Origin: a virus
Length of the DNA: 64,000 nucleotides
Virus record (IMG/VR): IMGVR_UViG_3300008259_004660
Coordinates: 120,825 to 184,824 of that record
Strand: one strand, 5' to 3'
Shown here one piece after another: positions 1-64,000 of the stretch (within the stretch, counting starts at the first letter, position 1; every line of letters starts with the position of its first letter). The position numbers and the translations under genes are program-made. The notes under the pieces were generated by a model. It was not told the DNA's origin and did not search any database. It saw nothing but the letters and a program-made list of their open reading frames with translations.

Positions 1-1
1 C

Positions 2-1756
2 TATATTGATTATCAGTTCAAGGAATCGATGTTAGTAAATGCAGAAGAGCGCCAAAACATTATTGATGCGGCAAGATCTGTTGGTTACAAAACAAAGCCA
101 AGCACACCAAGTTTCACAAAATTGGATGTATATCAACTTATTCCTTCAAAAATAAATGAAGATGGCAGTATATCTCCAGACATGAAATATGCTCAGATTA
201 TAAAGCCGGGCATGGCGTGCAGCAGCGACTCTGGCATACCGTTTCTTACTAGTGTTCCCGTTGATTTTACTGTTGATACCAAGAATGATCCGTTGGAAAT
301 TTCCGTTTATCAAAGAAACGCTGCTGGTCAACCTGAATTTTATGTATTGAAAAAGACAGTAAGTGCATTTTCTGGTCAAATATCCACTGCCACAATTTCG
401 GTTTCTTCTCCTGTTCCATTTTTCAAAGTTACTCTTTCAGATACAAATGTTATTGAAGTTATGGATGTATATGACTCCGATGGCAACAGATGGTATGAGA
501 CAGATTATCTTGCACAAGATCTTGTTCCTATTGAAAGTGAAAACATATTCAAGAATGATTCTGCATTATCAACATATCGTGATACTGTTCCTTTCCTATT
601 AAGATATCTGAGAACACCGAAAAGATTTGTCACGGGGGTTGGTGCCGACAACACAACATTTTTGGAATTTGGATCTGGAACCAATGTTTCAGACGACGAA
701 GTTATTATTCCAAATGTGTATACAGTGAACAGAGTTTCAACTTTTAGAAATGAAACTGCCACATATGATCCATCAAATTTCTTGTCATCAAGAGCATTTG
801 GTCAAGCACCTTCAAATACTTCATTGACAGTTCGTTATGTTGTTGGTGGCGGAATAACCAGCAATGTTAACGCAAATTCAATAAAGAACGTAACAGCGGT
901 TGATTTCTTCGGTGATATAACAGAACTTCCTGTTTTTGAACAGAATTTGACCACATTGGTAAGAAAGTCCATAAAAGTCAATAATCCATCTCCAGCGACA
1001 GGTGGTCGTAACGCCGAAACAAATGATGAAATACGAAATAATGCTCTTGCTAGTGTAGCAGCACAAGGTAGAGCAGTAACACAAAAAGATTATGTTATAC
1101 GAGCATATGCGATGCCTTCAAAATTTGGATCGGTTGCAAAAGCATGGGCAGTGTCGGATGCACAATTGAATCCACAAAATATCCAAGCACAGCCGCAGTC
1201 AGATGTAACAAGTTCACTTTCTCCATCAGCAACAAATAACAAAACATTGCAGGCTGCAAACTCATTTGCGATAAATCTTTATTTGCTTGGTTATAACACA
1301 AATCAGAACTTGATTGCAACAAACGAGGCAATTCGTCAAAATCTCAAAAACTATTTGAATCAGTATCGTATGTTGACCGACAGTGTTAATCTTCTTGATG
1401 GATATATCATCAACATTGGTGTCGATTTTACGATCATTGCATACAAGAATTACAACAAGAGAGAAGTGTTGGCAAACTGCATATCACTTGTTCAGAAATT
1501 CTTTGATATCAATAATATTCAATTCTGCCAACCAATCAATTTAAGCAGACTTGAATTGGAAATTGCAAAGGTGGACGGAGTTCAGTCTGTATCATCATTG
1601 AAGATAAAGAATCTTACACTGCGTGATGGCGATTATTCTCCATATGAGTATGATATTGAAAAAGCGACTATGGACAAAGTGGTATATCCTTCCATAGATC
1701 CTAGCGTGTTTGAGGTTAAATTCCCATCAAAGGATATAGTAGGCCGCGTAAGTTGA
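2..1756 (+). CDS. Baseplate wedge protein, gp6-like (5' partial)
   Basis: Likely the T4 gp6-type wedge protein (baseplate J family), which forms the ring of the contractile-tail baseplate. The frame is open to the left edge: in-frame codons before the ATG at 29 read YIDYQFKES, and gp6 proteins have this kind of sequence just before the 'SVGYKTKPS' region, so the true start lies outside the window and the ATG at 29 is internal. The middle carries the typical gp6 stretch 'ETNDEIRNNALASVAAQGR' followed by 'VTQKDYVIRAYAMPSKFG' (about residues 330-370), and the C-terminal half ends in a small alpha/beta domain. It is followed by further tail-periphery genes with overlapping or touching ends, consistent with one transcription unit. 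Family assignment is from motif memory, not a search. Confidence 0.75.
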   Translation, partial: YIDYQFKESMLVNAEERQNIIDAARSVGYKTKPSTPSFTKLDVYQLIPSKINEDGSISPDMKYAQIIKPGMACSSDSGIPFLTSVPVDFTVDTKNDPLEISVYQRNAAGQPEFYVLKKTVSAFSGQISTATISVSSPVPFFKVTLSDTNVIEVMDVYDSDGNRWYETDYLAQDLVPIESENIFKNDSALSTYRDTVPFLLRYLRTPKRFVTGVGADNTTFLEFGSGTNVSDDEVIIPNVYTVNRVSTFRNETATYDPSNFLSSRAFGQAPSNTSLTVRYVVGGGITSNVNANSIKNVTAVDFFGDITELPVFEQNLTTLVRKSIKVNNPSPATGGRNAETNDEIRNNALASVAAQGRAVTQKDYVIRAYAMPSKFGSVAKAWAVSDAQLNPQNIQAQPQSDVTSSLSPSATNNKTLQAANSFAINLYLLGYNTNQNLIATNEAIRQNLKNYLNQYRMLTDSVNLLDGYIINIGVDFTIIAYKNYNKREVLANCISLVQKFFDINNIQFCQPINLSRLELEIAKVDGVQSVSSLKIKNLTLRDGDYSPYEYDIEKATMDKVVYPSIDPSVFEVKFPSKDIVGRVS

Positions 1757-1767
1757 TTTATAACACC

Positions 1768-3093
1768 ATGCACTATTTCTTATATCCAACCAAAGACGCA
1801 TACATAAGCAACGACCCAGCATATATCACCAAGAATACTGGGCTGGATGAAATCTTGGAAGTTGAAAAGAGAATTTCATTCACAAGTTGTGCCAGTTTAG
1901 GTTCATATATCATAGAAGTTGGATATACCAGTTCAAGTATTGAACTTTTAAGTGGATCAATGTCATCTTCATATGACTCTGGATCAACAGATCCAAGAGT
2001 AGTATCAAGTTCATATGTGTACAAAAATTCTCCATCGGCTGGTGCAGTTTTGTCAAGAGCACTTCTTCATTTCGATCTATCAACCATTTCGGCATCACTG
2101 GCATCAAGTGATGCAAATAAGCCAGTAAATCCAAGATTTTATCTTAATCTCAAGATTTGTGAAAGTACGGAAGTACCTACCAAGTATTCATTGGCGGCAT
2201 ATCCAATATCTCAATCATGGTTGATGGGAACTGGTTACAAGTATGATGGAACAACAGCACCAGACGGTGTAACATGGAAATTTTCAGATGGATATATTGA
2301 AAAGTGGGTAAGTGGATCTTTGATTGATTGTACAGGCGGCGGAAATTGGTGGATATCATCAAGTCTAGTCAGCGGTTCTGCGGTTGGAATTGTTGGTAGT
2401 GGATCTGGCTATGTTCAACCATCATATGAAAATTGGTATTTTACATCAAGCACGGTTCCTACCACTGGATCATATGGATCGGGCCAAACCTTTGATTATG
2501 AAAGTGGAGATGTCAGAATGGATGTCTCCAATATGGTATATGCTTGGCTAAGTGGATCATTGGTTAATAACGGATTGATTCTTATGCATGGCGATGAATC
2601 AAGTTCTATTGACTATGGATCACTGAAATTCTTCAGTAAGGAAACCAATACTGTATATTCTCCATATTTGGATATGTGTTGGCATGATTCTGTATTCATT
2701 ACGGGAAGTACGGACCCGATTCAGATCAGAGATTCTGTAGTGAATATGAAAAATATGGCATCTGAATATAAGTTTGGATCTATTGTACGAATGGATGTTA
2801 CCGCAAGAAAGCGTTATCCAGTAAAAACATTCACCAACAAAGCATCGGATTATTTGTTCCCATATTACTTACCATCATCAAGCTATTATCAGATCAAGGA
2901 CGCAGAAAGCGAAGAAACAATAATTCCATATGATGATTACACCAGACTAAGCTTTGACGGTAGTGGAAATTATTTTATGTTGGACACCAGCGGTCTTCCA
3001 ATGGAAAGATATTTCAAAGTAGAAATTCGCACGGAACAAAGCGGTTCTGTTTTGACCTTTCCAGTTCCAACCGCATTCAAAGTTTCTAGATGA
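1768..3093 (+). CDS. DNRLRE-like beta-sandwich virion protein
   Basis: About 441 residues. I chose the ATG at 1768 over a TTG at 1753 that overlaps the gp6-like stop, because MHYFLYPTKDAYISND is a typical opening of such proteins. The pattern resembles DNRLRE/CBM96-type domains: an N-terminal 'KDAYISN' strand, 'SRALLHFDLSTI' near residue 95, 'VSNMVYAWLSGSLVNNGLIL' near 255 and 'LKFFSKE' near 285, the usual order of strands in that sandwich. The protein is rich in Ser and Gly and has no visible signal peptide or membrane segment. Such domains bind surfaces or polysaccharides in bacterial proteins. Here, between a gp6-like wedge gene and a giant structural gene, it is probably a baseplate or tail decoration. 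The last codons overlap the next start (ATGA). Confidence 0.55.
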   Translation: MHYFLYPTKDAYISNDPAYITKNTGLDEILEVEKRISFTSCASLGSYIIEVGYTSSSIELLSGSMSSSYDSGSTDPRVVSSSYVYKNSPSAGAVLSRALLHFDLSTISASLASSDANKPVNPRFYLNLKICESTEVPTKYSLAAYPISQSWLMGTGYKYDGTTAPDGVTWKFSDGYIEKWVSGSLIDCTGGGNWWISSSLVSGSAVGIVGSGSGYVQPSYENWYFTSSTVPTTGSYGSGQTFDYESGDVRMDVSNMVYAWLSGSLVNNGLILMHGDESSSIDYGSLKFFSKETNTVYSPYLDMCWHDSVFITGSTDPIQIRDSVVNMKNMASEYKFGSIVRMDVTARKRYPVKTFTNKASDYLFPYYLPSSSYYQIKDAESEETIIPYDDYTRLSFDGSGNYFMLDTSGLPMERYFKVEIRTEQSGSVLTFPVPTAFKVSR

Positions 3094-3311
3094 ACGCCAA
3101 TCCATATCTATCAGGATATAATCAAGATGACATACAAAAGCTATATCAGAGTGGTTCAATCATTCCGAATATAGACGAGTATGGTAATTTGATCATTCAA
3201 AACGTAAAAGGCCAGCTTTATTCTTCTTCCATAACAATTCCTTTGGAAAACGTAGTATATAATCCAGTAAAAGTGGAAACAAAGTATACAGTAACATTCA
3301 GCGAACTATGA
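3090..3311 (+). CDS. Small hypothetical tail-region protein
   Basis: A 73-residue protein that I do not recognise. It has a short Asn/Tyr-rich N-terminus followed by predicted beta strands ('NLIIQNVKGQLYSSSITIP' and 'VETKYTVTFSEL'). Both ends overlap neighbours by four bases (ATGA at each junction), which indicates translational coupling in the baseplate operon and supports a real gene. Probably a small structural or assembly partner of the adjacent large proteins; this is inferred only from position. Confidence 0.6.
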   Translation: MNANPYLSGYNQDDIQKLYQSGSIIPNIDEYGNLIIQNVKGQLYSSSITIPLENVVYNPVKVETKYTVTFSEL

Positions 3312-6300
3312 ACCTTGAAGACATGAAGTATATTTCGGCATCTTCCTCGTCACTCGGGGTTGGTTCCGACATGACTAAAGAAGATTTGATGTTTTTCACG
3401 GACGGACTAAAGTCTCAAAATTTTCCATTTGGCAAAACCGAGGATGACTTTATAAAGTTCAGCGTATATAACTTTGATAATACCTTGGTAACAGAGTCGA
3501 TGATATATCCGAGCGGATCATATCGTAATTACACACAGTCATATTACGATCCTACAAACAGATATATTACATATTCGTATTCAAAATTTGATGGAACGGC
3601 TCCTATATTAGTTGGTGAAACAAGCTCTTTGTTTATTGATGTTTCATCGGAAATGAGAAATCTCAATGTACCGGATGGAAATTATAGAATAACGGTAGAA
3701 TTAATGAGAAACATCGTTGGATCCAATTCTTCATCTGAAGATAAGTTGATGATATACCAGATATCAACCAACAGAGATGAAGTGGCATTGATTCCAAAAA
3801 ATTTGGCAGGATCAACCGAAAAAATAAACACGCAAGTTGATGTGTTTGGAACAAACAAGGTTTTTGTAAGTGATATTGCAGATAGTATAATAGAATCAAT
3901 AGCATCTCCTGAGATTTATAATGTATACTACACTGCAAAGAATGAAAATCCTTCTGGTGCGGAGTTGTTGAAATTCTATTATGGATTTACCAACAGAGAA
4001 AACGAAACCAATAATGATATAGATGTAATTTCATTCGTCACCGATTTGTATTATGGTGTAAGGAAAGGTGGAACCAGAAACAATGGTCAAATTGCAGTAA
4101 ATGACATCTTGGGAATATATGATCAATTTAAGAATTGGTTGTATAGCAATTATGATTCAGGGTCAACTTTTAGGGATATTCAGGATTATTACTACAGCTT
4201 GTTCAGATTTGTGATTGATCAGGAGTTGAACAGAATCACAAACAAAAAGCCAGCGGAGTATGATCAAATAGTTGCATTCTTGCAAAAAATTTATTACGAT
4301 CTTACCTTTTATCCGCAATTCTATTTTCTTCAACTGAAATACAACATCGATTTGTCTGGGTATTTCAAGAATATTTTGAATCATTCGGGTGGATACGTTT
4401 CAATTACAAATAAGAAATTGGTATTGTCCGAGGATCCTAGATACCAAAATAAGTTGGTCTTGAAACTTTCTGAGCCACTTCCACAGTCTGTTCAAAACGG
4501 AGATGATGTTTGGATAACAAACAATTTTGGATTTTTACCAATTGTTCAAAATGTATATTACTTTACTTCAAATGTAATACAGACCATACCTTTGCGTGGT
4601 CCTAATTTCTTGGTTAGAATTGAAAGTCAGGGAAATTCCACAGAAGCACTATCAATGGAGCAATTAATTGCTCAAACTGGAAGTGCATATAATGAAGTTC
4701 TTTCCAAGATTCTCACACCTTCTCAAACCGTAGTAGATAATACCAACTACAGAAGTTTTGAAAACTTCATAAACTTTTCTTCCGCTAAATTGAGAGTTGA
4801 CGCATTCACTGTAAAGAAAACAAAAATAGATGACTTGTATCAGACCATTGCAGAGTTGCAGCAGAAAATTGATGCCAATCCAAATGATCAGTTCTATATC
4901 AAGGAAAAAACAGACGCCAATACTGAAATAGATAATTTGGAAAATTCAATGGATGGTTATGAAAAATTCCTATACAACAATCCTTCTTGGTATACTGATC
5001 ATAACGCATCATCCTCATTATTTGACAGAGATAATGGTAACTCGCTGATCAACAATCTTCCACAGTTCATATTGGAGGATATGGAACAAAATCAGGACTA
5101 TATCCTATTCGTTGGAATGATAGGACACTTCTTCGATAACATATCGTTGTTGATCAGGCAGATCACAGAAAAGAACAATTATTCAAGTAGTCCAAACTAT
5201 GGAATATCTGTTGATATTGTGGAAGATATGTTGGCTTCACTTGGTTGGGATGCGGAAATATCAAAGGAAAATCTTCCATTGCTTCTTTCCAATTTTTCTC
5301 AAAATGATTTCGACACAAACAGCAACCTTTATGATCTTTCCAGAACAATTTCTGAAAAGCAAAGAAATCAGATAATATGGAAGAGAATACTAAACACTCT
5401 TCCTTACATATACAAGACCAAGGGTACAGAAGCATCACTGTCTTCACTATTAAGTTGTTTTGGCGTTCCAAAGAATATTATCAAGCTCAAGGAATATGGT
5501 GGAATACAAGACGTTCATAATCTTCAGGACACAACATTGTATGTTTTGGATGAAGTAAAATACGAACCATATTTCAGTGGAAGCGGAGAATATTTCAAGT
5601 TCAATTGGACAGGAAGCGCACAAACACTGGAACTCAATTTCTCATTCGATCCAAACAAGACAAGCACAGTTGGAAATGTGTTCAGACTTGTAAACTGCCC
5701 AAATAGTTGGGTGGTTGGAGTGTACAGAGACAAAGGCAAGGATTGGGGAAGATTATTCTTTAGCATTGATAACGGAAGTGGTAGTGTAAAAACGATAATG
5801 ACGGACAAAGCTCCGTTCTTTGATGGTAATTCATACCACGCAATGCTTCGTAGAAATGATGCCACGGTAAATTATTCAATGTATGGATTCACCGAAAGTC
5901 AAATTGACGAGTATCCTATAAAGTATGATATAATTGCACAACGTGCAGAGGATGCTAGAATCACATTTGAAGCAACCTCCAGCCAGTATTTAAGTGGAAG
6001 CTACAATACTCAATTCAGATCTGGTTCGTATGTTTATGTAGGAAATTACAATCAAAATACCGCATCATTGAATATTGACCCAGAGGCATTTTTTGGAAAC
6101 ATTGACGAAATAAAGTTGTGGGAACTTCCGTTGGACGATGGTAGATTTGAAAGTCATACATTATATCAAAATGCATATGACGGAAATTCGCCAGAAAAAA
6201 TGATAGCGGAAAATCTGGTTAGAATTTCATTTGAAAGACCAACCGATTTGCATGATTCAAGTACAAGTGCATCATTGAATAATCTTGCATTTAGAAAAGA

Positions 6301-7945
6301 CTTCCCAACATTCACAGCAGTTAATTTCCCAGAGAGTCTTGTAGCTACAGTACAAAATTCAGAATGCGACCCTTCAATGGTGGCCGGATTCCCATATCAG
6401 TTTAGTAGAAAAGACACTCGGCAAACTGTAAAACTTCCTGATTATGGATCCAGCAAGTTCAGAAGCAACAAAATCAATTATGTTGATCAGGAACTTGCCG
6501 CGCCATTATCTTCAACTGAAAGATCTTCGCTTCAATCGAGTGAACTTGTTTCCGTCGATTCAAATAGATTGGGTTTATTCTTCTCGCCGTCCGATATTCA
6601 AAACACAGAAATCATAAAGTTCTTTGGAGAATATCCACTAAGTGAACTGATTGGGGATCCTTCAACAGTGTATGAATCATCATATGCAAGATTTGAAAAG
6701 TTCAGACAGATATTCTACGATCAAGGTTTTGGAAACATAGATTATCAGTTCTTCATGAACGTTGTTCGATTCTATTTTGACAAGGCGATGTTCAAATATA
6801 TTCGTTCAATTGTACCAGCAAGAGCAACACTTGTTGATGGTATACTTGTTGAGCCTTCCATACTCGAACGTCCGAAGATTGCACTTAAACCATTGGTAAG
6901 AGAAAATATTCCACAGAAGGAAGCACCAATCGATGCCAACAGAAATATTGTGGCAACCCAATCTCCAAAATTGGAAGATTCATTGGATGTAAGAACATCG
7001 GGTAGATCAATATTGAACGATGTTAATCAAGTATTCTTCCCAACCGATGAAGACCAATATGGATTCGCCGTGTATTCAGATAATGGAATAACATACTACA
7101 ACGGAGATTATTATCGCGCCGATGTATTGACCATCAAGAAGCAATATCAAATACACAACAAATATAATCTTCCCACAAATGCCCTGAACGATTATGAAAA
7201 AAATGTAAACTTGAATGGAACCGTGCAAACGGTAACAAGTTCATACCAAAAGATAAATTTGGCAAAGCTACCTGTGCTAACAGAGTATACAGCAGATTGC
7301 TCATTGATTCAACCTCCCACTTTCAGCGGAAGTTTCAGTGGAAGTATAAGTTTTGATCCGGGTGGAGGAAATGGATTTTATTTCACAAATATATCATCAA
7401 GTCACACCATAGATGGAGTGTACATCGGAAAAATAATTGGAGATGCCGGTGAGGGTATAATACAAAATCCCGGAATAAAGATCAGAGCCACATATATTGC
7501 GGCATATCCACTTCAATACGGCGGACAATTTAGTTATCAATCTGGCACATGGTATTTCAACGGATACATTTACGGCGGTATTCCAGCCACAATCAATCTG
7601 ACCAAATTCTCAACAACATTTTACACAACAGACGGCAGTTCTGTGTTTGATTCATTCAGATACTTGACGCAAGGACCATTCTTTGGTCCATTATCATCGG
7701 CATTTAGCTACAGAAAAGCATACAGCATGCAAAATTATCCGTATAATGCAACACTGCTGAACGGATACTTCTCCAACCACTACAAATACAGCAATCAACA
7801 GTTTTCAGTAAAGGAGATAAATTCATACGATAACACCGATAGGCCGTTCAAATGGAAAAAAGGTAGCCAAAATAAAAAAACTACCGTAGATCCTCTTACT
7901 GGCCTATTGGATAACACTGAAGCGATTGAAACAAAAACGGTCTAA
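3308..7945 (+). CDS. Giant tail/baseplate protein with LamG-like domain
   Basis: A 1545-residue structural protein. Visible parts: a beta-rich N-terminal region; a short coiled coil at about 500-545 with 'IAELQQKIDANPNDQ'; a helical segment at about 690-720 containing 'LPYIYKTKGTEASLSSLLS', a motif I associate with phage tail proteins; a lectin/LamG-like sandwich at about 765-970 ending in 'FFGNIDEIKLWELPLDDG'; a helical region to about 1190 with 'RSIVPARATLVDGILVEPS'; and a Ser/Gly/Tyr-rich C-terminus. By size and place it could play the role of T4 gp7 or another peripheral wedge protein, but I cannot show homology to gp7. It overlaps the upstream gene by four bases and is followed by a 51-base gap with a TATTTATT element. 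Confidence 0.6.
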   Translation: MNLEDMKYISASSSSLGVGSDMTKEDLMFFTDGLKSQNFPFGKTEDDFIKFSVYNFDNTLVTESMIYPSGSYRNYTQSYYDPTNRYITYSYSKFDGTAPILVGETSSLFIDVSSEMRNLNVPDGNYRITVELMRNIVGSNSSSEDKLMIYQISTNRDEVALIPKNLAGSTEKINTQVDVFGTNKVFVSDIADSIIESIASPEIYNVYYTAKNENPSGAELLKFYYGFTNRENETNNDIDVISFVTDLYYGVRKGGTRNNGQIAVNDILGIYDQFKNWLYSNYDSGSTFRDIQDYYYSLFRFVIDQELNRITNKKPAEYDQIVAFLQKIYYDLTFYPQFYFLQLKYNIDLSGYFKNILNHSGGYVSITNKKLVLSEDPRYQNKLVLKLSEPLPQSVQNGDDVWITNNFGFLPIVQNVYYFTSNVIQTIPLRGPNFLVRIESQGNSTEALSMEQLIAQTGSAYNEVLSKILTPSQTVVDNTNYRSFENFINFSSAKLRVDAFTVKKTKIDDLYQTIAELQQKIDANPNDQFYIKEKTDANTEIDNLENSMDGYEKFLYNNPSWYTDHNASSSLFDRDNGNSLINNLPQFILEDMEQNQDYILFVGMIGHFFDNISLLIRQITEKNNYSSSPNYGISVDIVEDMLASLGWDAEISKENLPLLLSNFSQNDFDTNSNLYDLSRTISEKQRNQIIWKRILNTLPYIYKTKGTEASLSSLLSCFGVPKNIIKLKEYGGIQDVHNLQDTTLYVLDEVKYEPYFSGSGEYFKFNWTGSAQTLELNFSFDPNKTSTVGNVFRLVNCPNSWVVGVYRDKGKDWGRLFFSIDNGSGSVKTIMTDKAPFFDGNSYHAMLRRNDATVNYSMYGFTESQIDEYPIKYDIIAQRAEDARITFEATSSQYLSGSYNTQFRSGSYVYVGNYNQNTASLNIDPEAFFGNIDEIKLWELPLDDGRFESHTLYQNAYDGNSPEKMIAENLVRISFERPTDLHDSSTSASLNNLAFRKDFPTFTAVNFPESLVATVQNSECDPSMVAGFPYQFSRKDTRQTVKLPDYGSSKFRSNKINYVDQELAAPLSSTERSSLQSSELVSVDSNRLGLFFSPSDIQNTEIIKFFGEYPLSELIGDPSTVYESSYARFEKFRQIFYDQGFGNIDYQFFMNVVRFYFDKAMFKYIRSIVPARATLVDGILVEPSILERPKIALKPLVRENIPQKEAPIDANRNIVATQSPKLEDSLDVRTSGRSILNDVNQVFFPTDEDQYGFAVYSDNGITYYNGDYYRADVLTIKKQYQIHNKYNLPTNALNDYEKNVNLNGTVQTVTSSYQKINLAKLPVLTEYTADCSLIQPPTFSGSFSGSISFDPGGGNGFYFTNISSSHTIDGVYIGKIIGDAGEGIIQNPGIKIRATYIAAYPLQYGGQFSYQSGTWYFNGYIYGGIPATINLTKFSTTFYTTDGSSVFDSFRYLTQGPFFGPLSSAFSYRKAYSMQNYPYNATLLNGYFSNHYKYSNQQFSVKEINSYDNTDRPFKWKKGSQNKKTTVDPLTGLLDNTEAIETKTV

Positions 7946-7972
7946 AAATAGTAAAAAAAGTATTTAGATATA

Positions 7973-7980
7973 TATTTATT
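7973..7980 (+). promoter_or_regulatory. TATTTATT element upstream of 7997 gene
   Basis: One of about 15 AT-rich elements with core TATTTAT(A/T/G), usually preceded by alternating TA, that sit just upstream of genes opening after an intergenic gap and always on the coding strand. Here the full context is agatatatatttattgag, ending 16 bases before the ATG. The reverse complement of the core is the T4 late promoter -10 sequence (TATAAATA), but the orientation is opposite to T4. Function (late promoter or translation/leader element) is unproven. Confidence 0.4.
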
Positions 7981-7996
7981 GAGAAAGTAACACTAT

Positions 7997-8638
7997 ATGG
8001 CGTATATCAACAATGAGATTATTACCGTGGATGCGGTGCTGACAAAAAAGGGTAGAGAACTACTCGCGGCAAATGGCGGTTTGAACATTACGTCATATGC
8101 TTTGGCTGATGACGAAATTGATTATCGCTTATATCAACCAAACCACCCACAGGGTTCTGCATATTACGACTTGGCAATTCGAAACACTCCTGTATTTGAA
8201 GCATTTACCGATGAAACTCAATTGCTGAAATACAAACTTGTTACATTACCTTCTGGTCAAACTTCTATTCCTATTATCTCTCTTGGTCAAAGTGCCATTT
8301 ATGTGGACAAGGATTATAAGGGCGAAGTTGTTATTGTTCCATCAACAAATCCAGTATATAACACAACTCTTGGATATACAGCAATATTAGCAAACAAGTC
8401 AGCTGGAACAATAATTGGCGAACAGCTACAAAACGTAAGCACTGCAACTATTCCAACATTTATTGGAGACGTATCTTCAACAACTGCACAAGTAAGCTTG
8501 GGTCTTCGTTTCCGCTTTGTTCCAAATTCATCACTAACACAAACATTGTCAACAAATCTAACAGTGGTTGGAAATGAAAGCGGTGGATCTGTCACAATTC
8601 CTGTTACTGTCACCGTAAAGGGATCAACAACGACTTAA
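7997..8638 (+). CDS. Conserved-looking structural protein, unknown role
   Basis: A 213-residue protein. The N-terminus 'VDAVLTKKGRELLAANGG' is of a type I have seen in phage structural proteins, and the rest is beta-rich, ending in an Ig-like Thr/Val-rich strand pattern ('LTVVGNESGGSVTIPVTVTV'). No catalytic motif, signal peptide or membrane span is visible. It starts a new unit after the giant tail gene and precedes two related tail proteins, so a baseplate-hub or fibre-attachment role is possible. I cannot name it further. Confidence 0.55.
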   Translation: MAYINNEIITVDAVLTKKGRELLAANGGLNITSYALADDEIDYRLYQPNHPQGSAYYDLAIRNTPVFEAFTDETQLLKYKLVTLPSGQTSIPIISLGQSAIYVDKDYKGEVVIVPSTNPVYNTTLGYTAILANKSAGTIIGEQLQNVSTATIPTFIGDVSSTTAQVSLGLRFRFVPNSSLTQTLSTNLTVVGNESGGSVTIPVTVTVKGSTTT

Positions 8639-8650
8639 TAATTTAAAGCC

Positions 8651-9772
8651 ATGATTTTCAAGCAATTTGATACAACCGACATAGTGGCAGGAAGAACACA
8701 GCCAGTATCAACTGGGTTGTGGAGCGACGGTACCGCAAGCTGGGATTCCTTTTATACCAGCAGTCGTCAAGGTCAGCAGTCCTCCTCTTTATACGAGCCA
8801 CTAAACGGTTTGTATTATACCAATGTATACGACGAGCCAACAGGTTCTGCAAATTCAGATATCTATTTTTCAATATCGTATGGACATTATGCAGGATCTG
8901 GCTCTTCGGCGTTTGACACAGGCTCGTCACAAGGAAGTTTGTTGTTCCCAACTAAGGCAATTTACAATCAATACAGAAACTTGTTGCTTGCTCCGGGTGA
9001 TTCTAAATTCACCTTCGTAACATCTTCAGTATCTGGATCTGGTGTTGAGTCCGATGATATTTATGCAATTTCATTCAGAAACGCAAAATACAAGGATCGT
9101 TTAGATCCGGGACAATTTGAAATGACCCTAAGTGGATCTGGTGTTGGAGGTGTTGCAACAAGAATTACGGTAATCGACGATTCTCGTGACAATCCAGACA
9201 CCGGAGTACAAAGCGGTGGTAAGAGATATAATCTTATCGTTGGAACATTGAGCACAGGTGCGGCACAGACAAGAAATTATCAAGGAATCGGTCTAATGTA
9301 CCCAGACCTTGGTATTATTATCTTGAATCCAAAGAAAGTGCACGAACTAATTGGAAAAGTTGATGGATATTCATTATATTGGAATACATCAACAAATGAA
9401 TGGGGTGCACAATTTGCTAGAATGAATTCATTATTGTTTAAAGCAATAGAATCTGGTGCAGATTTTGCAGGAATGAAAGCCAGAGTTACAGAGTATGTGC
9501 CCGCTCGACATTTCTTTGTAAGGGTTAAGAATCAAGAGTACAATTATAGTAATAATCCTACATTTGTAATCTCTGAGAATGATAATCCATCAAATTCTCA
9601 AGATATTGGAAAATTGAGATTCACAGACTTTTACACCAATCCAAAGGTGTATATCACGACCGTTGGGCTATATAACGAAAGCAACGACCTTGTTGCTGTT
9701 GCGAAGTTAAGTCAGCCATTGCTGAAAGACTTCACCAACGAGTGCTTAATAAAGATAAAAATTGATGTTTGA
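8651..9772 (+). CDS. Tail/baseplate protein sharing end modules with the next gene
   Basis: A 373-residue structural protein rich in Ser, Gly and Tyr. Its beginning (MIFKQFDTTDIVAGRTQ) and its end ('YITTVGLYNESNDLVAVAKL') are recognisably related to the beginning (MIKQFSAGDITVRPF) and end ('YITTVGLYQDNQLVAVGKL') of the next gene. Both also carry a '(E)YNYSNNPT / FNYSTNPS' strand shortly before the C-terminal module. The shared ends probably form the virion attachment platform, with different central domains displayed on it. The centre here is a compact beta-rich domain with no recognised catalytic residues. Start codon ATG follows the previous stop by 12 bases. Confidence 0.6.
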   Translation: MIFKQFDTTDIVAGRTQPVSTGLWSDGTASWDSFYTSSRQGQQSSSLYEPLNGLYYTNVYDEPTGSANSDIYFSISYGHYAGSGSSAFDTGSSQGSLLFPTKAIYNQYRNLLLAPGDSKFTFVTSSVSGSGVESDDIYAISFRNAKYKDRLDPGQFEMTLSGSGVGGVATRITVIDDSRDNPDTGVQSGGKRYNLIVGTLSTGAAQTRNYQGIGLMYPDLGIIILNPKKVHELIGKVDGYSLYWNTSTNEWGAQFARMNSLLFKAIESGADFAGMKARVTEYVPARHFFVRVKNQEYNYSNNPTFVISENDNPSNSQDIGKLRFTDFYTNPKVYITTVGLYNESNDLVAVAKLSQPLLKDFTNECLIKIKIDV

Positions 9773-9794
9773 GTTAGCGGGTAAATCCCGCCTC
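9771..9794 (+). other. Intergenic GC hairpin
   Basis: Stem GCGGG (9777-9781) with CCCGC (9787-9791) around a TAAAT loop, extended by GAG/CTC across a three-base bulge. It begins at the stop codon of the upstream gene. There is no T-run after it on either strand, so it is a poor intrinsic terminator; it may protect the transcript 3' end. Confidence 0.35.
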
Positions 9795-9801
9795 AATCAA
9801 A

Positions 9802-9809
9802 TATTTATA
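9802..9809 (+). promoter_or_regulatory. TATTTATA element before FG-GAP gene
   Basis: Context caaatatttatatccatatg; only five bases lie between the core and the ATG at 9815, so if this were a -10 box the message would be nearly leaderless. Confidence 0.4.
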
Positions 9810-9814
9810 TCCAT

Positions 9815-12800
9815 ATGATTAAGCAGTTCTCTGCGGGAGATATCACAGTCAGACCTTTTAGCACGTTCAAGAATTGGACTGTGCAGAGCATTGACTCATC
9901 TTCTGTAGATAAATATGGTTTCCCCACTTATTATAATAACCGTTGTGAGGTTAACTATGGTATTAGAACAAGTGCCTCATTCTTTCCATCCGAAAGTGTA
10001 TATTGGCAAGCTAGTATAGATCCAATAAACACATCTGGAAAATATGCCAGAAATATATGGAATTTGACAGATGCAATGTTCTACAAGAACTCAAGTGAGC
10101 CAACTAAGTTGTTTGGTGTTGAATATTACACACAAGATCCAGAAACAGGAAAAAAGGAAATAAGAAAGATTGGAGATAGAATCGTCACATTAAATTTGAA
10201 GCACAATGTTTGGGGAGAAAAGATTGTTCCAAACACAGTAAGAATTGTTGATGACTCAAATCCAAATAACACGCTATATGTGTTTGATGATGGATATACA
10301 AACCTTTATGCAACAGGTGGGCATTTTCCATCGGCTGAAGAAATTGGGGCAGTAAGAGAATATTTGGCTACGCCATATTGGGTGACATCAAGTGGAGAAT
10401 TTTATGTTGTGTTTAACAATGGAACAACACAATCTGTTGATTTGACAAACGCCAAACAATATATGGCAATGGGACAACAAGTTATTTATGTTGAACCATC
10501 GAGTGGATCTTGGGCATGGGACACTTCCACTCATCAAGATATTTTCCAAGTAAGTAATGAACATTTTGGTGAAGCGGTAAGCACGTGGAGAAATTATGTG
10601 GCGGTTGGTTCAAGCATGGATGATTACAGCATGTCCGAAAAAAGAATAGGATATGCGTCCATATTCAAATATGATGAGAATACAGACTCACACAGATTGA
10701 TTAAAAAGATAAACTTCCCATTTACACAAAGCGGCGCAACACTTTTCAAAGATAGCTTTGGATCATCTGTTGCAATAAGAGATAATTTCTTGGCGGTTGG
10801 TTCGCCAACTGGCTCTGGATGCAGTGTTGATAAATATCCGGGATATGTTTGTGTATATGACAAGAATAAGGGAGGTCCGGATCATTGGGGCATCGTAAAT
10901 CTAATACGCGGACACAGTGACGGTGACAAGTTTGGAACTTCTGTTGCAGTTGATAATGATATTTTGGCGGTTGGTGCGCCGGGATACAGTGGAAGCATTG
11001 GCGCGGTGTATGTATTTAGAAAGAAAAGATACATGGATGCAGAATATCCATGTCAGAACATAAACACAGGCTCATATTGGAAACAGGTGACAAGTGTGGA
11101 AGAATTCTGCAAGGAAATGGCCACGAGTTCATACTATGCGACACAAAGTTATGTGCCAACATTTGTTTCTGGAAATTATACTTGGGAACATGAAACCACT
11201 TTAACTTCAAGTGTTGGTGCAGTGGGTGATAATTTTGGATACTGTGTGTCCGTTGACATGAACCAATTAATTGCCGGTACAAACAAGACTGGGGCTGGAT
11301 ATGCCACATTGTTTACATGCTCTTATTCATCTGCTTCCGTTGACGCTTGTCCAACGGCATCTTGGTACCAAATTCAAAGATTTTATGGAGATTCAACCAC
11401 TGGAGATTTGGACATAACAAAACCAGAATATTCAGTTGATGTAACTTCCACCATATCATCAAACAGATTTGGAAAGAGTGTATCAATCAGCAACAAAAAC
11501 TTGGTGATAGGTTGTCAATATGACAAAGCATATATTCCATATTATGGATACACAGGCAGTGCGGCTATTCTTGGTGCTGCTTATTTCTATCATTATGGAT
11601 ATGTGGCAGAATGCTTATCAAACCAATTCCATTTGGTCACAAAGACATTTGGAAACAGAGATTATTTGACAGATAATAATTTTGCCAAAGCCGTTTCTGT
11701 GGATGGTACAACCGCCGCCGTTTCATCTCTTCCAGATACACTCGCCAGAACAGTTGAATTCAGTGGATCATATATTTTGGAAAATTATTCATATGCGTCC
11801 ACTGGATCAAATGATGAAGTTCTTGGCAGAGTATTGATATACAATTACGATTATACTGGAAACAAATGGAATAAAACTGGTGAACTTCGCCGCAACAAGG
11901 AAAAGAATCATCCATACAACATTTATGGGTATTCTGTTTCGGTGTCATCTGATTTCTTGGCGGTTGGTGGACCGTTGGTAAACATCATAACGGGTTCATC
12001 ATATTCCAGCAGCATAAATGAATCATCACAGTCCTTGTATATGCCATCAACATATTCTGGTTCGGCGTATTTGTATGATCTTCGCAAGTATGAACAAAAT
12101 CCTCATATCGGAAATGTGTTCTATAAGAATGGATATTTTGTGATCACAAACACAGGATCAAACTACACAAATATGCTCATGGGAACTGGTTCACGTGGGT
12201 TTGAACTTGATTATCGCGGCACGCATACAATATTTGAACATGAATATCTTGTGTCCGTTAGACCGGGAGAATTCAACTATAGTACCAATCCATCGGCGTT
12301 GGCACAATATCCAATGGTATTTGATGTGAATGGAGATGGTGTTGTTGATACCAAGGATGTTGATCTTGTAATGCGCTATCTTCGCATGAAGAAATTCTAC
12401 GCGGAATTTGTGTATGATGTTGATGGATTGATATTGGAACAAGACACATTAACCGACTATAGTTGGTGGGCAAATGACTTATTGCAAACAGAAGCAGAGG
12501 ATGTTCTTCAACAAGAAAGCAGTTATGCCGCTTCAATGACAACATCATCATTTGATGCATTTACTAAAACTGCATATGATTATATTGAAAAGAATTTGGA
12601 CAAGACTGGAATATTGGATATTGATGGTAACGGAGAAATCAATCTGAATGACGGATACTTGTTCGCGCTATATGTATTGCAACAATTGAATCCAACCAGC
12701 ATAGCACCATATCTTGATGCTAATTCAACACGCCAGTATGTAGTGGATATTCAAAAATATTTGGACAAATATTGCGGCGTTGACACAAAGAGCACAAATC

Positions 12801-12982
12801 CAGAATTTCTAAACTATCAATATAGCTCATCATATGATGCTACAGGATCTTTCCTTGCGCCTTATATAACCACAGTGGGATTGTATCAAGACAATCAGCT
12901 TGTTGCAGTGGGCAAACTTGGTCGTCCAATCAAGAATTTAATTGATTGGCCAGTAAATATTGTCGTCCGTTTTGATACATAA
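9815..12982 (+). CDS. Tail protein with FG-GAP beta-propeller and dockerin-like pair
   Basis: A 1055-residue virion protein. Residues about 245-720 hold seven FG-GAP-type repeats with the signature (x)FG(x)SV(x)5-7LAVG: HFGEAV.., SFGSSV.., KFGTSV.., NFGYCV.., RFGKSV.., NFAKAV.. and YGYSVSV.., starting near residues 249, 315, 372, 475, 551, 625 and 704. Seven repeats match an integrin-alpha-type propeller. Two EF-hand-like dockerin loops follow: DVNGDGVVDTKD from residue 837 and DIDGNGEINLND from residue 935. These lie inside a C-terminal module shared with the preceding gene, as if inserted. The N-terminal about 25 residues are also shared. Likely a host- or surface-binding component of the baseplate periphery; the Ca2+-binding role is inferred from the loops. 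Confidence 0.75.
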   Translation: MIKQFSAGDITVRPFSTFKNWTVQSIDSSSVDKYGFPTYYNNRCEVNYGIRTSASFFPSESVYWQASIDPINTSGKYARNIWNLTDAMFYKNSSEPTKLFGVEYYTQDPETGKKEIRKIGDRIVTLNLKHNVWGEKIVPNTVRIVDDSNPNNTLYVFDDGYTNLYATGGHFPSAEEIGAVREYLATPYWVTSSGEFYVVFNNGTTQSVDLTNAKQYMAMGQQVIYVEPSSGSWAWDTSTHQDIFQVSNEHFGEAVSTWRNYVAVGSSMDDYSMSEKRIGYASIFKYDENTDSHRLIKKINFPFTQSGATLFKDSFGSSVAIRDNFLAVGSPTGSGCSVDKYPGYVCVYDKNKGGPDHWGIVNLIRGHSDGDKFGTSVAVDNDILAVGAPGYSGSIGAVYVFRKKRYMDAEYPCQNINTGSYWKQVTSVEEFCKEMATSSYYATQSYVPTFVSGNYTWEHETTLTSSVGAVGDNFGYCVSVDMNQLIAGTNKTGAGYATLFTCSYSSASVDACPTASWYQIQRFYGDSTTGDLDITKPEYSVDVTSTISSNRFGKSVSISNKNLVIGCQYDKAYIPYYGYTGSAAILGAAYFYHYGYVAECLSNQFHLVTKTFGNRDYLTDNNFAKAVSVDGTTAAVSSLPDTLARTVEFSGSYILENYSYASTGSNDEVLGRVLIYNYDYTGNKWNKTGELRRNKEKNHPYNIYGYSVSVSSDFLAVGGPLVNIITGSSYSSSINESSQSLYMPSTYSGSAYLYDLRKYEQNPHIGNVFYKNGYFVITNTGSNYTNMLMGTGSRGFELDYRGTHTIFEHEYLVSVRPGEFNYSTNPSALAQYPMVFDVNGDGVVDTKDVDLVMRYLRMKKFYAEFVYDVDGLILEQDTLTDYSWWANDLLQTEAEDVLQQESSYAASMTTSSFDAFTKTAYDYIEKNLDKTGILDIDGNGEINLNDGYLFALYVLQQLNPTSIAPYLDANSTRQYVVDIQKYLDKYCGVDTKSTNPEFLNYQYSSSYDATGSFLAPYITTVGLYQDNQLVAVGKLGRPIKNLIDWPVNIVVRFDT
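12323..12700 (+). other. Dockerin-like EF-hand pair coding segment
   Basis: Two segments about 98 codons apart each carry a 12-residue Ca2+-loop pattern (D-x-N-x-D-G-x-x-D and D-x-D-x-N-G-x-I-N) followed by a hydrophobic helix ('VDLVMRYL' and 'GYLFALYVL'), the layout of type I dockerins, although the linker is longer than usual. The segment interrupts the C-terminal module that is contiguous in the gene at 8651-9772. Confidence 0.6.
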
Positions 12983-12987
12983 CAGTA

Positions 12988-12995
12988 TATTTATA
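12988..12995 (+). promoter_or_regulatory. TATTTATA element before 13016 gene
   Basis: Context cagtatatttataataaac. A clear Shine-Dalgarno (aggag, 13005-13009) follows before the ATG at 13016, one of the few good ribosome-binding sites in the window. Confidence 0.4.
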
Positions 12996-13015
12996 ATAAA
13001 CAATAGGAGATATAT

Positions 13016-13312
13016 ATGCCAGAACTACCATCCACTCAAAGAACATCATTAACAACAGATCTAAAGGCCAGATATGAACAGTCTGGAAAAAATTTGGCCA
13101 ATGTTGGCGGCGGCAGTGCCAAAGATGCTGGAAAATTGGCTACAAACTTGATCGATAATACCGCAGTTGGACAAGGAAGAGAATGGGCACAAAAGCAATT
13201 TGGTTTAAAAGCTTCTACTGGCGTGACCAGTTTCACACAAAATGGTCTGCAATATTCGACCAATGTCTTGAAGGTAAATACCTCAAAATACGCTCCAAGC
13301 GGTCGTCTGTAA
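13016..13312 (+). CDS. Small hypothetical protein
   Basis: A 98-residue, Gly/Ala/Ser/Lys-rich protein that I do not recognise. The N-terminal half is helical with 'LKARYEQSGKNLANVGGG' and 'DAGKLATNLIDNTAVGQG'; the C-terminal half looks strand-rich. It has its own upstream TATTTATA element and a good Shine-Dalgarno, suggesting strong expression, and it lies at the junction between structural and recombination genes. It could be a small virion or assembly protein. Confidence 0.55.
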   Translation: MPELPSTQRTSLTTDLKARYEQSGKNLANVGGGSAKDAGKLATNLIDNTAVGQGREWAQKQFGLKASTGVTSFTQNGLQYSTNVLKVNTSKYAPSGRL

Positions 13313-13314
13313 GT

Positions 13315-13323
13315 TAATTTATA
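13315..13323 (+). promoter_or_regulatory. Degenerate TAATTTATA element before resolvase
   Basis: A weaker variant of the recurrent element, 9 bases upstream of the ATG at 13333. Listed with low confidence because it departs from the core. Confidence 0.2.
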
Positions 13324-13332
13324 AATGGTTAT

Positions 13333-13824
13333 ATGAAAGTACTTGGACTTGACTTGTCCACAACTACTTGTGGTTGGGCCATAACAGAAAACAAAATTAT
13401 ATTGGCCGCTGGCTTTGTTGATATATCCGACGTTGAGAAATATGACACAAAAGCTGATCTTATTATTAAAGCCCTAATTGGTCATACATTTGATAAAATA
13501 ATGATAGAAGAAAGTTTGTTTGGATTTGCTGGCGGCGGCACATCTCAACAAGTCATCATTAAATTGGTCAAGAACAAGGCAGTGATTGGTTATATACTTG
13601 AAAACTATTACAAAGTGGGTGTAGAGTCTATTCATGCTCAAACTGCTCGTAAAAAGGCTTTGGGAGCAGCCAGAATCAAGGGCGTAAAGCCCAAGGTATT
13701 TGTAAAAGAATCTATTGAGCGAATGTATGATATGACTCCTTGGATTATAAAAAATACCAAAGGAAATCCAGACAAGCGAATGGAAGATATGTATGATGCT
13801 ATCGTGCTTTCTCTGGCTGGTTGA
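13333..13824 (+). CDS. RuvC-like Holliday junction resolvase
   Basis: A 163-residue nuclease of the RuvC/RNase H-like fold. The first strand 'MKVLGLDLSTTTCGWA' supplies the first acidic residue (D7), 'DKIMIEES' near 54-61 the second (E59 or E60), and the C-terminal helix 'RMEDMYDAIVLSLAG' the last pair (D152, D155), with 'QTARKKALGAARIKGVKPK' as the basic region between them. Such enzymes resolve branched DNA before packaging. In T4 that job is done by gp49, an unrelated endonuclease VII, and no gp49-type gene is visible here, so this is a plausible replacement. It precedes a small operon that ends in an intrinsic terminator. Confidence 0.8.
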   Translation: MKVLGLDLSTTTCGWAITENKIILAAGFVDISDVEKYDTKADLIIKALIGHTFDKIMIEESLFGFAGGGTSQQVIIKLVKNKAVIGYILENYYKVGVESIHAQTARKKALGAARIKGVKPKVFVKESIERMYDMTPWIIKNTKGNPDKRMEDMYDAIVLSLAG

Positions 13825-13832
13825 TATTTATT
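13825..13832 (+). promoter_or_regulatory. TATTTATT element before 13861 gene
   Basis: Directly after the resolvase stop; context ttgatatttattattataac, 28 bases before the ATG. Confidence 0.3.
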
Positions 13833-13860
13833 ATTATAACTTTTAACAAAAAATACTATT

Positions 13861-14343
13861 ATGAAAAGAAGTGAACTAAAACAATTGATTAGAGAAACGA
13901 TTGAAGAAATTTCAGCAGATACAGCCAGACGAGCGGCTGATAAGGCAAAGGAGTTGGGAAGATATCAACAAGCGGGCAGATTACAACTAACTGCTCAAAA
14001 AAAGGATGTGGCGGCGTTTGGTGGAGATGTAAAAATAGAAAAGATTAAAATCGGAGAAACCGGTATACTTTCCAGTGCAGAAATGCTAAAATTGGGTAAA
14101 ACTAAAGATGGTAAACCCGGTATTTCTATCCGAGTAAAAGAACCCAACCCAGTAGCACACTATTATAAAGAAAGCGCCCCCTTCACCTACAAAATATATA
14201 ATCTGGTAGACAACGATCCACATATAACCACCGAGGATAAAACTAAAGTGAAAGTTGGTCGCCAAGATAGAATGAAGTTGATAAAAGCATTCAAATCTAT
14301 GGGCGTTGATATTAATCCCAATAAAATAAACATAATCGATTGA
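13861..14343 (+). CDS. Small protein with KxxELKQLIRETIEE N-terminus
   Basis: A 160-residue protein of unknown function. The opening MKRSELKQLIRETIEEISAD is almost the same as that of the 38682 gene in the head cluster, although the remainder is different. After the amphipathic helix comes a Lys/Ala-rich helix (to about 45) and a mixed alpha/beta C-terminal domain containing 'KDGKPGISIRVKEPNP'. The shared N-terminus, with IEE before Ile/Ser, could be a prohead-core targeting and cleavage signal like those on T4 internal proteins. If so this protein is packaged. It is the last gene before a strong terminator. Confidence 0.55.
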   Translation: MKRSELKQLIRETIEEISADTARRAADKAKELGRYQQAGRLQLTAQKKDVAAFGGDVKIEKIKIGETGILSSAEMLKLGKTKDGKPGISIRVKEPNPVAHYYKESAPFTYKIYNLVDNDPHITTEDKTKVKVGRQDRMKLIKAFKSMGVDINPNKINIID

Positions 14344-14366
14344 TTTTTATCTGATAAAATTATTGC

Positions 14367-14394
14367 AAAACCCGCCAAATACGGCGGGTTTTTT
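14367..14394 (+). terminator. Intrinsic terminator
   Basis: A perfect ten-base-pair stem AAAACCCGCC (14367-14376) with GGCGGGTTTT (14383-14392), a six-base loop AAATAC and a T-run that continues after the stem. It sits 24 bases after the stop of the 13861 gene and ends the structural/resolvase transcription unit before the primase promoter. Confidence 0.85.
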
Positions 14395-14396
14395 GT

Positions 14397-14424
14397 TTGA
14401 CTGATTTGCTATTTTCTGTATAGT
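14397..14424 (+). promoter_or_regulatory. Sigma70-like promoter for primase/recombination genes
   Basis: TTGACT (14397-14402), a 16-base spacer and TATAGT (14419-14424), 10 bases before the primase ATG. It begins directly after the terminator. This is close to the bacterial consensus and unlike the TATTTATA elements, which suggests early expression by host RNA polymerase of the replication genes. Confidence 0.6.
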
Positions 14425-14434
14425 GATGCGGTAA

Positions 14435-15406
14435 ATGTCATCACTAAAAGTATCAGAACTTACAAGTCTATTGAACAAATCGTTCAAGGAAACGGGTAGA
14501 CTGCGTAAGGGCAACAACTTACAATATCATTGTCCATTTTGCCATCATCACAAAATGAAGATGGAGGTATGTTTGGATGAACCAAATCAATGGCACTGTT
14601 GGGTATGTAATGCCAAGGGCAGAGGAATATATTGGCTGTTGAAAAAGATGAATGTTGGACAAGATGTTCTGACCAAAGTTGAAAACATCTTTGGTTCATC
14701 AGAACCAAAACACAGTCTTTCTGTTTTTGACGCAAAGATTCTTTCATTGACCAAAAAACAGGAAAGCGCCGAAAGCTCGGAAATGTTGAGTCTTATGCCA
14801 GAGTTCAAAAGTCTTGCTGAAAATGATGGTAGTAGAGAACACGCCATTGCTTTGAACTATGCTAAAAAGCGCAAGATTACGATGTGTGATATTATCAAAT
14901 ACAATATTGGATATTGCGCCAAGGGACCATTCTCAAACAGGCTTGTGTTTCCTTCATATGACAAGCATAACAATTTAAATTTTTACTCTTGTCGCAGCTA
15001 TTATGATGATGGCTACAAATACAAGAACAGCGAATTCAGCAAAGATATTGTTGGGTTTGAAAACCTTGTAGACTTTGATTTTCCAATTTATCTCTGTGAA
15101 GGTGCATTGGATGCCATATCATTGAAGCGTAATGCCATTCCACTCTTTGGCAAGTCAATGAGTAAGAAGCTAAAACAGGCAATCATACAAAGCAATTGTC
15201 CAGAAGTGAACATTGTATTGGACGATGACGCTTTGGAAGATTCAATTAAAATTGCAGAATATGTCCGCAGCATAGGAAAAGAGGCTAAGATTGTAAAATT
15301 GGAAGGTAAAGATCCCAATGTTCTTGGATTTGCCAAGACGATGGAACAAATCAAAAAAACAGATCTGCTTGACTTTTCGTCAATGATCAGATTAAAGTTG
15401 GAATAA
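14435..15406 (+). CDS. DNA primase (DnaG/T4 gp61-like)
   Basis: A 323-residue primase that would synthesise RNA primers for lagging-strand replication. The N-terminal zinc-ribbon is visible as C33-x2-C36 and C55-x2-C58 ('HCPFCHHHK' and 'WHCWVCNAKG'). The Toprim core follows: the acidic strand 'FPIYLCEGALDAISLKR' near 218-233 and the metal-binding 'NIVLDDDALEDSIKIAEY' near 257-274, a D-x-D arrangement. The length is close to T4 gp61 (about 340 residues) and no helicase domain is fused, so a separate gp41-type helicase should exist outside the window. It is followed, after six bases, by the gp47-gp46 fusion. Confidence 0.8.
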   Translation: MSSLKVSELTSLLNKSFKETGRLRKGNNLQYHCPFCHHHKMKMEVCLDEPNQWHCWVCNAKGRGIYWLLKKMNVGQDVLTKVENIFGSSEPKHSLSVFDAKILSLTKKQESAESSEMLSLMPEFKSLAENDGSREHAIALNYAKKRKITMCDIIKYNIGYCAKGPFSNRLVFPSYDKHNNLNFYSCRSYYDDGYKYKNSEFSKDIVGFENLVDFDFPIYLCEGALDAISLKRNAIPLFGKSMSKKLKQAIIQSNCPEVNIVLDDDALEDSIKIAEYVRSIGKEAKIVKLEGKDPNVLGFAKTMEQIKKTDLLDFSSMIRLKLE

Positions 15407-15412
15407 TAATTT

Positions 15413-18400
15413 ATGGTAGATACATACGAAACACTTGATATAGGCTTGGACAAAGTTGATTATGTTGTTCATGTCTCAGACATTCACATTCGCTTGACCA
15501 AACGCCATGAGGAATATCGTGAGGCATTTGCCAAACTATATAAGGAAATTGAAAATACACCAAAGAACACGGTTATCATAAACACGGGTGATACATTGCA
15601 CAGCAAGGTTGATTTGTCACCTGAAGCTGTTCAACTTACCAGTGAATTGTTTCATAATTTGGCAAATCTTCGTCCTACCATTGTTATTGCGGGAAATCAT
15701 GACTGTCTTCTTACCAATGTTACACGTTTGGACAGCATTTCTCCTATCATTGATAATCTAAAACATAAAAATCTGTTTTATATCAAAGGTACAAAATTGT
15801 TTGGCGCGGGAAATCTTCTCATCAACAACATGAGTGTGTTTGATGATCCTACCAAGTACATTCGAATGAAGAATGTGGTGAAGAAGATCAAGACAGCATT
15901 CGATACCAAGGTTGCGCTATATCATGGATCTGTGTTTAGCGCGATGACTGATGTTGGATATGAGGTTACTGACAAAACCGTATCAAACGAGTTGTTTGAT
16001 GGTCATGACATAGCGATGCTTGGTGATATTCATATGGCGCAAAATTTACAGCAATATGATGCCTCTAATGAAAAACCTATCATACGATATGCGGGATCTT
16101 TCATTCAACAAAATCACGGTGAAGCATTAAGTGGCCACGGATTTTCATTATGGGATATTAAAAACAGAGCATATAAGCATATTGAAATACCAAATGATTA
16201 TGGATATTTTACCATTGATATTGACGATGGTAAGTTGATCACAGACATAAGCGGTTTGCCAAGTAAGCCAAAGATGCGTGTAAGATGCAAAGAAACGATT
16301 GCATCGGAAGTGAAAAAGGTGATAAATGAGATCAAAAAGAACCACGAAATCACTGATATCATTTATATGCGAGTGGAAAGTGATGACGCCACCAAGGTTG
16401 CAAAAAAGCAAGCATCTGCCAATCTCACACAGATTACAAATCTTGATTATCAGAACAAACTGATGTCGGAATGTCTTAAGGTCAAATATCCTGAAATCAT
16501 GGACGATGAAACTCTTGAGACTGTATACAAAATTAACAAGGATCTTAATTCATCATTGGACGATGACGATGTTTCAAAGAATATCAGATGGAAGCCAGTT
16601 AAGTTTGAATTCAGTAATATGTTCAGTTATGGCGAGGACAATGTAGTTGATTTCACCAAGCTTGATGATGTATACGGATTGTTCGCGTCGAATGCCAGTG
16701 GTAAATCTTCCTTGATGGATGCATTATGCTTTACAGTATTTGACAAGAGTGCCAGAGCATTCAAGGCAGTACATGTTCTTAATTCGCAAAAAATGAGTTT
16801 TAGCGGAAAATTCACTTTTGAAATCAATGATATGCAGTATGTCATTGAACGAAAAGGTTCACGTGACAAGAAAAATAATGTGAAAGTTGATGTAAACTTT
16901 TATAAGATTGAAAAGAATGAAAAGATAAGCTTGAACAGCGAAGCTCGCCGCAGTACCAATGAAATCATCAGAGATTATTTGGGAGATTATGATGATTTTG
17001 TTCTTACCACACTTGCTCTACAGGGAAATCAAGGATCTTTCATTGATATGGGTCAAACAGAGCGCAAAGAACTTCTATCACAGTTCATTGGATTGAATGT
17101 GTTTGATAAGCTTGCTGCCAGTGCCAATGACAAGATCAAGGAACTTACTGGTGCCATCAAAACTTTCAACAAGGAAAACAATCAGTCAAAAATTGAAGGA
17201 ATGAAAACTGAGGTTGGATTATTGGAATCTAAACTAATTGATTTGAACGAGCAAAAGGAAAAGCACAGTGATGAATATGTGAAAATAAACGAGAAGATAA
17301 ATACCGAGCAATCCAAACTTGTTAAGTTAGATAATGTTCCAACCAATGTTGCCACCTTGAAAAAAGAAAAGGAGACGTTGGAAATAAAAATCAAACAAGC
17401 AGTTGAAAGTGTTTCAAACATAGACAAAGAAATTCAGACAAAGAAAAAAGAATATGATGAAATTATCAGTAAACTAAACGAATTTCCATCGGACTTGAAA
17501 GAAAAAGCAGATAAACATGCCAGTTTGAATAGAAACAAGCAGCGGATTGAGCAAGAGATGGAAAAACTGAAACTGGTTGTCAAGGAGAAGCTCAATAAAC
17601 TTGATCATCTATCAAAGCATGAGTATGATCCAAATTGCAAATACTGCTGTAATAATGCATTTGTCAAGGATGCTATGGCTGCAAAAAACAGTCTCAATGA
17701 TGACAAAGAGGAAGCAAGAAAACTGTCAGTTTCATTGGCTGAAATAAAATCGCAGATAGAAGAACTTGAACAGTTTGTATCACAATATCAAAATAGTTCA
17801 TCTCTGAAAGATCGTTCAAATATTCTGTCGTCATTTATTTCCAAAAAGGAACTCGAAAAAGCAACACTAAGCAATTTATTGGACAAGAGTAAAAACAGAT
17901 CAACTGAAATTGAAAACCAAATTGAAATTTATGAACGCTCAAAAGAGATCATAGAAAACAATAAAGTTATTCTTTCTGTAATAACAGAATTAAAGTCAAC
18001 TAGTAGCGATCTATCGTCCAAGCTCAAGAGCATTGAAAAGTCTCATGTTGATGCATACAGTCGAAAAGTATCAGTGTCTGATCAAATCAAAAACATCGAA
18101 GAGCAGATAAAGAAAATAGAAGATTATGAGAATGAAGTGGCCTCATATCAATATTACATTGCTGCGATTGGAAAGGACGGTGTACCATATCGCATCATAT
18201 CAGACGCAATTCCAAAAATTGAACAAGAAGTAAACAATATATTGTCACACATTGTTGAATTCACTATGGAAATGGAAACAGATGGTAAGAATGTGAATGT
18301 GTATATCAAATATGATGATCGTAAATGGCCGCTTGAACTTTGTTCTGGTATGGAAAAGTTTGTGGCTGGTTTAGCACTTCGTGTTGCACTAATCAACATC

Positions 18401-18619
18401 AGTAATCTTCCAAGACCAAATTTCCTTGTGGTAGATGAAGGATTTAGTGCATTGGATGCATCAAATATGCCAATGGTTCATGCATTGTTTGATTATTTGA
18501 AGACCAATTTTGACTTCATTGTTGTAATAAGTCATCTTGATGCCATGAGAGATATGGTCAATAAACAGCTTGAGATCAGGAAGGAAAACGGGTTCAGTAA
18601 GATAGATAACACGGTTTAA
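15413..18619 (+). CDS. Fused gp47-gp46 (Mre11/SbcD-Rad50/SbcC-like) recombination nuclease
   Basis: A 1068-residue protein joining two normally separate subunits. Residues about 15-280 are a metallophosphoesterase: 'VVHVSDIHIRL', 'INTGDTLHSKVD', 'VIAGNHDCL', 'ALYHGSVF' and 'MLGDIHMAQ' supply the metal ligands. The Rad50-type ATPase begins near 395: Walker A 425-432 reads A-S-N-A-S-G-K-S (the usual first Gly is Ala), long coiled coils surround a zinc hook C742-x2-C745, and the C-terminal lobe has the ABC signature (CSGMEKF, 977-983) and Walker B 'FLVVDEGFSALD' (1004-1015). In T4, gp46/gp47 resect DNA ends for recombination-dependent replication. No frameshift is needed: one open frame spans both parts. 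Confidence 0.9.
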   Translation: MVDTYETLDIGLDKVDYVVHVSDIHIRLTKRHEEYREAFAKLYKEIENTPKNTVIINTGDTLHSKVDLSPEAVQLTSELFHNLANLRPTIVIAGNHDCLLTNVTRLDSISPIIDNLKHKNLFYIKGTKLFGAGNLLINNMSVFDDPTKYIRMKNVVKKIKTAFDTKVALYHGSVFSAMTDVGYEVTDKTVSNELFDGHDIAMLGDIHMAQNLQQYDASNEKPIIRYAGSFIQQNHGEALSGHGFSLWDIKNRAYKHIEIPNDYGYFTIDIDDGKLITDISGLPSKPKMRVRCKETIASEVKKVINEIKKNHEITDIIYMRVESDDATKVAKKQASANLTQITNLDYQNKLMSECLKVKYPEIMDDETLETVYKINKDLNSSLDDDDVSKNIRWKPVKFEFSNMFSYGEDNVVDFTKLDDVYGLFASNASGKSSLMDALCFTVFDKSARAFKAVHVLNSQKMSFSGKFTFEINDMQYVIERKGSRDKKNNVKVDVNFYKIEKNEKISLNSEARRSTNEIIRDYLGDYDDFVLTTLALQGNQGSFIDMGQTERKELLSQFIGLNVFDKLAASANDKIKELTGAIKTFNKENNQSKIEGMKTEVGLLESKLIDLNEQKEKHSDEYVKINEKINTEQSKLVKLDNVPTNVATLKKEKETLEIKIKQAVESVSNIDKEIQTKKKEYDEIISKLNEFPSDLKEKADKHASLNRNKQRIEQEMEKLKLVVKEKLNKLDHLSKHEYDPNCKYCCNNAFVKDAMAAKNSLNDDKEEARKLSVSLAEIKSQIEELEQFVSQYQNSSSLKDRSNILSSFISKKELEKATLSNLLDKSKNRSTEIENQIEIYERSKEIIENNKVILSVITELKSTSSDLSSKLKSIEKSHVDAYSRKVSVSDQIKNIEEQIKKIEDYENEVASYQYYIAAIGKDGVPYRIISDAIPKIEQEVNNILSHIVEFTMEMETDGKNVNVYIKYDDRKWPLELCSGMEKFVAGLALRVALINISNLPRPNFLVVDEGFSALDASNMPMVHALFDYLKTNFDFIVVISHLDAMRDMVNKQLEIRKENGFSKIDNTV

Positions 18620-18623
18620 GAGA

Positions 18624-18631
18624 TATTTATA
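18624..18631 (+). promoter_or_regulatory. TATTTATA element before 18655 gene
   Basis: Context gagatatttataaccatagg, directly after the gp47-gp46 stop and 23 bases before the ATG. It marks the return from replication genes to a virion-type gene. Confidence 0.4.
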
Positions 18632-18654
18632 ACCATAGGCGTATATATAAACCT

Positions 18655-20754
18655 ATGGAACAGATCACAAGCACAGACACCAACTCAAATTCCTACTTTC
18701 TTTTATCAAATTTCAATGATATACTAAAAGCGGGAAAGAATGCGTTTGTAGTAAATCCTACGCAGTTTATTGTACCAAACACCGAGATAAAAGTGTTTGC
18801 GTATGATAGTAACAACAATCCACTACCTTGTGGTAAAGTAAAACCGACAGACGCGAGATTTGCCGAACAAACCAACACCGGCGATCTTTATTATGTACTC
18901 GTTTCATCAACAATACCATCTGGTGTTGGTAGAATAGAAATAGTTGGAACAGGAATCGATGCCATAGATTATGTTGGTAAAATTGCATATTTCAACAATC
19001 AGGCATATGCAGTATCAAACACTCAAAGATTGCCGTTGACTCAAGCGCCCAATTCTTCTCCATTCAAAAAAGTGACAGTAAATTGGACTAGAAACTTGTT
19101 GATAGATACAACAAAAGCCGCTGATTGTGAAGTTAGGTTTTTTGATTCACCTTATGTGGAAATAACTCCACAGATATATTCTGCTCCATTGTTTCCAACG
19201 GATTCATACAGACTTGCATCAGGTTCATTTTCGTCCATTGCAATTGTTCCAAAACACAATGCAAATGGTGATTATGATTACCAATTTGATACTCCAATTT
19301 ACCAACTATATTTGAATACAGGCACCAAGTTCAGTTCTTCGATGGAACATGAAGAAATAAGAATAAAGAGTCCAAGTGTTAAGAATTTCATTTATACCAA
19401 CCAAACAAATAACCAAGTTACATTTGAAGGTCAATTAAATACAGATTTCACGGCAACAATACGAAAAGTAATAAATGACACCACTCTATTATTGGATATA
19501 CCATTCTCTACAGTTTCGGATATTATTGAAAAATCAAACACCGATTCTGTTTACAACAAGAACAATTTGGTAAACATAAAAGGATATAATGCATCAGATG
19601 ATGCAAATAGACAAACTGTTTATCATAAGAAAAATTTCTACATTTTAAGCATGGATAGCGGTGAGTTTGAAATTTTTCATAAAAATGTTCCCACAGAATT
19701 GCCTCGCGCCGTAATTGTCGGATCTACAACTAATAAAAAATCATTACTTAGCATAGATTGTAGTAATCTAAGATTGTTGTGTGGAAATTTGTCATCATAC
19801 AAGATATATGGAAAAAGTTTAAATTCTCCGCAAAGTAAAACACTACTTTGTGATGGTAAAATAGAGCCTAGTAATTTGATATATTCAACCAATTTCGACA
19901 ATGGGTTGTATGGCAACCCGAACAAATTTTACAACGCAATCCATCTGTCAAAATATTGGATATCGTCCAGTCTTAATATCACGTTTGAACAATCTCATAC
20001 TACTTTGATAGATGGAGCAACCATCAGCCACAGCGATAATCTATCACAAACAGACTATGTTATCTTCAAAGATAATACCACATCTGGGAGAACTTCTGCT
20101 TATATAAGTTATTCACTTGGATCTAATTCATATTGGTATGCAAAATCTCCAGCGTTTGTTAATTTTTCTGTTTATCCAACCGCCTCATACTTGGGAATAA
20201 CAAATATATCAACACTATCTGCATACGAAACCTCTCAAGAAAATTTAATATCCGGCTCGATACACGACAGCAATCCAATAAAACTTCAAGCCAACACATT
20301 GTATGAATTTTCCACATATGTAAAATCGGCGGCATCAAATACTGAAAATTCAATTTTGTATGTGTATTTCATGAGTGGAACCGACAAAATTAAAATTGCA
20401 GAAATAGATAGTACTTTTAATTTTGGTGGTAATGAAAAATACAGATATACATTTTTCAGCGAAATTGAAAGGTATGGAACGATCATATTAGTTCCCGTTT
20501 CTGGAAATTGGACTGTTTCTGATTTGGGTATATATCCATATCAAAATTTAGATTACAGTCCAGATAGTTTTAATGTCAAAGTTCCTTTGGCTGTTTCGGT
20601 TGAAAATGAATTGTATGAAGTGGAAGTTGAGTTGTATGATGAATCATCAAGATTGGCTTATGGTAGAAATTCATATACATTCACATATAATAAAAAGTTT
20701 CTTCCACTAAAAAAACAAATATTTGTAGATCCAAGCGGCATAACTATAAATTGA
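18655..20754 (+). CDS. Putative virion protein, beta-rich, unknown
   Basis: A 699-residue protein with no catalytic motif that I recognise. It opens with a helical 'YFLLSNFNDILKAGKNAF' and a strand module 'FIVPNTEIKVFAYDSNNNPL', a start seen in tail-associated proteins, then continues as Ser/Thr/Asn/Tyr-rich beta structure. Residues about 410-620 resemble a jelly-roll carbohydrate-binding-like domain ('NTLYEFSTYVKSAASNTENS', 'YGTIILVPVSGNWTVSDLGI'). Its position next to the glycan module makes a surface structural role attractive, but this is inference. Confidence 0.5.
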   Translation: MEQITSTDTNSNSYFLLSNFNDILKAGKNAFVVNPTQFIVPNTEIKVFAYDSNNNPLPCGKVKPTDARFAEQTNTGDLYYVLVSSTIPSGVGRIEIVGTGIDAIDYVGKIAYFNNQAYAVSNTQRLPLTQAPNSSPFKKVTVNWTRNLLIDTTKAADCEVRFFDSPYVEITPQIYSAPLFPTDSYRLASGSFSSIAIVPKHNANGDYDYQFDTPIYQLYLNTGTKFSSSMEHEEIRIKSPSVKNFIYTNQTNNQVTFEGQLNTDFTATIRKVINDTTLLLDIPFSTVSDIIEKSNTDSVYNKNNLVNIKGYNASDDANRQTVYHKKNFYILSMDSGEFEIFHKNVPTELPRAVIVGSTTNKKSLLSIDCSNLRLLCGNLSSYKIYGKSLNSPQSKTLLCDGKIEPSNLIYSTNFDNGLYGNPNKFYNAIHLSKYWISSSLNITFEQSHTTLIDGATISHSDNLSQTDYVIFKDNTTSGRTSAYISYSLGSNSYWYAKSPAFVNFSVYPTASYLGITNISTLSAYETSQENLISGSIHDSNPIKLQANTLYEFSTYVKSAASNTENSILYVYFMSGTDKIKIAEIDSTFNFGGNEKYRYTFFSEIERYGTIILVPVSGNWTVSDLGIYPYQNLDYSPDSFNVKVPLAVSVENELYEVEVELYDESSRLAYGRNSYTFTYNKKFLPLKKQIFVDPSGITIN

Positions 20755-20763
20755 AGAAGATAT

Positions 20764-20771
20764 TATTTATT
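20764..20771 (+). promoter_or_regulatory. TATTTATT element overlapping a host-type -35
   Basis: Context tattatttatttgaca; the element abuts the TTGACA box described next, so the two possible signals cannot be separated here. Confidence 0.25.
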
Positions 20772-20798
20772 TGACAGATACACAAAATGTTATAACAT
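20771..20798 (+). promoter_or_regulatory. Candidate sigma70 promoter of the glycan module
   Basis: A consensus TTGACA (20771-20776) with a 16-base spacer to TAACAT (20793-20798; four of six positions match TATAAT), 8 bases before the ATG at 20807. The -10 is weak, so confidence is moderate. It would put the glycosyltransferase operon under host polymerase. Confidence 0.4.
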
Positions 20799-20806
20799 AA
20801 TCCGAT

Positions 20807-22735
20807 ATGAAAATAGTTTATATTTCTCCACACCTTTCAACGGGCGGATGTCCACAGTTTCTATTGAAGAAAATTCAAATGTTACATATGGACCACGAGG
20901 TGCATTGTATCGAATATAATGATCATGGGTGTTTTACTGTTCAAAAGAATCAGATCAAAGAAATTCTTGGTGATAGACTTTACAGAGTAAATGATCGCAA
21001 GGAGGAATTGCTGGAAATTATTGATAGAGTTCAGCCAGATGTGGTTCATTTGGAAGAAATGCCAGAATATTTCATGGACAAGAGTATTGCGATGAAATTG
21101 TATAGCAAGGATCGAAAATATAAACTCATTGAAACATCCCATGACAGCAGCTTTGATCCAAAAAACAAAGGATTTTTTCCAGATAGATTTATATTCGTCA
21201 GTAAGTTTCAGGAAGAAACCATGAAAGTTTTGGGTATTCCAAGTGAAGTTTGTGAATATCCTATTGTTATTATTCCAAGAAAGCCGCGTGAAGAAGCACT
21301 GAAAGTATTGGGGCAAGATCCAAAGAAAAAACATGTAGTTCACGTTGGGTTATTTACTCCAAGAAAAAATCAGGCCGAGATCATTGATTATGCCAAGTCT
21401 CTGATCAATTATCCAATACAATTTCACTTTGTAGGAAATCAAGCTGAAAATTTCAGATTCTATTGGGAACCGTTGATGAAAAATTTTCCAAAGAATTGCA
21501 CTTGGTGGAATGAAAGAAAAGATGTTGGCAATTTTTACCAAATGGCAGATCTATTTCTATTTCCATCAAAGGATGGTATTGGAGACAAAGAGACAAGTCC
21601 ATTGGTGATACGAGAAGCAATATCATATAACATTCCCACACTTATATACAATTCTCCTGTTTATATGGGAATGTATGATAAGTTTGATGCTGTGGAATAT
21701 TTGGATCAAAATAGCAAAGATAACAACGCGAAGAAAATATTGGAAATGCTCAGTATTGATTTGAATGATATTGTTCCGATTGAAGCAGAAAAGGACGAAG
21801 ATATCAAGATTGATTATGATCGCGCAGACAATAAGATAAATGTCTCCAGTCGTATCCAAATTGAAAATGCCCTACTATCAATTAAAGAGTTGGATAGCAA
21901 GCAAGTATTATATGCAGCGCCATACAACCCATTACACAAAGATATCAAGTATTGGATTATTCCTGTGCCCAAGGGGTTCATGGATTTTGAAACAGATAAA
22001 TACTTTGGTGGTATATTGGTTGAATTGTACAGCAATGATAAGCTCATATACACCAAGGAATTCAGAATCAAGTATCCAGATGTACTAAAACCTTCTGTGG
22101 TGTTAAAGAACAACACATCGCCTTCATACAGCAATTATATGGAATTTTTTGTACACAAGATATATGATCGTTATCTTGCCAACAAGAAATTTGACACCGT
22201 GGTTGATGTTGGTGCCAATATCGGATTATGGTCCGAATATATCAGACGCTCGTCAACTTGCCAAAAGATATACGCGGTCGAGCCTAATATCCAAGCATTG
22301 GAGATATTGACCAACTCTTTTACAAACAATGAATTTATTATTGTGGACAAAGCTCTTACAGATAAAGATGGCGAGTTGGAATTCTTCGTAGACAACAACA
22401 ATTCCACAATTGGCGCAACAACAAAACAGGGAAGTCTTCAAAACTCATACAAAGTAAAAGCGGTGTCGTTCAAGACATTCCTAAAAGAGAATGACATCAA
22501 ACATATTGACTTGTTCAAAATGGATATTGAAGGTGGTGAATATTCATTCTTTGAAAGCATGCAGAGCGAAGATTTGAACAAGATTTCCAACCTTATGATT
22601 GAATTTCATCTTGGAAACGGAAGAACGATGGAAAAAGATGTCGCGATTCTTGAAGCACTTTTCAGAGGTGCTGGGTTCAAGAGCTTTATTTCAAAGGAAC
22701 ATGACTTGGGTGGATTTATCTTTGCAACCAAATGA
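20807..22735 (+). CDS. Glycosyltransferase (GT4-like) fused to FkbM methyltransferase
   Basis: A 642-residue bifunctional protein. The N-terminal 300 residues are a GT-B glycosyltransferase: 'MKIVYISPHLSTGGCPQF', 'HVGLFTPRKNQAEII' near 178 and the donor-binding 'SPLVIREAISYNIPTLIYN' near 264. A beta-rich linker of about 100 residues follows (about 325-440). The C-terminus is an FkbM-type methyltransferase, with 'VVDVGANIGLWSEY' (D467 and G469 in the SAM loop), 'IYAVEPNIQALEIL' and 'LFKMDIEGGEYSFFE' near 570. It would transfer a sugar and O-methylate a glycan. It opens a six-gene, same-strand glycan module with gaps of 3-5 bases. Confidence 0.8.
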   Translation: MKIVYISPHLSTGGCPQFLLKKIQMLHMDHEVHCIEYNDHGCFTVQKNQIKEILGDRLYRVNDRKEELLEIIDRVQPDVVHLEEMPEYFMDKSIAMKLYSKDRKYKLIETSHDSSFDPKNKGFFPDRFIFVSKFQEETMKVLGIPSEVCEYPIVIIPRKPREEALKVLGQDPKKKHVVHVGLFTPRKNQAEIIDYAKSLINYPIQFHFVGNQAENFRFYWEPLMKNFPKNCTWWNERKDVGNFYQMADLFLFPSKDGIGDKETSPLVIREAISYNIPTLIYNSPVYMGMYDKFDAVEYLDQNSKDNNAKKILEMLSIDLNDIVPIEAEKDEDIKIDYDRADNKINVSSRIQIENALLSIKELDSKQVLYAAPYNPLHKDIKYWIIPVPKGFMDFETDKYFGGILVELYSNDKLIYTKEFRIKYPDVLKPSVVLKNNTSPSYSNYMEFFVHKIYDRYLANKKFDTVVDVGANIGLWSEYIRRSSTCQKIYAVEPNIQALEILTNSFTNNEFIIVDKALTDKDGELEFFVDNNNSTIGATTKQGSLQNSYKVKAVSFKTFLKENDIKHIDLFKMDIEGGEYSFFESMQSEDLNKISNLMIEFHLGNGRTMEKDVAILEALFRGAGFKSFISKEHDLGGFIFATK

Positions 22736-22738
22736 TGT

Positions 22739-23386
22739 ATGGAATGGTCTGAAATTACAACAACATACCTTTCTGGGCTTGTAGGTGGAATAGATGGTGT
22801 ATTTCACGCGGGTGCTCATGATGGTGAAGAAATAACCGAGTATGTCAAATGCGGCATAAATAACATTGTTTGGGTCGAAGCCAATTACAGAACACTCAAT
22901 AAGCTGATAAACACCACATCAAAGTATGGAAGAAACCAATTTTGGTATTCACATTGCCTATCCGATGTTGATGATCAGATCAATGTGTTCAACATATCCA
23001 ACAACGATGAAAGTTCTTCCATGCTTGATTTTGGAAAAGATCATAAAGAGCTTATGTCTCATATCGTATATGTTAGCAAACAATATATGCTTACCAAGCG
23101 AATTGACACATTAGTCAAAGAACAAAAAGATTTTGATTGGAACAGCATCAATTATTTGGTAACAGATTGCCAAGGATGTGATTTGAAGGTGTTGAAAGGA
23201 TGTGGAAATTTGCTTGCTTCTCCAAATTTGAAAATAATCAAAAGTGAAGTTGATGTGAAAGAAATGTATCGTGGTGGATCAACGGAAAAAGAAATTGGAA
23301 ATCACTTATCTCAGTTTGGTTTTGAGCTTAGATTTTGGTTCAATGCAAATGGTGGTTGGGGCGAACGTTATTGGTTCAGAAATTAA
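22739..23386 (+). CDS. FkbM family methyltransferase
   Basis: A 215-residue SAM-dependent methyltransferase. The glycine loop is 'GVFHAGAHDGEE' (about 20-31), followed by 'IVWVEANYRTLNKL', where the Glu would bind the SAM ribose, and the FkbM-characteristic 'YLVTDCQGCDLKVLKGCG' near 139-156, in place of the D-I-E-G-x-E of the fused copy upstream. The family O-methylates sugars. The gene begins three bases after the preceding stop. It is the second FkbM-type domain in a row, so at least two positions on the glycan may be methylated. Confidence 0.75.
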   Translation: MEWSEITTTYLSGLVGGIDGVFHAGAHDGEEITEYVKCGINNIVWVEANYRTLNKLINTTSKYGRNQFWYSHCLSDVDDQINVFNISNNDESSSMLDFGKDHKELMSHIVYVSKQYMLTKRIDTLVKEQKDFDWNSINYLVTDCQGCDLKVLKGCGNLLASPNLKIIKSEVDVKEMYRGGSTEKEIGNHLSQFGFELRFWFNANGGWGERYWFRN

Positions 23387-23388
23387 TT

Positions 23389-24699
23389 ATGGACGAAAAT
23401 ACATTCATAGACATATGGAATGAGTGCTGTGAGTTCAATATTGAACAGAAGCCAGAGGAATATAGGCAGTTACTTGAACTGTTGGAATTAAAATGTAAAA
23501 AAGGAGCAGTGTTGGAAATAGGTTCCAACTATGGCGGAACTACGGTTGGATTTTGCAGAATGTTCAACAAAGTTATAACCATTGACATAAAACACGATCC
23601 AAACTTTGACAAGTTAAAATCCAAGTATTCTGGATATCAGTATGTGTTGGGAGACTCCAAGAGTAATGACATGTTGGAGTATATCAAGAGTCTTGGCATC
23701 AAGTTTGATTTTATCTTCATAGATGGCGATCATTCATATGAAGGCGTGAAAAACGATTATGAAAAATACAAGCAGTTTCTTGCTCATGATGGTTATATGG
23801 CATTTCATGACATTGTGTATAGCCAAGAAAACGAAGCAAATAATTGCAGAGTAGATAAGCTATGGAATGAATTTGATTCGTATGGTTTGGAAAAGTATAT
23901 GTTTATTTCGTCGGCAAAAACTCATTCTTATCGTACAGACCAACTATTCTACACATTTGTCAACAATCGACCATATTCATCATGGGGAGGAATTGGTGTA
24001 TTAAAGAACACTCCTGTAGCTGTGTTCTGTCACAATTATTTGGCAAATGGATGGATTGATATTGTGCAAAGTCAATTGAGCAAATTGATCAATTCTGGAT
24101 TGTATAAGAGAGCGGACAAAATTGTATATGGAGTATTGCCAACAGATGAAATGTCTTATTCTGCATTCTTGGCTATGATAAGACTTAGGGATGTTGACAA
24201 GAAAATTGAAATATATCGTTACAGCAAAAACATGTATGAATATCCTACGCTCATACATCTTCAGAATTATTGTGCCAATAATCCAAACGCGCATGTTTTG
24301 TATTATCATGCCAAAGGTACTTCACGCAAGTATGATACCAACATAGAATCTTGGCGCGAATGTCTTGAGTATTTCAATATAGAATTGTGGAGAAAGGCTG
24401 TGAATGATCTTAATATTGGCAACCATGATGTATGTGGAGCATTGTATGTTACTTGGTTTGCTTTCTTGGACAAAGTGTTTACAAACTATTATTCTGGTAA
24501 TTTTTGGTGGTCTAGTGCAAAATATATAAACACATTGCCAAACTTGTCCGCCAAAATGATTGAATCAAAAATGGATAGAGATGTGCCAGAAAGATGGATT
24601 GGGTATGGAGCACATAGATGGGCAAACTATTATAACGAAAATGTGTCATCTTGGTATGAACATTATTTCGATCCCAATATTTATAGACAGGTAAAATAA
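23389..24699 (+). CDS. Class I methyltransferase fused to a glycosyltransferase-like domain
   Basis: About 436 residues. I chose the ATG at 23389, two bases after the previous stop, rather than an in-frame ATG at 23335 that would overlap it by 50 bases. The N-terminal 200 residues form a Methyltransf_24-type domain: 'GAVLEIGSNYGGTTVGF' (39-55), 'VITIDIKHD' and 'FDFIFIDGDHSYEGV' near 105-119. The C-terminal 230 residues (from 'VAVFCHNYLANGWIDIV') include 'HVLYYHAKGTSRKYD', 'YYSGNFWWSSAKYI' and 'PERWIGYGAHRW', a pattern I associate with sugar-transferase-like proteins of glycan clusters but cannot place in a named family. No RBS is evident. Confidence 0.65.
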   Translation: MDENTFIDIWNECCEFNIEQKPEEYRQLLELLELKCKKGAVLEIGSNYGGTTVGFCRMFNKVITIDIKHDPNFDKLKSKYSGYQYVLGDSKSNDMLEYIKSLGIKFDFIFIDGDHSYEGVKNDYEKYKQFLAHDGYMAFHDIVYSQENEANNCRVDKLWNEFDSYGLEKYMFISSAKTHSYRTDQLFYTFVNNRPYSSWGGIGVLKNTPVAVFCHNYLANGWIDIVQSQLSKLINSGLYKRADKIVYGVLPTDEMSYSAFLAMIRLRDVDKKIEIYRYSKNMYEYPTLIHLQNYCANNPNAHVLYYHAKGTSRKYDTNIESWRECLEYFNIELWRKAVNDLNIGNHDVCGALYVTWFAFLDKVFTNYYSGNFWWSSAKYINTLPNLSAKMIESKMDRDVPERWIGYGAHRWANYYNENVSSWYEHYFDPNIYRQVK

Positions 24700-24702
24700 G
24701 TT

Positions 24703-25500
24703 ATGTACAAAGGTAAAAAGGTTATACTCACAACCACAGCGTGCAGACGCCCACAATTGCTGTATATGGCAATCAAGAGTTTTGGAGTATTTTGTACAGA
24801 CAAAGATGTTATAGATGAAATTTATTACTTGGACGATTCATCATCTCAAGAAGATCGTAATTTTGCCATAGAAACATATACAAAGTTTATTGGCAAACCT
24901 GTTATATTCAGATTTGTTGAGCGCGAAACATTTCCAGACAATTATAGACATGCCAGAATGCTCAATATCTGGAGAGAATGTGTTATTGAATCGAAAGCCG
25001 ATTATGTGTTTCATCTTGAAGATGATCATCGCATGTATAACATGCTTACTATAGGCCAGCCTATTGATATCATGCAAAAATATCCAGAATATGCATACAT
25101 CGGATATTGTCACAGTTGGAAACATTTTCCAAAAGGCATGGAGCCAAAAAGAGTAATTGGGGATTTTTGGGAAACTGTATATTTTGATGATCGTCCAATA
25201 AATGATCACTTGTTTATGGATGACGCTATGGCTATGCAGACTGGTCCAGAATGGTGGATGTATTATATAAATTGGCCATATTTTTCATTGAGGCCGGGCG
25301 TGCATGATGCAAAAAAACTTTTATCGGTGGGAGAATTTTCAACGACATATGACCGCGAAAAAATGAGTGTAGAACTTGAATTCGCCATCCGTTGGAAAGA
25401 TATGGGTTATAAAAGCATGATGAGCAAGAATTTTACTTCACTTCATACTGGACAAAGTCCCGAACTTAGTGCATATAAGTTGAACGCATCTGCCAGATAA
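24703..25500 (+). CDS. GT-A type glycosyltransferase
   Basis: A 265-residue glycosyltransferase of the GT-A fold, GT2-like. The nucleotide-sugar region is 'KVILTTTACRRPQLLYMAI' near the N-terminus, followed by 'IYYLDDSSSQED' near 41-52 and the metal-binding 'YVFHLEDDHRMYN' near 102-114. The C-terminal part has 'PEWWMYYINWPYFSLRPG', likely acceptor-site aromatic residues. Nothing indicates membrane attachment. It begins three bases after the preceding stop. Confidence 0.7.
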   Translation: MYKGKKVILTTTACRRPQLLYMAIKSFGVFCTDKDVIDEIYYLDDSSSQEDRNFAIETYTKFIGKPVIFRFVERETFPDNYRHARMLNIWRECVIESKADYVFHLEDDHRMYNMLTIGQPIDIMQKYPEYAYIGYCHSWKHFPKGMEPKRVIGDFWETVYFDDRPINDHLFMDDAMAMQTGPEWWMYYINWPYFSLRPGVHDAKKLLSVGEFSTTYDREKMSVELEFAIRWKDMGYKSMMSKNFTSLHTGQSPELSAYKLNASAR

Positions 25501-25502
25501 AC

Positions 25503-27275
25503 ATGAGCAAACCAATCAGACTAACTGTTATAATTCCTTGTTACAACTTTGAAAAGTATGTAACACAAGCTATCGATTCTGTGTTGAATCAGAATGTGAA
25601 CTTTGGTATTGAAGTATTGATTGTGGATGATAATTCTACTGATAATACTTTCAACATCATAAATCAAAAATATGGATCAAACAATTTGGTGAAGATACAT
25701 CAGTCTCCAAAAAATCAAGGAATAACAAAGAATCTCAAGGACATGATGGATAAGGCGCTGGGCCAGTATCTGTATACAATGGACGGCGATGATTTCATCA
25801 TTGATATGAATTATCTTCAACGTGCGGTTGATTTTTTGGATAATAATCCAAAATATTCATTGGTATGTTCTGGCTACAAACTTTTATACAACGATGGAAC
25901 GATGTATCCCACAGAGGACGATCCTGCCGTATGGTCTGCTCCACGTGAAGACATATATCTCAATGATTTGCTCTCGGTGAATTATATTTCATTTGGCAGA
26001 GTATTTCGTAATTACAAGAATATCATAAAGCCTTGGATGCACGATGAACTGCATGAAGATTGGACTATCAATGCGGAAATATTGAAGAACGGCCCAGCCA
26101 GATGTGACAAGAATTATACAGGAATTTACAGAATAACAAAAGCTGGTCGCATAACTTCCATGAGCGAAGGACAGGTACACGAGAAGAACAGAAAAACTAT
26201 TGCCGCCATAAAGAGCAATCTTACACTGAAAACAATATCAATTGTTGATTCATTTGTACACAATGAAAATGTTAAAGTTAAGCTTGAGAGATGCATTAAA
26301 TTTTTGAAAGAGGATGGGCATGAAATTTTGCTGGTGTCCAATACTCCTGTGGATAAGCATATTATACAAGATGTAAAATTTTTCATGTATGATAGCAGAA
26401 ATCAACTATTCAAGCAGGAATATGAGACAAAAAACACAGTTGATTTTTGGCGTGCATTGAATGGTAATTTGGAAGTACATGATATTGTTACCGCAGTGCA
26501 AAAGCACGGTCTCAGTGTTCTTATCAATCTATTCAATGCACTACATTATGCAAAACAACAGGGATATACACATTTTCAAAGATTTGAAGTCGATGATTTG
26601 TTTGGTGAAAAATCAAGATCTTGGATCAAGCGAGTTCCAACATATGTACTTGAAGAAGATAAACGAGGATTGATATATTACAATTATGAGAATTCTCCTT
26701 CTGATATTTCGTTTCACTATTTCTTCTGTGAGATAGATTATTTTCTAAAGAAGATAAGCCGCATAACTTGTGAGGAAGATTATGTGAAGTATCTGCATGA
26801 CTATTATGGTAACAAGGAATTCAAGATTGTAGAAGTATTCATGTATGATCAATTAAAGAAGAATGGCGACAAGGAAATATTACAGAAGACTGGAAGAGAA
26901 ATGAAGATTGATTTTTTCGACACGAAATGGAACACAGAAACTTCCGTAAGTAATTTTGAAACAACATTCTTTGGCTGCACCACCAAGGTGTATGAAGCTA
27001 GAAATTGGAATTCTGTGGCCAGAGAGTTCAATAAGAGGGACGATTATGTGTTGGTAACATATTCATACAATGATACACCTATAAAACGCATAATTGATGT
27101 TGAAAAACATGATGGTACCAGAGAAACAATCGAGCAGTCTGTACATGCAGCTGGTAGTTGGGTATGGCATGTTCTGTCGCCAAATTCAAAAGCAGTTTCA
27201 GTTTATCAAGACGGTAATCTATTATACAATCAACAAATAAAAAATCTTGAATCTTGGGCTGGATTCAGAAGCTAA
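25503..27275 (+). CDS. GT2 glycosyltransferase with second GT-A-like domain
   Basis: A 590-residue protein. Residues 1-240 are a standard family 2 transferase: 'TVIIPCYNFEKYVTQAIDS', 'VLIVDDNSTDNTF' near 39-51, 'YLYTMDGDDFI' near 90-100 and 'HDELHEDWTI' near 180. From about 245 there is another domain with its own 'SIVDSFVHNENVKVKLERC', 'EILLVSNTPVDKHII' and 'HFQRFEVDDLFG' near 356-367, which looks like a second, divergent GT-A fold. The C-terminal 100 residues are beta-rich. A tandem arrangement suggests processive or two-sugar addition. It starts two bases after the upstream stop. Confidence 0.75.
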   Translation: MSKPIRLTVIIPCYNFEKYVTQAIDSVLNQNVNFGIEVLIVDDNSTDNTFNIINQKYGSNNLVKIHQSPKNQGITKNLKDMMDKALGQYLYTMDGDDFIIDMNYLQRAVDFLDNNPKYSLVCSGYKLLYNDGTMYPTEDDPAVWSAPREDIYLNDLLSVNYISFGRVFRNYKNIIKPWMHDELHEDWTINAEILKNGPARCDKNYTGIYRITKAGRITSMSEGQVHEKNRKTIAAIKSNLTLKTISIVDSFVHNENVKVKLERCIKFLKEDGHEILLVSNTPVDKHIIQDVKFFMYDSRNQLFKQEYETKNTVDFWRALNGNLEVHDIVTAVQKHGLSVLINLFNALHYAKQQGYTHFQRFEVDDLFGEKSRSWIKRVPTYVLEEDKRGLIYYNYENSPSDISFHYFFCEIDYFLKKISRITCEEDYVKYLHDYYGNKEFKIVEVFMYDQLKKNGDKEILQKTGREMKIDFFDTKWNTETSVSNFETTFFGCTTKVYEARNWNSVAREFNKRDDYVLVTYSYNDTPIKRIIDVEKHDGTRETIEQSVHAAGSWVWHVLSPNSKAVSVYQDGNLLYNQQIKNLESWAGFRS

Positions 27276-27279
27276 CAAT

Positions 27280-29403
27280 ATGAAAGTAATTAATGTAAAT
27301 CCGGGCATACTTCCCATTCCACCAAATGGATGGGGCGCAATCGAAAAAATCATATGGGATTATCATCTCCAACTGCAAAAAATTGGAGTACACAGTGAGA
27401 TAAAATACCTTAACGAAATCGAATATGACGATAGCACAATTGTACACGTACATGTGGCAAATTTGGCTAACATGTTTCACGAGAAAGGTGTACCTTATAT
27501 TTTTACTATCCATGACCATCATGCATATGTTTATGGAAAAGATTCTCCAGTATTCAAAGAAAACTTAAAAGCCATAGAAAACAGTGTATTTTCATTATCA
27601 CCATGCAAATATTTGCTTCCATATTTTGGTAGCAAAAAACTAAGATATTTTAGTCATGCTGTAAATACCGATGTTTTTACATTCAATAATCGTCATAGAC
27701 ACAATCCACTGAAATTGCTTTGTGTAGCTAATAATGGATATGCATATAACCAAAGTGTGGATAGAAAGGGATTTGGAATTGCAATACAAGCAGCAAAAGA
27801 ATTAGGTCTTCCAATCACAATTGCTGGGCCAAAAAATAATGACAACTTTTTCAAGACCCTTGACCCAGAACTAAACAACTATTCCAAGCTAACAAAACTG
27901 TATGATTTGGATGAAAAATGGTTGGTAAATTTGTACAACGAAAACGATCTGTTCCTTCATTTCTCTGAATTGGAAGCTGGACATCCGAATCTAACATTAT
28001 TGGAAGCAATGGCGTGTGGTCTTCCGGTTGTTGGAACTTTTGAGGAAAAAGAGTATGATGGCATGGTAGTTTCCGAAAGAAAATTTGAAAATGCCATAGA
28101 ATCAATTAAATATGCTGATCAAAATTATGATTTATTGAGAAATCATGCATTAAGCAATGCAAATAAAAATTCATACGCTAACAGAGTACATGGTTTGGTC
28201 AAACTATACAGTGAATATAGAGAGCGTATTTTCAGCAAGCAACTTGAAGTTGCATACAGTAACACCAAGATAACATATACTGAAGCGAAAAATAGAATCA
28301 AAGTAACATTTGATGACGGTGCAAAAGTTGATATATCTGGTGCAGTTCAGAAAAAATACAGAGTAAAATTCATAGATGGTCTTACCAACATGGTTGTATA
28401 TCAAACTGATATATACAACAACATGTGGGCCACTACAAATACCAAGTACTACAACAAGTGGTTGGTAGAAGTGTTTGATATCACCGACGGCATTGAAGTG
28501 TTGGAATATTCCGAGGCAATGGATCTAAAGAATCGCACAGTAAAAGTTGTATTCGACAGTGAAAGTTTGGGAGATATTCTTGCGTGGATCGGCGCCGTCG
28601 ATGAATTTCAAAATAAACATCAATGCAAGATGTATTGTGTGATATTCAACAAGTACTTGCGTGCTTTACTTGAAAAAAATTATTCAAACATAAAATTTTT
28701 GGCTGTTGATGTTTACGCCGAAGAATATTATGCAAAGTATAAGATAGGATGTTTTGATTCAAATGGATATCATCCATATATTCCAAAGGATCCGCGCACA
28801 TTGAATTTGTGTTCAATTGCAAATTGTATTTTAGGTTTAACAGATGTTGAACATAAACCAAAGCTGAATATTGACAGAAAGAAATACAGTAAAAATAAGA
28901 AATATGTATGTATTGCTGTGCAAAGTACATGTCAGGCAAAATACTGGAACAATAAGAATGGTTGGAACAATGTGGTCAAATATCTTAAATCTCAAGGATA
29001 TGAAGTATGGTGTATAGACAGATTCAACAGCTTTGGCACCAAAGATAATATGAATTATATACCAGACGGTTGCATTGATAAGACCGGAGACTTTCCGTTG
29101 GAAGAACGCATGGCTCAGTTGGCTGGTGCAAAATTTTTCATTGGACTAAGTTCTGGTCTTTCGTGGGTGGCGTGGGCGGTAGGTGTGCCAGTTGTAATGA
29201 TTAGTGGATTTACAAAGGCATATAATGAGTTCTATACGCCGCATCGTATCATAAATGAAAATGTATGCAATGGCTGTTGGAACGACGTTAATGTGAAGTT
29301 TGACCGCTCTGATTGGTTATGGTGTCCATATAACAAGAACTTTGAATGTTCTACTCAAATATCTGTGGATAGAGTGCTGTCTGAAGTTAAAAAGTTGATA
29401 TAA
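27280..29403 (+). CDS. GT4 glycosyltransferase fused to TibC/BAHT-type O-heptosyltransferase domain
   Basis: About 707 residues. The ATG at 27280 is preferred over 27247, which overlaps the previous gene. Residues 1-320 are a GT4-type transferase ('INVNPGILPIPPNGWG', 'AGHPNLTLLEAMACGLPVVG' near 235). From about 325 to the end it matches the autotransporter heptosyltransferase (Aah/TibC, BAHT) family: a beta domain, 'SLGDILAWIGAVDEF', 'VCIAVQSTCQAKYWNN' near 540, 'FFIGLSSGLSWVAWAVGVP' and the iron-binding cysteines C663-x2-C666, C682 and C690. BAHT enzymes put heptose on Ser residues of adhesin repeats. In a phage, the obvious candidates are the Gly-Ser-Thr fibres at 53-64 kb. The gene closes the glycan module. 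Confidence 0.85.
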   Translation: MKVINVNPGILPIPPNGWGAIEKIIWDYHLQLQKIGVHSEIKYLNEIEYDDSTIVHVHVANLANMFHEKGVPYIFTIHDHHAYVYGKDSPVFKENLKAIENSVFSLSPCKYLLPYFGSKKLRYFSHAVNTDVFTFNNRHRHNPLKLLCVANNGYAYNQSVDRKGFGIAIQAAKELGLPITIAGPKNNDNFFKTLDPELNNYSKLTKLYDLDEKWLVNLYNENDLFLHFSELEAGHPNLTLLEAMACGLPVVGTFEEKEYDGMVVSERKFENAIESIKYADQNYDLLRNHALSNANKNSYANRVHGLVKLYSEYRERIFSKQLEVAYSNTKITYTEAKNRIKVTFDDGAKVDISGAVQKKYRVKFIDGLTNMVVYQTDIYNNMWATTNTKYYNKWLVEVFDITDGIEVLEYSEAMDLKNRTVKVVFDSESLGDILAWIGAVDEFQNKHQCKMYCVIFNKYLRALLEKNYSNIKFLAVDVYAEEYYAKYKIGCFDSNGYHPYIPKDPRTLNLCSIANCILGLTDVEHKPKLNIDRKKYSKNKKYVCIAVQSTCQAKYWNNKNGWNNVVKYLKSQGYEVWCIDRFNSFGTKDNMNYIPDGCIDKTGDFPLEERMAQLAGAKFFIGLSSGLSWVAWAVGVPVVMISGFTKAYNEFYTPHRIINENVCNGCWNDVNVKFDRSDWLWCPYNKNFECSTQISVDRVLSEVKKLI

Positions 29404-29418
29404 AAACCCATTGATATA

Positions 29419-29426
29419 TATTTATA
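29419..29426 (+). promoter_or_regulatory. TATTTATA element before the multi-nucleotidyltransferase gene
   Basis: Context ttgatatatatttatatcat, four bases before the ATG at 29431. Such short spacing makes a conventional -10 role with a leader impossible. Confidence 0.4.
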
Positions 29427-29430
29427 TCAT

Positions 29431-32400
29431 ATGGACATTTCTATAACCAATCTCAAAAAGTATGTTTTTGAGCCTAAGACAGAGTCTTTGCGACTAAAGC
29501 GTGCCAATGAGATATTGGGGCAGGGAATGATTGCTACGGAAAAAGTGGATGGCACAAAACTTACTCTTGTTCGTACTAATCAGACTGATCCGAATGATTA
29601 TACCAAGAATTGGGTTGTAGCATATAAGGGAACTGTATTATATCCAAAAGAGTTTGCATACCTTACTCCACAGGGAAAAAAAGATATATCTCAATCATCT
29701 GTTGGTATAGGCCAATATGCTTTGATTTTTGATCATTTGGAAAAAATCAATAACAAGATTGCTAGTATTCCAAAAAGCACGGAGTTCAGTGTTGAATTTG
29801 CGCAGAACAAGGATACTCTCACAAGAACATATGTTCAGAAAGGTGGAATGTTCTTAAGAAGTTATGGTGAGGTGTCATATCGTATTGTTGGTGGTGGGTT
29901 GAATACTGTTCCGAAACAAGAGATCACAGACTATACCAACGTAAAAAGAATGGCAGATCTTTTGGAAATTAGCGCGTTTCCTATTTTCTTTCAGGGCAAA
30001 ATAACAAGAGAAAATGTAGCAAAATATCCATCAATTGCGCCAAAAATGATGAGCGCCGATTGGAATAATCCATTGGATGTGTTAACCAAGTTTTCTGATG
30101 CTATGCTGTCTATACCATCTACTCTTGGTGGTACAACGGAGGGCGTGGTACTGAAACTTGATAATGGAAGCTTTTACAAAATTGTTCAAGCTGACCAATA
30201 TAGCTCTGATGTAAGAGGTGCTAAGAAAGATTTGTATAAACTTGAGCCAGAAGCGGCCACATCATATTTCCAACAGATCAGAGCACTTATTCAAAAAGTA
30301 TTTGATACCATTGGCACGGATGGAAAGACAGAAGAAGATATCATATCCGACACAAACTTTTACATTGCCAAAAATGAAAAAAGCTTGGCTAAATTTTTTG
30401 ATGCATTGCAGAAGATTGCTGGAAACAAAAAGAACCTCGTACAGATCAAGGATGATATTCACGACACTGTTCGTCTTATGACTTCAAAGCAGGAACTCCT
30501 TGGGTCAAAAACAAAATCAATCGCGCTTCTTCCTATTGCTGGCAAACCACTACACATTGGACATTGGAAACTGATTGAAAAGGCGGCAAATGAAAATGAT
30601 AATGTTGTGGTCTATACATCAACAACCGACCGTGTGCGTAAAGGAGAATTTCCGATATATGGCGATGATTTTGTGCAGATATGGAGTGATATGCTCATTC
30701 CATCATTGCCAAAGAATGTAAAAGTGAAATTTGTTGATTCTCCATTAAGATCTGTCATGCATGAACTTGGATGGTTTGAACAAAGACTTACTCAAGACGC
30801 TGCAAATGTACCAGTCATTAATCTATATTCAGACAAAGAGGATATTGAAACAAATTTCAAGCAAGAAGATCTGAACAAGTATCCAGAATTATTGAAAGCT
30901 GGAAAGATCAATAAAGTTGGCGTAGAAAGAACAAGTACGGTCAATGTCAGCGGCACAAAGATGAGAGAATTCTTGCAGAACAATGACAAGGACTCCTTCA
31001 TGAAATATTTACCTCCTATATCAACCAAGGATAAAGAACAAATATGGAATATTCTTTCATCTCGCAGACCAAGTGATCTTGCTGAAATAAATCCATACGC
31101 TGTATTGGCTGAAAAACTGATTAATGAAGTTGCAAATGAAATATTGAATGAAGGCGGATGGAGAAATCCAGAGACACAAGAATGGGAAGTTACACCAAAG
31201 ATGGTGGCAAAGATCGTGGAAGACACTAACAAATTTTTGAATGATTTCAATGCATGGTCTGGATTATCCAAGTTGTCAACCAAAGGTCCGACAGGAAGTG
31301 GAAAATATTACAAGAACGACTTGAATGATCCAAGTATAACTTATGGAGATATTGATATTCAACTTGTATTGCCCGTTGAAAGCAATGAAAGAAAAAATCA
31401 ATTAGAAGCCAATAAAATTTTTGGAGACAAGATCCGTGAGTTCATAAAGACCAAAAAACCAAGCTATATTCACGACGCAACAAATGATCCAGATTTTGGA
31501 ATTGGATACTTGATATTCAATGTGGATGGTAAAAAAGTTCAAGTTGATCTTGTACTATCATATACTGTTTCAGCTGATTGGACGAGTGTAAGAACAACGC
31601 CAGAAAAAGGATTGAAGGGATTTGTCACAGGAATGATGTTAAGTGCATTGAGTGACACATTGAATGTTGTTCTTGGGTCAAGCACCAATCCGTATATCAA
31701 CACTGTTGATGGAAAGGTTGTATCATCCTCAATCAAGAAAGATGCTGTGCAAAAATTCCTAAAGCCAAATGAAGTATTTGCCGAGATTGTACGATTTTAT
31801 GGTGAAATGGCGGACATTGAAAACCCAGACTTATCTTTATTGGTTGGTTATATGGGCCTTGATGCCAACGACCCTTCATTAAAAAAGAAATGCCAAACCG
31901 TGGTTGCTTTGGCAAATACACTTGAAAAGAATGGAATATTTGACGCTGGAGTCATAACCTCCAAGGATGGTATAACAATCAAAAGCAGAAAACAATTTGT
32001 TGATCGCGTAAGAACCACATACATCGATATGATGCAGCGAGCAAAAACAGCCAAAAAACTTGAAAAAGCACAAACACCAAGCGCCATGAGAACAATAGAA
32101 AAAATAAAAAATCATGCTGATCTGGGAATACAGATGGCAAACGAACTTATCAAAGAACATTATACACTTCTGATGGAATCTGGTAAATCCATAGCCGCCG
32201 TGGACCCAAAAACGCCAAAGATGGTAAATGGTCAGCCAGCACAGGCAACAACCAAATTAAGAATTGTTGATCCGCAGGGCAAGGATGTGCATTCAGCAGT
32301 GTCAAAGGACATCAAGGAACTTGTGTATGTATTGAATGCCAAGGTCGGTTTTTGGAAAAAGAATAATCCGTACATTGAAAATGGATTTATATTCAATGGT

Positions 32401-33333
32401 AGTTCACAATTTCTAATGGATCCAAACAAGTTTGGTGTGTTGAGCAAATACAAAGATTCTTTTGGTGACATAGATGTTATCATTCCAAAATCAAAATTGG
32501 ATGCTTTGACATCATTTTTGGACAGCATTGATGACAATAAAGCTGATTGGAATCCGACAACTCAAAACAGATTGTCTAGTAAGTTTTATTATGTTGGACG
32601 CACGAAGAGTTATGCATCCATTCCAGATCAACTTGTAACACTTTGGTATTATGATCCAATGAAGCAAGTTGTTCAAGTGGACTTTGAAGGTGATGAAATG
32701 TTTCTTGATCCGCAAGGATATGAAAAGCCAAGCGAGTGGACAAAATTCAGCAAAGATTCTCCGTGGGAAGATTTGACCGTAGGTATCAAGGGATTGGCTG
32801 GGGCATTAATGCTTCGCTCATTAGCAAGAGCAACAACAGTATTACCAAATGCAGTTGTGTTGACGCCGGGCGCAGTCAAGAAAGTTCAGTCTGGTGCAGT
32901 CAAGGAACTTACCGATAAGGAAGTTACTAAAGCAGCACAGCACAGTATTCCATCTGCATACACATTAAATACTGGCGGTGGTGGTACTGGTATACGTAAG
33001 GCATACGAATTAGTAAAGACAATGCCATATAATGGGAAGATGGTTGATGCATATAGATTTGTGGAAGCCAAAGAAACAAAACCAGAAGACAGAATCACGG
33101 ATGTTGGCAGAATATTTGAAATATTGTTCAAAAAGAAAGCATCGCCTGAAGAAAGAGCTGAATTTCGCAGCTATCAGGGACTGTTAAGACTAATGAAGAA
33201 ATATTTGGACAAGAAAACCATCGACATTGCTATGAATAGATTCACGGAAGTTTTGGCTGGCGAAGGTTTAAATCCAAAGGAATATGCTTCTGTGCAAAAG
33301 GCTACGAAAGATATTCTTGGATTGTCTATATAA
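29431..33333 (+). CDS. Four-module ligase-like / HIGH / double pol-beta nucleotidyltransferase protein
   Basis: A 1300-residue protein with four nucleotidyl-transfer signatures in one frame. (1) Residues 1-270: nucleic-acid-ligase-like adenylation domain, motif I K38-V-D-G, 'STEFSVEFA' near 110-120, motif IV 'GTTEGVVLKL' near 232-241 and 'FYKIVQ' (motif V). (2) About 360-540: NMNAT/cytidylyltransferase-like domain with H375-I-G-H378 in 'PIAGKPLHIGHWKLI' and a late 'TSTVNVSGTKMREFL', like the (I/V)S(G/S)TxxR element of that superfamily. (3) About 605-760: pol-beta-type signature G622-S-G-K, D640-x-D642 and D706. (4) About 980-1100: G990-S-S, D1013-x-D1015 and D1084. I know no characterised protein with this order. 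RNA or nucleotide repair, or a nucleotide-based counter-defence, are possible roles; the function is unknown. Confidence 0.75.
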   Translation: MDISITNLKKYVFEPKTESLRLKRANEILGQGMIATEKVDGTKLTLVRTNQTDPNDYTKNWVVAYKGTVLYPKEFAYLTPQGKKDISQSSVGIGQYALIFDHLEKINNKIASIPKSTEFSVEFAQNKDTLTRTYVQKGGMFLRSYGEVSYRIVGGGLNTVPKQEITDYTNVKRMADLLEISAFPIFFQGKITRENVAKYPSIAPKMMSADWNNPLDVLTKFSDAMLSIPSTLGGTTEGVVLKLDNGSFYKIVQADQYSSDVRGAKKDLYKLEPEAATSYFQQIRALIQKVFDTIGTDGKTEEDIISDTNFYIAKNEKSLAKFFDALQKIAGNKKNLVQIKDDIHDTVRLMTSKQELLGSKTKSIALLPIAGKPLHIGHWKLIEKAANENDNVVVYTSTTDRVRKGEFPIYGDDFVQIWSDMLIPSLPKNVKVKFVDSPLRSVMHELGWFEQRLTQDAANVPVINLYSDKEDIETNFKQEDLNKYPELLKAGKINKVGVERTSTVNVSGTKMREFLQNNDKDSFMKYLPPISTKDKEQIWNILSSRRPSDLAEINPYAVLAEKLINEVANEILNEGGWRNPETQEWEVTPKMVAKIVEDTNKFLNDFNAWSGLSKLSTKGPTGSGKYYKNDLNDPSITYGDIDIQLVLPVESNERKNQLEANKIFGDKIREFIKTKKPSYIHDATNDPDFGIGYLIFNVDGKKVQVDLVLSYTVSADWTSVRTTPEKGLKGFVTGMMLSALSDTLNVVLGSSTNPYINTVDGKVVSSSIKKDAVQKFLKPNEVFAEIVRFYGEMADIENPDLSLLVGYMGLDANDPSLKKKCQTVVALANTLEKNGIFDAGVITSKDGITIKSRKQFVDRVRTTYIDMMQRAKTAKKLEKAQTPSAMRTIEKIKNHADLGIQMANELIKEHYTLLMESGKSIAAVDPKTPKMVNGQPAQATTKLRIVDPQGKDVHSAVSKDIKELVYVLNAKVGFWKKNNPYIENGFIFNGSSQFLMDPNKFGVLSKYKDSFGDIDVIIPKSKLDALTSFLDSIDDNKADWNPTTQNRLSSKFYYVGRTKSYASIPDQLVTLWYYDPMKQVVQVDFEGDEMFLDPQGYEKPSEWTKFSKDSPWEDLTVGIKGLAGALMLRSLARATTVLPNAVVLTPGAVKKVQSGAVKELTDKEVTKAAQHSIPSAYTLNTGGGGTGIRKAYELVKTMPYNGKMVDAYRFVEAKETKPEDRITDVGRIFEILFKKKASPEERAEFRSYQGLLRLMKKYLDKKTIDIAMNRFTEVLAGEGLNPKEYASVQKATKDILGLSI

Positions 33334-33341
33334 TAAAATAC

Positions 33342-33368
33342 GCGGCAACCTATTATGAACTTTGCCGC
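33342..33368 (+). other. Hairpin between the 29431 and 33394 genes
   Basis: GCGGCAA (33342-33348) pairs perfectly with TTGCCGC (33362-33368) around a 13-base loop. No T-run follows, so it is not a good intrinsic terminator. It may be an RNA-stability or processing structure. Confidence 0.35.
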
Positions 33369-33393
33369 ATATATATCTTAAAGGTTTTATAAT

Positions 33394-34017
33394 ATGAAGA
33401 AAAATATAGATATTGTCAGAGATTATTTGAACGGTGAACGCCCTGTGATACAGGTTGGATATCGTGGTGATATGGACAAATATATCATCAGAAAAGTTGG
33501 AGAACGTTGGACTGATTCCAGTGGAAAAGAATGGGAACAAAAAGATTATGGACCCGTTGCCGTGACGAGAGTTTCGGATATTATCCGCGAGGAAATGAAT
33601 GATAAATGTGTATGTTGTAAGAAAGAAATAAGATGGGGAACAAGACAAGATCGTAAAATGTATTATCGTACAAAGAAATGTTTGGATTGTGTTGTGGAAG
33701 AAGAAACTCAATTAAAAATCAAAGGAAAATACAAATTGTACGAAACCAAGAAACTGCTTGAGAATGAACTATCGTATTTAAATGATATTCGACAGAAGCT
33801 AAAAGAGAGCAAGGATTATCTTGAAAGTGAAGATTCAAAGACCCTTACATGGGCAAATTCAACAGGTATGGTTGAAGAATGGAGTAATGAAGCAAGAGGA
33901 GAATTACTTGAAAACGTCAAAAAAGATTTTGTGACTTGTTTGAAAAAAATAAAAGCGGCTGAAAAGGAGTTGAAGAAAGTAGATGGAGAAATTAGCAAAG
34001 TTCTTACCCCAAGCTGA
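33394..34017 (+). CDS. Hypothetical zinc-finger and coiled-coil protein
   Basis: A 207-residue protein of unknown role. The N-terminal 65 residues are mixed alpha/beta. A four-cysteine cluster follows: C72/C74/C75 and C96-x2-C99 ('DKCVCCKKEI' and 'KKCLDCVVEE'), suggesting a zinc ribbon. The C-terminal 100 residues form charged helices, probably a coiled coil. It overlaps the next gene by 35 bases in another frame and lies just upstream of the terminase, where T4 carries the small terminase gp16; no sequence similarity to gp16 is visible, so a terminase partner is only a guess. Confidence 0.5.
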   Translation: MKKNIDIVRDYLNGERPVIQVGYRGDMDKYIIRKVGERWTDSSGKEWEQKDYGPVAVTRVSDIIREEMNDKCVCCKKEIRWGTRQDRKMYYRTKKCLDCVVEEETQLKIKGKYKLYETKKLLENELSYLNDIRQKLKESKDYLESEDSKTLTWANSTGMVEEWSNEARGELLENVKKDFVTCLKKIKAAEKELKKVDGEISKVLTPS

Positions 34018-34372
34018 TGTAATTGATGCATTGGCTCATAGGGTGAAATCAAGATTTTCATCGTCCGATGGGAAATGTGAATACATGGCCCAAGAACTTG
34101 TAAAGGAACTAAGAAGCAGAGGAATAAGAGCGGAGCATGTGATGGGGATATTCACATTGGATGAACCGGGAGCATGGAAATATAGATCGGATGAAGATGA
34201 AAATTTGGATGAATATCAAGTCAATCACGATTGGGTAAATGTTGAAGGAAAAATATTGGATATATCAGCGGACCAATTCAAGAAATATGTTTATGTGAAC
34301 ATACCTGATGTGGTGTATATAAGTTACTCTGATCCATTATACAGATATTACGAGGAACTTGGACATGTCTGA
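33983..34372 (+). CDS. Transglutaminase-like (Cys-His-Asp) small protein
   Basis: A 129-residue protein with the spacing of a transglutaminase/papain-like core: C32 at the start of a helix ('DGKCEYMAQELVKELRSRG'), H82 in 'NHDWVNVEGKILDI' and D93 downstream, which matches the Cys...HxWV...D arrangement of that fold. It may be a peptidase, a deamidase or a catalytically inactive relative. The ATG lies 35 bases inside the preceding gene, and its 3' end overlaps the terminase start. I do not know of an equivalent in T4. Confidence 0.5.
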   Translation: MEKLAKFLPQADVIDALAHRVKSRFSSSDGKCEYMAQELVKELRSRGIRAEHVMGIFTLDEPGAWKYRSDEDENLDEYQVNHDWVNVEGKILDISADQFKKYVYVNIPDVVYISYSDPLYRYYEELGHV

Positions 34373-36011
34373 GGGTAAGACTAAAAATCTCAAAGATGTA
34401 ATCAGAGAAGAATACATCAAGTGCGCCAAAGATCCAATATACTTCATGAAGAAGTATGTGAAAATCCAACATCCTACACGCGGCACTTTGCCATTTATCA
34501 CATACCCATTTCAGGATAAAGCATTGGAAAACTTTGTTCATCATAACCAAAATATTATTCTTAAAAGCCGCCAAATGGGAATTACAACATTGGTAGCGGG
34601 ATATAGCATATGGTTGATGACGTTTCATAATGACAAACAGATACTTTGCTTGAGTATTACACAAGAAACATCCAAGGCAATTGTAACCAAAGTAAGATTT
34701 GCAAACGATAATTTACCAAGTTGGTTGAAAGTACCAGCAGTTGAAGATAACAGACTATCACTGAAACTAAAGAATGGATCCGAAATTAAAGCAGCAAGTA
34801 GTGCTGGTACATCTGGTCGTTCAAGTGCATTGTCATTGCTCGTAGTAGACGAAGCTGCGTTTATTGATAACATAGAAGAAATTTGGTTATCATCCCAATA
34901 CACATTATCAACGGGTGGTAAAGCAATTATCCTATCAACTCCGAATGGCGTAGGTAATTGGTTCCATAAGATGTGGACAGAATCCGAGGAAGGATTGAAC
35001 AGTATGAATAGAATCAGTCTTCCTTGGCATCTTCATCCAGAGCGAGATCAAAAATGGAGAGATGAACAAACCAAACTCTCTGGAGAAAGAGGAGCCGCCC
35101 AAGAATGTGATTGTGAATTCAGCACATCTGGTAACACTGTAATTGAAATTCCAATACTTGAATGGTACAGCAAGAATCAAGTAACAGAACCAATTGAAAA
35201 ACGGGGAATGGATAGAGGCTATTGGATATTTAAATATCCAGAAGCTGGAAAATCATATATGGTGAGCGCCGACGTAGCCCGTGGTGATGCATCAGATTAT
35301 AGCGCCGCTCAAATATTAGATATTGAAACAATGGAGCAAGTGGCAGAATATAAAGGAAAATTGCCAACCAAAGAATATGCTCGTGCGCTAATCACAATGG
35401 CAACAGAATACAATAATGCACTGCTTGTGATAGAAAACGCAAATGTTGGTTGGGCAGTCATACAGGAAGTATTGGACAACAGTTATCCAAATTTGTTTTA
35501 TAGTTCATCGGATCTTCAATATGTTGATGTCGAAAATCAAATGACCAACAAGATAAATGCGCAAGAAAAGAAGATGACTCCGGGGTTCACCACTTCAAAC
35601 AAGTCTAAGCCTCTTCTAATATCAAAGCTTGAAAGCTATTTCAGAAATAAGGAAGTTATTATTCATAGTAAAAGATTGGTTGAAGAATTACAAGTGTTTA
35701 TATGGAAGAGTGGTGCTGTGTCATCAAAGGCAGAAGCAATGGATGGATATAATGATGACCTTGTTATGTCTTTGGGAATTGGACTTTGGATAAGAGATGT
35801 CGCGCTAAGATTAAGAAAAGACTCAGAAACTATAACAAGAACCATACTTGATAGAATAGGGTCTACTTCAAATGACCAAGTAAAAGGCAACATGCAATCC
35901 TTGTATAGAAATACAAATCCATTTGGAACGCAGCCAAACCCGTGGCAAATGAAGGTTGGTGGTCATGGCTCAAGTCAGCAACCAATCGACTTAACATGGT
36001 TATTAAAATGA
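34365..36011 (+). CDS. terL: Terminase large subunit (gp17-like)
   Basis: The packaging motor ATPase and headful nuclease. Two in-frame starts, 34359 and 34365, both overlap the upstream stop; the second gives MSEGKTKNLKDVI and about 548 residues. Numbering from 34359: Walker A is S70-R-Q-M-G-I-T-T77, the deviant type typical of T4-like terminases; Walker B is 'LLVVDEAAF' with D164 and E165; the coupling motif is 'ILSTPNG' near 190; and the RNase H-like nuclease starts at 'MVSADVARGDASDYS' with D305 and has a later acidic 'YNDDLVMSLGI'. Length is close to gp17 (610) minus its extra N-terminus. Confidence 0.9.
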   Translation: MSEGKTKNLKDVIREEYIKCAKDPIYFMKKYVKIQHPTRGTLPFITYPFQDKALENFVHHNQNIILKSRQMGITTLVAGYSIWLMTFHNDKQILCLSITQETSKAIVTKVRFANDNLPSWLKVPAVEDNRLSLKLKNGSEIKAASSAGTSGRSSALSLLVVDEAAFIDNIEEIWLSSQYTLSTGGKAIILSTPNGVGNWFHKMWTESEEGLNSMNRISLPWHLHPERDQKWRDEQTKLSGERGAAQECDCEFSTSGNTVIEIPILEWYSKNQVTEPIEKRGMDRGYWIFKYPEAGKSYMVSADVARGDASDYSAAQILDIETMEQVAEYKGKLPTKEYARALITMATEYNNALLVIENANVGWAVIQEVLDNSYPNLFYSSSDLQYVDVENQMTNKINAQEKKMTPGFTTSNKSKPLLISKLESYFRNKEVIIHSKRLVEELQVFIWKSGAVSSKAEAMDGYNDDLVMSLGIGLWIRDVALRLRKDSETITRTILDRIGSTSNDQVKGNMQSLYRNTNPFGTQPNPWQMKVGGHGSSQQPIDLTWLLK

Positions 36012-36038
36012 TTATCTTATAAAAATATAACGAGTATA

Positions 36039-36046
36039 TATTTATA
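36039..36046 (+). promoter_or_regulatory. TATTTATA element before the portal gene
   Basis: Context gagtatatatttatacttt in a 64-base gap between terminase and portal, 29 bases before the ATG. Confidence 0.45.
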
Positions 36047-36075
36047 CTTTAGGCGCTCATATATATACAATACTT

Positions 36076-37989
36076 ATGGCTGATCAAAAAGACTTATTTA
36101 GTAGACTGAAAAAGATGTTCTCTACGGACGTTATTGTTCGTAATGTGGGCGGAAAGAAAATCAAAGTTGTAGACACAGATGAAATACAATACGCAACAGA
36201 CAGAAATAGTTTGCGCGACCGTTTTAATCGCTTAAGAAGTTCAACATATAATCTTCATAATCGCGATTTGAGCATGGCATATCAGTCAAGCCGTCTTGAG
36301 TTATTCAGAGATTATGATGTAATGGACATGGATCCTATCATTGCATCTGCATTGGATATTTATAGCGATGAATGCCTTGTACCAAGTGAGTTTGGTAATG
36401 TTCTTACTATTCGATCCAAGAATGAAAATATCAAGCGCATTCTTCATAATTTGTTTTATGACATAATGAATGTTGAGTTCAACATGTGGAGTTGGACTCG
36501 TAACATGTGCAAATATGGAGATTTCTTTTTGCGCATGGAAATATCTCCCGAGTATGGTGTGTATCTTGTTCATCCAATCAGTCCATATGAAATCACACGC
36601 ATAGAAGGTAGTGATCCAAAGAACATCAATTATGTAAAATACCAACATGATGGTGTTGGCGGCGGAATGGAATATGAAAATTTTGAAATCGCACACTTTA
36701 GACTTTTGAGCGACAGCAATTTTCTTCCATATGGAAAATCGATGGTTGAACCAGCACGCCGTGTATGGAAGCAATTGAGCTTAATGGAAGATGCCATGCT
36801 TATTCATCGTATCATGCGTGCACCAGAAAAGAGAATATTCTCAATTGACGTTGGCAATATTCCTCCTGCTGATATTGACACGGCGATGCAAAAAATCATC
36901 AGCCAAGTCAAGAAAGTTCCATACATTGATGAGAAAACAGGAGATTATAATCTAAGATTCAATCTTAACAACATGATTGAAGACTTTTATCTGCCTGTTC
37001 GTGGCAGTGACAGTGGAACAAAGATCGATACGTTGCCGGGAATGGAATTCACTGGTATTGATGATCTTGAGTATATTAGAAACAAAATGATGGCCGCACT
37101 CAAGATTCCAAAGGCGTTTCTTGGATATGAAGAAGGATTAAGTGGCAAAGCGACACTTGCGGCGGAAGATGTAAGATTTGCTCGTACTATTGGGCGCATT
37201 CAGCGCATTCTTATTTCCGAATTAACCAAAATTGCAATTGTTCATTTGTATGTTCAAGGATATCAAGATGCATCTCTTGTTGACTTTGAATTGGAACTAA
37301 GTAATCCAAGCACAATCTTTGAACAAGAAAAATTGGAAATTTGGCAAAATAAAATCAATCTTGCATCGGATATGAAAGATAGCAATATGTTTAGCAAGAC
37401 ATGGATGTATAACAATATATTCAATATGTCAGATGTTGACATTGAAACATTGCAGAATGAGGTTGTTGGTGATAAAAAAGAAGAATGGAGACTGCAACAA
37501 ATTACTGATGAGGGCAGCGATCCTGCGTTTGCAACTGGTGGAGGTGAAGGTGCTACTGGTGGAGGTGGTGCAGCACCTGAACTTGGTGGCGGTGAAGGCG
37601 GTGGGGCGGAGGCTGGTGGAGAAGCTGGTGGATTGCCTCCGCTTGAAGAAGAACAGAAAGCCGACGAAGCCATTATTGACGAAGAAACAAGAAAAGATCG
37701 TGAACGTGGAAATCGCGATCAAACAGGAAACAAGGAAAAATATACATCTTCGCACACCAAAAACTTTGGGGAAGATCCTCTTGGTAACAAAGAAAACAAA
37801 GAAAAATCAAAAACAGAACGCAGAACTCGTCATATATACAGAAGCTCTGGATTGTCTTTAGAAGAAGATTTGAAGAATATAAAAAACTCCTTGAAAAGCA
37901 AGCATGTTAATAAACAAAGAAAGGTAATTGTAGAAGGAAAATCCATATTAGATGAATCCAATATCATTGAAGAGGATAAACCTCTCTAA
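36076..37989 (+). CDS. Portal protein (gp20-like)
   Basis: The dodecameric head-vertex protein through which DNA is packaged and to which the neck attaches. The 637 residues start with 'KDLFSRLKKMF', followed by a T4-type core: 'RDYDVMDMDPIIASALDIYS' near 77-96, 'WSWTRNMCKYGDFFLRME' near 140-157, 'VHPISPYEITRIEG' and 'KIPKAFLGYEEGLSGKATLA' near 345-364, the hallmark of gp20 proteins. After about residue 480 there is a Gly/Glu-rich low-complexity tail ('GGGEGATGGGGAAPELGGG') and then a charged helical tail, longer than in T4. It is followed by four small genes before the protease. Confidence 0.9.
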   Translation: MADQKDLFSRLKKMFSTDVIVRNVGGKKIKVVDTDEIQYATDRNSLRDRFNRLRSSTYNLHNRDLSMAYQSSRLELFRDYDVMDMDPIIASALDIYSDECLVPSEFGNVLTIRSKNENIKRILHNLFYDIMNVEFNMWSWTRNMCKYGDFFLRMEISPEYGVYLVHPISPYEITRIEGSDPKNINYVKYQHDGVGGGMEYENFEIAHFRLLSDSNFLPYGKSMVEPARRVWKQLSLMEDAMLIHRIMRAPEKRIFSIDVGNIPPADIDTAMQKIISQVKKVPYIDEKTGDYNLRFNLNNMIEDFYLPVRGSDSGTKIDTLPGMEFTGIDDLEYIRNKMMAALKIPKAFLGYEEGLSGKATLAAEDVRFARTIGRIQRILISELTKIAIVHLYVQGYQDASLVDFELELSNPSTIFEQEKLEIWQNKINLASDMKDSNMFSKTWMYNNIFNMSDVDIETLQNEVVGDKKEEWRLQQITDEGSDPAFATGGGEGATGGGGAAPELGGGEGGGAEAGGEAGGLPPLEEEQKADEAIIDEETRKDRERGNRDQTGNKEKYTSSHTKNFGEDPLGNKENKEKSKTERRTRHIYRSSGLSLEEDLKNIKNSLKSKHVNKQRKVIVEGKSILDESNIIEEDKPL

Positions 37990-38002
37990 AATTGGGGTTT
38001 TT
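37978..38002 (+). terminator. Possible weak terminator at the end of the portal gene
   Basis: AAACCTC (37978-37984) can pair with GGGGTTT (37994-38000), with one T-G wobble, followed by only two more T. The stem overlaps the portal stop codon. Marginal as an intrinsic terminator. Confidence 0.35.
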
Positions 38003-38016
38003 ATCAACCATGCTCA

Positions 38017-38024
38017 TATTTATA
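38017..38024 (+). promoter_or_regulatory. TATTTATA element before 38039 gene
   Basis: Context ctcatatttataaataat. It overlaps a plus-strand TATAAATA (38021-38028), the only exact copy of the T4 late -10 sequence I noticed in the correct orientation; the ATG follows 10 bases later. Confidence 0.45.
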
Positions 38025-38038
38025 AATAATAAAATTGT

Positions 38039-38674
38039 ATGAAGAAGCTGAAACACTCTAAGTATAAGAATGCAGGTATATTATTCGAATTGTTGGTGCG
38101 TCAAGTTACTGCCGACATTCTTAACGGCCAAGAGGACTCTAAAGCAAATGGAATTCTTCGTAAGTATTTCAGCGAGTCAACAGAACTTGGTAGAGAAAAT
38201 AGATTGTATAGAATCATTTTGGAAGAAAAAGCCAAGGATACATCAGCCGCCGACAGACTTCTTGAAACAATATTGCGCACCAGAAAAAAGCTTGATGAAA
38301 AAGCACTTAATGTTCAAAAATATAATTTGGTAAAAGAGATCAGTCGTCTTCTTGCATACAAGCTTCTTGTTGATTCATTCAATGAAAAGTACAAGGGATT
38401 GGACGATAAACAAAAAGTTCTTATTCGCGAATATATCAATAATGTAAGCAACACAAATTCATTGCGTGAATATATCAATGCCGAAGTTCCATTTGTTCGT
38501 GCGCAGATAATGGAATTGAAGAGTAAGGTTGATAATGATGTTATCAAGATCAAGCTTGATGAAACACTCAATCAATTGGACAAGATCACCAAGGGAACAC
38601 TTGTGAAGGAAAATCAAATCATGGCAATGCTACTCAGCTATGAACTTATTAAAGAATTAAAAAACCTAAAATAA
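38039..38674 (+). CDS. Helical protein between portal and protease
   Basis: A 211-residue, mostly helical and charged protein. It starts 'MKKLKHSKYKNAGILFELL' and contains 'NAEVPFVRAQIMELKSKVD' and 'LKNLK' at the end, with no catalytic motif. T4 has the prohead core proteins gp67 and gp68 at this place; I cannot show homology, but a core or portal-associated role fits. Start ATG at 38039 follows the TATTTATA element closely. Confidence 0.5.
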   Translation: MKKLKHSKYKNAGILFELLVRQVTADILNGQEDSKANGILRKYFSESTELGRENRLYRIILEEKAKDTSAADRLLETILRTRKKLDEKALNVQKYNLVKEISRLLAYKLLVDSFNEKYKGLDDKQKVLIREYINNVSNTNSLREYINAEVPFVRAQIMELKSKVDNDVIKIKLDETLNQLDKITKGTLVKENQIMAMLLSYELIKELKNLK

Positions 38675-38681
38675 TACACAT

Positions 38682-38999
38682 ATGACACGCAACGAACTCA
38701 AACAAATCATTAGAGAAACAATTGAAGGTGTTCAGGCAGAAGCTGCCAAAGTTTCACCGTCTGGTACAACATATACTTTCAATCAACTTAACAAATTGCT
38801 AAGAGCAAACAAAATCATTGTATTTATTAAGTCCACGTATGATCAAGGACTCATTCAGATTGATAATGAAGACGGATTTTTCATGGACGAAGGTGATGAT
38901 GGTGATCAAGCAGTACATGCTGCTGGGGGAGGTTACAAGTATGAATTTGGTGCAGACTTTGAAGAAGTATATGTTGCTCAAAAAGTGAATCTTAAATAA
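38682..38999 (+). CDS. Small head-cluster protein with ELKQIIRETIE N-terminus
   Basis: A 105-residue protein. Its first 16 residues (MTRNELKQIIRETIEG) nearly repeat the start of the 13861 gene. A possible prohead-protease site follows (IE-G, or AE-A in 'GVQAEAAK'). The rest is a small beta-rich domain with an acidic loop ('NEDGFFMDEGDDGDQ'). It overlaps the next gene by one base (TAATG). Possibly an internal or core head protein. Confidence 0.5.
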   Translation: MTRNELKQIIRETIEGVQAEAAKVSPSGTTYTFNQLNKLLRANKIIVFIKSTYDQGLIQIDNEDGFFMDEGDDGDQAVHAAGGGYKYEFGADFEEVYVAQKVNLK

Positions 39000-39490
39000 T
39001 GAAAGATACCAAACAAATCATTCGTGAACTTGTTGAAGAAGTCATAGAAGAAATGACAGCAACTGGTGCTGTTGCTGGTTATATGACTCCAGCGGCATTT
39101 CGTGGTCACAAGAGCAAAAAGAAGTCAGCTGAAAAATCAATGCCGGGAGGCAAAGTTGTTGGTAAAGAAGATACGGATGATACCACAGTAGGTGAAGGTG
39201 AAACACTTACACTTCGTCGTGATGCACACATAATGGAAGCTCGCAGTCGCTATCGCAATTTCAAAGAAAGCGACATGATGAAAAATCATGCCAAGATTTC
39301 ATACGGTATTAATCAAGCCAAGAAAATGCTTGGTGAAGTTGAATATCTGGTTGGAATCTGTGAAAGATTGAAGACAGAATGTGGATATAGCACAAATAAT
39401 TTGTGGGCACGTACTCAACCAGACATGAAAGAAATCCACAATCGTCTGAAGGAAATCGCCAAACGAATCAACAGAATGGGAAAACAATAA
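38999..39490 (+). CDS. Small head-cluster protein, basic N-terminal half
   Basis: A 163-residue protein starting MKDTKQIIRELVEEVIEEM, a variant of the recurrent head-cluster N-terminus. A basic segment follows ('RGHKSKKKSAEKSMPGGK', about 37-54), then an acidic stretch and a helical C-terminus ('IHNRLKEIAKRINRMGKQ'). A basic protein of this kind could bind packaged DNA or the core; that is inference. It starts at the last base of the preceding stop. Confidence 0.5.
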   Translation: MKDTKQIIRELVEEVIEEMTATGAVAGYMTPAAFRGHKSKKKSAEKSMPGGKVVGKEDTDDTTVGEGETLTLRRDAHIMEARSRYRNFKESDMMKNHAKISYGINQAKKMLGEVEYLVGICERLKTECGYSTNNLWARTQPDMKEIHNRLKEIAKRINRMGKQ

Positions 39491-39494
39491 GACT

Positions 39495-40010
39495 ATGAAT
39501 CTAACCGACATTGCCAAGAAAATAATCAATGAAGACAGTTGGGGCACATTTCCATCTGCTGGTGGAAGCATGGCACCCGGTCGTTCTCCTACCGCAGTGT
39601 CTCCGGGACCAACCGCCAAAAGAGTTGACATTTCAAATCTTTACAAGAATTTCAAACTTGAGTTGGAAAAGCAAGAAGATGCACTCATTCAAAAATTTGA
39701 AGCTGATCTTAAAAAGAGCTTTTTGAAGAAAGTTGTAACTGTAAAAGCATCCAAGGGATCTGTTGGCCAAATTGAAAAGGAATATAATGTTACTGTCAAC
39801 AACATTGATGTTCGTTATATGAAAGACAAATATTATGTTGTGTTCACTGGTAAAGAAGGTAACGCATCTGAAAGTGAATATTACTTGGACGATTCTATCA
39901 TAACTGTGGATGATTCACCTGCTTCAATTTCAACCGTTGGAAGAACAGGTGGCATGTCAGTCCCAGAAGATGGCACCGCTGGAAAGAAAAACATCTTACC
40001 TCAAGGATAA
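39495..40010 (+). CDS. Small head-cluster protein with IAKKIINED N-terminus
   Basis: A 171-residue protein. MNLTDIAKKIINEDSWG is the shortest version of the N-terminal tag, followed by a Gly/Pro/Ser linker ('GTFPSAGGSMAPGRSPT'), a coiled-coil segment ('FKLELEKQEDALIQKFEAD') and a strand-rich domain ('VNNIDVRYMKDKYYVVFTG'). The function is unknown. It ends nine bases before the prohead protease. Confidence 0.5.
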   Translation: MNLTDIAKKIINEDSWGTFPSAGGSMAPGRSPTAVSPGPTAKRVDISNLYKNFKLELEKQEDALIQKFEADLKKSFLKKVVTVKASKGSVGQIEKEYNVTVNNIDVRYMKDKYYVVFTGKEGNASESEYYLDDSIITVDDSPASISTVGRTGGMSVPEDGTAGKKNILPQG

Positions 40011-40019
40011 TACAAACAT

Positions 40020-40646
40020 ATGAGCAAGCAACTACTAGTCGATTTTATTCCATTTGAGATTTCTCCTCAATTGTTAAGTGAAGCCAAAGCAAATCCAAAT
40101 GCACCATTGGTATTAAAGGGACCATTGCAGAAGGCTGGAGAAAAGAACCATAACGGTCGTGTATATCCACGCGAAGTATTGGAACGTGAAGTTGAAAAGT
40201 ATCAGCAAATCATCAAGGAACGTCGCGCACTTGGTGAACTTGATCACCCAGACAGTTCAGTCATCAATCTTAAGAATGTATGTCACAATGTAACAGAGTG
40301 CCATTGGGAAGGCGATACTGTTGTTGGTACAATTGAAATTCTTACTACACCAAGCGGTAACATTGCTCGCGATCTTATTCGTAACAATATCCGCATTGGT
40401 ATCAGCAGTCGTGGATTGGGCAGTGTTCGTCAAATGAACGAAAATACAGTTGAGGTTCAAGATGACTTTGAACTACTTTGCTTTGACCTTGTATCTTCGC
40501 CTTCAACACGCGGTGCATATATGAATCTTGCCGAAGGAATCAATCGTGACAAACAATTGATTGGTGGTACACAAGATCGTAAAGACATCAACAAGTATTT
40601 GAACATTGAAAATATCATTCGTGATATTCTTTCGGAAACACGTTGA
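40020..40646 (+). CDS. Prohead core protease (gp21-like, S78)
   Basis: The maturation protease of the prohead, 208 residues, close to T4 gp21 (212). The conserved 'NHNGRVYPREVL' (43-54) precedes the catalytic His in 'LGELDHP' (H76), and the nucleophile lies in 'RIGISSRGLG' (S129 or S130). 'FELLCFDLVSSPSTRGAYM' supplies the conserved region after it. It cleaves scaffold, core and capsid proteins, in T4 after (L/I)-x-E. Located between small core-like genes and the scaffold and capsid genes. Confidence 0.9.
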   Translation: MSKQLLVDFIPFEISPQLLSEAKANPNAPLVLKGPLQKAGEKNHNGRVYPREVLEREVEKYQQIIKERRALGELDHPDSSVINLKNVCHNVTECHWEGDTVVGTIEILTTPSGNIARDLIRNNIRIGISSRGLGSVRQMNENTVEVQDDFELLCFDLVSSPSTRGAYMNLAEGINRDKQLIGGTQDRKDINKYLNIENIIRDILSETR

Positions 40647-40650
40647 CATT

Positions 40651-40914
40651 ATGAAAATCAAACTAAGCGAAATTGCAAAGAAAGTAATGGAAACAAACAG
40701 ACCTGCACCAATCATGCTGAATGGAAAGCAAGTTGAAATGGGCTCAATCGAACTTGCGGACGTTGATCCAAGAGATTTTCCAGATTTTTCAGATGCGTAT
40801 ATCTCACACGCCGAGTATGTTGATGGAACTCCATTGACAGCTCAGGAAATTGAGCAGTTGGAAAAAGAAAATTATGGGTTGGTCAATGATCTGGCTCACG
40901 GTAACATTTTCTAA
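40651..40914 (+). CDS. Small head-cluster protein with LSEIAKKVMET N-terminus
   Basis: An 87-residue protein. The ATG at 40651, four bases after the protease stop, gives MKIKLSEIAKKVMETNRP, which resembles its neighbours' starts; an in-frame ATG at 40606 would overlap the protease. The rest is acidic and includes 'ELADVDPRDFPDFSDAYIS' and 'TAQEIEQLEKENYG'. Unknown function, perhaps a core component or a protease partner. Confidence 0.5.
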   Translation: MKIKLSEIAKKVMETNRPAPIMLNGKQVEMGSIELADVDPRDFPDFSDAYISHAEYVDGTPLTAQEIEQLEKENYGLVNDLAHGNIF

Positions 40915-40926
40915 CAAGTTGATATA

Positions 40927-40934
40927 TATTTATA
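40927..40934 (+). promoter_or_regulatory. TATTTATA element before 40939 gene
   Basis: Context ttgatatatatttataaaac, four bases before the ATG at 40939. Almost the same 14 bases precede the 29431 gene. Confidence 0.45.
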
Positions 40935-40938
40935 AAAC

Positions 40939-41577
40939 ATGAACAACAAGATAACCAATCCACTTCTTAAGCAACTTATTTCTGAAATTGCTAGTAAAGC
41001 AAATGAAGGAAGATTTGGATACAATCTTGTAAAGGAAGCAGACGCTAAGAAAGAAGATCCATTGGGTGATATACTTGGTGGAGAAGGTGGCGGTGAAGGC
41101 GAAAAGCAAGCGGTACCATCAGCCGCTCCATCAGCTGCACCAAAGGCACAGGCAAGTAAAGACGCTGCAACTGCTCCTTCGACGGATGCTGCTGCCGATG
41201 AAGCTGGTGCAGAAGATCCAAAAGAACTAGAAGCCGACGCCGCTAAGAAAAAAGCAGAGGTTGAAAAAGCAAAAGCTGATCTTAAAAAGGCAGAAGATGA
41301 GCTTGAACAAAATGCATATATCAAATTGAAGTCAGACAGCGGCGTCAAATATATGATTGGAAAAATTATTGGACAATCATTCAAAACAAATACCATAGAT
41401 GCGTTGGCATCTGAAATGGCGCAAAAATTGAAAATAACAACTCCAAATGATGCAGATTTGTTTGAAAAAGATATGGCATTGTATAAAAGCATTCCCGGAA
41501 TGGTTGAACTAATTGCAGCCATAAAAGAATTGGCCGTGGAAGAACCAAAATCTTCAGAAGAAAAATCTCCAGAATAA
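40939..41577 (+). CDS. Ala/Lys/Glu-rich prohead-core-like protein
   Basis: A 212-residue protein. N-terminal helix 'NPLLKQLISEIASKANEG' resembles the recurrent tag, with SE-I and NE-G as possible protease sites. A low-complexity Ala/Pro region (about 55-95) and a strongly coiled-coil Lys/Glu/Ala segment (about 95-135) follow, then a globular helical C-terminus ('YMIGKIIGQSFKTNTIDAL'). The composition is that of scaffold or core proteins, and it lies two genes before the main scaffold. Confidence 0.55.
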   Translation: MNNKITNPLLKQLISEIASKANEGRFGYNLVKEADAKKEDPLGDILGGEGGGEGEKQAVPSAAPSAAPKAQASKDAATAPSTDAAADEAGAEDPKELEADAAKKKAEVEKAKADLKKAEDELEQNAYIKLKSDSGVKYMIGKIIGQSFKTNTIDALASEMAQKLKITTPNDADLFEKDMALYKSIPGMVELIAAIKELAVEEPKSSEEKSPE

Positions 41578-41588
41578 AATATCAATTT

Positions 41589-42041
41589 ATGAATACATTG
41601 AAACTAAGACCACTTATCGAAAATTTTCAAGCTCCTTCAGAAGCTCCAAAAAAAGAATGGACCAGTGAATTAAAGAAAGCTGCATTGGAAAATATTGGTT
41701 GTTACAATGAATATGCTCAACATCTTCATCGCGAACAAAGTTTAATGGAAATATCACATAAGCTTTCTGAAATTGTAAAGAATGCCGAAGAACTTGCATT
41801 GCACGAAACAGAAAAATCATCTACCGACGGTAAACATTGGTTTGATGAGCAAACAGTAAGAAAAAATTTCGCAAACATGACCAAGGCTATTCAAGAATTC
41901 AACAAGTATGCAAAAGAAGCACACATTCTTGAACAAAGAATGCAAGCAACATACGAAGATATTGGTCATTTACTCGAACGTTATTACGAAGTAAAGAACC
42001 TTCAAGAAGGTCAGTCCGCAGTTAGCAAAATAGCAAAATAA
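41589..42041 (+). CDS. Helical head-cluster protein
   Basis: A 150-residue protein starting MNTLKLRPLIENFQAP, with LIE as a possible processing site. The remainder is nearly all helix with regular charged heptads ('LAEQ'-like patterns, for example 'SHKLSEIVKNAEELALHE' and 'LEQRMQATYEDIGHLLERY'). No known domain. Likely another core or scaffold partner by position. Confidence 0.5.
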   Translation: MNTLKLRPLIENFQAPSEAPKKEWTSELKKAALENIGCYNEYAQHLHREQSLMEISHKLSEIVKNAEELALHETEKSSTDGKHWFDEQTVRKNFANMTKAIQEFNKYAKEAHILEQRMQATYEDIGHLLERYYEVKNLQEGQSAVSKIAK

Positions 42042-42082
42042 TAAAAATATAAAATATTTTGTATTTTTCGTAAATACATATA

Positions 42083-42090
42083 TATTTATT
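42083..42090 (+). promoter_or_regulatory. TATTTATT element of the scaffold-capsid unit
   Basis: Context acatatatatttatttatta, about 93 bases before the scaffold ATG, so transcripts starting downstream of it would have an unusually long leader that contains the two hairpins listed next. Confidence 0.45.
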
Positions 42091-42101
42091 TATTATAAAA
42101 T

Positions 42102-42160
42102 GCATCATTATTTGATGCTTAGTCGGAATAAAACAATTTCTTGAAACTCTTAATAGTTTC
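42102..42160 (+). other. Two hairpins in the leader of the scaffold gene
   Basis: GCATCA (42102-42107) pairs with TGATGC (42113-42118) around a five-base loop, and GAAACT (42143-42148) pairs with AGTTTC (42155-42160) around a six-base loop. A good AAGGA-type ribosome site (aaaggat) follows at about 42168. A 5' hairpin of this kind could stabilise the message of the abundant scaffold and capsid proteins; this is inferred. Confidence 0.4.
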
Positions 42161-42183
42161 ATCAACAAAAGGATAAAACTATT

Positions 42184-43431
42184 ATGTCAGATCTACTAAA
42201 ACAAGCAATTGCCGACGCTAAAGCCGTCCGCGCAACTGCACTATCAAATGCAAAAGCTGCTCTAGAAGAGCACTTTGCACCAAAACTACAAAGCATGCTA
42301 TCTGAAAAACTAGCTGCTGAGATGGCAGAAGAAGAAGCTGCTGCTCCAGAAGCTGTTGCTGCTCCAGAAGCAACACCAGCCGATGCCGCAGTTGCTCCTG
42401 CTCCAGAAGCTGCTCCTGCTCCAGAAGCTGCTCCTGCTCCAGCAGCAGAAGCTCCAGTTGAAGAACCAGCACCTGCACTAGAAGAAGAAGAAATTGAAGA
42501 ATATCAAACTCTAGGCTCAGGACATCCTGACCCAGTTGAGAAGAGTGCTGCATTGGAAGAAGCAAAGAAAGCATCTTCAAATTACAAGGCAAAAACCAAG
42601 GGACACAAGACCGAAGATCATGGTCAAGAAGTTGTTGACGCAACAAAGTTGTCAACCGCAGGTGAACCAAAGGCAGCTGCCGACAGCCACAAAGCATCAC
42701 CTGATTATACAAAGGTGACCGCTGGACACAAAACAGAAGATCCTCAAGGCGCTTCAAATGAAGTTGTCAAATTGGAAGAATCCGATGAAATTACAGAAGA
42801 ATCATTGGATGAAATCCTAAAGGAACTTGAAAATTCAGTCAATGAAGTTGGTGGTATGGAAGAAATGGCCGCTCCTATGGAAGCAGCCGCTCCAGAAGCC
42901 AAAGAAGAAGTTGACGAAGTAATCAACCTAGATGAACTTCTATCCGAAGAAAAGGAAGAAGGCAAAAAGGAAGAAAAAGAAGAAGACGAAAAGGAAGAAG
43001 CCAACGAGTCCATCGTCAAAGAAAATCTTTCGTTGAAGAAGGAAATTGAAGAATACCGTAGCGGAATTGAATTTCTACGGAACCAGATCAATGAAATTAA
43101 CCTGCTCAATGCCAAGTTGCTCTACACGAACAAGCTGTTCAAGGGAGCTAACCTAAGCAATGAACAGAAACTGAAAGTAATCGAATCATTTGACCTCACA
43201 AAGTCCGTTCGTGAAGCCAAACTCGTTTATGCTACACTAGCAGAATCCATCAATAGCGGTGCTAAGAAAGTTGAAACTCCTGTAAAGAAGTCTTCAACCG
43301 TCAAAAACATCACCGAGGGATTGGCCAGTAAGCCAGTTGCATCGACAAAACCAACAACAGCCGCTGTTCTTACAGAAGGTGCCGACATGGCAAACCGCTT
43401 TAAGAAATTGGCCGGTATTCGTAGCAAGTAA
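42184..43431 (+). CDS. Scaffold / prohead core protein (gp22-like)
   Basis: A 415-residue internal scaffold. It shows the composition of T4-type core proteins: an Ala/Glu/Pro low-complexity stretch (about 45-105, repeated P-E-A-A-P-A units), very acidic segments (about 245-280), and a helical C-terminal region 'SLKKEIEEYRSGIEFLRNQI'. An internal duplication is visible: 'NYKAKTKGHKTEDHG' near 136 and 'DYTKVTAGHKTEDPQ' near 174, each followed by E-V-V. The C-terminal 'MANRFKKLAGIRSK' resembles other gp22-type ends. It is immediately followed by the major capsid gene, as in T4. Codon choice shifts toward CTA and C-ending codons relative to most other genes. Confidence 0.8.
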   Translation: MSDLLKQAIADAKAVRATALSNAKAALEEHFAPKLQSMLSEKLAAEMAEEEAAAPEAVAAPEATPADAAVAPAPEAAPAPEAAPAPAAEAPVEEPAPALEEEEIEEYQTLGSGHPDPVEKSAALEEAKKASSNYKAKTKGHKTEDHGQEVVDATKLSTAGEPKAAADSHKASPDYTKVTAGHKTEDPQGASNEVVKLEESDEITEESLDEILKELENSVNEVGGMEEMAAPMEAAAPEAKEEVDEVINLDELLSEEKEEGKKEEKEEDEKEEANESIVKENLSLKKEIEEYRSGIEFLRNQINEINLLNAKLLYTNKLFKGANLSNEQKLKVIESFDLTKSVREAKLVYATLAESINSGAKKVETPVKKSSTVKNITEGLASKPVASTKPTTAAVLTEGADMANRFKKLAGIRSK

Positions 43432-43463
43432 AAATCAACAATCAACCTTAACAAGGAAAAAAT

Positions 43464-45080
43464 ATGTCAGACATCAAATCACTACTAACTGAGACAACCA
43501 ATCCAATGGTTAAGCTCATGAGCGAAACCCGTGGACTAGTGTCCAAATGGGAAAAGACTGGTCTTCTAGAAGGAATTAAGACCGACATGGAAAAATCACA
43601 CATGTCGATTCTTTTGGAAAACCAAGCAAAGCAACTAATCGACGAAGCTACCCGCACTGGTACTTCAGCTAACTCCGAACAATGGGCAGGCGTTGCTCTT
43701 CCATTGGTTCGCCGTGTTTTCGCTGAAATCGCCGCTAAGGAATTCGTCAGCGTTCAGCCAATGAACCTACCATCAGGTCTAGTATTCTATCTAGACTTCA
43801 AGTATGGTACCAACCAAGCTGGAAAACCAGCATTCGTAAACCAAAGCTTGTTCGGTGGAACAGGAACAAAGTTGGGTTCAACCGACAGCGCAGTCAATGG
43901 TCTATATGGCCAAGGCCGCTTCGGTTACACCATCAATGACGTTTCTGGAAGCTCAAACTTCACAGGAACAGCCACAACTGGTTCATGGTTGGATGCAAAG
44001 TTCGTTCCAGAACTATCATCATCAATCGTTGCTACCGAAATCATCAAGATCACCGTTGACATGGATCCAGACACATATGGAACCGATCTAAATGGTGCTC
44101 GCGCATTCACGATCTCTGGATCTGGAATCGTTGATTTCTACCCAGCATTCACAAGCGTTTCTGGAAACAATGTTTCGTTCATCGTTTCTGGTTCCGCAAT
44201 TGGTGCATCCCCATCCGTAAAGATCGTTTATCACAAGCAACCAGCACCAACAAGCCGTGGCGACTTCGAAGATCTCGGCGCAGGATTGCCAAATCAAACA
44301 GGTGTTGCCAATGACGTTGGAATTCCAGAAGTCAACCTAGAGTTGAAGTCCGAAGCCATCGTTGCAAAGACACGCAAGTTGAAAGCCGTCTGGACACCAG
44401 AATTGGCTCAAGACTTGAACGCATATCACTCAATCGACGCAGAAGCAGAATTGACTGCTCTATTGAGCGAATACGTTTCGATGGAAATCGACCTAGAAAT
44501 CCTCGACATGTTGGTAACAGCCGCTCCAACAGCAACAACCGAATACTGGTCAGCACGTATCGGTGACGAATATGACACAACACAAAACAAGTTCGTCGCA
44601 ACTGCTGCTAACCGTACAGCATACGTAAAGAGCACATGGTTCCAAACATTGGGCAACAAGATCCAAAAGGTCTCCAACAAGATCCACCAGTTGACACTAC
44701 GTGGTGGAGCAAACTTCCTAGTTTGCAGCCCAGACGTTGCAACCATCATCGAATCCATCCCTGGCTTCACAACCAACACAGATGGTGACCAAGCAAAGTT
44801 CGCAATGGGCGTTGCCAAGGTCGGTGCTCTAAGCAACCGTTGGACAGTATACAAGAACCCATACATGACCGACAACGTCATGTTGGTTGGTTTCCGTGGA
44901 AGCAACTTCCTAGAAACCGGCGCTGTATACGCTCCATACATCCCACTGATCCAAACACCATTGGTGTACGATCCAGTGAACTTCACACCACGCCGTGGTG
45001 TGATGACACGTTATGCAAAGAAGATGATCCGCCCAGAATTCTACGGCAAGATCGTCATCGGTGCATTGAACGAAGTCTAA
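43464..45080 (+). CDS. Major capsid protein (gp23-like)
   Basis: A 538-residue shell protein, similar to T4 gp23 (521). Positions 57-102 align by eye with gp23: 'LLENQAKQLIDEATRTG' matches the T4 processing region, with predicted cleavage after E61 (L-I-D-E before Ala), and 'KEFVSVQPMNLPSGLVFYLD' matches the T4 'GVQPMNSPTGQVFAL' region. The C-terminus 'PRRGVMTRYAKKMIRPEFYG' is also gp23-like. It has an AAGGA ribosome site. Leu is mostly CTA and many codons end in C (ATC, GAC, TTC, AAC), unlike the ttg/ctt preference of the neighbours, consistent with very high expression. Confidence 0.95.
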   Translation: MSDIKSLLTETTNPMVKLMSETRGLVSKWEKTGLLEGIKTDMEKSHMSILLENQAKQLIDEATRTGTSANSEQWAGVALPLVRRVFAEIAAKEFVSVQPMNLPSGLVFYLDFKYGTNQAGKPAFVNQSLFGGTGTKLGSTDSAVNGLYGQGRFGYTINDVSGSSNFTGTATTGSWLDAKFVPELSSSIVATEIIKITVDMDPDTYGTDLNGARAFTISGSGIVDFYPAFTSVSGNNVSFIVSGSAIGASPSVKIVYHKQPAPTSRGDFEDLGAGLPNQTGVANDVGIPEVNLELKSEAIVAKTRKLKAVWTPELAQDLNAYHSIDAEAELTALLSEYVSMEIDLEILDMLVTAAPTATTEYWSARIGDEYDTTQNKFVATAANRTAYVKSTWFQTLGNKIQKVSNKIHQLTLRGGANFLVCSPDVATIIESIPGFTTNTDGDQAKFAMGVAKVGALSNRWTVYKNPYMTDNVMLVGFRGSNFLETGAVYAPYIPLIQTPLVYDPVNFTPRRGVMTRYAKKMIRPEFYGKIVIGALNEV

Positions 45081-45106
45081 TTCTTAATAGAGTTAAACTC
45101 CTAAAC

Positions 45107-45137
45107 AAAAAGACCCGCAGAAATGCGGGTCTTTTTT
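45107..45137 (+). terminator. Strong intrinsic terminator after the capsid gene
   Basis: A stem AAAAAGACCCGCA (45107-45119) with TGCGGGTCTTTTT, a GAAA tetraloop (45120-45123) and a run of six T, 27 bases after the capsid stop. It separates the head operon from the nuclease. Confidence 0.9.
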
Positions 45138-45174
45138 ATTGTATATATCATATGTATTTTTCGTACAAAATATT

Positions 45175-45966
45175 ATGAAGAAACTAAAATATTTATTGTT
45201 AAGTTTGTTAACATTGGTATCCATTTTGGTCGCCAATCCTATTGATGACAAGGCATCAAAATTTGTTTTAAATGGTGCGCCAATTAGCAAAATTACAAAA
45301 GATAATCAATATTTGATCAAAAAAGTATATGCTATTCATTACAGATATGACAAGAAAACAGCAGAGTATGTAGTAGAGCGTCCTACAAAAGAAGATATAC
45401 TTGGTGGAGCAAAAAGGCAGGATGATTTCAGACCAGATCCAGAAATACCAGAAAAGCATCAGTCAAAATTAAGCGACTATGCTGGTAATCCATATGATCG
45501 TGGTCATATGGTTCCTGCTGGAAATTCAACAAAGAATGCGGACACAATGAGTGAAAGCTTTTTTCTTTCAAACATGGTACCACAAGTTCCAAATCATAAT
45601 CGCGGAATATGGAAGCAATTGGAAACATGTGTAAGAAATTGGGTGGTTGATGAGGGTAAGGATTTATATGTTATTAGTGGTACAGCATATAATCCAGATC
45701 ATAAAACAATTGGTGAAAACAAAGTTGGGGTACCAGATTATCTTTGGAAAATTGTGATTGACGCAAAAACAAATACTTCTATATCATTTTTGTTTCCAAA
45801 TACTTCATTACCTGTTGAAGATTTACCAAAGTATATTGTTAGTATTTCAGAAATAGAAACAAAAACAGGAATTGATTTTAATCCAAAAATGCCATCAAAG
45901 CAGCAAAAGGAATTTGAAGCCAGTAAAGCGGATCAAAAGAATTGGACTGGGCTGATCAAGAAATAA
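45175..45966 (+). CDS. Secreted DNA/RNA non-specific endonuclease (NucA/NucG-type)
   Basis: About 263 residues from the ATG at 45175, chosen because it puts a signal peptide at the N-terminus (MKKLKYLLLSLLTLVSILVA, positively charged then hydrophobic, cleavage likely near residue 21). The beta-beta-alpha-metal nuclease motif is 'YDRGHMVPAGN' with H111 as general base, followed by 'VPNHNRGIWKQLE' with N142 as metal ligand and E150. Exported by the Sec pathway, it would act in the periplasm or outside the cell. It has its own unit after the capsid terminator and faces the lysozyme gene tail to tail (five bases between stops). Confidence 0.8.
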   Translation: MKKLKYLLLSLLTLVSILVANPIDDKASKFVLNGAPISKITKDNQYLIKKVYAIHYRYDKKTAEYVVERPTKEDILGGAKRQDDFRPDPEIPEKHQSKLSDYAGNPYDRGHMVPAGNSTKNADTMSESFFLSNMVPQVPNHNRGIWKQLETCVRNWVVDEGKDLYVISGTAYNPDHKTIGENKVGVPDYLWKIVIDAKTNTSISFLFPNTSLPVEDLPKYIVSISEIETKTGIDFNPKMPSKQQKEFEASKADQKNWTGLIKK

Positions 45967-45971
45967 AAATA

Positions 45972-46646
45972 TCAGCCACCTGATTTAAACACAGAAGCAT
46001 TCCAATTCATTCTTTTCTTAACACCCTGATTGGTTGTTGTCTTATATTCTTTATGGTTTAAATATTCCTTGGCTGCGTCTTGGAATTTATATTGGTCCAA
46101 TAGCTTCATTGTTTCTGGACCAAGATCTCCTTTTTTTCCAAACCCTCTGAATCCCGCATTTATAATTGCGATTTTGATTGTAAGAGGAAATGTATCAAAT
46201 TTCTTCATGAGTCTTTTGGCAGTATCAATTGTTCTATTAATGTCTTTGTTCAACAATTTAATAGCTTCATCATCAGTAAGTCCTTTACTGAAATCTTCGC
46301 CTTGTTGTATTTTGTGACCATATGCAATAGTATCACTGCCACCTTCTAAACTTTTATGCGGAAACCATTTTTTCAATTGCTTGTTATATCCACCTCTTGG
46401 ATTATCTTTGCTGTTTTCAAATTTCATGATTACGTTGGCCGCTTTTGATGCAACATCTTCTACCTTGGCCGTACCACTAAAATCAATATCGGGCTGCGTA
46501 TAAGGCTTTCCAGCGGCACTTGACGCTGGTTGTGCATATGCGTGTTGCGCAGGAGGCATCACAAACTTTACTGGTGGTAAATCTGCCACAGGAGCTTCAA
46601 TCAATTTTTGTTCTTTTAGTAAATCTTTTAGTTTGATGATACTCAT
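45972..46646 (-). CDS. T4-lysozyme-type muramidase (GH24) with head-type N-terminal tag
   Basis: The only minus-strand gene in the window, 224 residues. The glycosidase domain (about 62-224) has the catalytic Glu in 'IMKFENSKDN' (E76) and 'GGSDTIAYGHKI' (T106, H111), equivalent to the 'TIGIGH' of T4 lysozyme, plus 'AIINAGFRGFG' and the C-terminal helix 'NWNASVF'. It cleaves peptidoglycan. Its N-terminus MSIIKLKDLLKEQKLIEAP is not a signal peptide but resembles the tags of the head-cluster proteins, with L-I-E before Ala, a perfect prohead-protease site; a Pro/Ala linker follows. It may be an endolysin or a virion-carried lysozyme. Confidence 0.8.
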   Translation of the reverse strand: MSIIKLKDLLKEQKLIEAPVADLPPVKFVMPPAQHAYAQPASSAAGKPYTQPDIDFSGTAKVEDVASKAANVIMKFENSKDNPRGGYNKQLKKWFPHKSLEGGSDTIAYGHKIQQGEDFSKGLTDDEAIKLLNKDINRTIDTAKRLMKKFDTFPLTIKIAIINAGFRGFGKKGDLGPETMKLLDQYKFQDAAKEYLNHKEYKTTTNQGVKKRMNWNASVFKSGG

Positions 46647-46652
46647 ATATAT

Positions 46653-46660
46653 TATAAATA
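46653..46660 (-). promoter_or_regulatory. TATTTATA element on the minus strand before lysozyme
   Basis: Reads TATTTATA on the minus strand six bases upstream of the lysozyme ATG (CAT at 46644-46646). That the element switches strand with this lone reversed gene is the best single argument that it is functional. Confidence 0.5.
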
Positions 46661-46724
46661 TGAAGATGACCGAGTATTATGTCTCGCATAATAAATATTG
46701 CGATATAAACACGGACCATAACCA

Positions 46725-46732
46725 TATTTATA
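46725..46732 (+). promoter_or_regulatory. TATTTATA element before neck gene
   Basis: Context accatatttatataatatgg, four bases before the ATG at 46737. With the minus-strand copy 64 bases away, it forms a divergent pair in a 90-base intergenic region. Confidence 0.45.
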
Positions 46733-46736
46733 TAAT

Positions 46737-47963
46737 ATGGCAGACACATCGATAAATTACACCGTAGATCAGGATCGCGTGAGATGGCCGGGGTCTGGTT
46801 CCGCAATCACACCCGGAAGCGGCTCAACTCCTTTTGGATTTTACGATGGTGATGCAGTTTTTCAGTTGGACGCGCCGAATGCAGCAAAATGGGCGGCAAC
46901 AAGATTGGGCTATCCAATCACCGACATTGAAATGATTGACAAAAATTTTTATGCATGTTTTGAAGAAGCATGTTTTGAATATAGCGCACAAGTAAATCAG
47001 TTTAATATTCGCAACAACATGGGTGTGTTGCAAGGAAGTTCAGCCAATGTTAATTTGACCCAAACAAATGTTGCAGCAAGTGGACTGCCACAATTGATCA
47101 GATTGGCTGAAGGATATGGAACAGAGTTTGGTGTTGGTGGAAAAGTAGATTGGAAAAAAGGATTTATACATGTTGAAGCAAAAAAGCAAACATATGATCT
47201 TCAGGCTTTGTGGGGAAATGTAAGTGAAAGTTTTGATCGTATTGAAATTCGCAGAATTTTTCATCAGATGCCACCCGCTGCTGCAAGAATTTATGATCCA
47301 TTCAGCATGACTGGTATGAGCTATAGCAATGTATTGAATGAAATGGGATTTGCTGGGTATTCTCCTGCCACACAATTTTTGATGACGCCAATCTTTGAAG
47401 ACTTGCTAAGAATGCAGGCAATTGAATTTAATGACCTTGTTAGAAAATCGGCATGGAGTTTTGAATTGGTAAACAACAAATTGAAATTATTCCCAATTCC
47501 AACATATGATTTCACGATGTATTTTGAATATCTGCTTGTGAAAGATCGCGACAGTCAGGGCATATACAATTCTGGTTCATTCTATGTTTCTGGCAGCAAC
47601 ACTGTTGTTTCATCATCTGTGATTGGAGATTATAGCAATGTGCCTTACAACAATATTCCATACACCACCATAAACAGTGTAGGTAAACAATGGATAAGAA
47701 AATATTTCCTCGCGCTTTGTAAAGAAGTGCTTGGAAGCATTCGCCAAAAGTATCAAACCATTCCAATTCCCGGAGCAGAAGTCACACTTGATGGTGGAGA
47801 ATTGCGTCAAGAAGCATCGTCTGAAAAAGAAGCATTGATTACTCAGCTAAGAGAAAATCTTGAAGCCACTGGCAGAAAAGCTCAAATGGAACTAAGAGAA
47901 GCCGAGGCACAACAACTTCAAGCAACACTCCAAAAAGTTCCGATGGGAATTTATATTGGATGA
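46737..47963 (+). CDS. Neck / head-completion-like protein (gp13-like, tentative)
   Basis: A 408-residue protein. A Gly/Ser-rich N-terminus is followed by a helical core containing 'YACFEEACFEYSAQVNQFNI' near 66-85, a module found in neck-region proteins of T4-like phages, and 'RIEIRRIFHQMPPAAARIYD' near 162. The C-terminus is a coiled coil ('LRENLEATGRKAQMELREAE'). It is followed within four bases by a nuclease and then by tail genes. The identification as the gp13 equivalent rests on context and general pattern, not on clear sequence similarity. Confidence 0.5.
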   Translation: MADTSINYTVDQDRVRWPGSGSAITPGSGSTPFGFYDGDAVFQLDAPNAAKWAATRLGYPITDIEMIDKNFYACFEEACFEYSAQVNQFNIRNNMGVLQGSSANVNLTQTNVAASGLPQLIRLAEGYGTEFGVGGKVDWKKGFIHVEAKKQTYDLQALWGNVSESFDRIEIRRIFHQMPPAAARIYDPFSMTGMSYSNVLNEMGFAGYSPATQFLMTPIFEDLLRMQAIEFNDLVRKSAWSFELVNNKLKLFPIPTYDFTMYFEYLLVKDRDSQGIYNSGSFYVSGSNTVVSSSVIGDYSNVPYNNIPYTTINSVGKQWIRKYFLALCKEVLGSIRQKYQTIPIPGAEVTLDGGELRQEASSEKEALITQLRENLEATGRKAQMELREAEAQQLQATLQKVPMGIYIG

Positions 47964-48367
47964 AACCTTTCTCGTTACTAGATCAAGTATTGTCCGAGAG
48001 TGAAAGAAAAAGAATGAAATTTGTCGGACTAAAAAGAACTCTCAAACCGAGAGGCAAGTTCACATCATTGGAAAGAAAATATTATCTCATGCTGAAGAAC
48101 TTGGATGTCTATTATGTTCCGCAATATCCGATGGGAGGAAGATATTACGACGCATATCTGCCAGATCAAAACATACTATTTGAATTTGATGGTTCATTTT
48201 GGCATCCAAAGAATGAAGATGATGCAAAATATGATTTTCAGAAAAAAGCATTTAAGGTTGATGAACTGAAAAACAAGATGGCTGAAAAGAAAGGAATGAA
48301 GATCATTCGCATTCGTGAAGATGAACCAATCACATTGGAACAGATGAAAAAATTGATCTTCTCATAA
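47960..48367 (+). CDS. PD-(D/E)XK endonuclease, Vsr/DUF559-like
   Basis: A 135-residue nuclease of the Vsr/DUF559 type. The core reads 'TSLERKYYLMLKNL', 'RYYDAYLPDQ' (D64), 'ILFEFDGSFWHP' (E75, D77 and H82) and 'MKIIRIREDEP' at the end, in the order expected for that fold. It overlaps the neck gene by four bases (ATGA). Such small nucleases can be DNA-repair, DNA-trimming or selfish elements. Nothing marks it as inserted by transfer: base composition looks like the neighbours. Confidence 0.65.
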   Translation: MKPFSLLDQVLSESERKRMKFVGLKRTLKPRGKFTSLERKYYLMLKNLDVYYVPQYPMGGRYYDAYLPDQNILFEFDGSFWHPKNEDDAKYDFQKKAFKVDELKNKMAEKKGMKIIRIREDEPITLEQMKKLIFS

Positions 48368-48370
48368 GTT

Positions 48371-50347
48371 ATGCCAATCAAGTATATAAATAAAAATACA
48401 ATTTCTACAACATCCACTTCACTTGGAAGTTTTGTTGGAAGGTCTGCGTCTGAAGCCAGCGGTTGGAGAGGTATTACATATGGAAATGGTTTATTTGTTG
48501 CAACGGCATATTCTTCAGGAACAAACAGAGTAATGACATCTCCAAATGGAATAACTTGGACATCTAGGTCAGATGCTCTTAATCCTCAATATGGATCAGA
48601 TAATTGGTTTAGTGTTACATACGGAAACGGATTATTCGTGGCTGTTTCTAGTACCTCTGGAGGATCGTCTGGAAAGGTAATGACATCTCCCGATGGAATA
48701 ACTTGGACAACTAGAAATGCAAATCCTGTAGCCAATACTTGGTATAGTGTTACATACGGAAACGGATTATTTGTGGCCGTTGCAGGTAGCGGAACAAACC
48801 GAGTAATGACTTCAACAGATGGAATAACTTGGACAGCAAGATCCGCTGCGGAAAATAATACTTGGCGAGATGTTACATATGGAGGCGGATTATTTGTAGC
48901 CCTTGCACAAGACGGAACAAACCGAGTCATGACTTCAACAGACGGAATAACTTGGACAGCGAGATCTGCGGCTGAAGCCAATAGTTGGTCTGGTGCAGTA
49001 TACGGAAACGGATTATTTGTGGCCGTTGCACAAGACGGAACAAACCGAGTCATGACTTCAACAGACGGAATAACTTGGACAGCGAGATCTGCGGCTGAAG
49101 CCAATAGTTGGCAAAAAATATCATATGGAAATGGTATGTTTGTGGCAGTGGCCTCAGATGGAACAAATAGAATCATGTCCTCAACAGACGGAATAACTTG
49201 GACATCAAGGTCTGCGCCAGAACAAACTCAATGGGTAAATATAACGTATGCCAGTGGATCTTTTGTTGGAATTGCACAAAGCGGAACTAATAGAGTTATG
49301 ACCGCAGATTTGACTACAAATGTACTTGTTTCCGGTGGAATGAAATTTATAAACAGAAACAATAATACTTCTAATAGAAGAATGGGATTCATAATACCGC
49401 CCGGCCCTGTTGTTTATAGTCCAACTCAAAGAGCAATATTTGGGTATGGTGAAGCTGGAAGTTATCAATCAATCACGAATTTGGTAAGTAATACAGGAGT
49501 TCTTGCCAATGATGTTGCCGGTGTTGGTACTGCAAGAGCATATTTAGGTGCTGCTGGGTATGGAGGAGACAAAGCTATATTTGCGTATGGAGTCGTAGCC
49601 GGAACGACTAATATAAAAAACCTTGTCAGCAACACCGGCGTTGTGGCTGCTGATTCGTCTGGAGTAGGAACATCTAGAAATAAGCTCGGTGCGGTAAGTT
49701 ATGGAATAGATAAAGCGATATTTGGATATGGATCAACGGTTTACGGCACTCCTTCTTCCAGTGAAAGAGTATCAATGACAAATCTAGTTAGTAACACGGG
49801 AGTTGTGGCTACTGATACAACAGGTGTTGGTTCAAGTAGATACAACCTTGCTGCGACTGGCTATGGCGGTGATAAAGCTATGTTTGTATATGGTCAATTA
49901 GATGGTAACAACAACGGATTGTTAACAGTCAATCTTGTGAGCAACACTGGAGTTGTTGCGTCTGATACAAGCGCCGCCGCTGGCACTGCAAAGACACAAG
50001 GCGCGGGAGCAAATTACGGAGGAGATAAGGGTATAATTGGATTTGGAATATCCGGCGGCTCATATACGAGAGAAACCAATTTAGTTTCTAACACAGGAGT
50101 AATTGCATCGAACACCGCTAACTATTATGGTTACATAGGTGGGGTGAACGATGTTCTAGAAAGAGGTTGGTTGGCCGCTGCTGGATATGGTGGTGATAAA
50201 GCCATATTTGGATTTGGGGCATTGAATGCAAGTAGATATAGTTATACAAATCTTGTCAGTAATACAGGTGTGGTCGCGTCAAATACATATAATTCCAATC
50301 CAACTACAAGATATGGACTGGCCGCAGCAGGATACTCTTTAACATAA
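48371..50347 (+). CDS. Double beta-propeller tail/adhesin protein
   Basis: A 658-residue protein made of two repeat families. Residues about 30-320 hold seven repeats of about 42 residues with W-x3-YGNGLFVAVA, then GTNRVMTSTDGITWTxR, a seven-blade propeller pattern; repeats 4 and 5 are nearly identical in DNA, so this array is recently duplicated. Residues about 350-658 hold six repeats of about 48 residues, KAIFGYG...NLVSNTGVVA...LAAAGYGGD, a kelch-like six-blade pattern. Each propeller is preceded by a related leader ('MPIKYINKNTIS' and 'MKFINRNNNTS'), suggesting two fused genes. A probable surface-exposed host-recognition or decoration protein. Confidence 0.7.
   Translation: MPIKYINKNTISTTSTSLGSFVGRSASEASGWRGITYGNGLFVATAYSSGTNRVMTSPNGITWTSRSDALNPQYGSDNWFSVTYGNGLFVAVSSTSGGSSGKVMTSPDGITWTTRNANPVANTWYSVTYGNGLFVAVAGSGTNRVMTSTDGITWTARSAAENNTWRDVTYGGGLFVALAQDGTNRVMTSTDGITWTARSAAEANSWSGAVYGNGLFVAVAQDGTNRVMTSTDGITWTARSAAEANSWQKISYGNGMFVAVASDGTNRIMSSTDGITWTSRSAPEQTQWVNITYASGSFVGIAQSGTNRVMTADLTTNVLVSGGMKFINRNNNTSNRRMGFIIPPGPVVYSPTQRAIFGYGEAGSYQSITNLVSNTGVLANDVAGVGTARAYLGAAGYGGDKAIFAYGVVAGTTNIKNLVSNTGVVAADSSGVGTSRNKLGAVSYGIDKAIFGYGSTVYGTPSSSERVSMTNLVSNTGVVATDTTGVGSSRYNLAATGYGGDKAMFVYGQLDGNNNGLLTVNLVSNTGVVASDTSAAAGTAKTQGAGANYGGDKGIIGFGISGGSYTRETNLVSNTGVIASNTANYYGYIGGVNDVLERGWLAAAGYGGDKAIFGFGALNASRYSYTNLVSNTGVVASNTYNSNPTTRYGLAAAGYSLT
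48463..49312 (+). repeat. Seven-copy propeller repeat array
   Basis: About 125-base units encoding W(x)3YGNGLFVAVA...GTNRVMTSTDGITWTARSAAE. The copies at about 48865-48987 and 48988-49110 are nearly identical in DNA; the outer copies are more diverged. Confidence 0.8.
49429..50340 (+). repeat. Six-copy kelch-like repeat array
   Basis: About 145-base units encoding KAIFGYG...TNLVSNTGVVASDT...LAAAGYGGD. Similar in protein but more diverged in DNA than the preceding array. Confidence 0.75.
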
Positions 50348-50386
50348 ACAATTTTCAGATAAACAACAACAGTTATATAAAATATT

Positions 50387-51022
50387 ATGGCATCAAATCT
50401 AAATTCAGAATTCAACTATAGATACCAAGTAATTGGTTCTACTCCTTGGGAAAAACTCAAGACTCTAAAAGGGTTTTTGGTTGGTCGCAAACGTGCTGCT
50501 GCATTGGAAAAATGCGCAGAATTAAAATACAAAGCAAAGTTGGAAGAATATAAACATCTTAAAACAGTTCCTGCATTACCGCATATATTGCTTAATCTTG
50601 AAGCAGAAATCATAGAACTTGAATCTCACTTGGATGATCAAAAGCATGCATTTGAACTTAATCGTAAAGAAATTGAGATACTTGAAAAATTGATTGCAGA
50701 GCTTTATGAAATTTGTGAGCCAACCAGAATTCCCGGCTACACAGACGATCAAATGTTTGAAGCTAATGCAAATTATGAATTCACTGTTACTGTTGGTAGA
50801 GAATTACAATCAGAAATCATTGCCAATGGTCGTCCAAGTCCAGCCAAACTATTGAATGCTATGAGCAATCCGCAAACAATGCAGATGCTACAATCCATTG
50901 GATTGGTTCCAGAAGGCACTCAATTGCTTGGTGGAGAATATGGCGATGATCTGCTTAAATTGTATTCTGAAGTAAAAACCGCACAACTCACAGACAATAA
51001 CAAGTTGATCGCTAATACTTAA
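50387..51022 (+). CDS. Helical tail-region protein, unknown
   Basis: A 211-residue protein. The first 110 residues are charged helix with coiled-coil character ('EAEIIELESHLDDQKHAFEL'). The C-terminal half includes 'RPSPAKLLNAMSNPQTMQML' and 'GLVPEGTQLLGGEYGDDLLK'. No catalytic residues or known domain are visible. It lies just before the gp14-like gene, so a tail-assembly or connector role is possible. Confidence 0.5.
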   Translation: MASNLNSEFNYRYQVIGSTPWEKLKTLKGFLVGRKRAAALEKCAELKYKAKLEEYKHLKTVPALPHILLNLEAEIIELESHLDDQKHAFELNRKEIEILEKLIAELYEICEPTRIPGYTDDQMFEANANYEFTVTVGRELQSEIIANGRPSPAKLLNAMSNPQTMQMLQSIGLVPEGTQLLGGEYGDDLLKLYSEVKTAQLTDNNKLIANT

Positions 51023-51026
51023 TTAT

Positions 51027-51500
51027 ATGGGATTAAAAGGCAGATATTTTTCAGCACGTGACCTAAAAATGGTAGCTCAGTTCAATGCTGAACTGATGGG
51101 TGACATTATTGAGAATATCATTCAGATATACAAGATCTGCCCCAATGAAACAAAAACCAATATATATGGAGAAACTTCATCCGAGTCTGGCAAGTGGTAT
51201 CTGCCAGCCATTCAAATTTCAGCACTTATTGAACGCAGTGATATGGAAGCTGAATATGATGACTTTGGTCCAAACAGAAGACAGGATTATGTATTTAAGA
51301 TGCGCGAAGAAATGTTGAAGAAGCTTGAATTTTATCCAGAAATTGGTGATGTGGTTTTCTTCAATGACCGTTACTATGAAATAGATAATGTGGTGCAGGA
51401 ACAATTGCTTGGTGGTCAACCAGACAAATCACACAGCATCATCTGCAACGCACATTACACGAAGTATACTTCGTTGAATATAATGGAAAGGAATGACTGA
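51027..51500 (+). CDS. Neck protein, gp14-like (tentative)
   Basis: A 157-residue protein. It contains 'DIIENIIQIYKICPNE', 'FGPNRRQDYVFKMREEM' and, at about 105-130, 'EIGDVVFFNDRYYEIDNVV', an arrangement like the T4/cyanophage gp14 neck protein (acidic helix, then GDxIYF...xEI). It is shorter than T4 gp14 (256). The two flanking gaps are three and four bases. It would seal the packaged head for tail attachment. Confidence 0.5.
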   Translation: MGLKGRYFSARDLKMVAQFNAELMGDIIENIIQIYKICPNETKTNIYGETSSESGKWYLPAIQISALIERSDMEAEYDDFGPNRRQDYVFKMREEMLKKLEFYPEIGDVVFFNDRYYEIDNVVQEQLLGGQPDKSHSIICNAHYTKYTSLNIMERND

Positions 51501-51502
51501 TT

Positions 51503-52903
51503 ATGGCATGGCGCGGACCAACTCAAAGACCAACGGTCAATAAGCCTGTTCCAAATCCAATAAATTATGGACCAGAGATGTCTGACTCAAAAAAGCCTGT
51601 ATCTCAGGCCGTGGCTGGTCCTGAATACAAGCCAAACAGAGCATTTGATGTTCGTCGCGATACTGATAAACAGAAGAACTTTTCTGTTAAACTAGTTGAC
51701 GTTGATTCGACCATATTGAGTTATCTTGACACCGTCATTAGTCCTACAATCGTTGACTCAGGAAGACAAATCAAAGTACCAATCAATTATGCTTCACCAG
51801 AAAGATGGAAAGCTATAAGAAAAGATGGAGCATTGCGTGACAAAAATGGAAAAGTGCAAACTCCTGCCATTGCATTTCGTCGCAGCACAATGCAAAGAAA
51901 TGATCAGCTGATAACTCTAAACAGATATTTGCAATATCCTGTGCAGAAGAAATTCAGCGAAAAGAACAAATATGACAAATTTAGTGTCATGCATGGATTT
52001 GCGCCAACAAAGGAAATATACAGTGTGGCGATGCCAGATCATGTTATTGTGAATTATGAATTCATCGTGTGGACTGAACTTGTCGAGCAAGGTAATGCCA
52101 TAGTCGAAGCAATCAATTTTTCTACCGAGGATTATTGGGGCGACAAGAAAAGATTCAAATTCAGAACAAGTATCAGCGACTATAGTTTTGAAACCGCCAC
52201 AGACGCTGGTAATGATAGACTCGTAAGAAGCACATTCACATTATTGTGTTATGCATATCTGCTTCCGGATAAATATGAAAATTACAAGAGTGTAGTGCAA
52301 AAAGCGTTCACACCAAGAAAAATACTTTTCACCACAGAAGTTGTTACAGAAAATTTAAATGCAAGAACAACCGAACTTGGTTCAGCAACACCTGTTCAAA
52401 TGAAATCGCCCGCTGCTTCATCTGGTGTGTTTGGTGGATTCCCGGGCATTACTCAAATCGCTAACTACGCAAATGCAGCAGGAACAGCAAATACAGCAAA
52501 TTATGCAACAACTGCAAGCTATGTAAACTTCTCTGAAATAAATGGAAATTTCAATGGTATCACTATCAACGGAGAATCTGGTGCAACAGGATCAATCAAC
52601 ACAAATGTCACAGTTAATGTTACACCAGATTCTGGTTCTGTATATATCGACAGTATACCAATCTCAAGTGGAAATACAGCAAAATGGCTGATATCCATTA
52701 ATGATGGTGTTAATAATTTCAAGGCTAGCGAAATGGTAGCAAGTTGGAACAATACTATGGTCAAATATTACAACACAGAAGTAAGTGAAATAGGAAGCGT
52801 GCCAGTAACACTCTCGGTGGATAACACTGGCGGCAATATAAATCTACTTGCGACGGCGTTCAGCGGCAATTGGACAATAAAAATGATACGCATGGTTGTT
52901 TGA
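51503..52903 (+). CDS. Tail sheath stabiliser-like protein (gp15-like) with C-terminal extension
   Basis: A 466-residue protein. Residues about 60-270 match the gp15-type core: 'ILSYLDTVISPTIVDSGRQI' then 'KVPINYASPERWKAIRKDG', 'TPAIAFRRSTMQRND' and 'YEFIVWTELVEQGNAIVEAI'. T4 gp15 caps the tail at the neck and is about 272 residues. After about 310 there is an extension of about 150 residues with a 'TANYATTASYVNFSE' motif resembling the fibre 'TASYA' modules and a beta-rich C-terminus. The extension may connect to fibre-like elements. It starts two bases after the previous stop. Confidence 0.6.
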   Translation: MAWRGPTQRPTVNKPVPNPINYGPEMSDSKKPVSQAVAGPEYKPNRAFDVRRDTDKQKNFSVKLVDVDSTILSYLDTVISPTIVDSGRQIKVPINYASPERWKAIRKDGALRDKNGKVQTPAIAFRRSTMQRNDQLITLNRYLQYPVQKKFSEKNKYDKFSVMHGFAPTKEIYSVAMPDHVIVNYEFIVWTELVEQGNAIVEAINFSTEDYWGDKKRFKFRTSISDYSFETATDAGNDRLVRSTFTLLCYAYLLPDKYENYKSVVQKAFTPRKILFTTEVVTENLNARTTELGSATPVQMKSPAASSGVFGGFPGITQIANYANAAGTANTANYATTASYVNFSEINGNFNGITINGESGATGSINTNVTVNVTPDSGSVYIDSIPISSGNTAKWLISINDGVNNFKASEMVASWNNTMVKYYNTEVSEIGSVPVTLSVDNTGGNINLLATAFSGNWTIKMIRMVV

Positions 52904-52943
52904 TTTTTCAAACATGCGTCTCTTGATCATATCTCATATAAAA

Positions 52944-52959
52944 ACGGGATTCTTCCCGT
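52944..52959. other. Intergenic hairpin between the gp15-like and fibre genes
   Basis: ACGGGA (52944-52949) pairs with TCCCGT (52954-52959) around TTCT. On the plus strand A-rich sequence follows; on the minus strand the stem is followed by TTTTTA. The role is unclear; it lies in a 114-base gap. Confidence 0.35.
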
Positions 52960-52989
52960 ATATAAAAAGATATTTCCAGAGGCAGTATA

Positions 52990-52997
52990 TATTTATA
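52990..52997 (+). promoter_or_regulatory. TATTTATA element before the giant fibre gene
   Basis: Context cagtatatatttataatata, 20 bases before the ATG at 53018. Confidence 0.45.
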
Positions 52998-53017
52998 ATA
53001 TATTCGCATAAATCTTT

Positions 53018-56000
53018 ATGAGTAACGAACTAATTGTCAGAAATGGCTTGATTGTATCTGGTACATCCAGCTTTTCTGGCAGCGTATTCATAAATGGAAA
53101 TACTGTTGTAACAGGTTCTATCATCAGTAATCAAGTTGCATACTTAACAGCAAGCCAAGCTTTGACAGCTTCACATGTTCTTGGATTGCCAGATACATCA
53201 AGTTGGGCTCTTAATGCTGTATCTGCTGCCTTTTCAGAATATGCAGTAAGTGCATCATATGTTATTGGCGCACCTGATACAGCAAGTTGGGCATTAAATG
53301 CTGTTTCATCTTCATACGCATTATCATCTTCATATGCTGTTTCGTCATCTTATTCATTATCGGGGTCGTATGTTGATACTGCTTCATATTCAAATTATGC
53401 AGTAAGTGCGTCATATGTTATTGGTGCTCCAGATACTGCTTCATGGGCATTGAATGCTGTTACAGCTTCTTATGTTGAATATACAAATGTAGATAAGATA
53501 ACATCAACATCACAATTTGCTGGAACAGCAAGTTATGCTCAAAGAGCAAACAGCATCAAAAGTGGAATTGACATTGATGTAACTTCAATAACAGCATCAG
53601 CAATACGTGTTGATAATCTACATGTTGTTACCATAACAAGTAGTGTAAATTTTGTTTCTGGTAGCACAGACTTTGGAACAAGTATAACTGATACACATGT
53701 TTTCACAGGCAGTCTTTTTGTTCAAGGAAACATAAATGTTGAAGATGGTTATGGTATACAAGGAACTTCGTCGTATGCTGTAACAGCAAGTTATGCTTTT
53801 AACACCAGTACATCTGGTACTAGTGGCACAAGCGGAAGTAGTGGAAGCAGTGGCAGTAGCGGAACAAGTGGTAGTAGTGGAAGTGCTGGTACAAGTGGTA
53901 GCAGTGGCACAAGTGGCACCGATGGATCAAGTGGTAGTAGTGGAACGGGAGGAAGTAGTGGTAGTAGTGGAACAAGTGGTAGTAGTGGTAGTAGTGGCAG
54001 CAGTGGATCAAGCGGATCATCTGGTACAAGTGGATCATCTGGTACAAGTGGATCAAGTGGAACAACGGGTACGAGTGGTAGTAGTGGAAGCGGTGGTACA
54101 AGTGGAACCAGCGGTTCGTCTGGAACAAGCGGAACGAGTGGAAGTAGTGGTACAAGTGGAACAGACGGATCGTCTGGATCTAGCGGCAGTAGTGGATCTT
54201 CTGGTACAAGTGGAAGTAGTGGTACAAGTGGAACTGGTGGATCGTCTGGTTCGAGTGGAAGTAGCGGTTCTTCGGGAACAAGTGGATCAAGTGGAACTTC
54301 TGGCTCAAGCGGTACTTCTGGATCAAGTGGTAGCAGCGGTAGTAGTGGTAGTAGTGGAACAAGTGGAAGCAGTGGAACAAGTGGTAGTAGTGGTAGTAGC
54401 GGCACTAGCGGCAGCAGCGGAACAACAGGAACAAGTGGTAGCAGTGGATCTTCTGGTACAACTGGAACGAGTGGAAGCAGTGGAAGTGCTGGTACCAGCG
54501 GAAGTAGTGGAACCAGTGGTACAGATGGTTCAAGTGGAAGTAGTGGCAGTGCCGGTACAAGTGGCAGTAGCGGCAGTAGTGGAACCAGCGGTTCAAGTGG
54601 TAGCAGCGGTACAAGTGCAACATCGGGATCAAGTGGTACTAGCGGAAGCAGTGGTAGTAGTGGATCTTCTGGTACAAGCGGAAGCGGAGGAACAAGCGGC
54701 AGTAGCGGAAGTAGTGGTACTACTGGAACAAGCGGTAGTAGCGGTACCAGTGGAACAGATGGTAGCTCTGGGTCAAGTGGAAGTGCTGGAACAAGTGGTT
54801 CTAGTGGATCTAGTGGAAGTAGTGGTACGAGTGGATCAAGTGGAAGTAGTGGAACTAGTGGCAGCAGCGGCAGCAGCGGAACAAGTGCAACTTCTGGATC
54901 TTCTGGAACAAGCGGTAGTAGTGGCAGCAGTGGAAGTAGTGGAACCAGTGGCTCGTCTGGATCGGCAGGTACAAGTGGATCTAGTGGAAGTGCTGGTACA
55001 AGTGGTAGCAGTGGCACAAGTGGTACCGATGGTTCCAGTGGTAGCAGCGGAAGCAGCGGATCGTCTGGTTCTTCTGGTACCAGTGGAAGTAGCGGAACCA
55101 GTGGGTCTTCTGGTACAAGTGGAAGTAGCGGTACCAGCGGTAGTAGTGGAACAAGCGGAAGCAGCGGTAGCAGTGGTAGTAGTGGAACCAGTGGTAGCAG
55201 TGGAAGCAGCGGCAGTAGTGGAAGCAGTGGTAGTAGTGGAACAGCAGGTTCTTCTGGTAGCAGTGGATCAAGTGGATACACACCAGAAAACATGGTTACA
55301 AGTTCTTTCCAACTTTCAAACGATGGCGGTCTTGCATTCAGCAGTGCAAACAATGTTACATTTGGTCAAATCACCGCTTCTATTATCACTGTATCAACAT
55401 TATATGTTCAAAACATAACAAGCAGTACAGAACTTGTAACTGGAAGTTTTGTTGTAAGTGGATCCTTTGATGCAATCGGTGGAGTAACAGGAAGTCTTCT
55501 TGGTACAGCAAGTTATGCTCTACAAGCTCTGACCGCTTCATATGCACTTAATGCTGAAGGATCAAATAAAACACAACTTACTGCTTCAACAATATTATTT
55601 ACAGGAAGCGCGACAAATCTTTCACTAAATGTTTCATCGTCGGGTGATGTTGCCATAACTGGCATAAATAATGGAGATATTGTTGTAATATCAGATTCAA
55701 CAAGTTCAACTCCATTATTTGGAATTGAAAGTGTAAACAATCCTTTATTCAGTGTATATAATAGCGGAAATGCATATTTGAGTGGAAGCTTGTCTGCTTC
55801 ATTATATGGTACAGCAAGTTGGGCAGTTACAGCAAGCTATGCTTTAAGCTACAGTGGAACATCTGGTAGTAGTGGCACAAGCGGAACATCTGGTTCAAGT
55901 GGCAGTGCTGGTACAAGTGGTAGTAGTGGAACAAGTGGAACAGACGGTAGTTCGGGTTCGTCTGGAACTGGTGGATCAAGTGGATCTTCAGGTAGCTCTG

Positions 56001-59000
56001 GTACGTCTGCAACTTCTGGAACTGGTGGATCAAGTGGAAGTTCTGGAACTAGTGGAAGTAGTGGAACAGGAGGTTCTTCTGGAAGCAGTGGAACAAGTGG
56101 AAGTAGTGGTAGCGGTGGAAGTAGTGGTTCAAGTGGAACTTCTGGTTCATCAGGAACCAGTGGAAGCAGCGGAACTTCTGGTACAGATGGTAGTAGTGGA
56201 AGTGCTGGTACCAGTGGCAGTGCAGGTACTAGTGGTACAGACGGATCAAGTGGTACCAGTGGTAGTGCAGGTACGAGTGGAAGTAGTGGTACCAGCGGTA
56301 GCAGTGGTACAAGTGGAACTGCTGGATCAAGCGGAACGTCTGGGTCAAGTGGTTCTTCTGGTACAACTGGAACTTCTGGAAGCAGCGGAACTGCTGGTTC
56401 AAGTGGAAGTGCAGGAACATCGGGAAGTGCTGGATCTTCTGGTTCGGCTGGAACAAGTGGTAGTAGTGCAAGTGCCGGTACCAGTGGCACAAGCGGCACA
56501 GATGGATCAAGTGGTAGCAGTGGTTCTGGTGGATCAAGCGGAAGTAGTGGCACAGCTGGTAGCAGTGGAAGTAGTGGTACAAGCGGTAGCAGTGGTTCGA
56601 GTGGAACCAGTGCAACCAGTGGAAGTAGCGGTACATCTGGTACCAGTGGAAGTAGCGGTACATCTGGTTCAAGTGGAACAAGCGGTACTGATGGTAGCAG
56701 CGGAAGTAGTGGTAGTAGTGGATCTTCGGGATCAAGTGGTACTGGTGGAACAAGTGGTAGCAGTGGTACCACAGGAAGTAGTGGTAGTAGTGGTAGCGCA
56801 GGAAGTAGTGGTAGTAGTGGTTCATCTGGATCAAGTGGTACAGGAGGAAGTTCAGGAACAAGTGGAACCAGTGGTAGCAGTGGAACGGGTGGTAGTAGCG
56901 GATCAAGTGGTACTAGCGGAACAGATGGTAGCAGTGGTAGCAGCGGCAGTGGAGGAAGTTCTGGAACAAGCGGTACAGATGGTACCAGTGGTAGCAGTGG
57001 AACTTCAGGTACTTCTGGTTCAAGTGGAAGTGCAGGAACTAGTGGCAGCAGCGGAAGTAGTGGCACTACTGGAACAAGCGGTAGTAGCGGTACCAGTGGA
57101 ACAGATGGTAGTAGCGGTAGTAGTGGAACAAGTGGGTCTACTGGTACAAGTGGTAGCAGCGGATCAAGTGGTAGTAGTGGTAGTAGTGGAACAACAGGAA
57201 CAAGTGGTAGTAGTGGTACAAGTGGAACATCTGGTTCGGCTGGCTCTGCCGGATCAAGCGGTAGCAGCGGTAGTAGTGGAGCAGGAACAATTTCTGGTGG
57301 AACAAGCAACTATGTGGCAAAATTTAGCAATGCCACAACACTGACTACAAGTTCAATCTTTGATGGTGGATCTGGAGTTGGTATAAATAAATCTACAGCA
57401 AATTCCACACTTGATGTAAATGGTAATACAATAATCACTGGATCATTGACTGTTACCCAGAACGTAACCGCTTCAAACATTGTTGTTACAAATCTTTATG
57501 TACAAAACATAACTGCTTCCACGGAAATTGTAACAGGAAGTACTCAGTTTGGAACATTGCTTTCAAACAAGCATATGTTCACTGGAAGTGTTGAAATAAC
57601 AAGTTCATTAAAGGTAAATGGTGATTTTTCAGTAAATGGAAATACAGGCAGCTTGGCTTTCTCAAGCAACGCAGATACTTTGGAAATAACTGGTTCATTA
57701 TTATTAAGTGGATCAATGTTTGTTACAGGAAGTATCTCTGTAAATGGTAGTATAACTGGTTCACTTTTTGGCACGGCTTCGTATGCATTAAACGCACTTA
57801 CTGCTTCATACGCTTTAAGTTATAGTGGTACGAGCGGTAGCAGTGGAACCAGTGGGTCTTCTGGTACGTCTGGTACAAATGGAACCAGTGGATCAAGCGG
57901 AACTGGCGGAACCAGTGGAAGCAGTGGTACAGGTGGATCTTCTGGAAGTAGCGGAACGAGTGGTAGTAGTGGAAGTTCTGGTACAAGTGGTACGAGTGGT
58001 AGTAGTGGAACATCTGGAACAGATGGTAGTTCTGGATCAAGCGGTTCAAGTGGCTCCAGTGGATCATCTGGTACTTCTGGTAGCGCAGGAACATCGGGAT
58101 CTGCTGGATCGGCTGGAAGTAGCGGTAGCAGTGGAAGTGCTGGTACAAGTGGTACGAGTGGTAGTAGTGGAACATCTGGCACGGACGGAAGTAGTGGAAG
58201 TTCTGGTAGTAGTGGTACCGCTGGTACTTCTGGTAGTGCAGGTACTAGTGGAAGTAGTGGTTCGAGTGGAACATCTGGAACAGATGGAAGCAGTGGTAGT
58301 AGTGGTACTTCTGGTAGTGCCGGTACTGGTGGTTCAAGTGGAAGCAGTGGTTCATCTGGAACGAGTGGGGAAGGCGGAAGTGCAGGAACATCTGGTACAA
58401 GCGGCAGTGCTGGTACGAGTGGAACGAGTGGTAGTGCTGGAACTGCTGGATCCAGTGGTAGTGCGGGAACATCAGGTTCTGCTGGATCAGCTGGAACAAG
58501 TGGTAGTAGTGGAAGTGCTGGTACAAGTGGTACCAGCGGTTCAAGCGGAACATCTGGAACCAGTGGAAGTAGTGGATCCAGTGGAAGCAGCGGATCTTCT
58601 GGAACGAGTGGTAGTGCTGGTACTTCTGGTAGTAGTGGAACAGCTGGAACAAGTGGATCGGCCGGTTCAAGTGGTTCTTCTGGAAGTGGAGGAAGTTCTG
58701 GATCGGCTGGAACATCTGGTACAAGCGGCAGTTCTGGTACAAGTGGTACAAATGGCTCAAGTGGTACTTCTGGTACTAGCGGATCTTCTGGAACGGGTGG
58801 AACTAGTGGTAGTAGTGGAAGTGCTGGCAGTGCAGGTAGTGCAGGATCAAGCGGCACAAGTCCAATAATAACTGGAACAAACTTCACGCTTGCATTGTTC
58901 AGCGGAAGTAATGGATTGAGTAGCAGTGTGTTAAGTCAATATGATAATGGATTATATTTGACTGGATCGTTGAATGTAAGTGGATCAACTCTACAAGTTG

Positions 59001-62000
59001 GTAATAACACATTACTTGGTAACACATCACTTAGTGGTAGTTTAACAATTTCTGGTGCATTTGCCACAGCAACACCAAGTGTAAATATTTTCGGAGATAT
59101 TTCACAGACTGGATATCTCAGATTTAACCCAGTTAATACAAATATAAATCAAAGCATTTCCGCTTCATACATTTATGTCTCTGGTAGTACAAATGATTTA
59201 TATTTTGCTCAGAATGGAAGTGGATACAGTAACAATACTCGTCTTCGTTGGTTGGAAGGAGTATTATATACTGGATTGCTAAATGGTGGATTGGTATCAA
59301 GCACAGTTGGTTCTACTACTTTCAATATATCTTCTGGTAGTGGTATAATTGTAAGTTTAAATGCTAGTTTAAGCACAGATCCATTTCCAACTGTAAAATA
59401 TGTAAATTGGGGAAATTACAATAATCAACCAATAACATACTCTGGCTCCGCCAAGTTGACATATGTTGGTATTGATTCGAATGGGGCAGTTGTTCAACAA
59501 GTTGAGCCTTGGGGTTCAACAAACATAGATCAATTTGACAGCCAAATATTACTTGGTATTGTGTTGCATTTGAGTGGAAGTATTTCATCGGGAGTATTTA
59601 ATTCACCACAAACAGCATATGGTAATTCTCAAAAATCAGACGACTTTTTCAGATCGTTTGGTCCATTAAAAGTAAGTGGGCATACATTGCAAACCAGTGG
59701 GTCTTCGCTTGGCCTTACAAAGGCTGGTGGTACAGCATACAGAGATGGTGCAAATTATGTTACCAACCCAAATCACCCATCAACGGTCGTTGAAAATTCT
59801 ATAACAACAAGTAAAATTTACAGATATTATGTGTCTGGATCAACGCCTATAATTGATACTGGTGTTGGTGCATCAGGTTATACCGCAATAGATCCAAATA
59901 ATTACAACAATAATGGAGTACTTACTTCTGTTCCTTCAAACAATTATACTATTCAGAGAGTATTTTGGACTCCAAATTCTCCAACTAATGCATTTGTAGT
60001 TTATTATGGAACTGCAACATATTCCAATTTGTTGACCGCAGTCAATGCCAAGGATAGTGAACCATTTTCAGAAGCTCCAGATACAGCCACCGATGCAATC
60101 TTCTTAGGTCATATTGTTGTAAAAGAAGGAACTACAAACCTAACTGTTGCAAATGATTGCACGATAATTCAAGGCGGACTATTTAGAAATATTGCAGGTG
60201 TTGGATCAAGTGGAACTGCTGCTCCTGTTGTAAATCTTTCTGGTTTGGGTGACGTTTTAATATCCGTACCAACAGACGGTCAACCTCTTGTATATGATTC
60301 AACAGCATTGAAGTGGAGAAACTTGTCTGCCATAACCGCTTCGTTGTATGGTAATGCATCAACGGCAACAAGTGCTTCGTATGCTACCACAGCAAGCTAT
60401 GCTTTCAGTTATAGCGGAACGTCTGGTAGCAGCGGCACAAGCGGAACTTCTGGTACAGCAGGATCTGCTGGAACTTCTGGTACAAGCGGAAGTAGTGGCA
60501 CAAGTGGAACAAATGGATCTTCTGGTACAAGTGGAACTAGTGGATCAAGCGGAACAAGCGCATCCGCTGGAAGTAGTGGTTCAAGTGGAAGCGCAGGAAC
60601 TGCTGGATCTAGTGGTAGTGCTGGAACAAGTGGCAGCAGCGGAACGTCTGGTACTGGCGGTAGCAGTGGAACATCTGGTAGTAGTGGATCTGGCGGTAGC
60701 AGTGGTTCAGCTGGATCGTCTGGATCAAGTGGCAGTGCTGGAACAAGTGGAAGTGCAGGAACATCTGGGTCAACAGGTTCGAGTGGAAGCAGTGGAAGTG
60801 CAGGTAGTGCGGGAACATCTGGATCAAGTGGTAGTGCTGGAACTGCTGGTAGTGCTGGTTCGGCTGGTACAAGTGGAACGAGTGGATCTTCTGGAAGCAG
60901 TGGAAGTTCTGGATCAAGTGGTACAAGTGGAACTTCTGGATCAAGTGGAACTTCTGGATCAAGTGGTAGTAGTGGAACAAGTGCTTCATCTGGAAGCAGT
61001 GGCACAAGCGGAGCAACGGGTGCATCTGGGTCAAGTGGTACAAGTGGAACTTCTGGCTCCGCAGGTTCTGCTGGATCAAGTGGTAGTAGTGGAAGCAGCG
61101 GTGCTGGAACAATATCAGGCGGTACAGCAAATTATGTAACAAAGTTTAGCAATGCGACTACATTGACCACGAGTTCAATATTTGATGGTGGTTCTGGTGT
61201 TGGCGTAAACAAATCATATGCTAATTCGACGCTCGATGTAAATGGAAACACAATCATCACAGGTTCGTTGAATGTTACTCAAAATGTGACTGCGTCAAAT
61301 ATTTTGGTGACAAATCTTTATGTCCAAAATATTACCGCTTCAACTGAAATTGTAACGGGTAGCACGCAGTTTGGTTCATTGCTTACCAACAAACATATGT
61401 TTACAGGCAGCGTTGAAATAACAAATTCATTGAGTGTATCTGGTCAGATATATGGAACATCTTCATATGCATTGACTGCATCATACGCGATGAATGCAGC
61501 GGGTTCAAATAATTCTGTACTAACTGCTTCAGCAATACTCTTTACAGGTAGTACAACAAATGTTTCACTTTATGTTTCTGCCTCCGGCGATGTTGTATTC
61601 ACGGGAACAAACAATGGAGATATATTTGTAATATCCGACTCATCAACCGCTGGTGATCCATTGTTCAGAGTTGATGATGGTGGAGTGACATTGTTTCAAG
61701 TTTATCAAGGTGGCAATGCATATTTGAGTGGAAGTTTAACCGCATCACTTAATGGAACTGCAAGTTATGCTGTTACTGCAAGCTATGCGTTGAGTTATAG
61801 TGGAACAAGCGGTAGTAGTGGTACAAGCGGAACAGGTGGCAGCGCAGGATCAAGCGGCTCTTCTGGATCAAGTGGCAGTAGTGGAACTACTGGTACAAGT
61901 GGCAGCAGTGGTACAAGCGGAGCTACAGGTGCATCTGGATCAAGTGGAACAAGTGGTACGAGTGGAAGTAGTGGTACTTCTGGTACAGGTGGTAGTAGTG

Positions 62001-63241
62001 GAAGTTCTGGAAGCAGTGGCAGTAGTGGAAGTTCTGGTACAAGTGGAAGTGCAGGTACAAGCGGAAGTGCAGGAACAGGAGGATCGTCGGGTAGTAGTGG
62101 TAGTAGTGGATCTTCTGGAAGCGCGGGAACAAGCGGTAGTAGCGGTAGTGCTGGAACAAGCGGAACCAGTGGTAGTGCTGGCACAGGTGGTACAAGTGGT
62201 TCGTCTGGTAGCAGCGGTAGCAGTGGCAGTAGCGGTAGTGCTGGAACAAGCGGAACCAGTGGCAGTTCTGGAACAACAGGATCAAGCGGATCATCTGGCA
62301 CAAGTGGTACAAGTGGCTCGTCTGGTACAAGTGGAAGCTCTGGTACAAGTGGCAGCAGTGGTACAAGCGGCGCAACTGGTGCGTCGGGTTCAAGTGGCAC
62401 AAGTGGTACGGGTGGAAGCAGTGGAACCAGTGGTGCAACTGGAGCATCAGGTTCTAGTGGAACAAGTGGTACCAGTGGATCATCTGGAACGTCTGGTTCG
62501 GCTGGATCAAGCGGCAGTAGTGGAAGCAGCGGTGCTGGAACAATTTCTGGCGGTACAACGAGTTATGTTGCCAAGTATCTAAATTCAACAACGCTGACAA
62601 CTGGTTCATTATTTGATGATGGTACAAATGTAAGTGTTGGCAAAACAACATCCGCGTCCGCCAAACTTGATGTAAATGGAAATGTACTTATCACAGGTTC
62701 ACTTAATGTTACTCAGAATGTAACTGCATCAAACATTGTTGTCACAAATCTTTATGTTCAGACGATTACTGGTTCTGTTGAATTTATAACTGGTAGTACA
62801 CAATTTGGATCATTACTAACCAACAAACATCAATTTACTGGTAGTGTTGAAATGACTGGATCTGGTTTGGATGTTATGGGCAGTGTTGGTATAGGAACAT
62901 ACACTCCAAATGAAAAACTTGAAGTTGTTGGAAATATCAGACTTACTGCCGGTGCATACATTGACTATATATCAGAATTAAGATATGTTGGCTCGGCATG
63001 GTTAACATACAATACTAGTACTGGTAAGATAACGATAAAGAATGCATCGGGAAATGGTGTGGCAATAGATGGTGGAAATGTTACCGTCGGAAAACAATCG
63101 GCAGCAAATGCTTTATTTGATATAGCCGGCAATACTATTATATCAGGTTCACTCAATATAACCTCTGGTGTAACAGGATCATTGCTTGGAACATCAAGTT
63201 ATACACTTACGGCGAGCTATATAGATGGAGGAACGTTCTAA
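53018..63241 (+). CDS. Giant Gly-Ser-Thr repeat fibre protein
   Basis: A 3407-residue fibre. N-terminal 260 residues carry 'TASYALNA'-type modules, including three copies of a (x)SASYVIGAPDTASWALNAV-like unit. Five long G-(S/T/A)-S blocks follow (about residues 264-753, 944-1421, 1600-1948, 2463-2695 and 2926-3172). Between blocks lie beta-rich modules; one of about 107 residues, starting AGTISGGT, occurs three times. A unique globular region of about 510 residues (about 1949-2462) with 'FPTVKYVNWGNYNNQPITYS' lies between blocks 3 and 4 and is the best candidate for a receptor-binding or folding domain. No S74 chaperone domain is visible at the C-terminus. Likely a long tail or head fibre; the Ser/Thr-rich blocks are plausible O-glycan targets. 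Confidence 0.85.
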   Translation: MSNELIVRNGLIVSGTSSFSGSVFINGNTVVTGSIISNQVAYLTASQALTASHVLGLPDTSSWALNAVSAAFSEYAVSASYVIGAPDTASWALNAVSSSYALSSSYAVSSSYSLSGSYVDTASYSNYAVSASYVIGAPDTASWALNAVTASYVEYTNVDKITSTSQFAGTASYAQRANSIKSGIDIDVTSITASAIRVDNLHVVTITSSVNFVSGSTDFGTSITDTHVFTGSLFVQGNINVEDGYGIQGTSSYAVTASYAFNTSTSGTSGTSGSSGSSGSSGTSGSSGSAGTSGSSGTSGTDGSSGSSGTGGSSGSSGTSGSSGSSGSSGSSGSSGTSGSSGTSGSSGTTGTSGSSGSGGTSGTSGSSGTSGTSGSSGTSGTDGSSGSSGSSGSSGTSGSSGTSGTGGSSGSSGSSGSSGTSGSSGTSGSSGTSGSSGSSGSSGSSGTSGSSGTSGSSGSSGTSGSSGTTGTSGSSGSSGTTGTSGSSGSAGTSGSSGTSGTDGSSGSSGSAGTSGSSGSSGTSGSSGSSGTSATSGSSGTSGSSGSSGSSGTSGSGGTSGSSGSSGTTGTSGSSGTSGTDGSSGSSGSAGTSGSSGSSGSSGTSGSSGSSGTSGSSGSSGTSATSGSSGTSGSSGSSGSSGTSGSSGSAGTSGSSGSAGTSGSSGTSGTDGSSGSSGSSGSSGSSGTSGSSGTSGSSGTSGSSGTSGSSGTSGSSGSSGSSGTSGSSGSSGSSGSSGSSGTAGSSGSSGSSGYTPENMVTSSFQLSNDGGLAFSSANNVTFGQITASIITVSTLYVQNITSSTELVTGSFVVSGSFDAIGGVTGSLLGTASYALQALTASYALNAEGSNKTQLTASTILFTGSATNLSLNVSSSGDVAITGINNGDIVVISDSTSSTPLFGIESVNNPLFSVYNSGNAYLSGSLSASLYGTASWAVTASYALSYSGTSGSSGTSGTSGSSGSAGTSGSSGTSGTDGSSGSSGTGGSSGSSGSSGTSATSGTGGSSGSSGTSGSSGTGGSSGSSGTSGSSGSGGSSGSSGTSGSSGTSGSSGTSGTDGSSGSAGTSGSAGTSGTDGSSGTSGSAGTSGSSGTSGSSGTSGTAGSSGTSGSSGSSGTTGTSGSSGTAGSSGSAGTSGSAGSSGSAGTSGSSASAGTSGTSGTDGSSGSSGSGGSSGSSGTAGSSGSSGTSGSSGSSGTSATSGSSGTSGTSGSSGTSGSSGTSGTDGSSGSSGSSGSSGSSGTGGTSGSSGTTGSSGSSGSAGSSGSSGSSGSSGTGGSSGTSGTSGSSGTGGSSGSSGTSGTDGSSGSSGSGGSSGTSGTDGTSGSSGTSGTSGSSGSAGTSGSSGSSGTTGTSGSSGTSGTDGSSGSSGTSGSTGTSGSSGSSGSSGSSGTTGTSGSSGTSGTSGSAGSAGSSGSSGSSGAGTISGGTSNYVAKFSNATTLTTSSIFDGGSGVGINKSTANSTLDVNGNTIITGSLTVTQNVTASNIVVTNLYVQNITASTEIVTGSTQFGTLLSNKHMFTGSVEITSSLKVNGDFSVNGNTGSLAFSSNADTLEITGSLLLSGSMFVTGSISVNGSITGSLFGTASYALNALTASYALSYSGTSGSSGTSGSSGTSGTNGTSGSSGTGGTSGSSGTGGSSGSSGTSGSSGSSGTSGTSGSSGTSGTDGSSGSSGSSGSSGSSGTSGSAGTSGSAGSAGSSGSSGSAGTSGTSGSSGTSGTDGSSGSSGSSGTAGTSGSAGTSGSSGSSGTSGTDGSSGSSGTSGSAGTGGSSGSSGSSGTSGEGGSAGTSGTSGSAGTSGTSGSAGTAGSSGSAGTSGSAGSAGTSGSSGSAGTSGTSGSSGTSGTSGSSGSSGSSGSSGTSGSAGTSGSSGTAGTSGSAGSSGSSGSGGSSGSAGTSGTSGSSGTSGTNGSSGTSGTSGSSGTGGTSGSSGSAGSAGSAGSSGTSPIITGTNFTLALFSGSNGLSSSVLSQYDNGLYLTGSLNVSGSTLQVGNNTLLGNTSLSGSLTISGAFATATPSVNIFGDISQTGYLRFNPVNTNINQSISASYIYVSGSTNDLYFAQNGSGYSNNTRLRWLEGVLYTGLLNGGLVSSTVGSTTFNISSGSGIIVSLNASLSTDPFPTVKYVNWGNYNNQPITYSGSAKLTYVGIDSNGAVVQQVEPWGSTNIDQFDSQILLGIVLHLSGSISSGVFNSPQTAYGNSQKSDDFFRSFGPLKVSGHTLQTSGSSLGLTKAGGTAYRDGANYVTNPNHPSTVVENSITTSKIYRYYVSGSTPIIDTGVGASGYTAIDPNNYNNNGVLTSVPSNNYTIQRVFWTPNSPTNAFVVYYGTATYSNLLTAVNAKDSEPFSEAPDTATDAIFLGHIVVKEGTTNLTVANDCTIIQGGLFRNIAGVGSSGTAAPVVNLSGLGDVLISVPTDGQPLVYDSTALKWRNLSAITASLYGNASTATSASYATTASYAFSYSGTSGSSGTSGTSGTAGSAGTSGTSGSSGTSGTNGSSGTSGTSGSSGTSASAGSSGSSGSAGTAGSSGSAGTSGSSGTSGTGGSSGTSGSSGSGGSSGSAGSSGSSGSAGTSGSAGTSGSTGSSGSSGSAGSAGTSGSSGSAGTAGSAGSAGTSGTSGSSGSSGSSGSSGTSGTSGSSGTSGSSGSSGTSASSGSSGTSGATGASGSSGTSGTSGSAGSAGSSGSSGSSGAGTISGGTANYVTKFSNATTLTTSSIFDGGSGVGVNKSYANSTLDVNGNTIITGSLNVTQNVTASNILVTNLYVQNITASTEIVTGSTQFGSLLTNKHMFTGSVEITNSLSVSGQIYGTSSYALTASYAMNAAGSNNSVLTASAILFTGSTTNVSLYVSASGDVVFTGTNNGDIFVISDSSTAGDPLFRVDDGGVTLFQVYQGGNAYLSGSLTASLNGTASYAVTASYALSYSGTSGSSGTSGTGGSAGSSGSSGSSGSSGTTGTSGSSGTSGATGASGSSGTSGTSGSSGTSGTGGSSGSSGSSGSSGSSGTSGSAGTSGSAGTGGSSGSSGSSGSSGSAGTSGSSGSAGTSGTSGSAGTGGTSGSSGSSGSSGSSGSAGTSGTSGSSGTTGSSGSSGTSGTSGSSGTSGSSGTSGSSGTSGATGASGSSGTSGTGGSSGTSGATGASGSSGTSGTSGSSGTSGSAGSSGSSGSSGAGTISGGTTSYVAKYLNSTTLTTGSLFDDGTNVSVGKTTSASAKLDVNGNVLITGSLNVTQNVTASNIVVTNLYVQTITGSVEFITGSTQFGSLLTNKHQFTGSVEMTGSGLDVMGSVGIGTYTPNEKLEVVGNIRLTAGAYIDYISELRYVGSAWLTYNTSTGKITIKNASGNGVAIDGGNVTVGKQSAANALFDIAGNTIISGSLNITSGVTGSLLGTSSYTLTASYIDGGTF
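53250..53475 (+). repeat. ASYVIGAPDTASWALNAV module repeats
   Basis: Two near-identical copies (about 53250-53305 and 53406-53463) and a diverged one (about 53165-53223) in the N-terminal region of the giant fibre. They seem to be spacers of the TASYA family. Confidence 0.6.
53811..55275 (+). repeat. Gly-Ser-Thr block 1
   Basis: About 490 residues of three-residue periods G-(T/S)-S with occasional T-D-G and A-G. Ser uses AGT, AGC, TCT, TCA and TCG and Gly uses GGT, GGA and GGC in mixed order, so the protein repeat is not a simple DNA repeat. Confidence 0.9.
55849..57280 (+). repeat. Gly-Ser-Thr block 2
   Basis: About 478 residues with the same three-residue period, opened by a 'SYALSYSGTSG' junction and closed by GAGTISGG. 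Confidence 0.9.
57281..57600 (+). repeat. AGTISGG module, copy 1
   Basis: First of three copies of a module of about 107 residues: AGTISGGT, 'YVAKFSNATTLTTSSIFDGG', 'LDVNGNTIITGSL', 'VTNLYVQNITASTEIVTGS', 'KHMFTGSVEIT'. Copy 2 is about 90% identical in protein but clearly diverged at silent positions. Confidence 0.85.
57817..58861 (+). repeat. Gly-Ser-Thr block 3
   Basis: About 348 residues, richer in A-G steps than blocks 1 and 2, with one E-G-G interruption near 58371. Confidence 0.9.
60406..61102 (+). repeat. Gly-Ser-Thr block 4
   Basis: About 232 residues; contains a GATGASG collagen-like step near 61012-61030 that also occurs in block 5 and in the next gene. Confidence 0.9.
61103..61422 (+). 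repeat. AGTISGG module, copy 2
   Basis: Same length as copy 1 (320 bases) and in the same position after a Gly-Ser-Thr block. Many synonymous differences from copy 1. Confidence 0.85.
61795..62533 (+). repeat. Gly-Ser-Thr block 5
   Basis: About 246 residues; includes several GATGASGSSGTSG steps. Confidence 0.9.
62534..62857 (+). repeat. AGTISGG module, copy 3
   Basis: The most diverged copy ('YVAKYLNSTTLTTGSLFDDG', 'YVQTITGSVEFITGSTQFGS'). Confidence 0.8.
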
Positions 63242-63278
63242 TATGAAAATCAAAATCTATAAGGTTGCCTGATATATA

Positions 63279-63286
63279 TATTTATG
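63279..63286 (+). promoter_or_regulatory. TATTTATG element overlapping the start codon
   Basis: Context ctgatatatatatttatgcc; the ATG at 63284 is the last part of the element, so here it cannot be an ordinary promoter for that start codon. Confidence 0.35.
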
Positions 63287-64000
63287 CCAGATAGAATATT
63301 ACATAAAAGAAATACAACAATTGGAGCAGTTCCATCAACATCATCATTGATTGTTGGTGAATTGGCAATAAATGTTGCAGATGGAAAATTGTTTACTAGA
63401 AAATCTGGCAGTAGTTCCGATGTCGTTGTTTCATATCTTGGATCTGATGTATCAAATACAGGAAGTTATACCATTTCTGGTTCTCTTATAGTATCTGGTA
63501 ATTTCTTAGCAACTGGAAACACTGGTAGTATTGCATTTTCAAGTAATGCGGACACTTTGGAAATAACTGGTTCTTTACTATTAAGTGGCTCAATGGTTGC
63601 CACGGGCAGTATATCAGTAAATGGTAGTGTAACCGCATCACTTCTTGGTACAGCTTCTTATGCATTAAATTCACTAACAGCGTCTTATGCTTTCAGTTAC
63701 AGTGGAACGTCTGGAAGCAGTGGTACCGCTGGGTCAAGCGGAAGCAGTGGTAGTAGTGGAAGTGGTGGATCTTCTGGTTCAAGTGGAACGGGTGGATCAA
63801 GTGGCAGTAGTGGGACTGGTGGATCAAGTGGCAGTAGCGGTACTAGCGGTGCTGCTGGTACTTCGGGTTCAAGCGGCACGAGTGGAACTGGTGGTAGCAG
63901 CGGAACAAGTGGTGCGACAGGTGCATCTGGTTCAAGTGGAACCAGTGGAACTGGTGGTAGCAGCGGAACAAGTGGTGCAACTGGCGCGTCTGGTTCAAGT
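63284..64000 (+). CDS. Second Gly-Ser-Thr fibre protein (3' partial)
   Basis: Open to the right edge, 239 codons. The N-terminus (MPDRILHKRNTTIGAVPSTS, then 'GELAINVADGKLFTRKSG') is a common opening of phage fibre proteins. Residues about 75-140 repeat, almost word for word, a module of the giant fibre ('SNADTLEITGSLLLSGSM', 'GSISVNGS', 'GTASYALN'), and then a new Gly-Ser-Thr block begins with 'YSGTSGSSG' and has GATGASG steps. The gene starts 42 bases after the giant fibre. Probably a paralogous fibre. Confidence 0.85.
   Translation, partial: MPDRILHKRNTTIGAVPSTSSLIVGELAINVADGKLFTRKSGSSSDVVVSYLGSDVSNTGSYTISGSLIVSGNFLATGNTGSIAFSSNADTLEITGSLLLSGSMVATGSISVNGSVTASLLGTASYALNSLTASYAFSYSGTSGSSGTAGSSGSSGSSGSGGSSGSSGTGGSSGSSGTGGSSGSSGTSGAAGTSGSSGTSGTGGSSGTSGATGASGSSGTSGTGGSSGTSGATGASGSS
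63697..64000 (+). repeat. Gly-Ser-Thr block 6 (runs off the window)
   Basis: Opening of the repeat block in the second fibre gene; includes two copies of a GTGGSSGTSGATGASGSSGTS-like unit separated by about 60 bases. Confidence 0.85.

Follow-up and report, generated by a model that had tools for sequence, protein, structure and literature searches.

A phage enzyme that joins a GT4-type glycosyltransferase to a BAHT domain of the TibC/Aah type probably modifies a protein of its own virion. We propose that the BAHT half would start an O-glycan on a collagen-like fiber built largely of G-[S/T]-S triplets, and that the fused GT4 half and a neighboring cassette of glycan genes would elaborate this glycan. 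Both the enzyme and the fiber are encoded in the window, i.e., the whole stretch of DNA analyzed, which covers the last 64,000 bases of a virus record 184,824 bases long (Table 1).

Table 1. Features of the window discussed in the text
Feature	Positions	Strand	Basis or remark
GT4-FkbM methyltransferase fusion	20807-22735	+	Pfam Glycos_transf_1, Methyltransf_21; TIGR01444
FkbM-type methyltransferase	22739-23386	+	PF05050, E 5e-10
Methyltransf_24 domain and C-terminal half without family	23386-24699	+	PF13578, E 4e-14; start approximate, from 437-aa match in G002
Probable GT-A-type glycosyltransferase	24703-25500	+	DDSS and LEDDH motifs, no profile match; inferred from sequence
GT2 glycosyltransferase, long C-terminal extension	25503-27275	+	PF00535, E 3e-25
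GT4-BAHT fusion ORF	27280-29403	+	ATG start, 707 aa
N-terminal GT4-type glycosyltransferase domain (residues 1-319)	27280-28236	+	Pfam Glycos_transf_1, BshA superposition
C-terminal BAHT (TibC/Aah) domain: beta-barrel, GT-B core, iron finger	28273-29400	+	TIGR04414, 4rap
Collagen-like fiber protein, proposed substrate	53018-63241	+	Translation; 3407 aa, after gp15-like gene
G-[S/T]-S block 1, 163 triplets	53816-55282	+	
G-[S/T]-S block 2, 159 triplets	55856-57286	+	
G-[S/T]-S block 3, 115 triplets	57827-58861	+	
G-[S/T]-S block 4, 77 triplets	60416-61108	+	
G-[S/T]-S block 5, 82 triplets	61802-62539	+	

The fused enzyme and its catalytic residues

Profile, structure and residue comparisons place the ORF firmly in the BAHT family. 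Residues 332-706 match the NCBIfam model TIGR04414 (autotransporter strand-loop-strand O-heptosyltransferase; curated cutoff, 200 bits) with 377.6 bits (E = 6e-113), and a PDB search returned TibC (4rap) as the closest solved structure by sequence (E = 5e-78). The AlphaFold model of the fusion, built from an alignment of 28 phage sequences, has a pLDDT of 88; its BAHT half superposes on TibC over 362 residues (Z = 42.6; rmsd, 2.3 A), and its GT4 half on the GT4 enzyme BshA over 297 residues (Z = 26.5). Pfam Glycos_transf_1 matches residues 160-253 above its cutoff, and K163, E232, and E242 of the GT4 half, i.e., the basic residue and the paired Glu motif, are invariant or nearly so in relatives. 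The initial annotation, made from the letters alone, had recognized a phage-borne TibC/BAHT domain fused to a GT4 domain, and its reading of both domains holds; the two BAHT motifs and four cysteines on which it relied are present exactly.

Mapping onto TibC (residue numbering from PMC4358343) showed that all five published active-site residues are kept (D110=D432, T226=T550, K230=K554, R286=R610, and W305=W629) and that the iron finger is complete, with C663, C666, C682, and C690 in place of TibC cysteines 339, 342, 358, and 370. At position 300 (TibC numbering) the phage enzyme has Ser, the same as Aah, which takes both ADP-heptose epimers (PMC4358343). The beta-barrel ahead of the GT-B core is represented by strands at residues 339-413 of the model, and the TibC superposition starts at residue 337; Pfam TibC_1st matches the fusion below its cutoff (19.2 versus 27). 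BAHTs of this type have a beta-hairpin thumb, hydrophobic at its tip, and assemble into a dodecameric ring. Two strands of the model (residues 584-593) may correspond to the thumb, the tip of which reads D589/N590 in the phage enzyme and F265/V266 in TibC, a position that also varies among bacterial BAHTs.

Phage and bacterial BAHTs

A scan of IMG/VR retrieved 77 viral loci with relatives of the enzyme. Among 37 phage representatives, whose BAHT domains are less than 75% identical to one another, Glycos_transf_1 is found in 34 and GT9 in 35, and six also carry FkbM in the same polypeptide as BAHT. D110, K230, W305, and the iron-finger cysteines are invariant in all 37, as are the cysteines in 95 bacterial sequences. 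One reading of the gene is that it came in as a passenger on a carbohydrate island and is inactive, and the source of the studied genome is indeed metagenomic sequence only; the catalytic residues and the cysteines, however, do not vary among 37 divergent phage proteins, which points to selection, and the reading frame is intact in most of the 77 viral loci, which makes a passenger gene highly improbable.

Judged from their ORFs and profile matches, phage BAHTs are nearly all GT4 fusions and bacterial ones are free-standing. The bacterial set comes from a genome scan with an alignment query, from which the best 80 of 476 relatives were analyzed (a single-protein query gave no matches), and 94 of its 95 BAHT ORFs lack a long N-terminal domain. 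In a tree of 133 sequences, made by a quick method without bootstrap and with a bacterial sample consisting of the sequences closest to the query, the phage BAHTs are set apart by a branch that has full SH-aLRT support. Tandem BAHT domains or genes occur in phages (L073, L062, and L428) and in bacteria (L526, L530, and L558) too, and one phage BAHT fusion contains an intein splicing domain with a LAGLIDADG match.

BAHTs are known as virulence enzymes decorating bacterial adhesins. An autotransporter gene often lies beside the BAHT gene (PMC4358343), and all six of the large proteins tested beside bacterial BAHTs, our positive control, proved to be strand-loop-strand AIDA-type autotransporters. 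The strand-loop-strand repeat TIGR04415 had no match in any of 39 BAHT phage records, the studied phage included, in agreement with the initial annotation, which had seen no autotransporter in this DNA. This absence makes an autotransporter substrate less likely and leaves the enzyme family unaffected; a phage-borne autotransporter was thus set aside as the substrate.

A collagen-like fiber travels with the enzyme

The fiber protein contains 596 triplets in five blocks, with Gly in register in 589 of them, and only 29 prolines in its whole length. Profile searches gave no Pfam match for its non-repeat parts; Pfam Collagen (PF01391) matches comparable fibers of other phages (L429, L432, and L435). 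In Microcystis phage Mel-JY01 and in six further loci (L063, L064, L068, L074, L076, and L077), G-x-S repeats lie a few kilobases from the BAHT gene. An annotated minus-strand gene of Mel-JY01 (PP395634.1, 739-2298; L087) overlaps plus-strand G-x-S repeats, and this repeat-protein stretch seems to be misannotated.

One test of the association started from contigs picked by their repeats. Forty-four viral contigs were picked solely by a G-[ST]-[ST] DNA pattern, as the first part of a scan rather than a random draw, and a Gly-Pro-X pattern served likewise to pick 33 control contigs. TIGR04414 was found in 20 of the 44 (19 above the cutoff) and in none of the 33 (Fisher p = 1.9e-6), with some of the 44 holding trivial repeats only and the control possibly sampling other phage groups. 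The G-[S/T]-S repeat was absent from all 33 controls. When the comparison was restricted, by a cut chosen after seeing the data, to contigs no shorter than 60 kb and, for the G-x-S set, with at least 50 G-x-S triplets in the locus read, BAHT was present in 15 of 19 G-x-S contigs versus 0 of 17 controls (p = 7e-7).

Records picked by their BAHT or capsid gene gave a similar picture: the strict repeat pattern occurs in 23 of 31 BAHT-positive records versus 1 of 14 BAHT-negative capsid relatives (p = 4e-5, a value that is too small because several of these records are near-copies). Most of the eight BAHT-positive records without the strict repeat stop before the place that the fiber has in the studied genome, to judge from coordinates, and in one of the eight (G025) the triplets read G-[S/T]-[N/S]. 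Within contigs, the repeat lies at most 10 kb from the BAHT gene in 12 of 17 that were fully read, where 4.8 would be expected at random (p = 3.5e-4); late genes and glycosyltransferases cluster anyway, so this linkage is inflated. The distance in the studied genome is 24 kb, and the enzyme and fiber genes are therefore not one operon.

These associations could also arise if the enzyme and the G-x-S fiber were simply common traits of one group of large aquatic phages, the true target being DNA or some different protein of the virion or phage. It is chiefly in large environmental contigs that both traits occur, and several G-x-S phages have no BAHT, even in contigs as long as 148 kb (G061) and 69 kb (G087), so the fiber can exist without the enzyme. 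A cassette search in such BAHT-negative phages gave weak matches only (G075 and G061); hence, the fiber is not always accompanied by such a cassette. We nevertheless consider co-occurrence of this kind an unlikely explanation. In the parts read, two BAHT-negative relatives with capsid proteins 77-78% identical show no cassette, BAHT, or G-x-S blocks, although a homologue of the non-repeat fiber sequence is kept in one of them, so that enzyme and fiber repeats are missing together in capsid-matched phages. Mere co-occurrence would not lead one to expect linkage within contigs, the BAHT domains compared are divergent, and in fold and active site the enzyme matches a protein O-glycosyltransferase. 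DNA is among the acceptors of phage glycosyltransferases, according to work cited in PMC12619734; DNA glycosylation by this enzyme was rejected, its support going no further than phages in general having such enzymes.

In bacteria, the neighbor of a BAHT indicates its substrate, and the phages carry the G-[S/T]-S fiber instead, which marks the fiber as a likely target. The initial annotation had named the phage's own repetitive proteins and a host adhesin as alternatives, and the comparative evidence favors the former, the enzyme traveling with the fiber in many divergent phages. Thus, on comparative grounds, the phage's own G-[S/T]-S fiber rather than a bacterial adhesin is a well-supported and likely target.

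Host O-antigen is the acceptor of some phage glycosyltransferases. The enzyme might accordingly modify the surface of the host, be it LPS, O-antigen, or an adhesin, for instance to block superinfection, and the PHROG matches of the GT2 protein of the cassette, which are labeled GtrB-like, would suit such a role, as would the fact that known BAHT substrates are bacterial surface adhesins (PMC4358343). Association and linkage point, however, to the phage's own fiber; neither profile matches nor the model hint at a membrane or secretion partner, and the phage has T4-like structural genes, whereas conversion of this sort generally benefits a lysogenic phage. Modification of the host surface is, in our judgment, decidedly unlikely.

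A proposed route of fiber glycosylation

For the donor sugar, the acceptor residue, the order of sugars, and the benefit to the virion, we infer the following. Across fibers, triplet position 2 is freely Ser or Thr, and position 3 is Ser in ~80% and Thr in 3%. Of these two residues, TibC glycosylates Ser only (PMC4358343), and this preference together with the bias at position 3 fits Ser at that position as the acceptor. The near-constant Ser at the third triplet position would therefore be the most likely acceptor on sequence grounds, with the caveat that BAHT-negative fibers have a similar triplet bias, which makes the bias alone weak evidence.

ADP-heptose is our best guess for the donor of the studied enzyme. 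Profile searches with the ADP-heptose genes tested found none in the phage record; synthesis of ADP-heptose by the phage itself was thus rejected, and the donor would come from the host. Weak adenylyltransferase-type matches below the cutoff were seen in 6 of 47 records. A contig with both BAHT and a G-x-S fiber (G071) encodes a GmhA-like sedoheptulose-7-phosphate isomerase (G071:C1:64359-64814, L459; 180 bits against a cutoff of 209); the GmhA step is the first toward ADP-heptose. Arg286 of TibC contacts the adenine of the donor. It is present in all 95 bacterial sequences and in the studied enzyme, and it is replaced by Thr, Val, Leu, or Ile in 17 of the 37 phage BAHTs, so that a different nucleotide-sugar donor is possible in many phage relatives. 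The label O-heptosyltransferase given in the initial annotation stands for the family; heptose itself is a tentative assignment, given the lack of the tested ADP-heptose genes and the replacement of Arg286 in those 17 phage relatives. The known substrates of BAHTs fold as beta-helices, and the substrate contacts of the iron finger may for this reason not carry over to a collagen-like chain.

In the proposed route, the BAHT half would place the first sugar, probably heptose from host ADP-heptose, onto fiber serines before or during assembly of the fiber trimer in the infected cell, and the fused GT4 half would add the next sugar. The cassette at 20807-27275, directly upstream of the fusion gene, would then extend and O-methylate the glycan through its GT4-FkbM, FkbM, second methyltransferase, probable GT-A, and GT2 proteins. 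The decorated fiber would be built into the virion, bearing many short methylated glycans, which may stiffen a presumed triple helix poor in proline and shield the fiber or tune adhesion. Since proline is scarce in the fiber, sugar may take over the stabilizing role of proline in the collagen-like helix, which is speculation on our part. More tentatively, and as a generalization that we rate somewhat below probable, GT4-BAHT proteins may constitute a widespread phage system for glycosylating fiber serines in which dense glycans replace proline or hydroxyproline; the substrate of BAHT would have changed from a beta-helix to a collagen-type chain, and its donor possibly too where Arg286 is replaced.

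Relation to known glycosylation systems

TibC and Aah (PMC4358343; PDB 4rap and 4rb4) share with the phage enzyme the beta-barrel, the GT-B core, the active-site residues, and the four cysteines. Unlike them, the phage BAHT stands behind a GT4 domain, is phage encoded, has neither a strand-loop-strand autotransporter nor a hydrophobic thumb tip, and is associated with a collagen-like fiber. In Clostridioides difficile, sgtA lies immediately upstream of bclA3, and SgtA O-glycosylates the Gly-Pro-Thr repeats of BclA3 (PMC7157674). The SgtA-BclA3 pair resembles our proposal in that a glycosyltransferase is paired with a collagen-like surface protein and O-glycosylates hydroxy residues of Gly-X-Y triplets; by analogy, SgtA would be a close functional precedent. 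SgtA differs in being a GT-A-type enzyme that uses UDP-GlcNAc and acts mainly on Thr in GPT triplets, on a bacterial spore and not on a virion.

Other systems share single elements with the proposed one. The collagen-like tail fibers of E. coli prophages form Gly-X-Y triple helices like the one proposed, but they are proline rich and owe their stability to proline, and the accessible part of that report describes no paired glycosyltransferase (PMC3368898). Virion glycosylation in mycobacteriophages is likewise phage encoded (Freeman et al. 2023, cited in PMC12619734); as described in the citing paper, it affects the C termini of capsid and tail tube proteins, not a collagen-like fiber (PMC12619734). 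In Mimivirus, too, a viral enzyme acts on collagen-type chains, this one, by the accessible portion of its description, being a galactosylhydroxylysyl glucosyltransferase of a giant eukaryotic virus (PMC9546862).

The BAHT family is known; the GT4 fusion and the inferred collagen-like target are new. In a literature search of partial coverage, we found no description of a phage BAHT or of its pairing with a collagen-like fiber. A UniProt record entitled "Glycosyltransferase Aah/TibC [uncultured Caudovirales phage]" shows that the family name has already been given to a phage protein. If true, our proposal would reveal a new way in which large environmental phages glycosylate their virions, suggest a role for G-[S/T]-S repeat proteins of no known purpose, provide a testable idea on how a proline-poor collagen-like helix is stabilized, and supply candidate enzymes for glycosylating repetitive serine peptides.

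The phage and other large proteins of the window

The portal, major capsid protein, and large terminase of the phage are of the T4 type. When capsid and terminase are compared, the named phages nearest to it are Microcystis phage Mel-JY01 and Flavobacterium phage immuto (capsid identity, 56-58%). By these genes, the phage is T4-like and related to immuto, and a Bacteroidota host is plausible.

In T4, the metallophosphatase and the ATPase are the products of separate genes, 47 and 46; the ORF at 15413-18619 unites Mre11-like metallophosphatase and SMC/Rad50-like ATPase domains. The 1300-aa protein at 29431-33333 shows, by weak matches, an RNA-ligase-like N terminus, a HIGH-type nucleotidyltransferase stretch, and two GDID-type nucleotidyltransferase motifs and is possibly a composite protein of RNA repair or nucleotide metabolism. 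Two further large proteins, one with FG-GAP repeats and a dockerin match (9815-12982) and one with DUF6242/EPTP propeller-type matches (48371-50347), are perhaps adhesins or fibers.

Follow-up and report, generated by a model that had tools for sequence, protein, structure and literature searches.

A single open reading frame in the window, a 64,000-nucleotide stretch of a viral genome record (IMG/VR IMGVR_UViG_3300008259_004660, positions 120,825 to 184,824), encodes a protein of 1300 amino acids with an ATG start that carries four nucleotidyl-transfer modules: a ligase, a HIGH-superfamily nucleotidyltransferase, and two Pol-beta-type nucleotidyltransferases, A and B (Table 1). Three of them, the ligase, the HIGH nucleotidyltransferase, and Pol-beta B, form a recurring trio that is present in dozens of divergent phages. 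Judged from sequence, the four-module protein probably belongs with phage RNA repair, a known kind of system, in a new make-up. The reading we favor, at somewhat better than even probability, is that it would serve as a one-chain phage machine for healing and sealing RNA ends against host tRNA cleavage.

Table 1. Coordinates in the window of the four-module gene, its modules, and two neighboring genes
Feature	Position	Strand	Basis
Four-module protein	29431..33333	+	ORF; full-length homologues 64-100% identity; purifying selection
Module 1: predicted Rnl2-type RNA ligase nucleotidyltransferase domain and helical segment	29431..30465	+	Fold, motifs
Module 2: predicted HIGH-superfamily nucleotidyltransferase, residues 355-560	30493..31110	+	Foldseek, profile search, CTP_transf_like
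Module 3: predicted Pol-beta-type nucleotidyltransferase, family A, residues 575-880	31153..32070	+	Stand-alone homologues; triad invariant
Module 4: predicted Pol-beta-type nucleotidyltransferase, family B, residues 965-1285	32323..33285	+	phrog_19290 (function unassigned), E 2.5e-32
Terminase large subunit (TerL), context	34359..36011	+	phrog_2, E 4.8e-45
Portal protein, context	36076..37989	+	phrog_213, E 3.7e-63

The original prediction had placed four nucleotidyl-transfer signatures in this one frame, and all of the motifs were found at the residues it named, including D640/D642/D706 and D1013/D1015/D1084. Module 1 contains the covalent nucleotidyltransferase motifs I (KxDG), III, IV (EGxx), and V (K), with KVDG starting at K38 (motif I), E122, EGVV starting at 237 (EG 237-238, motif IV), and K250 (motif V). 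Module 2 has HIGH at 375-378 and SGTKM at 507-511 (GTKM from 508); these HxGH and ISSTxxR-like motifs, the invariance of H378 and S507, and a Rossmann-like fold resembling NMNAT and PPAT place it in the HIGH superfamily. The predicted HIGH motif is thus present with H378 kept, but the classic first H is missing in distant relatives. Modules 3 and 4 share a GDID...QVD...KG pattern, with GS at 622-623, GDID at 639-642, and QVD at 704-706 in module 3, and GS at 990-991, GDID at 1012-1015, and QVDFE at 1082-1086 in module 4. Pfam gave marginal pantoate-ligase, RNA_ligase, and CTP_transf_like matches to the window protein and no match past about residue 400. In PHROGs, residues 1-400 matched phrog_27149 and residues 971-1277 phrog_19290, neither with an assigned function, and the region between them matched cytidyltransferase and NMNAT families (NMNAT as phrog_3462).

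Residues 1-560 were modeled by AlphaFold2 with 38 homologues (mean pLDDT 92.2, pTM 0.88). It had been proposed to predict the structures of residues 1-290 and 360-550, and the model resolves two domains, an RNA ligase (residues 1 to about 290, followed by a helical segment to about 345) and a HIGH nucleotidyltransferase. In Foldseek searches against the PDB, the ligase fold was nearest to T4 Rnl2 (2hvr, E 6.6e-8; 1s68, E 2e-5) and Naegleria RNA ligase, with 6vt0 and 5cou also matched, and the HIGH part matched NMNAT (4yp5, E 2.7e-4) and PPAT (5o0a, E 4.1e-4). A profile search of the HIGH part against the PDB gave NMNAT (9x6f, E 1.6e-9) and PPATs, and NadR was also among the nearest. Pfam RNA_ligase matches 18 of the 38 homologues and CTP_transf_like 30 of the 38. 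The window protein stays below threshold for RNA_ligase, with 17.3 bits against the curated PF09414 cut-off of 27 (22.7 bits in a relative at locus L134), so module 1 is classed as Rnl2-like by fold and not as a Pfam member. The models confirm residues 1-560 as a predicted Rnl2-type RNA ligase fold joined to a predicted HIGH nucleotidyltransferase of the NMNAT/PPAT type. Of the four, the HIGH module is the hardest to account for: NAD synthesis, activation of a different small molecule, and a reaction at RNA 5' ends are each conceivable.

The C-terminal half (residues 561-1300) was modeled with pLDDT 84.6 and pTM 0.57 as two domains folded together. Its best Foldseek matches in the PDB were OAS1 (E 0.008), the TUTase of the editosome, and Pol beta/mu, all with E values of 0.001 or more, and three viral protein models with uninformative names matched strongly (2.2e-17, 9.3e-17, and 3.1e-10). 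The modeled half is consistent with the Pol-beta superfamily, and the superfamily signature (GS, DxD, and a third D) is invariant among the homologues of both modules. The predicted pair of separate Pol-beta-type modules stands with these invariant signatures, and can be refined: by sequence, they appear to constitute two phage-only families, seen in viruses alone, with weak similarity to each other. Simple tandem duplication was considered and rejected, as BLAST and shallow profiles found nothing between the two; deeper profiles aligned them at a probability of 87.6. Because that alignment spans only 48 columns, common ancestry of modules 3 and 4 is likely but short of proof.

Module 3 also occurs in stand-alone homologues (26-31% identity, triad invariant). 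It is missing from shorter relatives (960-1072 amino acids) at L026, L028, L056, L060, L062, and L063; the missing stretch corresponds to residues 600-861 in L026 and 580-911 in L028. Since these shorter relatives exist naturally, module 3 is optional and not essential to the unit. A tblastn search for module 3 in cultured phages gave no match. In one protein, a relative of module 3 is joined to a chitinase-like domain.

This fusion and the OAS1 match, the top structural match of the C half, would also suit a nucleotide-signal or protein-modifying effector, acting by OAS-like synthesis, by AMPylation, or as a packaged polyvalent protein injected with the DNA. Polyvalent phage proteins do carry Pol-beta nucleotidyltransferases in portal-terminase phages (PMC5512222). 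We regard this as the least probable of the explanations, as the OAS1 match is weak (E 0.008) and, in contrast to injected multidomain proteins, the trio is encoded in many phages by individual genes lying side by side.

The four-module order itself is conserved. A scan of IMG/VR returned 23 loci, in which full-length relatives are 64-100% identical and keep the order ligase, HIGH, Pol-beta A, Pol-beta B; the search for such homologues, which the original prediction had called for, yielded 13 distinct sequences in this identity range, beyond what chance would give. In a 13-row alignment, K38, D40, G41, E122, K242, G377, H378, S507, G508, D1013, D1015, and D1084 are kept in every row that has sequence at the position, and D640, D642, and D706 are conserved in every row that bears module 3. 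Most of the named catalytic residues are also invariant in more divergent proteins, at about 25% identity: K38, D40, G41, E122, E237, G238, V240, K250, H378, and S507 are invariant in 38 of 38 phage proteins, down to 23% identity; G990, S991, G1012, D1013, D1015, Q1082, and D1084 are invariant in 43 of 43 module-4 proteins (alignment numbering plus 560 gives the full-protein numbering); and G622, S623, Y638, G639, D640, D642, Q704, D706, W717, K729, and G730 are invariant in 12 module-3 homologues. With dN/dS of about 0.02-0.24, all four modules are under purifying selection. In most comparisons, the segment linking HIGH to module 3 is under looser constraint and changes faster. Identities are mosaic across modules (L008, 92% in the ligase and 61% in module 4; L034, 72% and 87%), so lineages appear to have swapped modules with one another.

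What is new here is the recurring trio, fused in two orders, encoded by adjacent genes in several orders, and found in partial fusions. The most frequent arrangement is a Pol-beta B gene followed by a ligase-HIGH gene (21 distinct cases, often overlapping or 4 bases apart), and in 3 distinct cases Pol-beta B is followed by HIGH-ligase. Ten distinct proteins of 990-1442 amino acids are Pol-beta B-ligase-HIGH fusions, an order that differs from that of the window protein; ligase-HIGH-Pol-beta B fusions were also found. The middle part of the former is a very divergent ligase (in L094, KVDG at K457, EG at 676-677, and K689), a call based on motifs, a short profile match, and cross-matches of the two ligase models in L079, L081, and L088. 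Three separate genes occur as ligase, HIGH, Pol-beta B in L084, as ligase, Pol-beta B, HIGH in L095, and as Pol-beta B, ligase, HIGH in L106 and Xanthomonas phage X1. Cultured Vibrio and Campylobacter phages encode ligase-HIGH in one gene and Pol-beta B in another, all annotated as hypothetical; the two genes lie about 65 kb apart in the Campylobacter phages, an exception to the linkage, and in some loci one partner fell outside the flank examined.

That fusion has happened repeatedly and in more than one order gives good reason to think that the three modules act together, and as they are neighboring or differently fused in many unrelated phages, they probably work as one machine. The predicted four nucleotidyl-transfer modules are therefore backed by conserved motifs, by folds, and by three of the modules recurring as linked genes and independent fusions. 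Two scans of 85,000 bacterial and archaeal genomes with short peptide patterns found no cellular relatives of modules 1-2 or 4; given such patterns, rare or distant cellular copies may exist. Our literature search found no description of the trio or the four-module protein, and an earlier mention in RNA repair surveys is possible. As far as these searches reach, the claim that no characterized protein has the same module order holds.

Genes linked to the trio would fit end healing. A protein family of about 184 amino acids that has a Walker A motif and matches AAA_33 separates Pol-beta B from ligase-HIGH in L140, L147, L148, and L154. In L080 and L072 this PNK-like P-loop kinase is encoded just downstream, and in L134 it is joined to the N-terminus of the ligase; polynucleotide kinases belong among AAA_33. 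Of 57 divergent loci, 18 also encode a calcineurin-like phosphoesterase (phrog_547). Linkage of the kinase and phosphoesterase is limited to a minority of loci, which counts against the repair reading, as does the distance between the Campylobacter genes, and neither adjoins the four-module gene in its own phage. Among carrier records, the only ones counted, 18 of 23 have tRNA genes, up to 38 tRNAs; large phages are commonly tRNA-rich.

Kinase and HIGH together are reminiscent of NadR, and the kinase could then be an NadR-like nicotinamide riboside kinase and the HIGH module an NMN adenylyltransferase that restores NAD after a host NADase defense. The nearest PDB profile matches (NMNAT, PPAT, NadR) and the match to phrog_3462 are in line with this role in NAD or coenzyme metabolism, and module 2 resembles NadR/NadM/NMNAT and PPAT in fold, in the invariant H378, and in the SGT/ISAT motif. 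However, the partner to which it is fused or linked is an RNA ligase rather than Nudix or NAMPT, an NAD role leaves the constant company of ligase and Pol-beta unexplained, and the L134 kinase is joined to the ligase side rather than the HIGH side. Of 24 carrier records, only 4 contain a nicotinamide phosphoribosyltransferase family, and it was not found in the phage's own record. We therefore consider the NAD explanation distinctly unlikely.

Module 4 was also compared with RlaP (PF10127), the Pol-beta nucleotidyltransferase tied to RNA ligases in phages, and this assignment was rejected: Pfam gave no match in 43 homologues, and hhalign gave a probability below 1% to both Pol-beta modules. 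The modules here have GDID and a longer GS spacing, whereas RlaP has SDxD. RlaP is present separately in 4 of 26 carriers and was not detected in the phage's own genome. Because neither profile nor motif makes module 4 an RlaP, and RlaP occurs independently, the trio is a set parallel to it that has a Pol-beta family of its own. The Pol-beta B protein of L088 has an extra poly(A)/CCA polymerase head (E 1.5e-17); the corresponding head, PF01743, was not detected in the phage that carries the window protein.

Phage RNA repair is known to comprise ligase, kinase, calcineurin-like phosphatase, and the ligase-linked RlaP, which is predicted to replace nucleotides lost on anticodon cleavage (PMC7824862 section 3.4.9; PMC9503650 section 3.7.3). 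The combination of ligase, template-independent nucleotidyltransferase, kinase, and phosphoesterase is the signature of phage RNA repair described there. The repair reading is based on this published similar mix, the Rnl2-like fold, the trio linkage, the kinase and phosphoesterase partners, the CCA head, and the tRNA-rich carriers. Host anticodon nucleases, a phage-triggered defense, would cut tRNAs; kinase and phosphatase, encoded by separate genes that often adjoin in relatives, would heal the broken ends; one or both Pol-beta modules would put lost nucleotides back on the 3' end; and the ligase would adenylate the 5' phosphate via K38 and seal. The HIGH module may supply a nucleotide cofactor or adenylate a 5'-phosphate substrate (NMN or an RNA end), and the fusion would hold intermediates on one particle. 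The predicted repair or nucleotide-modifying factory is in keeping with the motifs, folds, and linkage, and the reaction of each module is what we infer. An RNA repair role is not established for the HIGH module, which speaks against this reading.

The same enzymes could instead modify RNA 5' and 3' ends, tagging RNA of the phage or the host with a nucleotide or a cap-like group: HIGH or the ligase would put a nucleotide on the 5' phosphate, and the Pol-beta modules would tail 3' ends. Two Pol-beta nucleotidyltransferases, HIGH, and ligase all perform nucleotidyl transfer, TUTases and OAS1 are among the best structural matches of the C half, and NMN is chemically like a 5'-phosphorylated RNA end. 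Nevertheless, the ligase retains motifs I, III, IV, and V, as in sealing enzymes, and the linked kinase and phosphoesterase better fit end healing, so end modification rather than break repair is unlikely. It is also doubtful, if slightly less so, that the trio represents a virus-only RNA repair or end-modification pathway in which HIGH acts directly on RNA ends, for example by adenylating a 5' phosphate like that of NMN, with the window protein as its most condensed form. If this were true, RNA ends would be a new substrate class for HIGH nucleotidyltransferases.

Under the favored repair reading, the nearest known systems differ in composition. T4 Pnkp-Rnl1/Rnl2 shares the Rnl2-type ligase fold and motifs, and kinase and phosphatase genes are linked in relatives; here, however, the ligase is fused to HIGH and Pol-beta modules and is far from Rnl2 in sequence. 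The bacterial Pnkp-Rnl-Hen1 complex is likewise a multi-enzyme RNA end repair particle (PMC4411300); no Hen1 methyltransferase was seen here, where a single chain carries HIGH and Pol-beta instead. Vibrio phage Va1 (QAU04508.1, QAU04506.1) and Campylobacter phage CP20 have homologous, unannotated ligase-HIGH and Pol-beta B genes, but these are unfused, no module 3 was found with them, and they are far apart in Campylobacter. The trio is an enzyme set without annotation that recurs among large phages, cultured ones of Vibrio, Campylobacter, and Xanthomonas included, and the unfused genes of the cultured phages already open it to testing. If the repair reading is true, it adds a further phage answer to tRNA-cutting defenses besides T4 Pnkp/Rnl and RlaP.

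The phage itself (record of 184.8 kb) is T4-like, with an SbcCD-like nuclease, primase, terminase, portal, prohead protease, and major head protein. The original prediction had put the gene beside the terminase; it is near TerL, but two small genes intervene and its position differs among other carriers, so the location has little functional weight. The gene's location upstream of TerL and portal, with two small genes in between, and the membership of DNA ligases in the covalent nucleotidyltransferase superfamily, could suggest DNA end processing tied to replication, recombination, or packaging. We find this very unlikely, since the fold matches RNA ligases and the location varies. The phage also has a second RNA_ligase-like gene (G000:53196-53729), which could do the repair and so counts against the repair reading. 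AAA_33 was not found in this record, and a phosphoesterase homologue lies elsewhere in it (L159:6772-7440). The phage carries 9 tRNAs and a tmRNA.

The C-terminal half of the four-module protein (residues 561–1300, comprising Pol-beta modules 3 and 4) was structurally matched in BFVD by A0A6J5TD12, a 1096-aa protein annotated as ParB/Sulfiredoxin from an uncultured phage, and the structural comparison gave 24% identity over 350 columns. Proteins of approximately 570 aa with a module-3-type Pol-beta NTase were also detected at the viral loci L199, L202, L204, L206 and L209; the L204 protein, the only one of the set that was scanned, carries a chitinase class I-like domain fused to the NTase. 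The gene adjoining it shows weak similarity to module 4 and has a DUF5661 tail. At another locus, L087, two Pol-beta B genes lie in tandem directly upstream of ligase-HIGH, and this pair is an alternative route to a two-NTase unit.

Coordinates of the features described
Feature	Location	Strand	Remark
Two glycosyltransferase-type genes	window 25503-29403		directly upstream of the four-module gene
Very large ORF (3407 aa)	window 53018-63241		long antisense ORFs present
Tandem Pol-beta B genes	L087:3805-6014
Module-3-type protein	L204:4103-5821
tmRNA of the phage itself	L159:8603-8996 (= G000:C1:8603-8996)	+	full-length

Within the window, the second upstream glycosyltransferase-type gene has a TTG start and overlaps the first. 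The phage's own tmRNA was identified as a match to Rfam RF00023 (95 bits, E 1.5e-35), and tmRNA scored above the gathering score in three further phages encoding the ligase, HIGH NTase and Pol-beta B trio (G001, G005 and G016). Nine tRNA genes (three Leu, two Met, and one each for Arg, Lys, Thr and Glu) were found in the phage's own stretches L159, L162 and L163.
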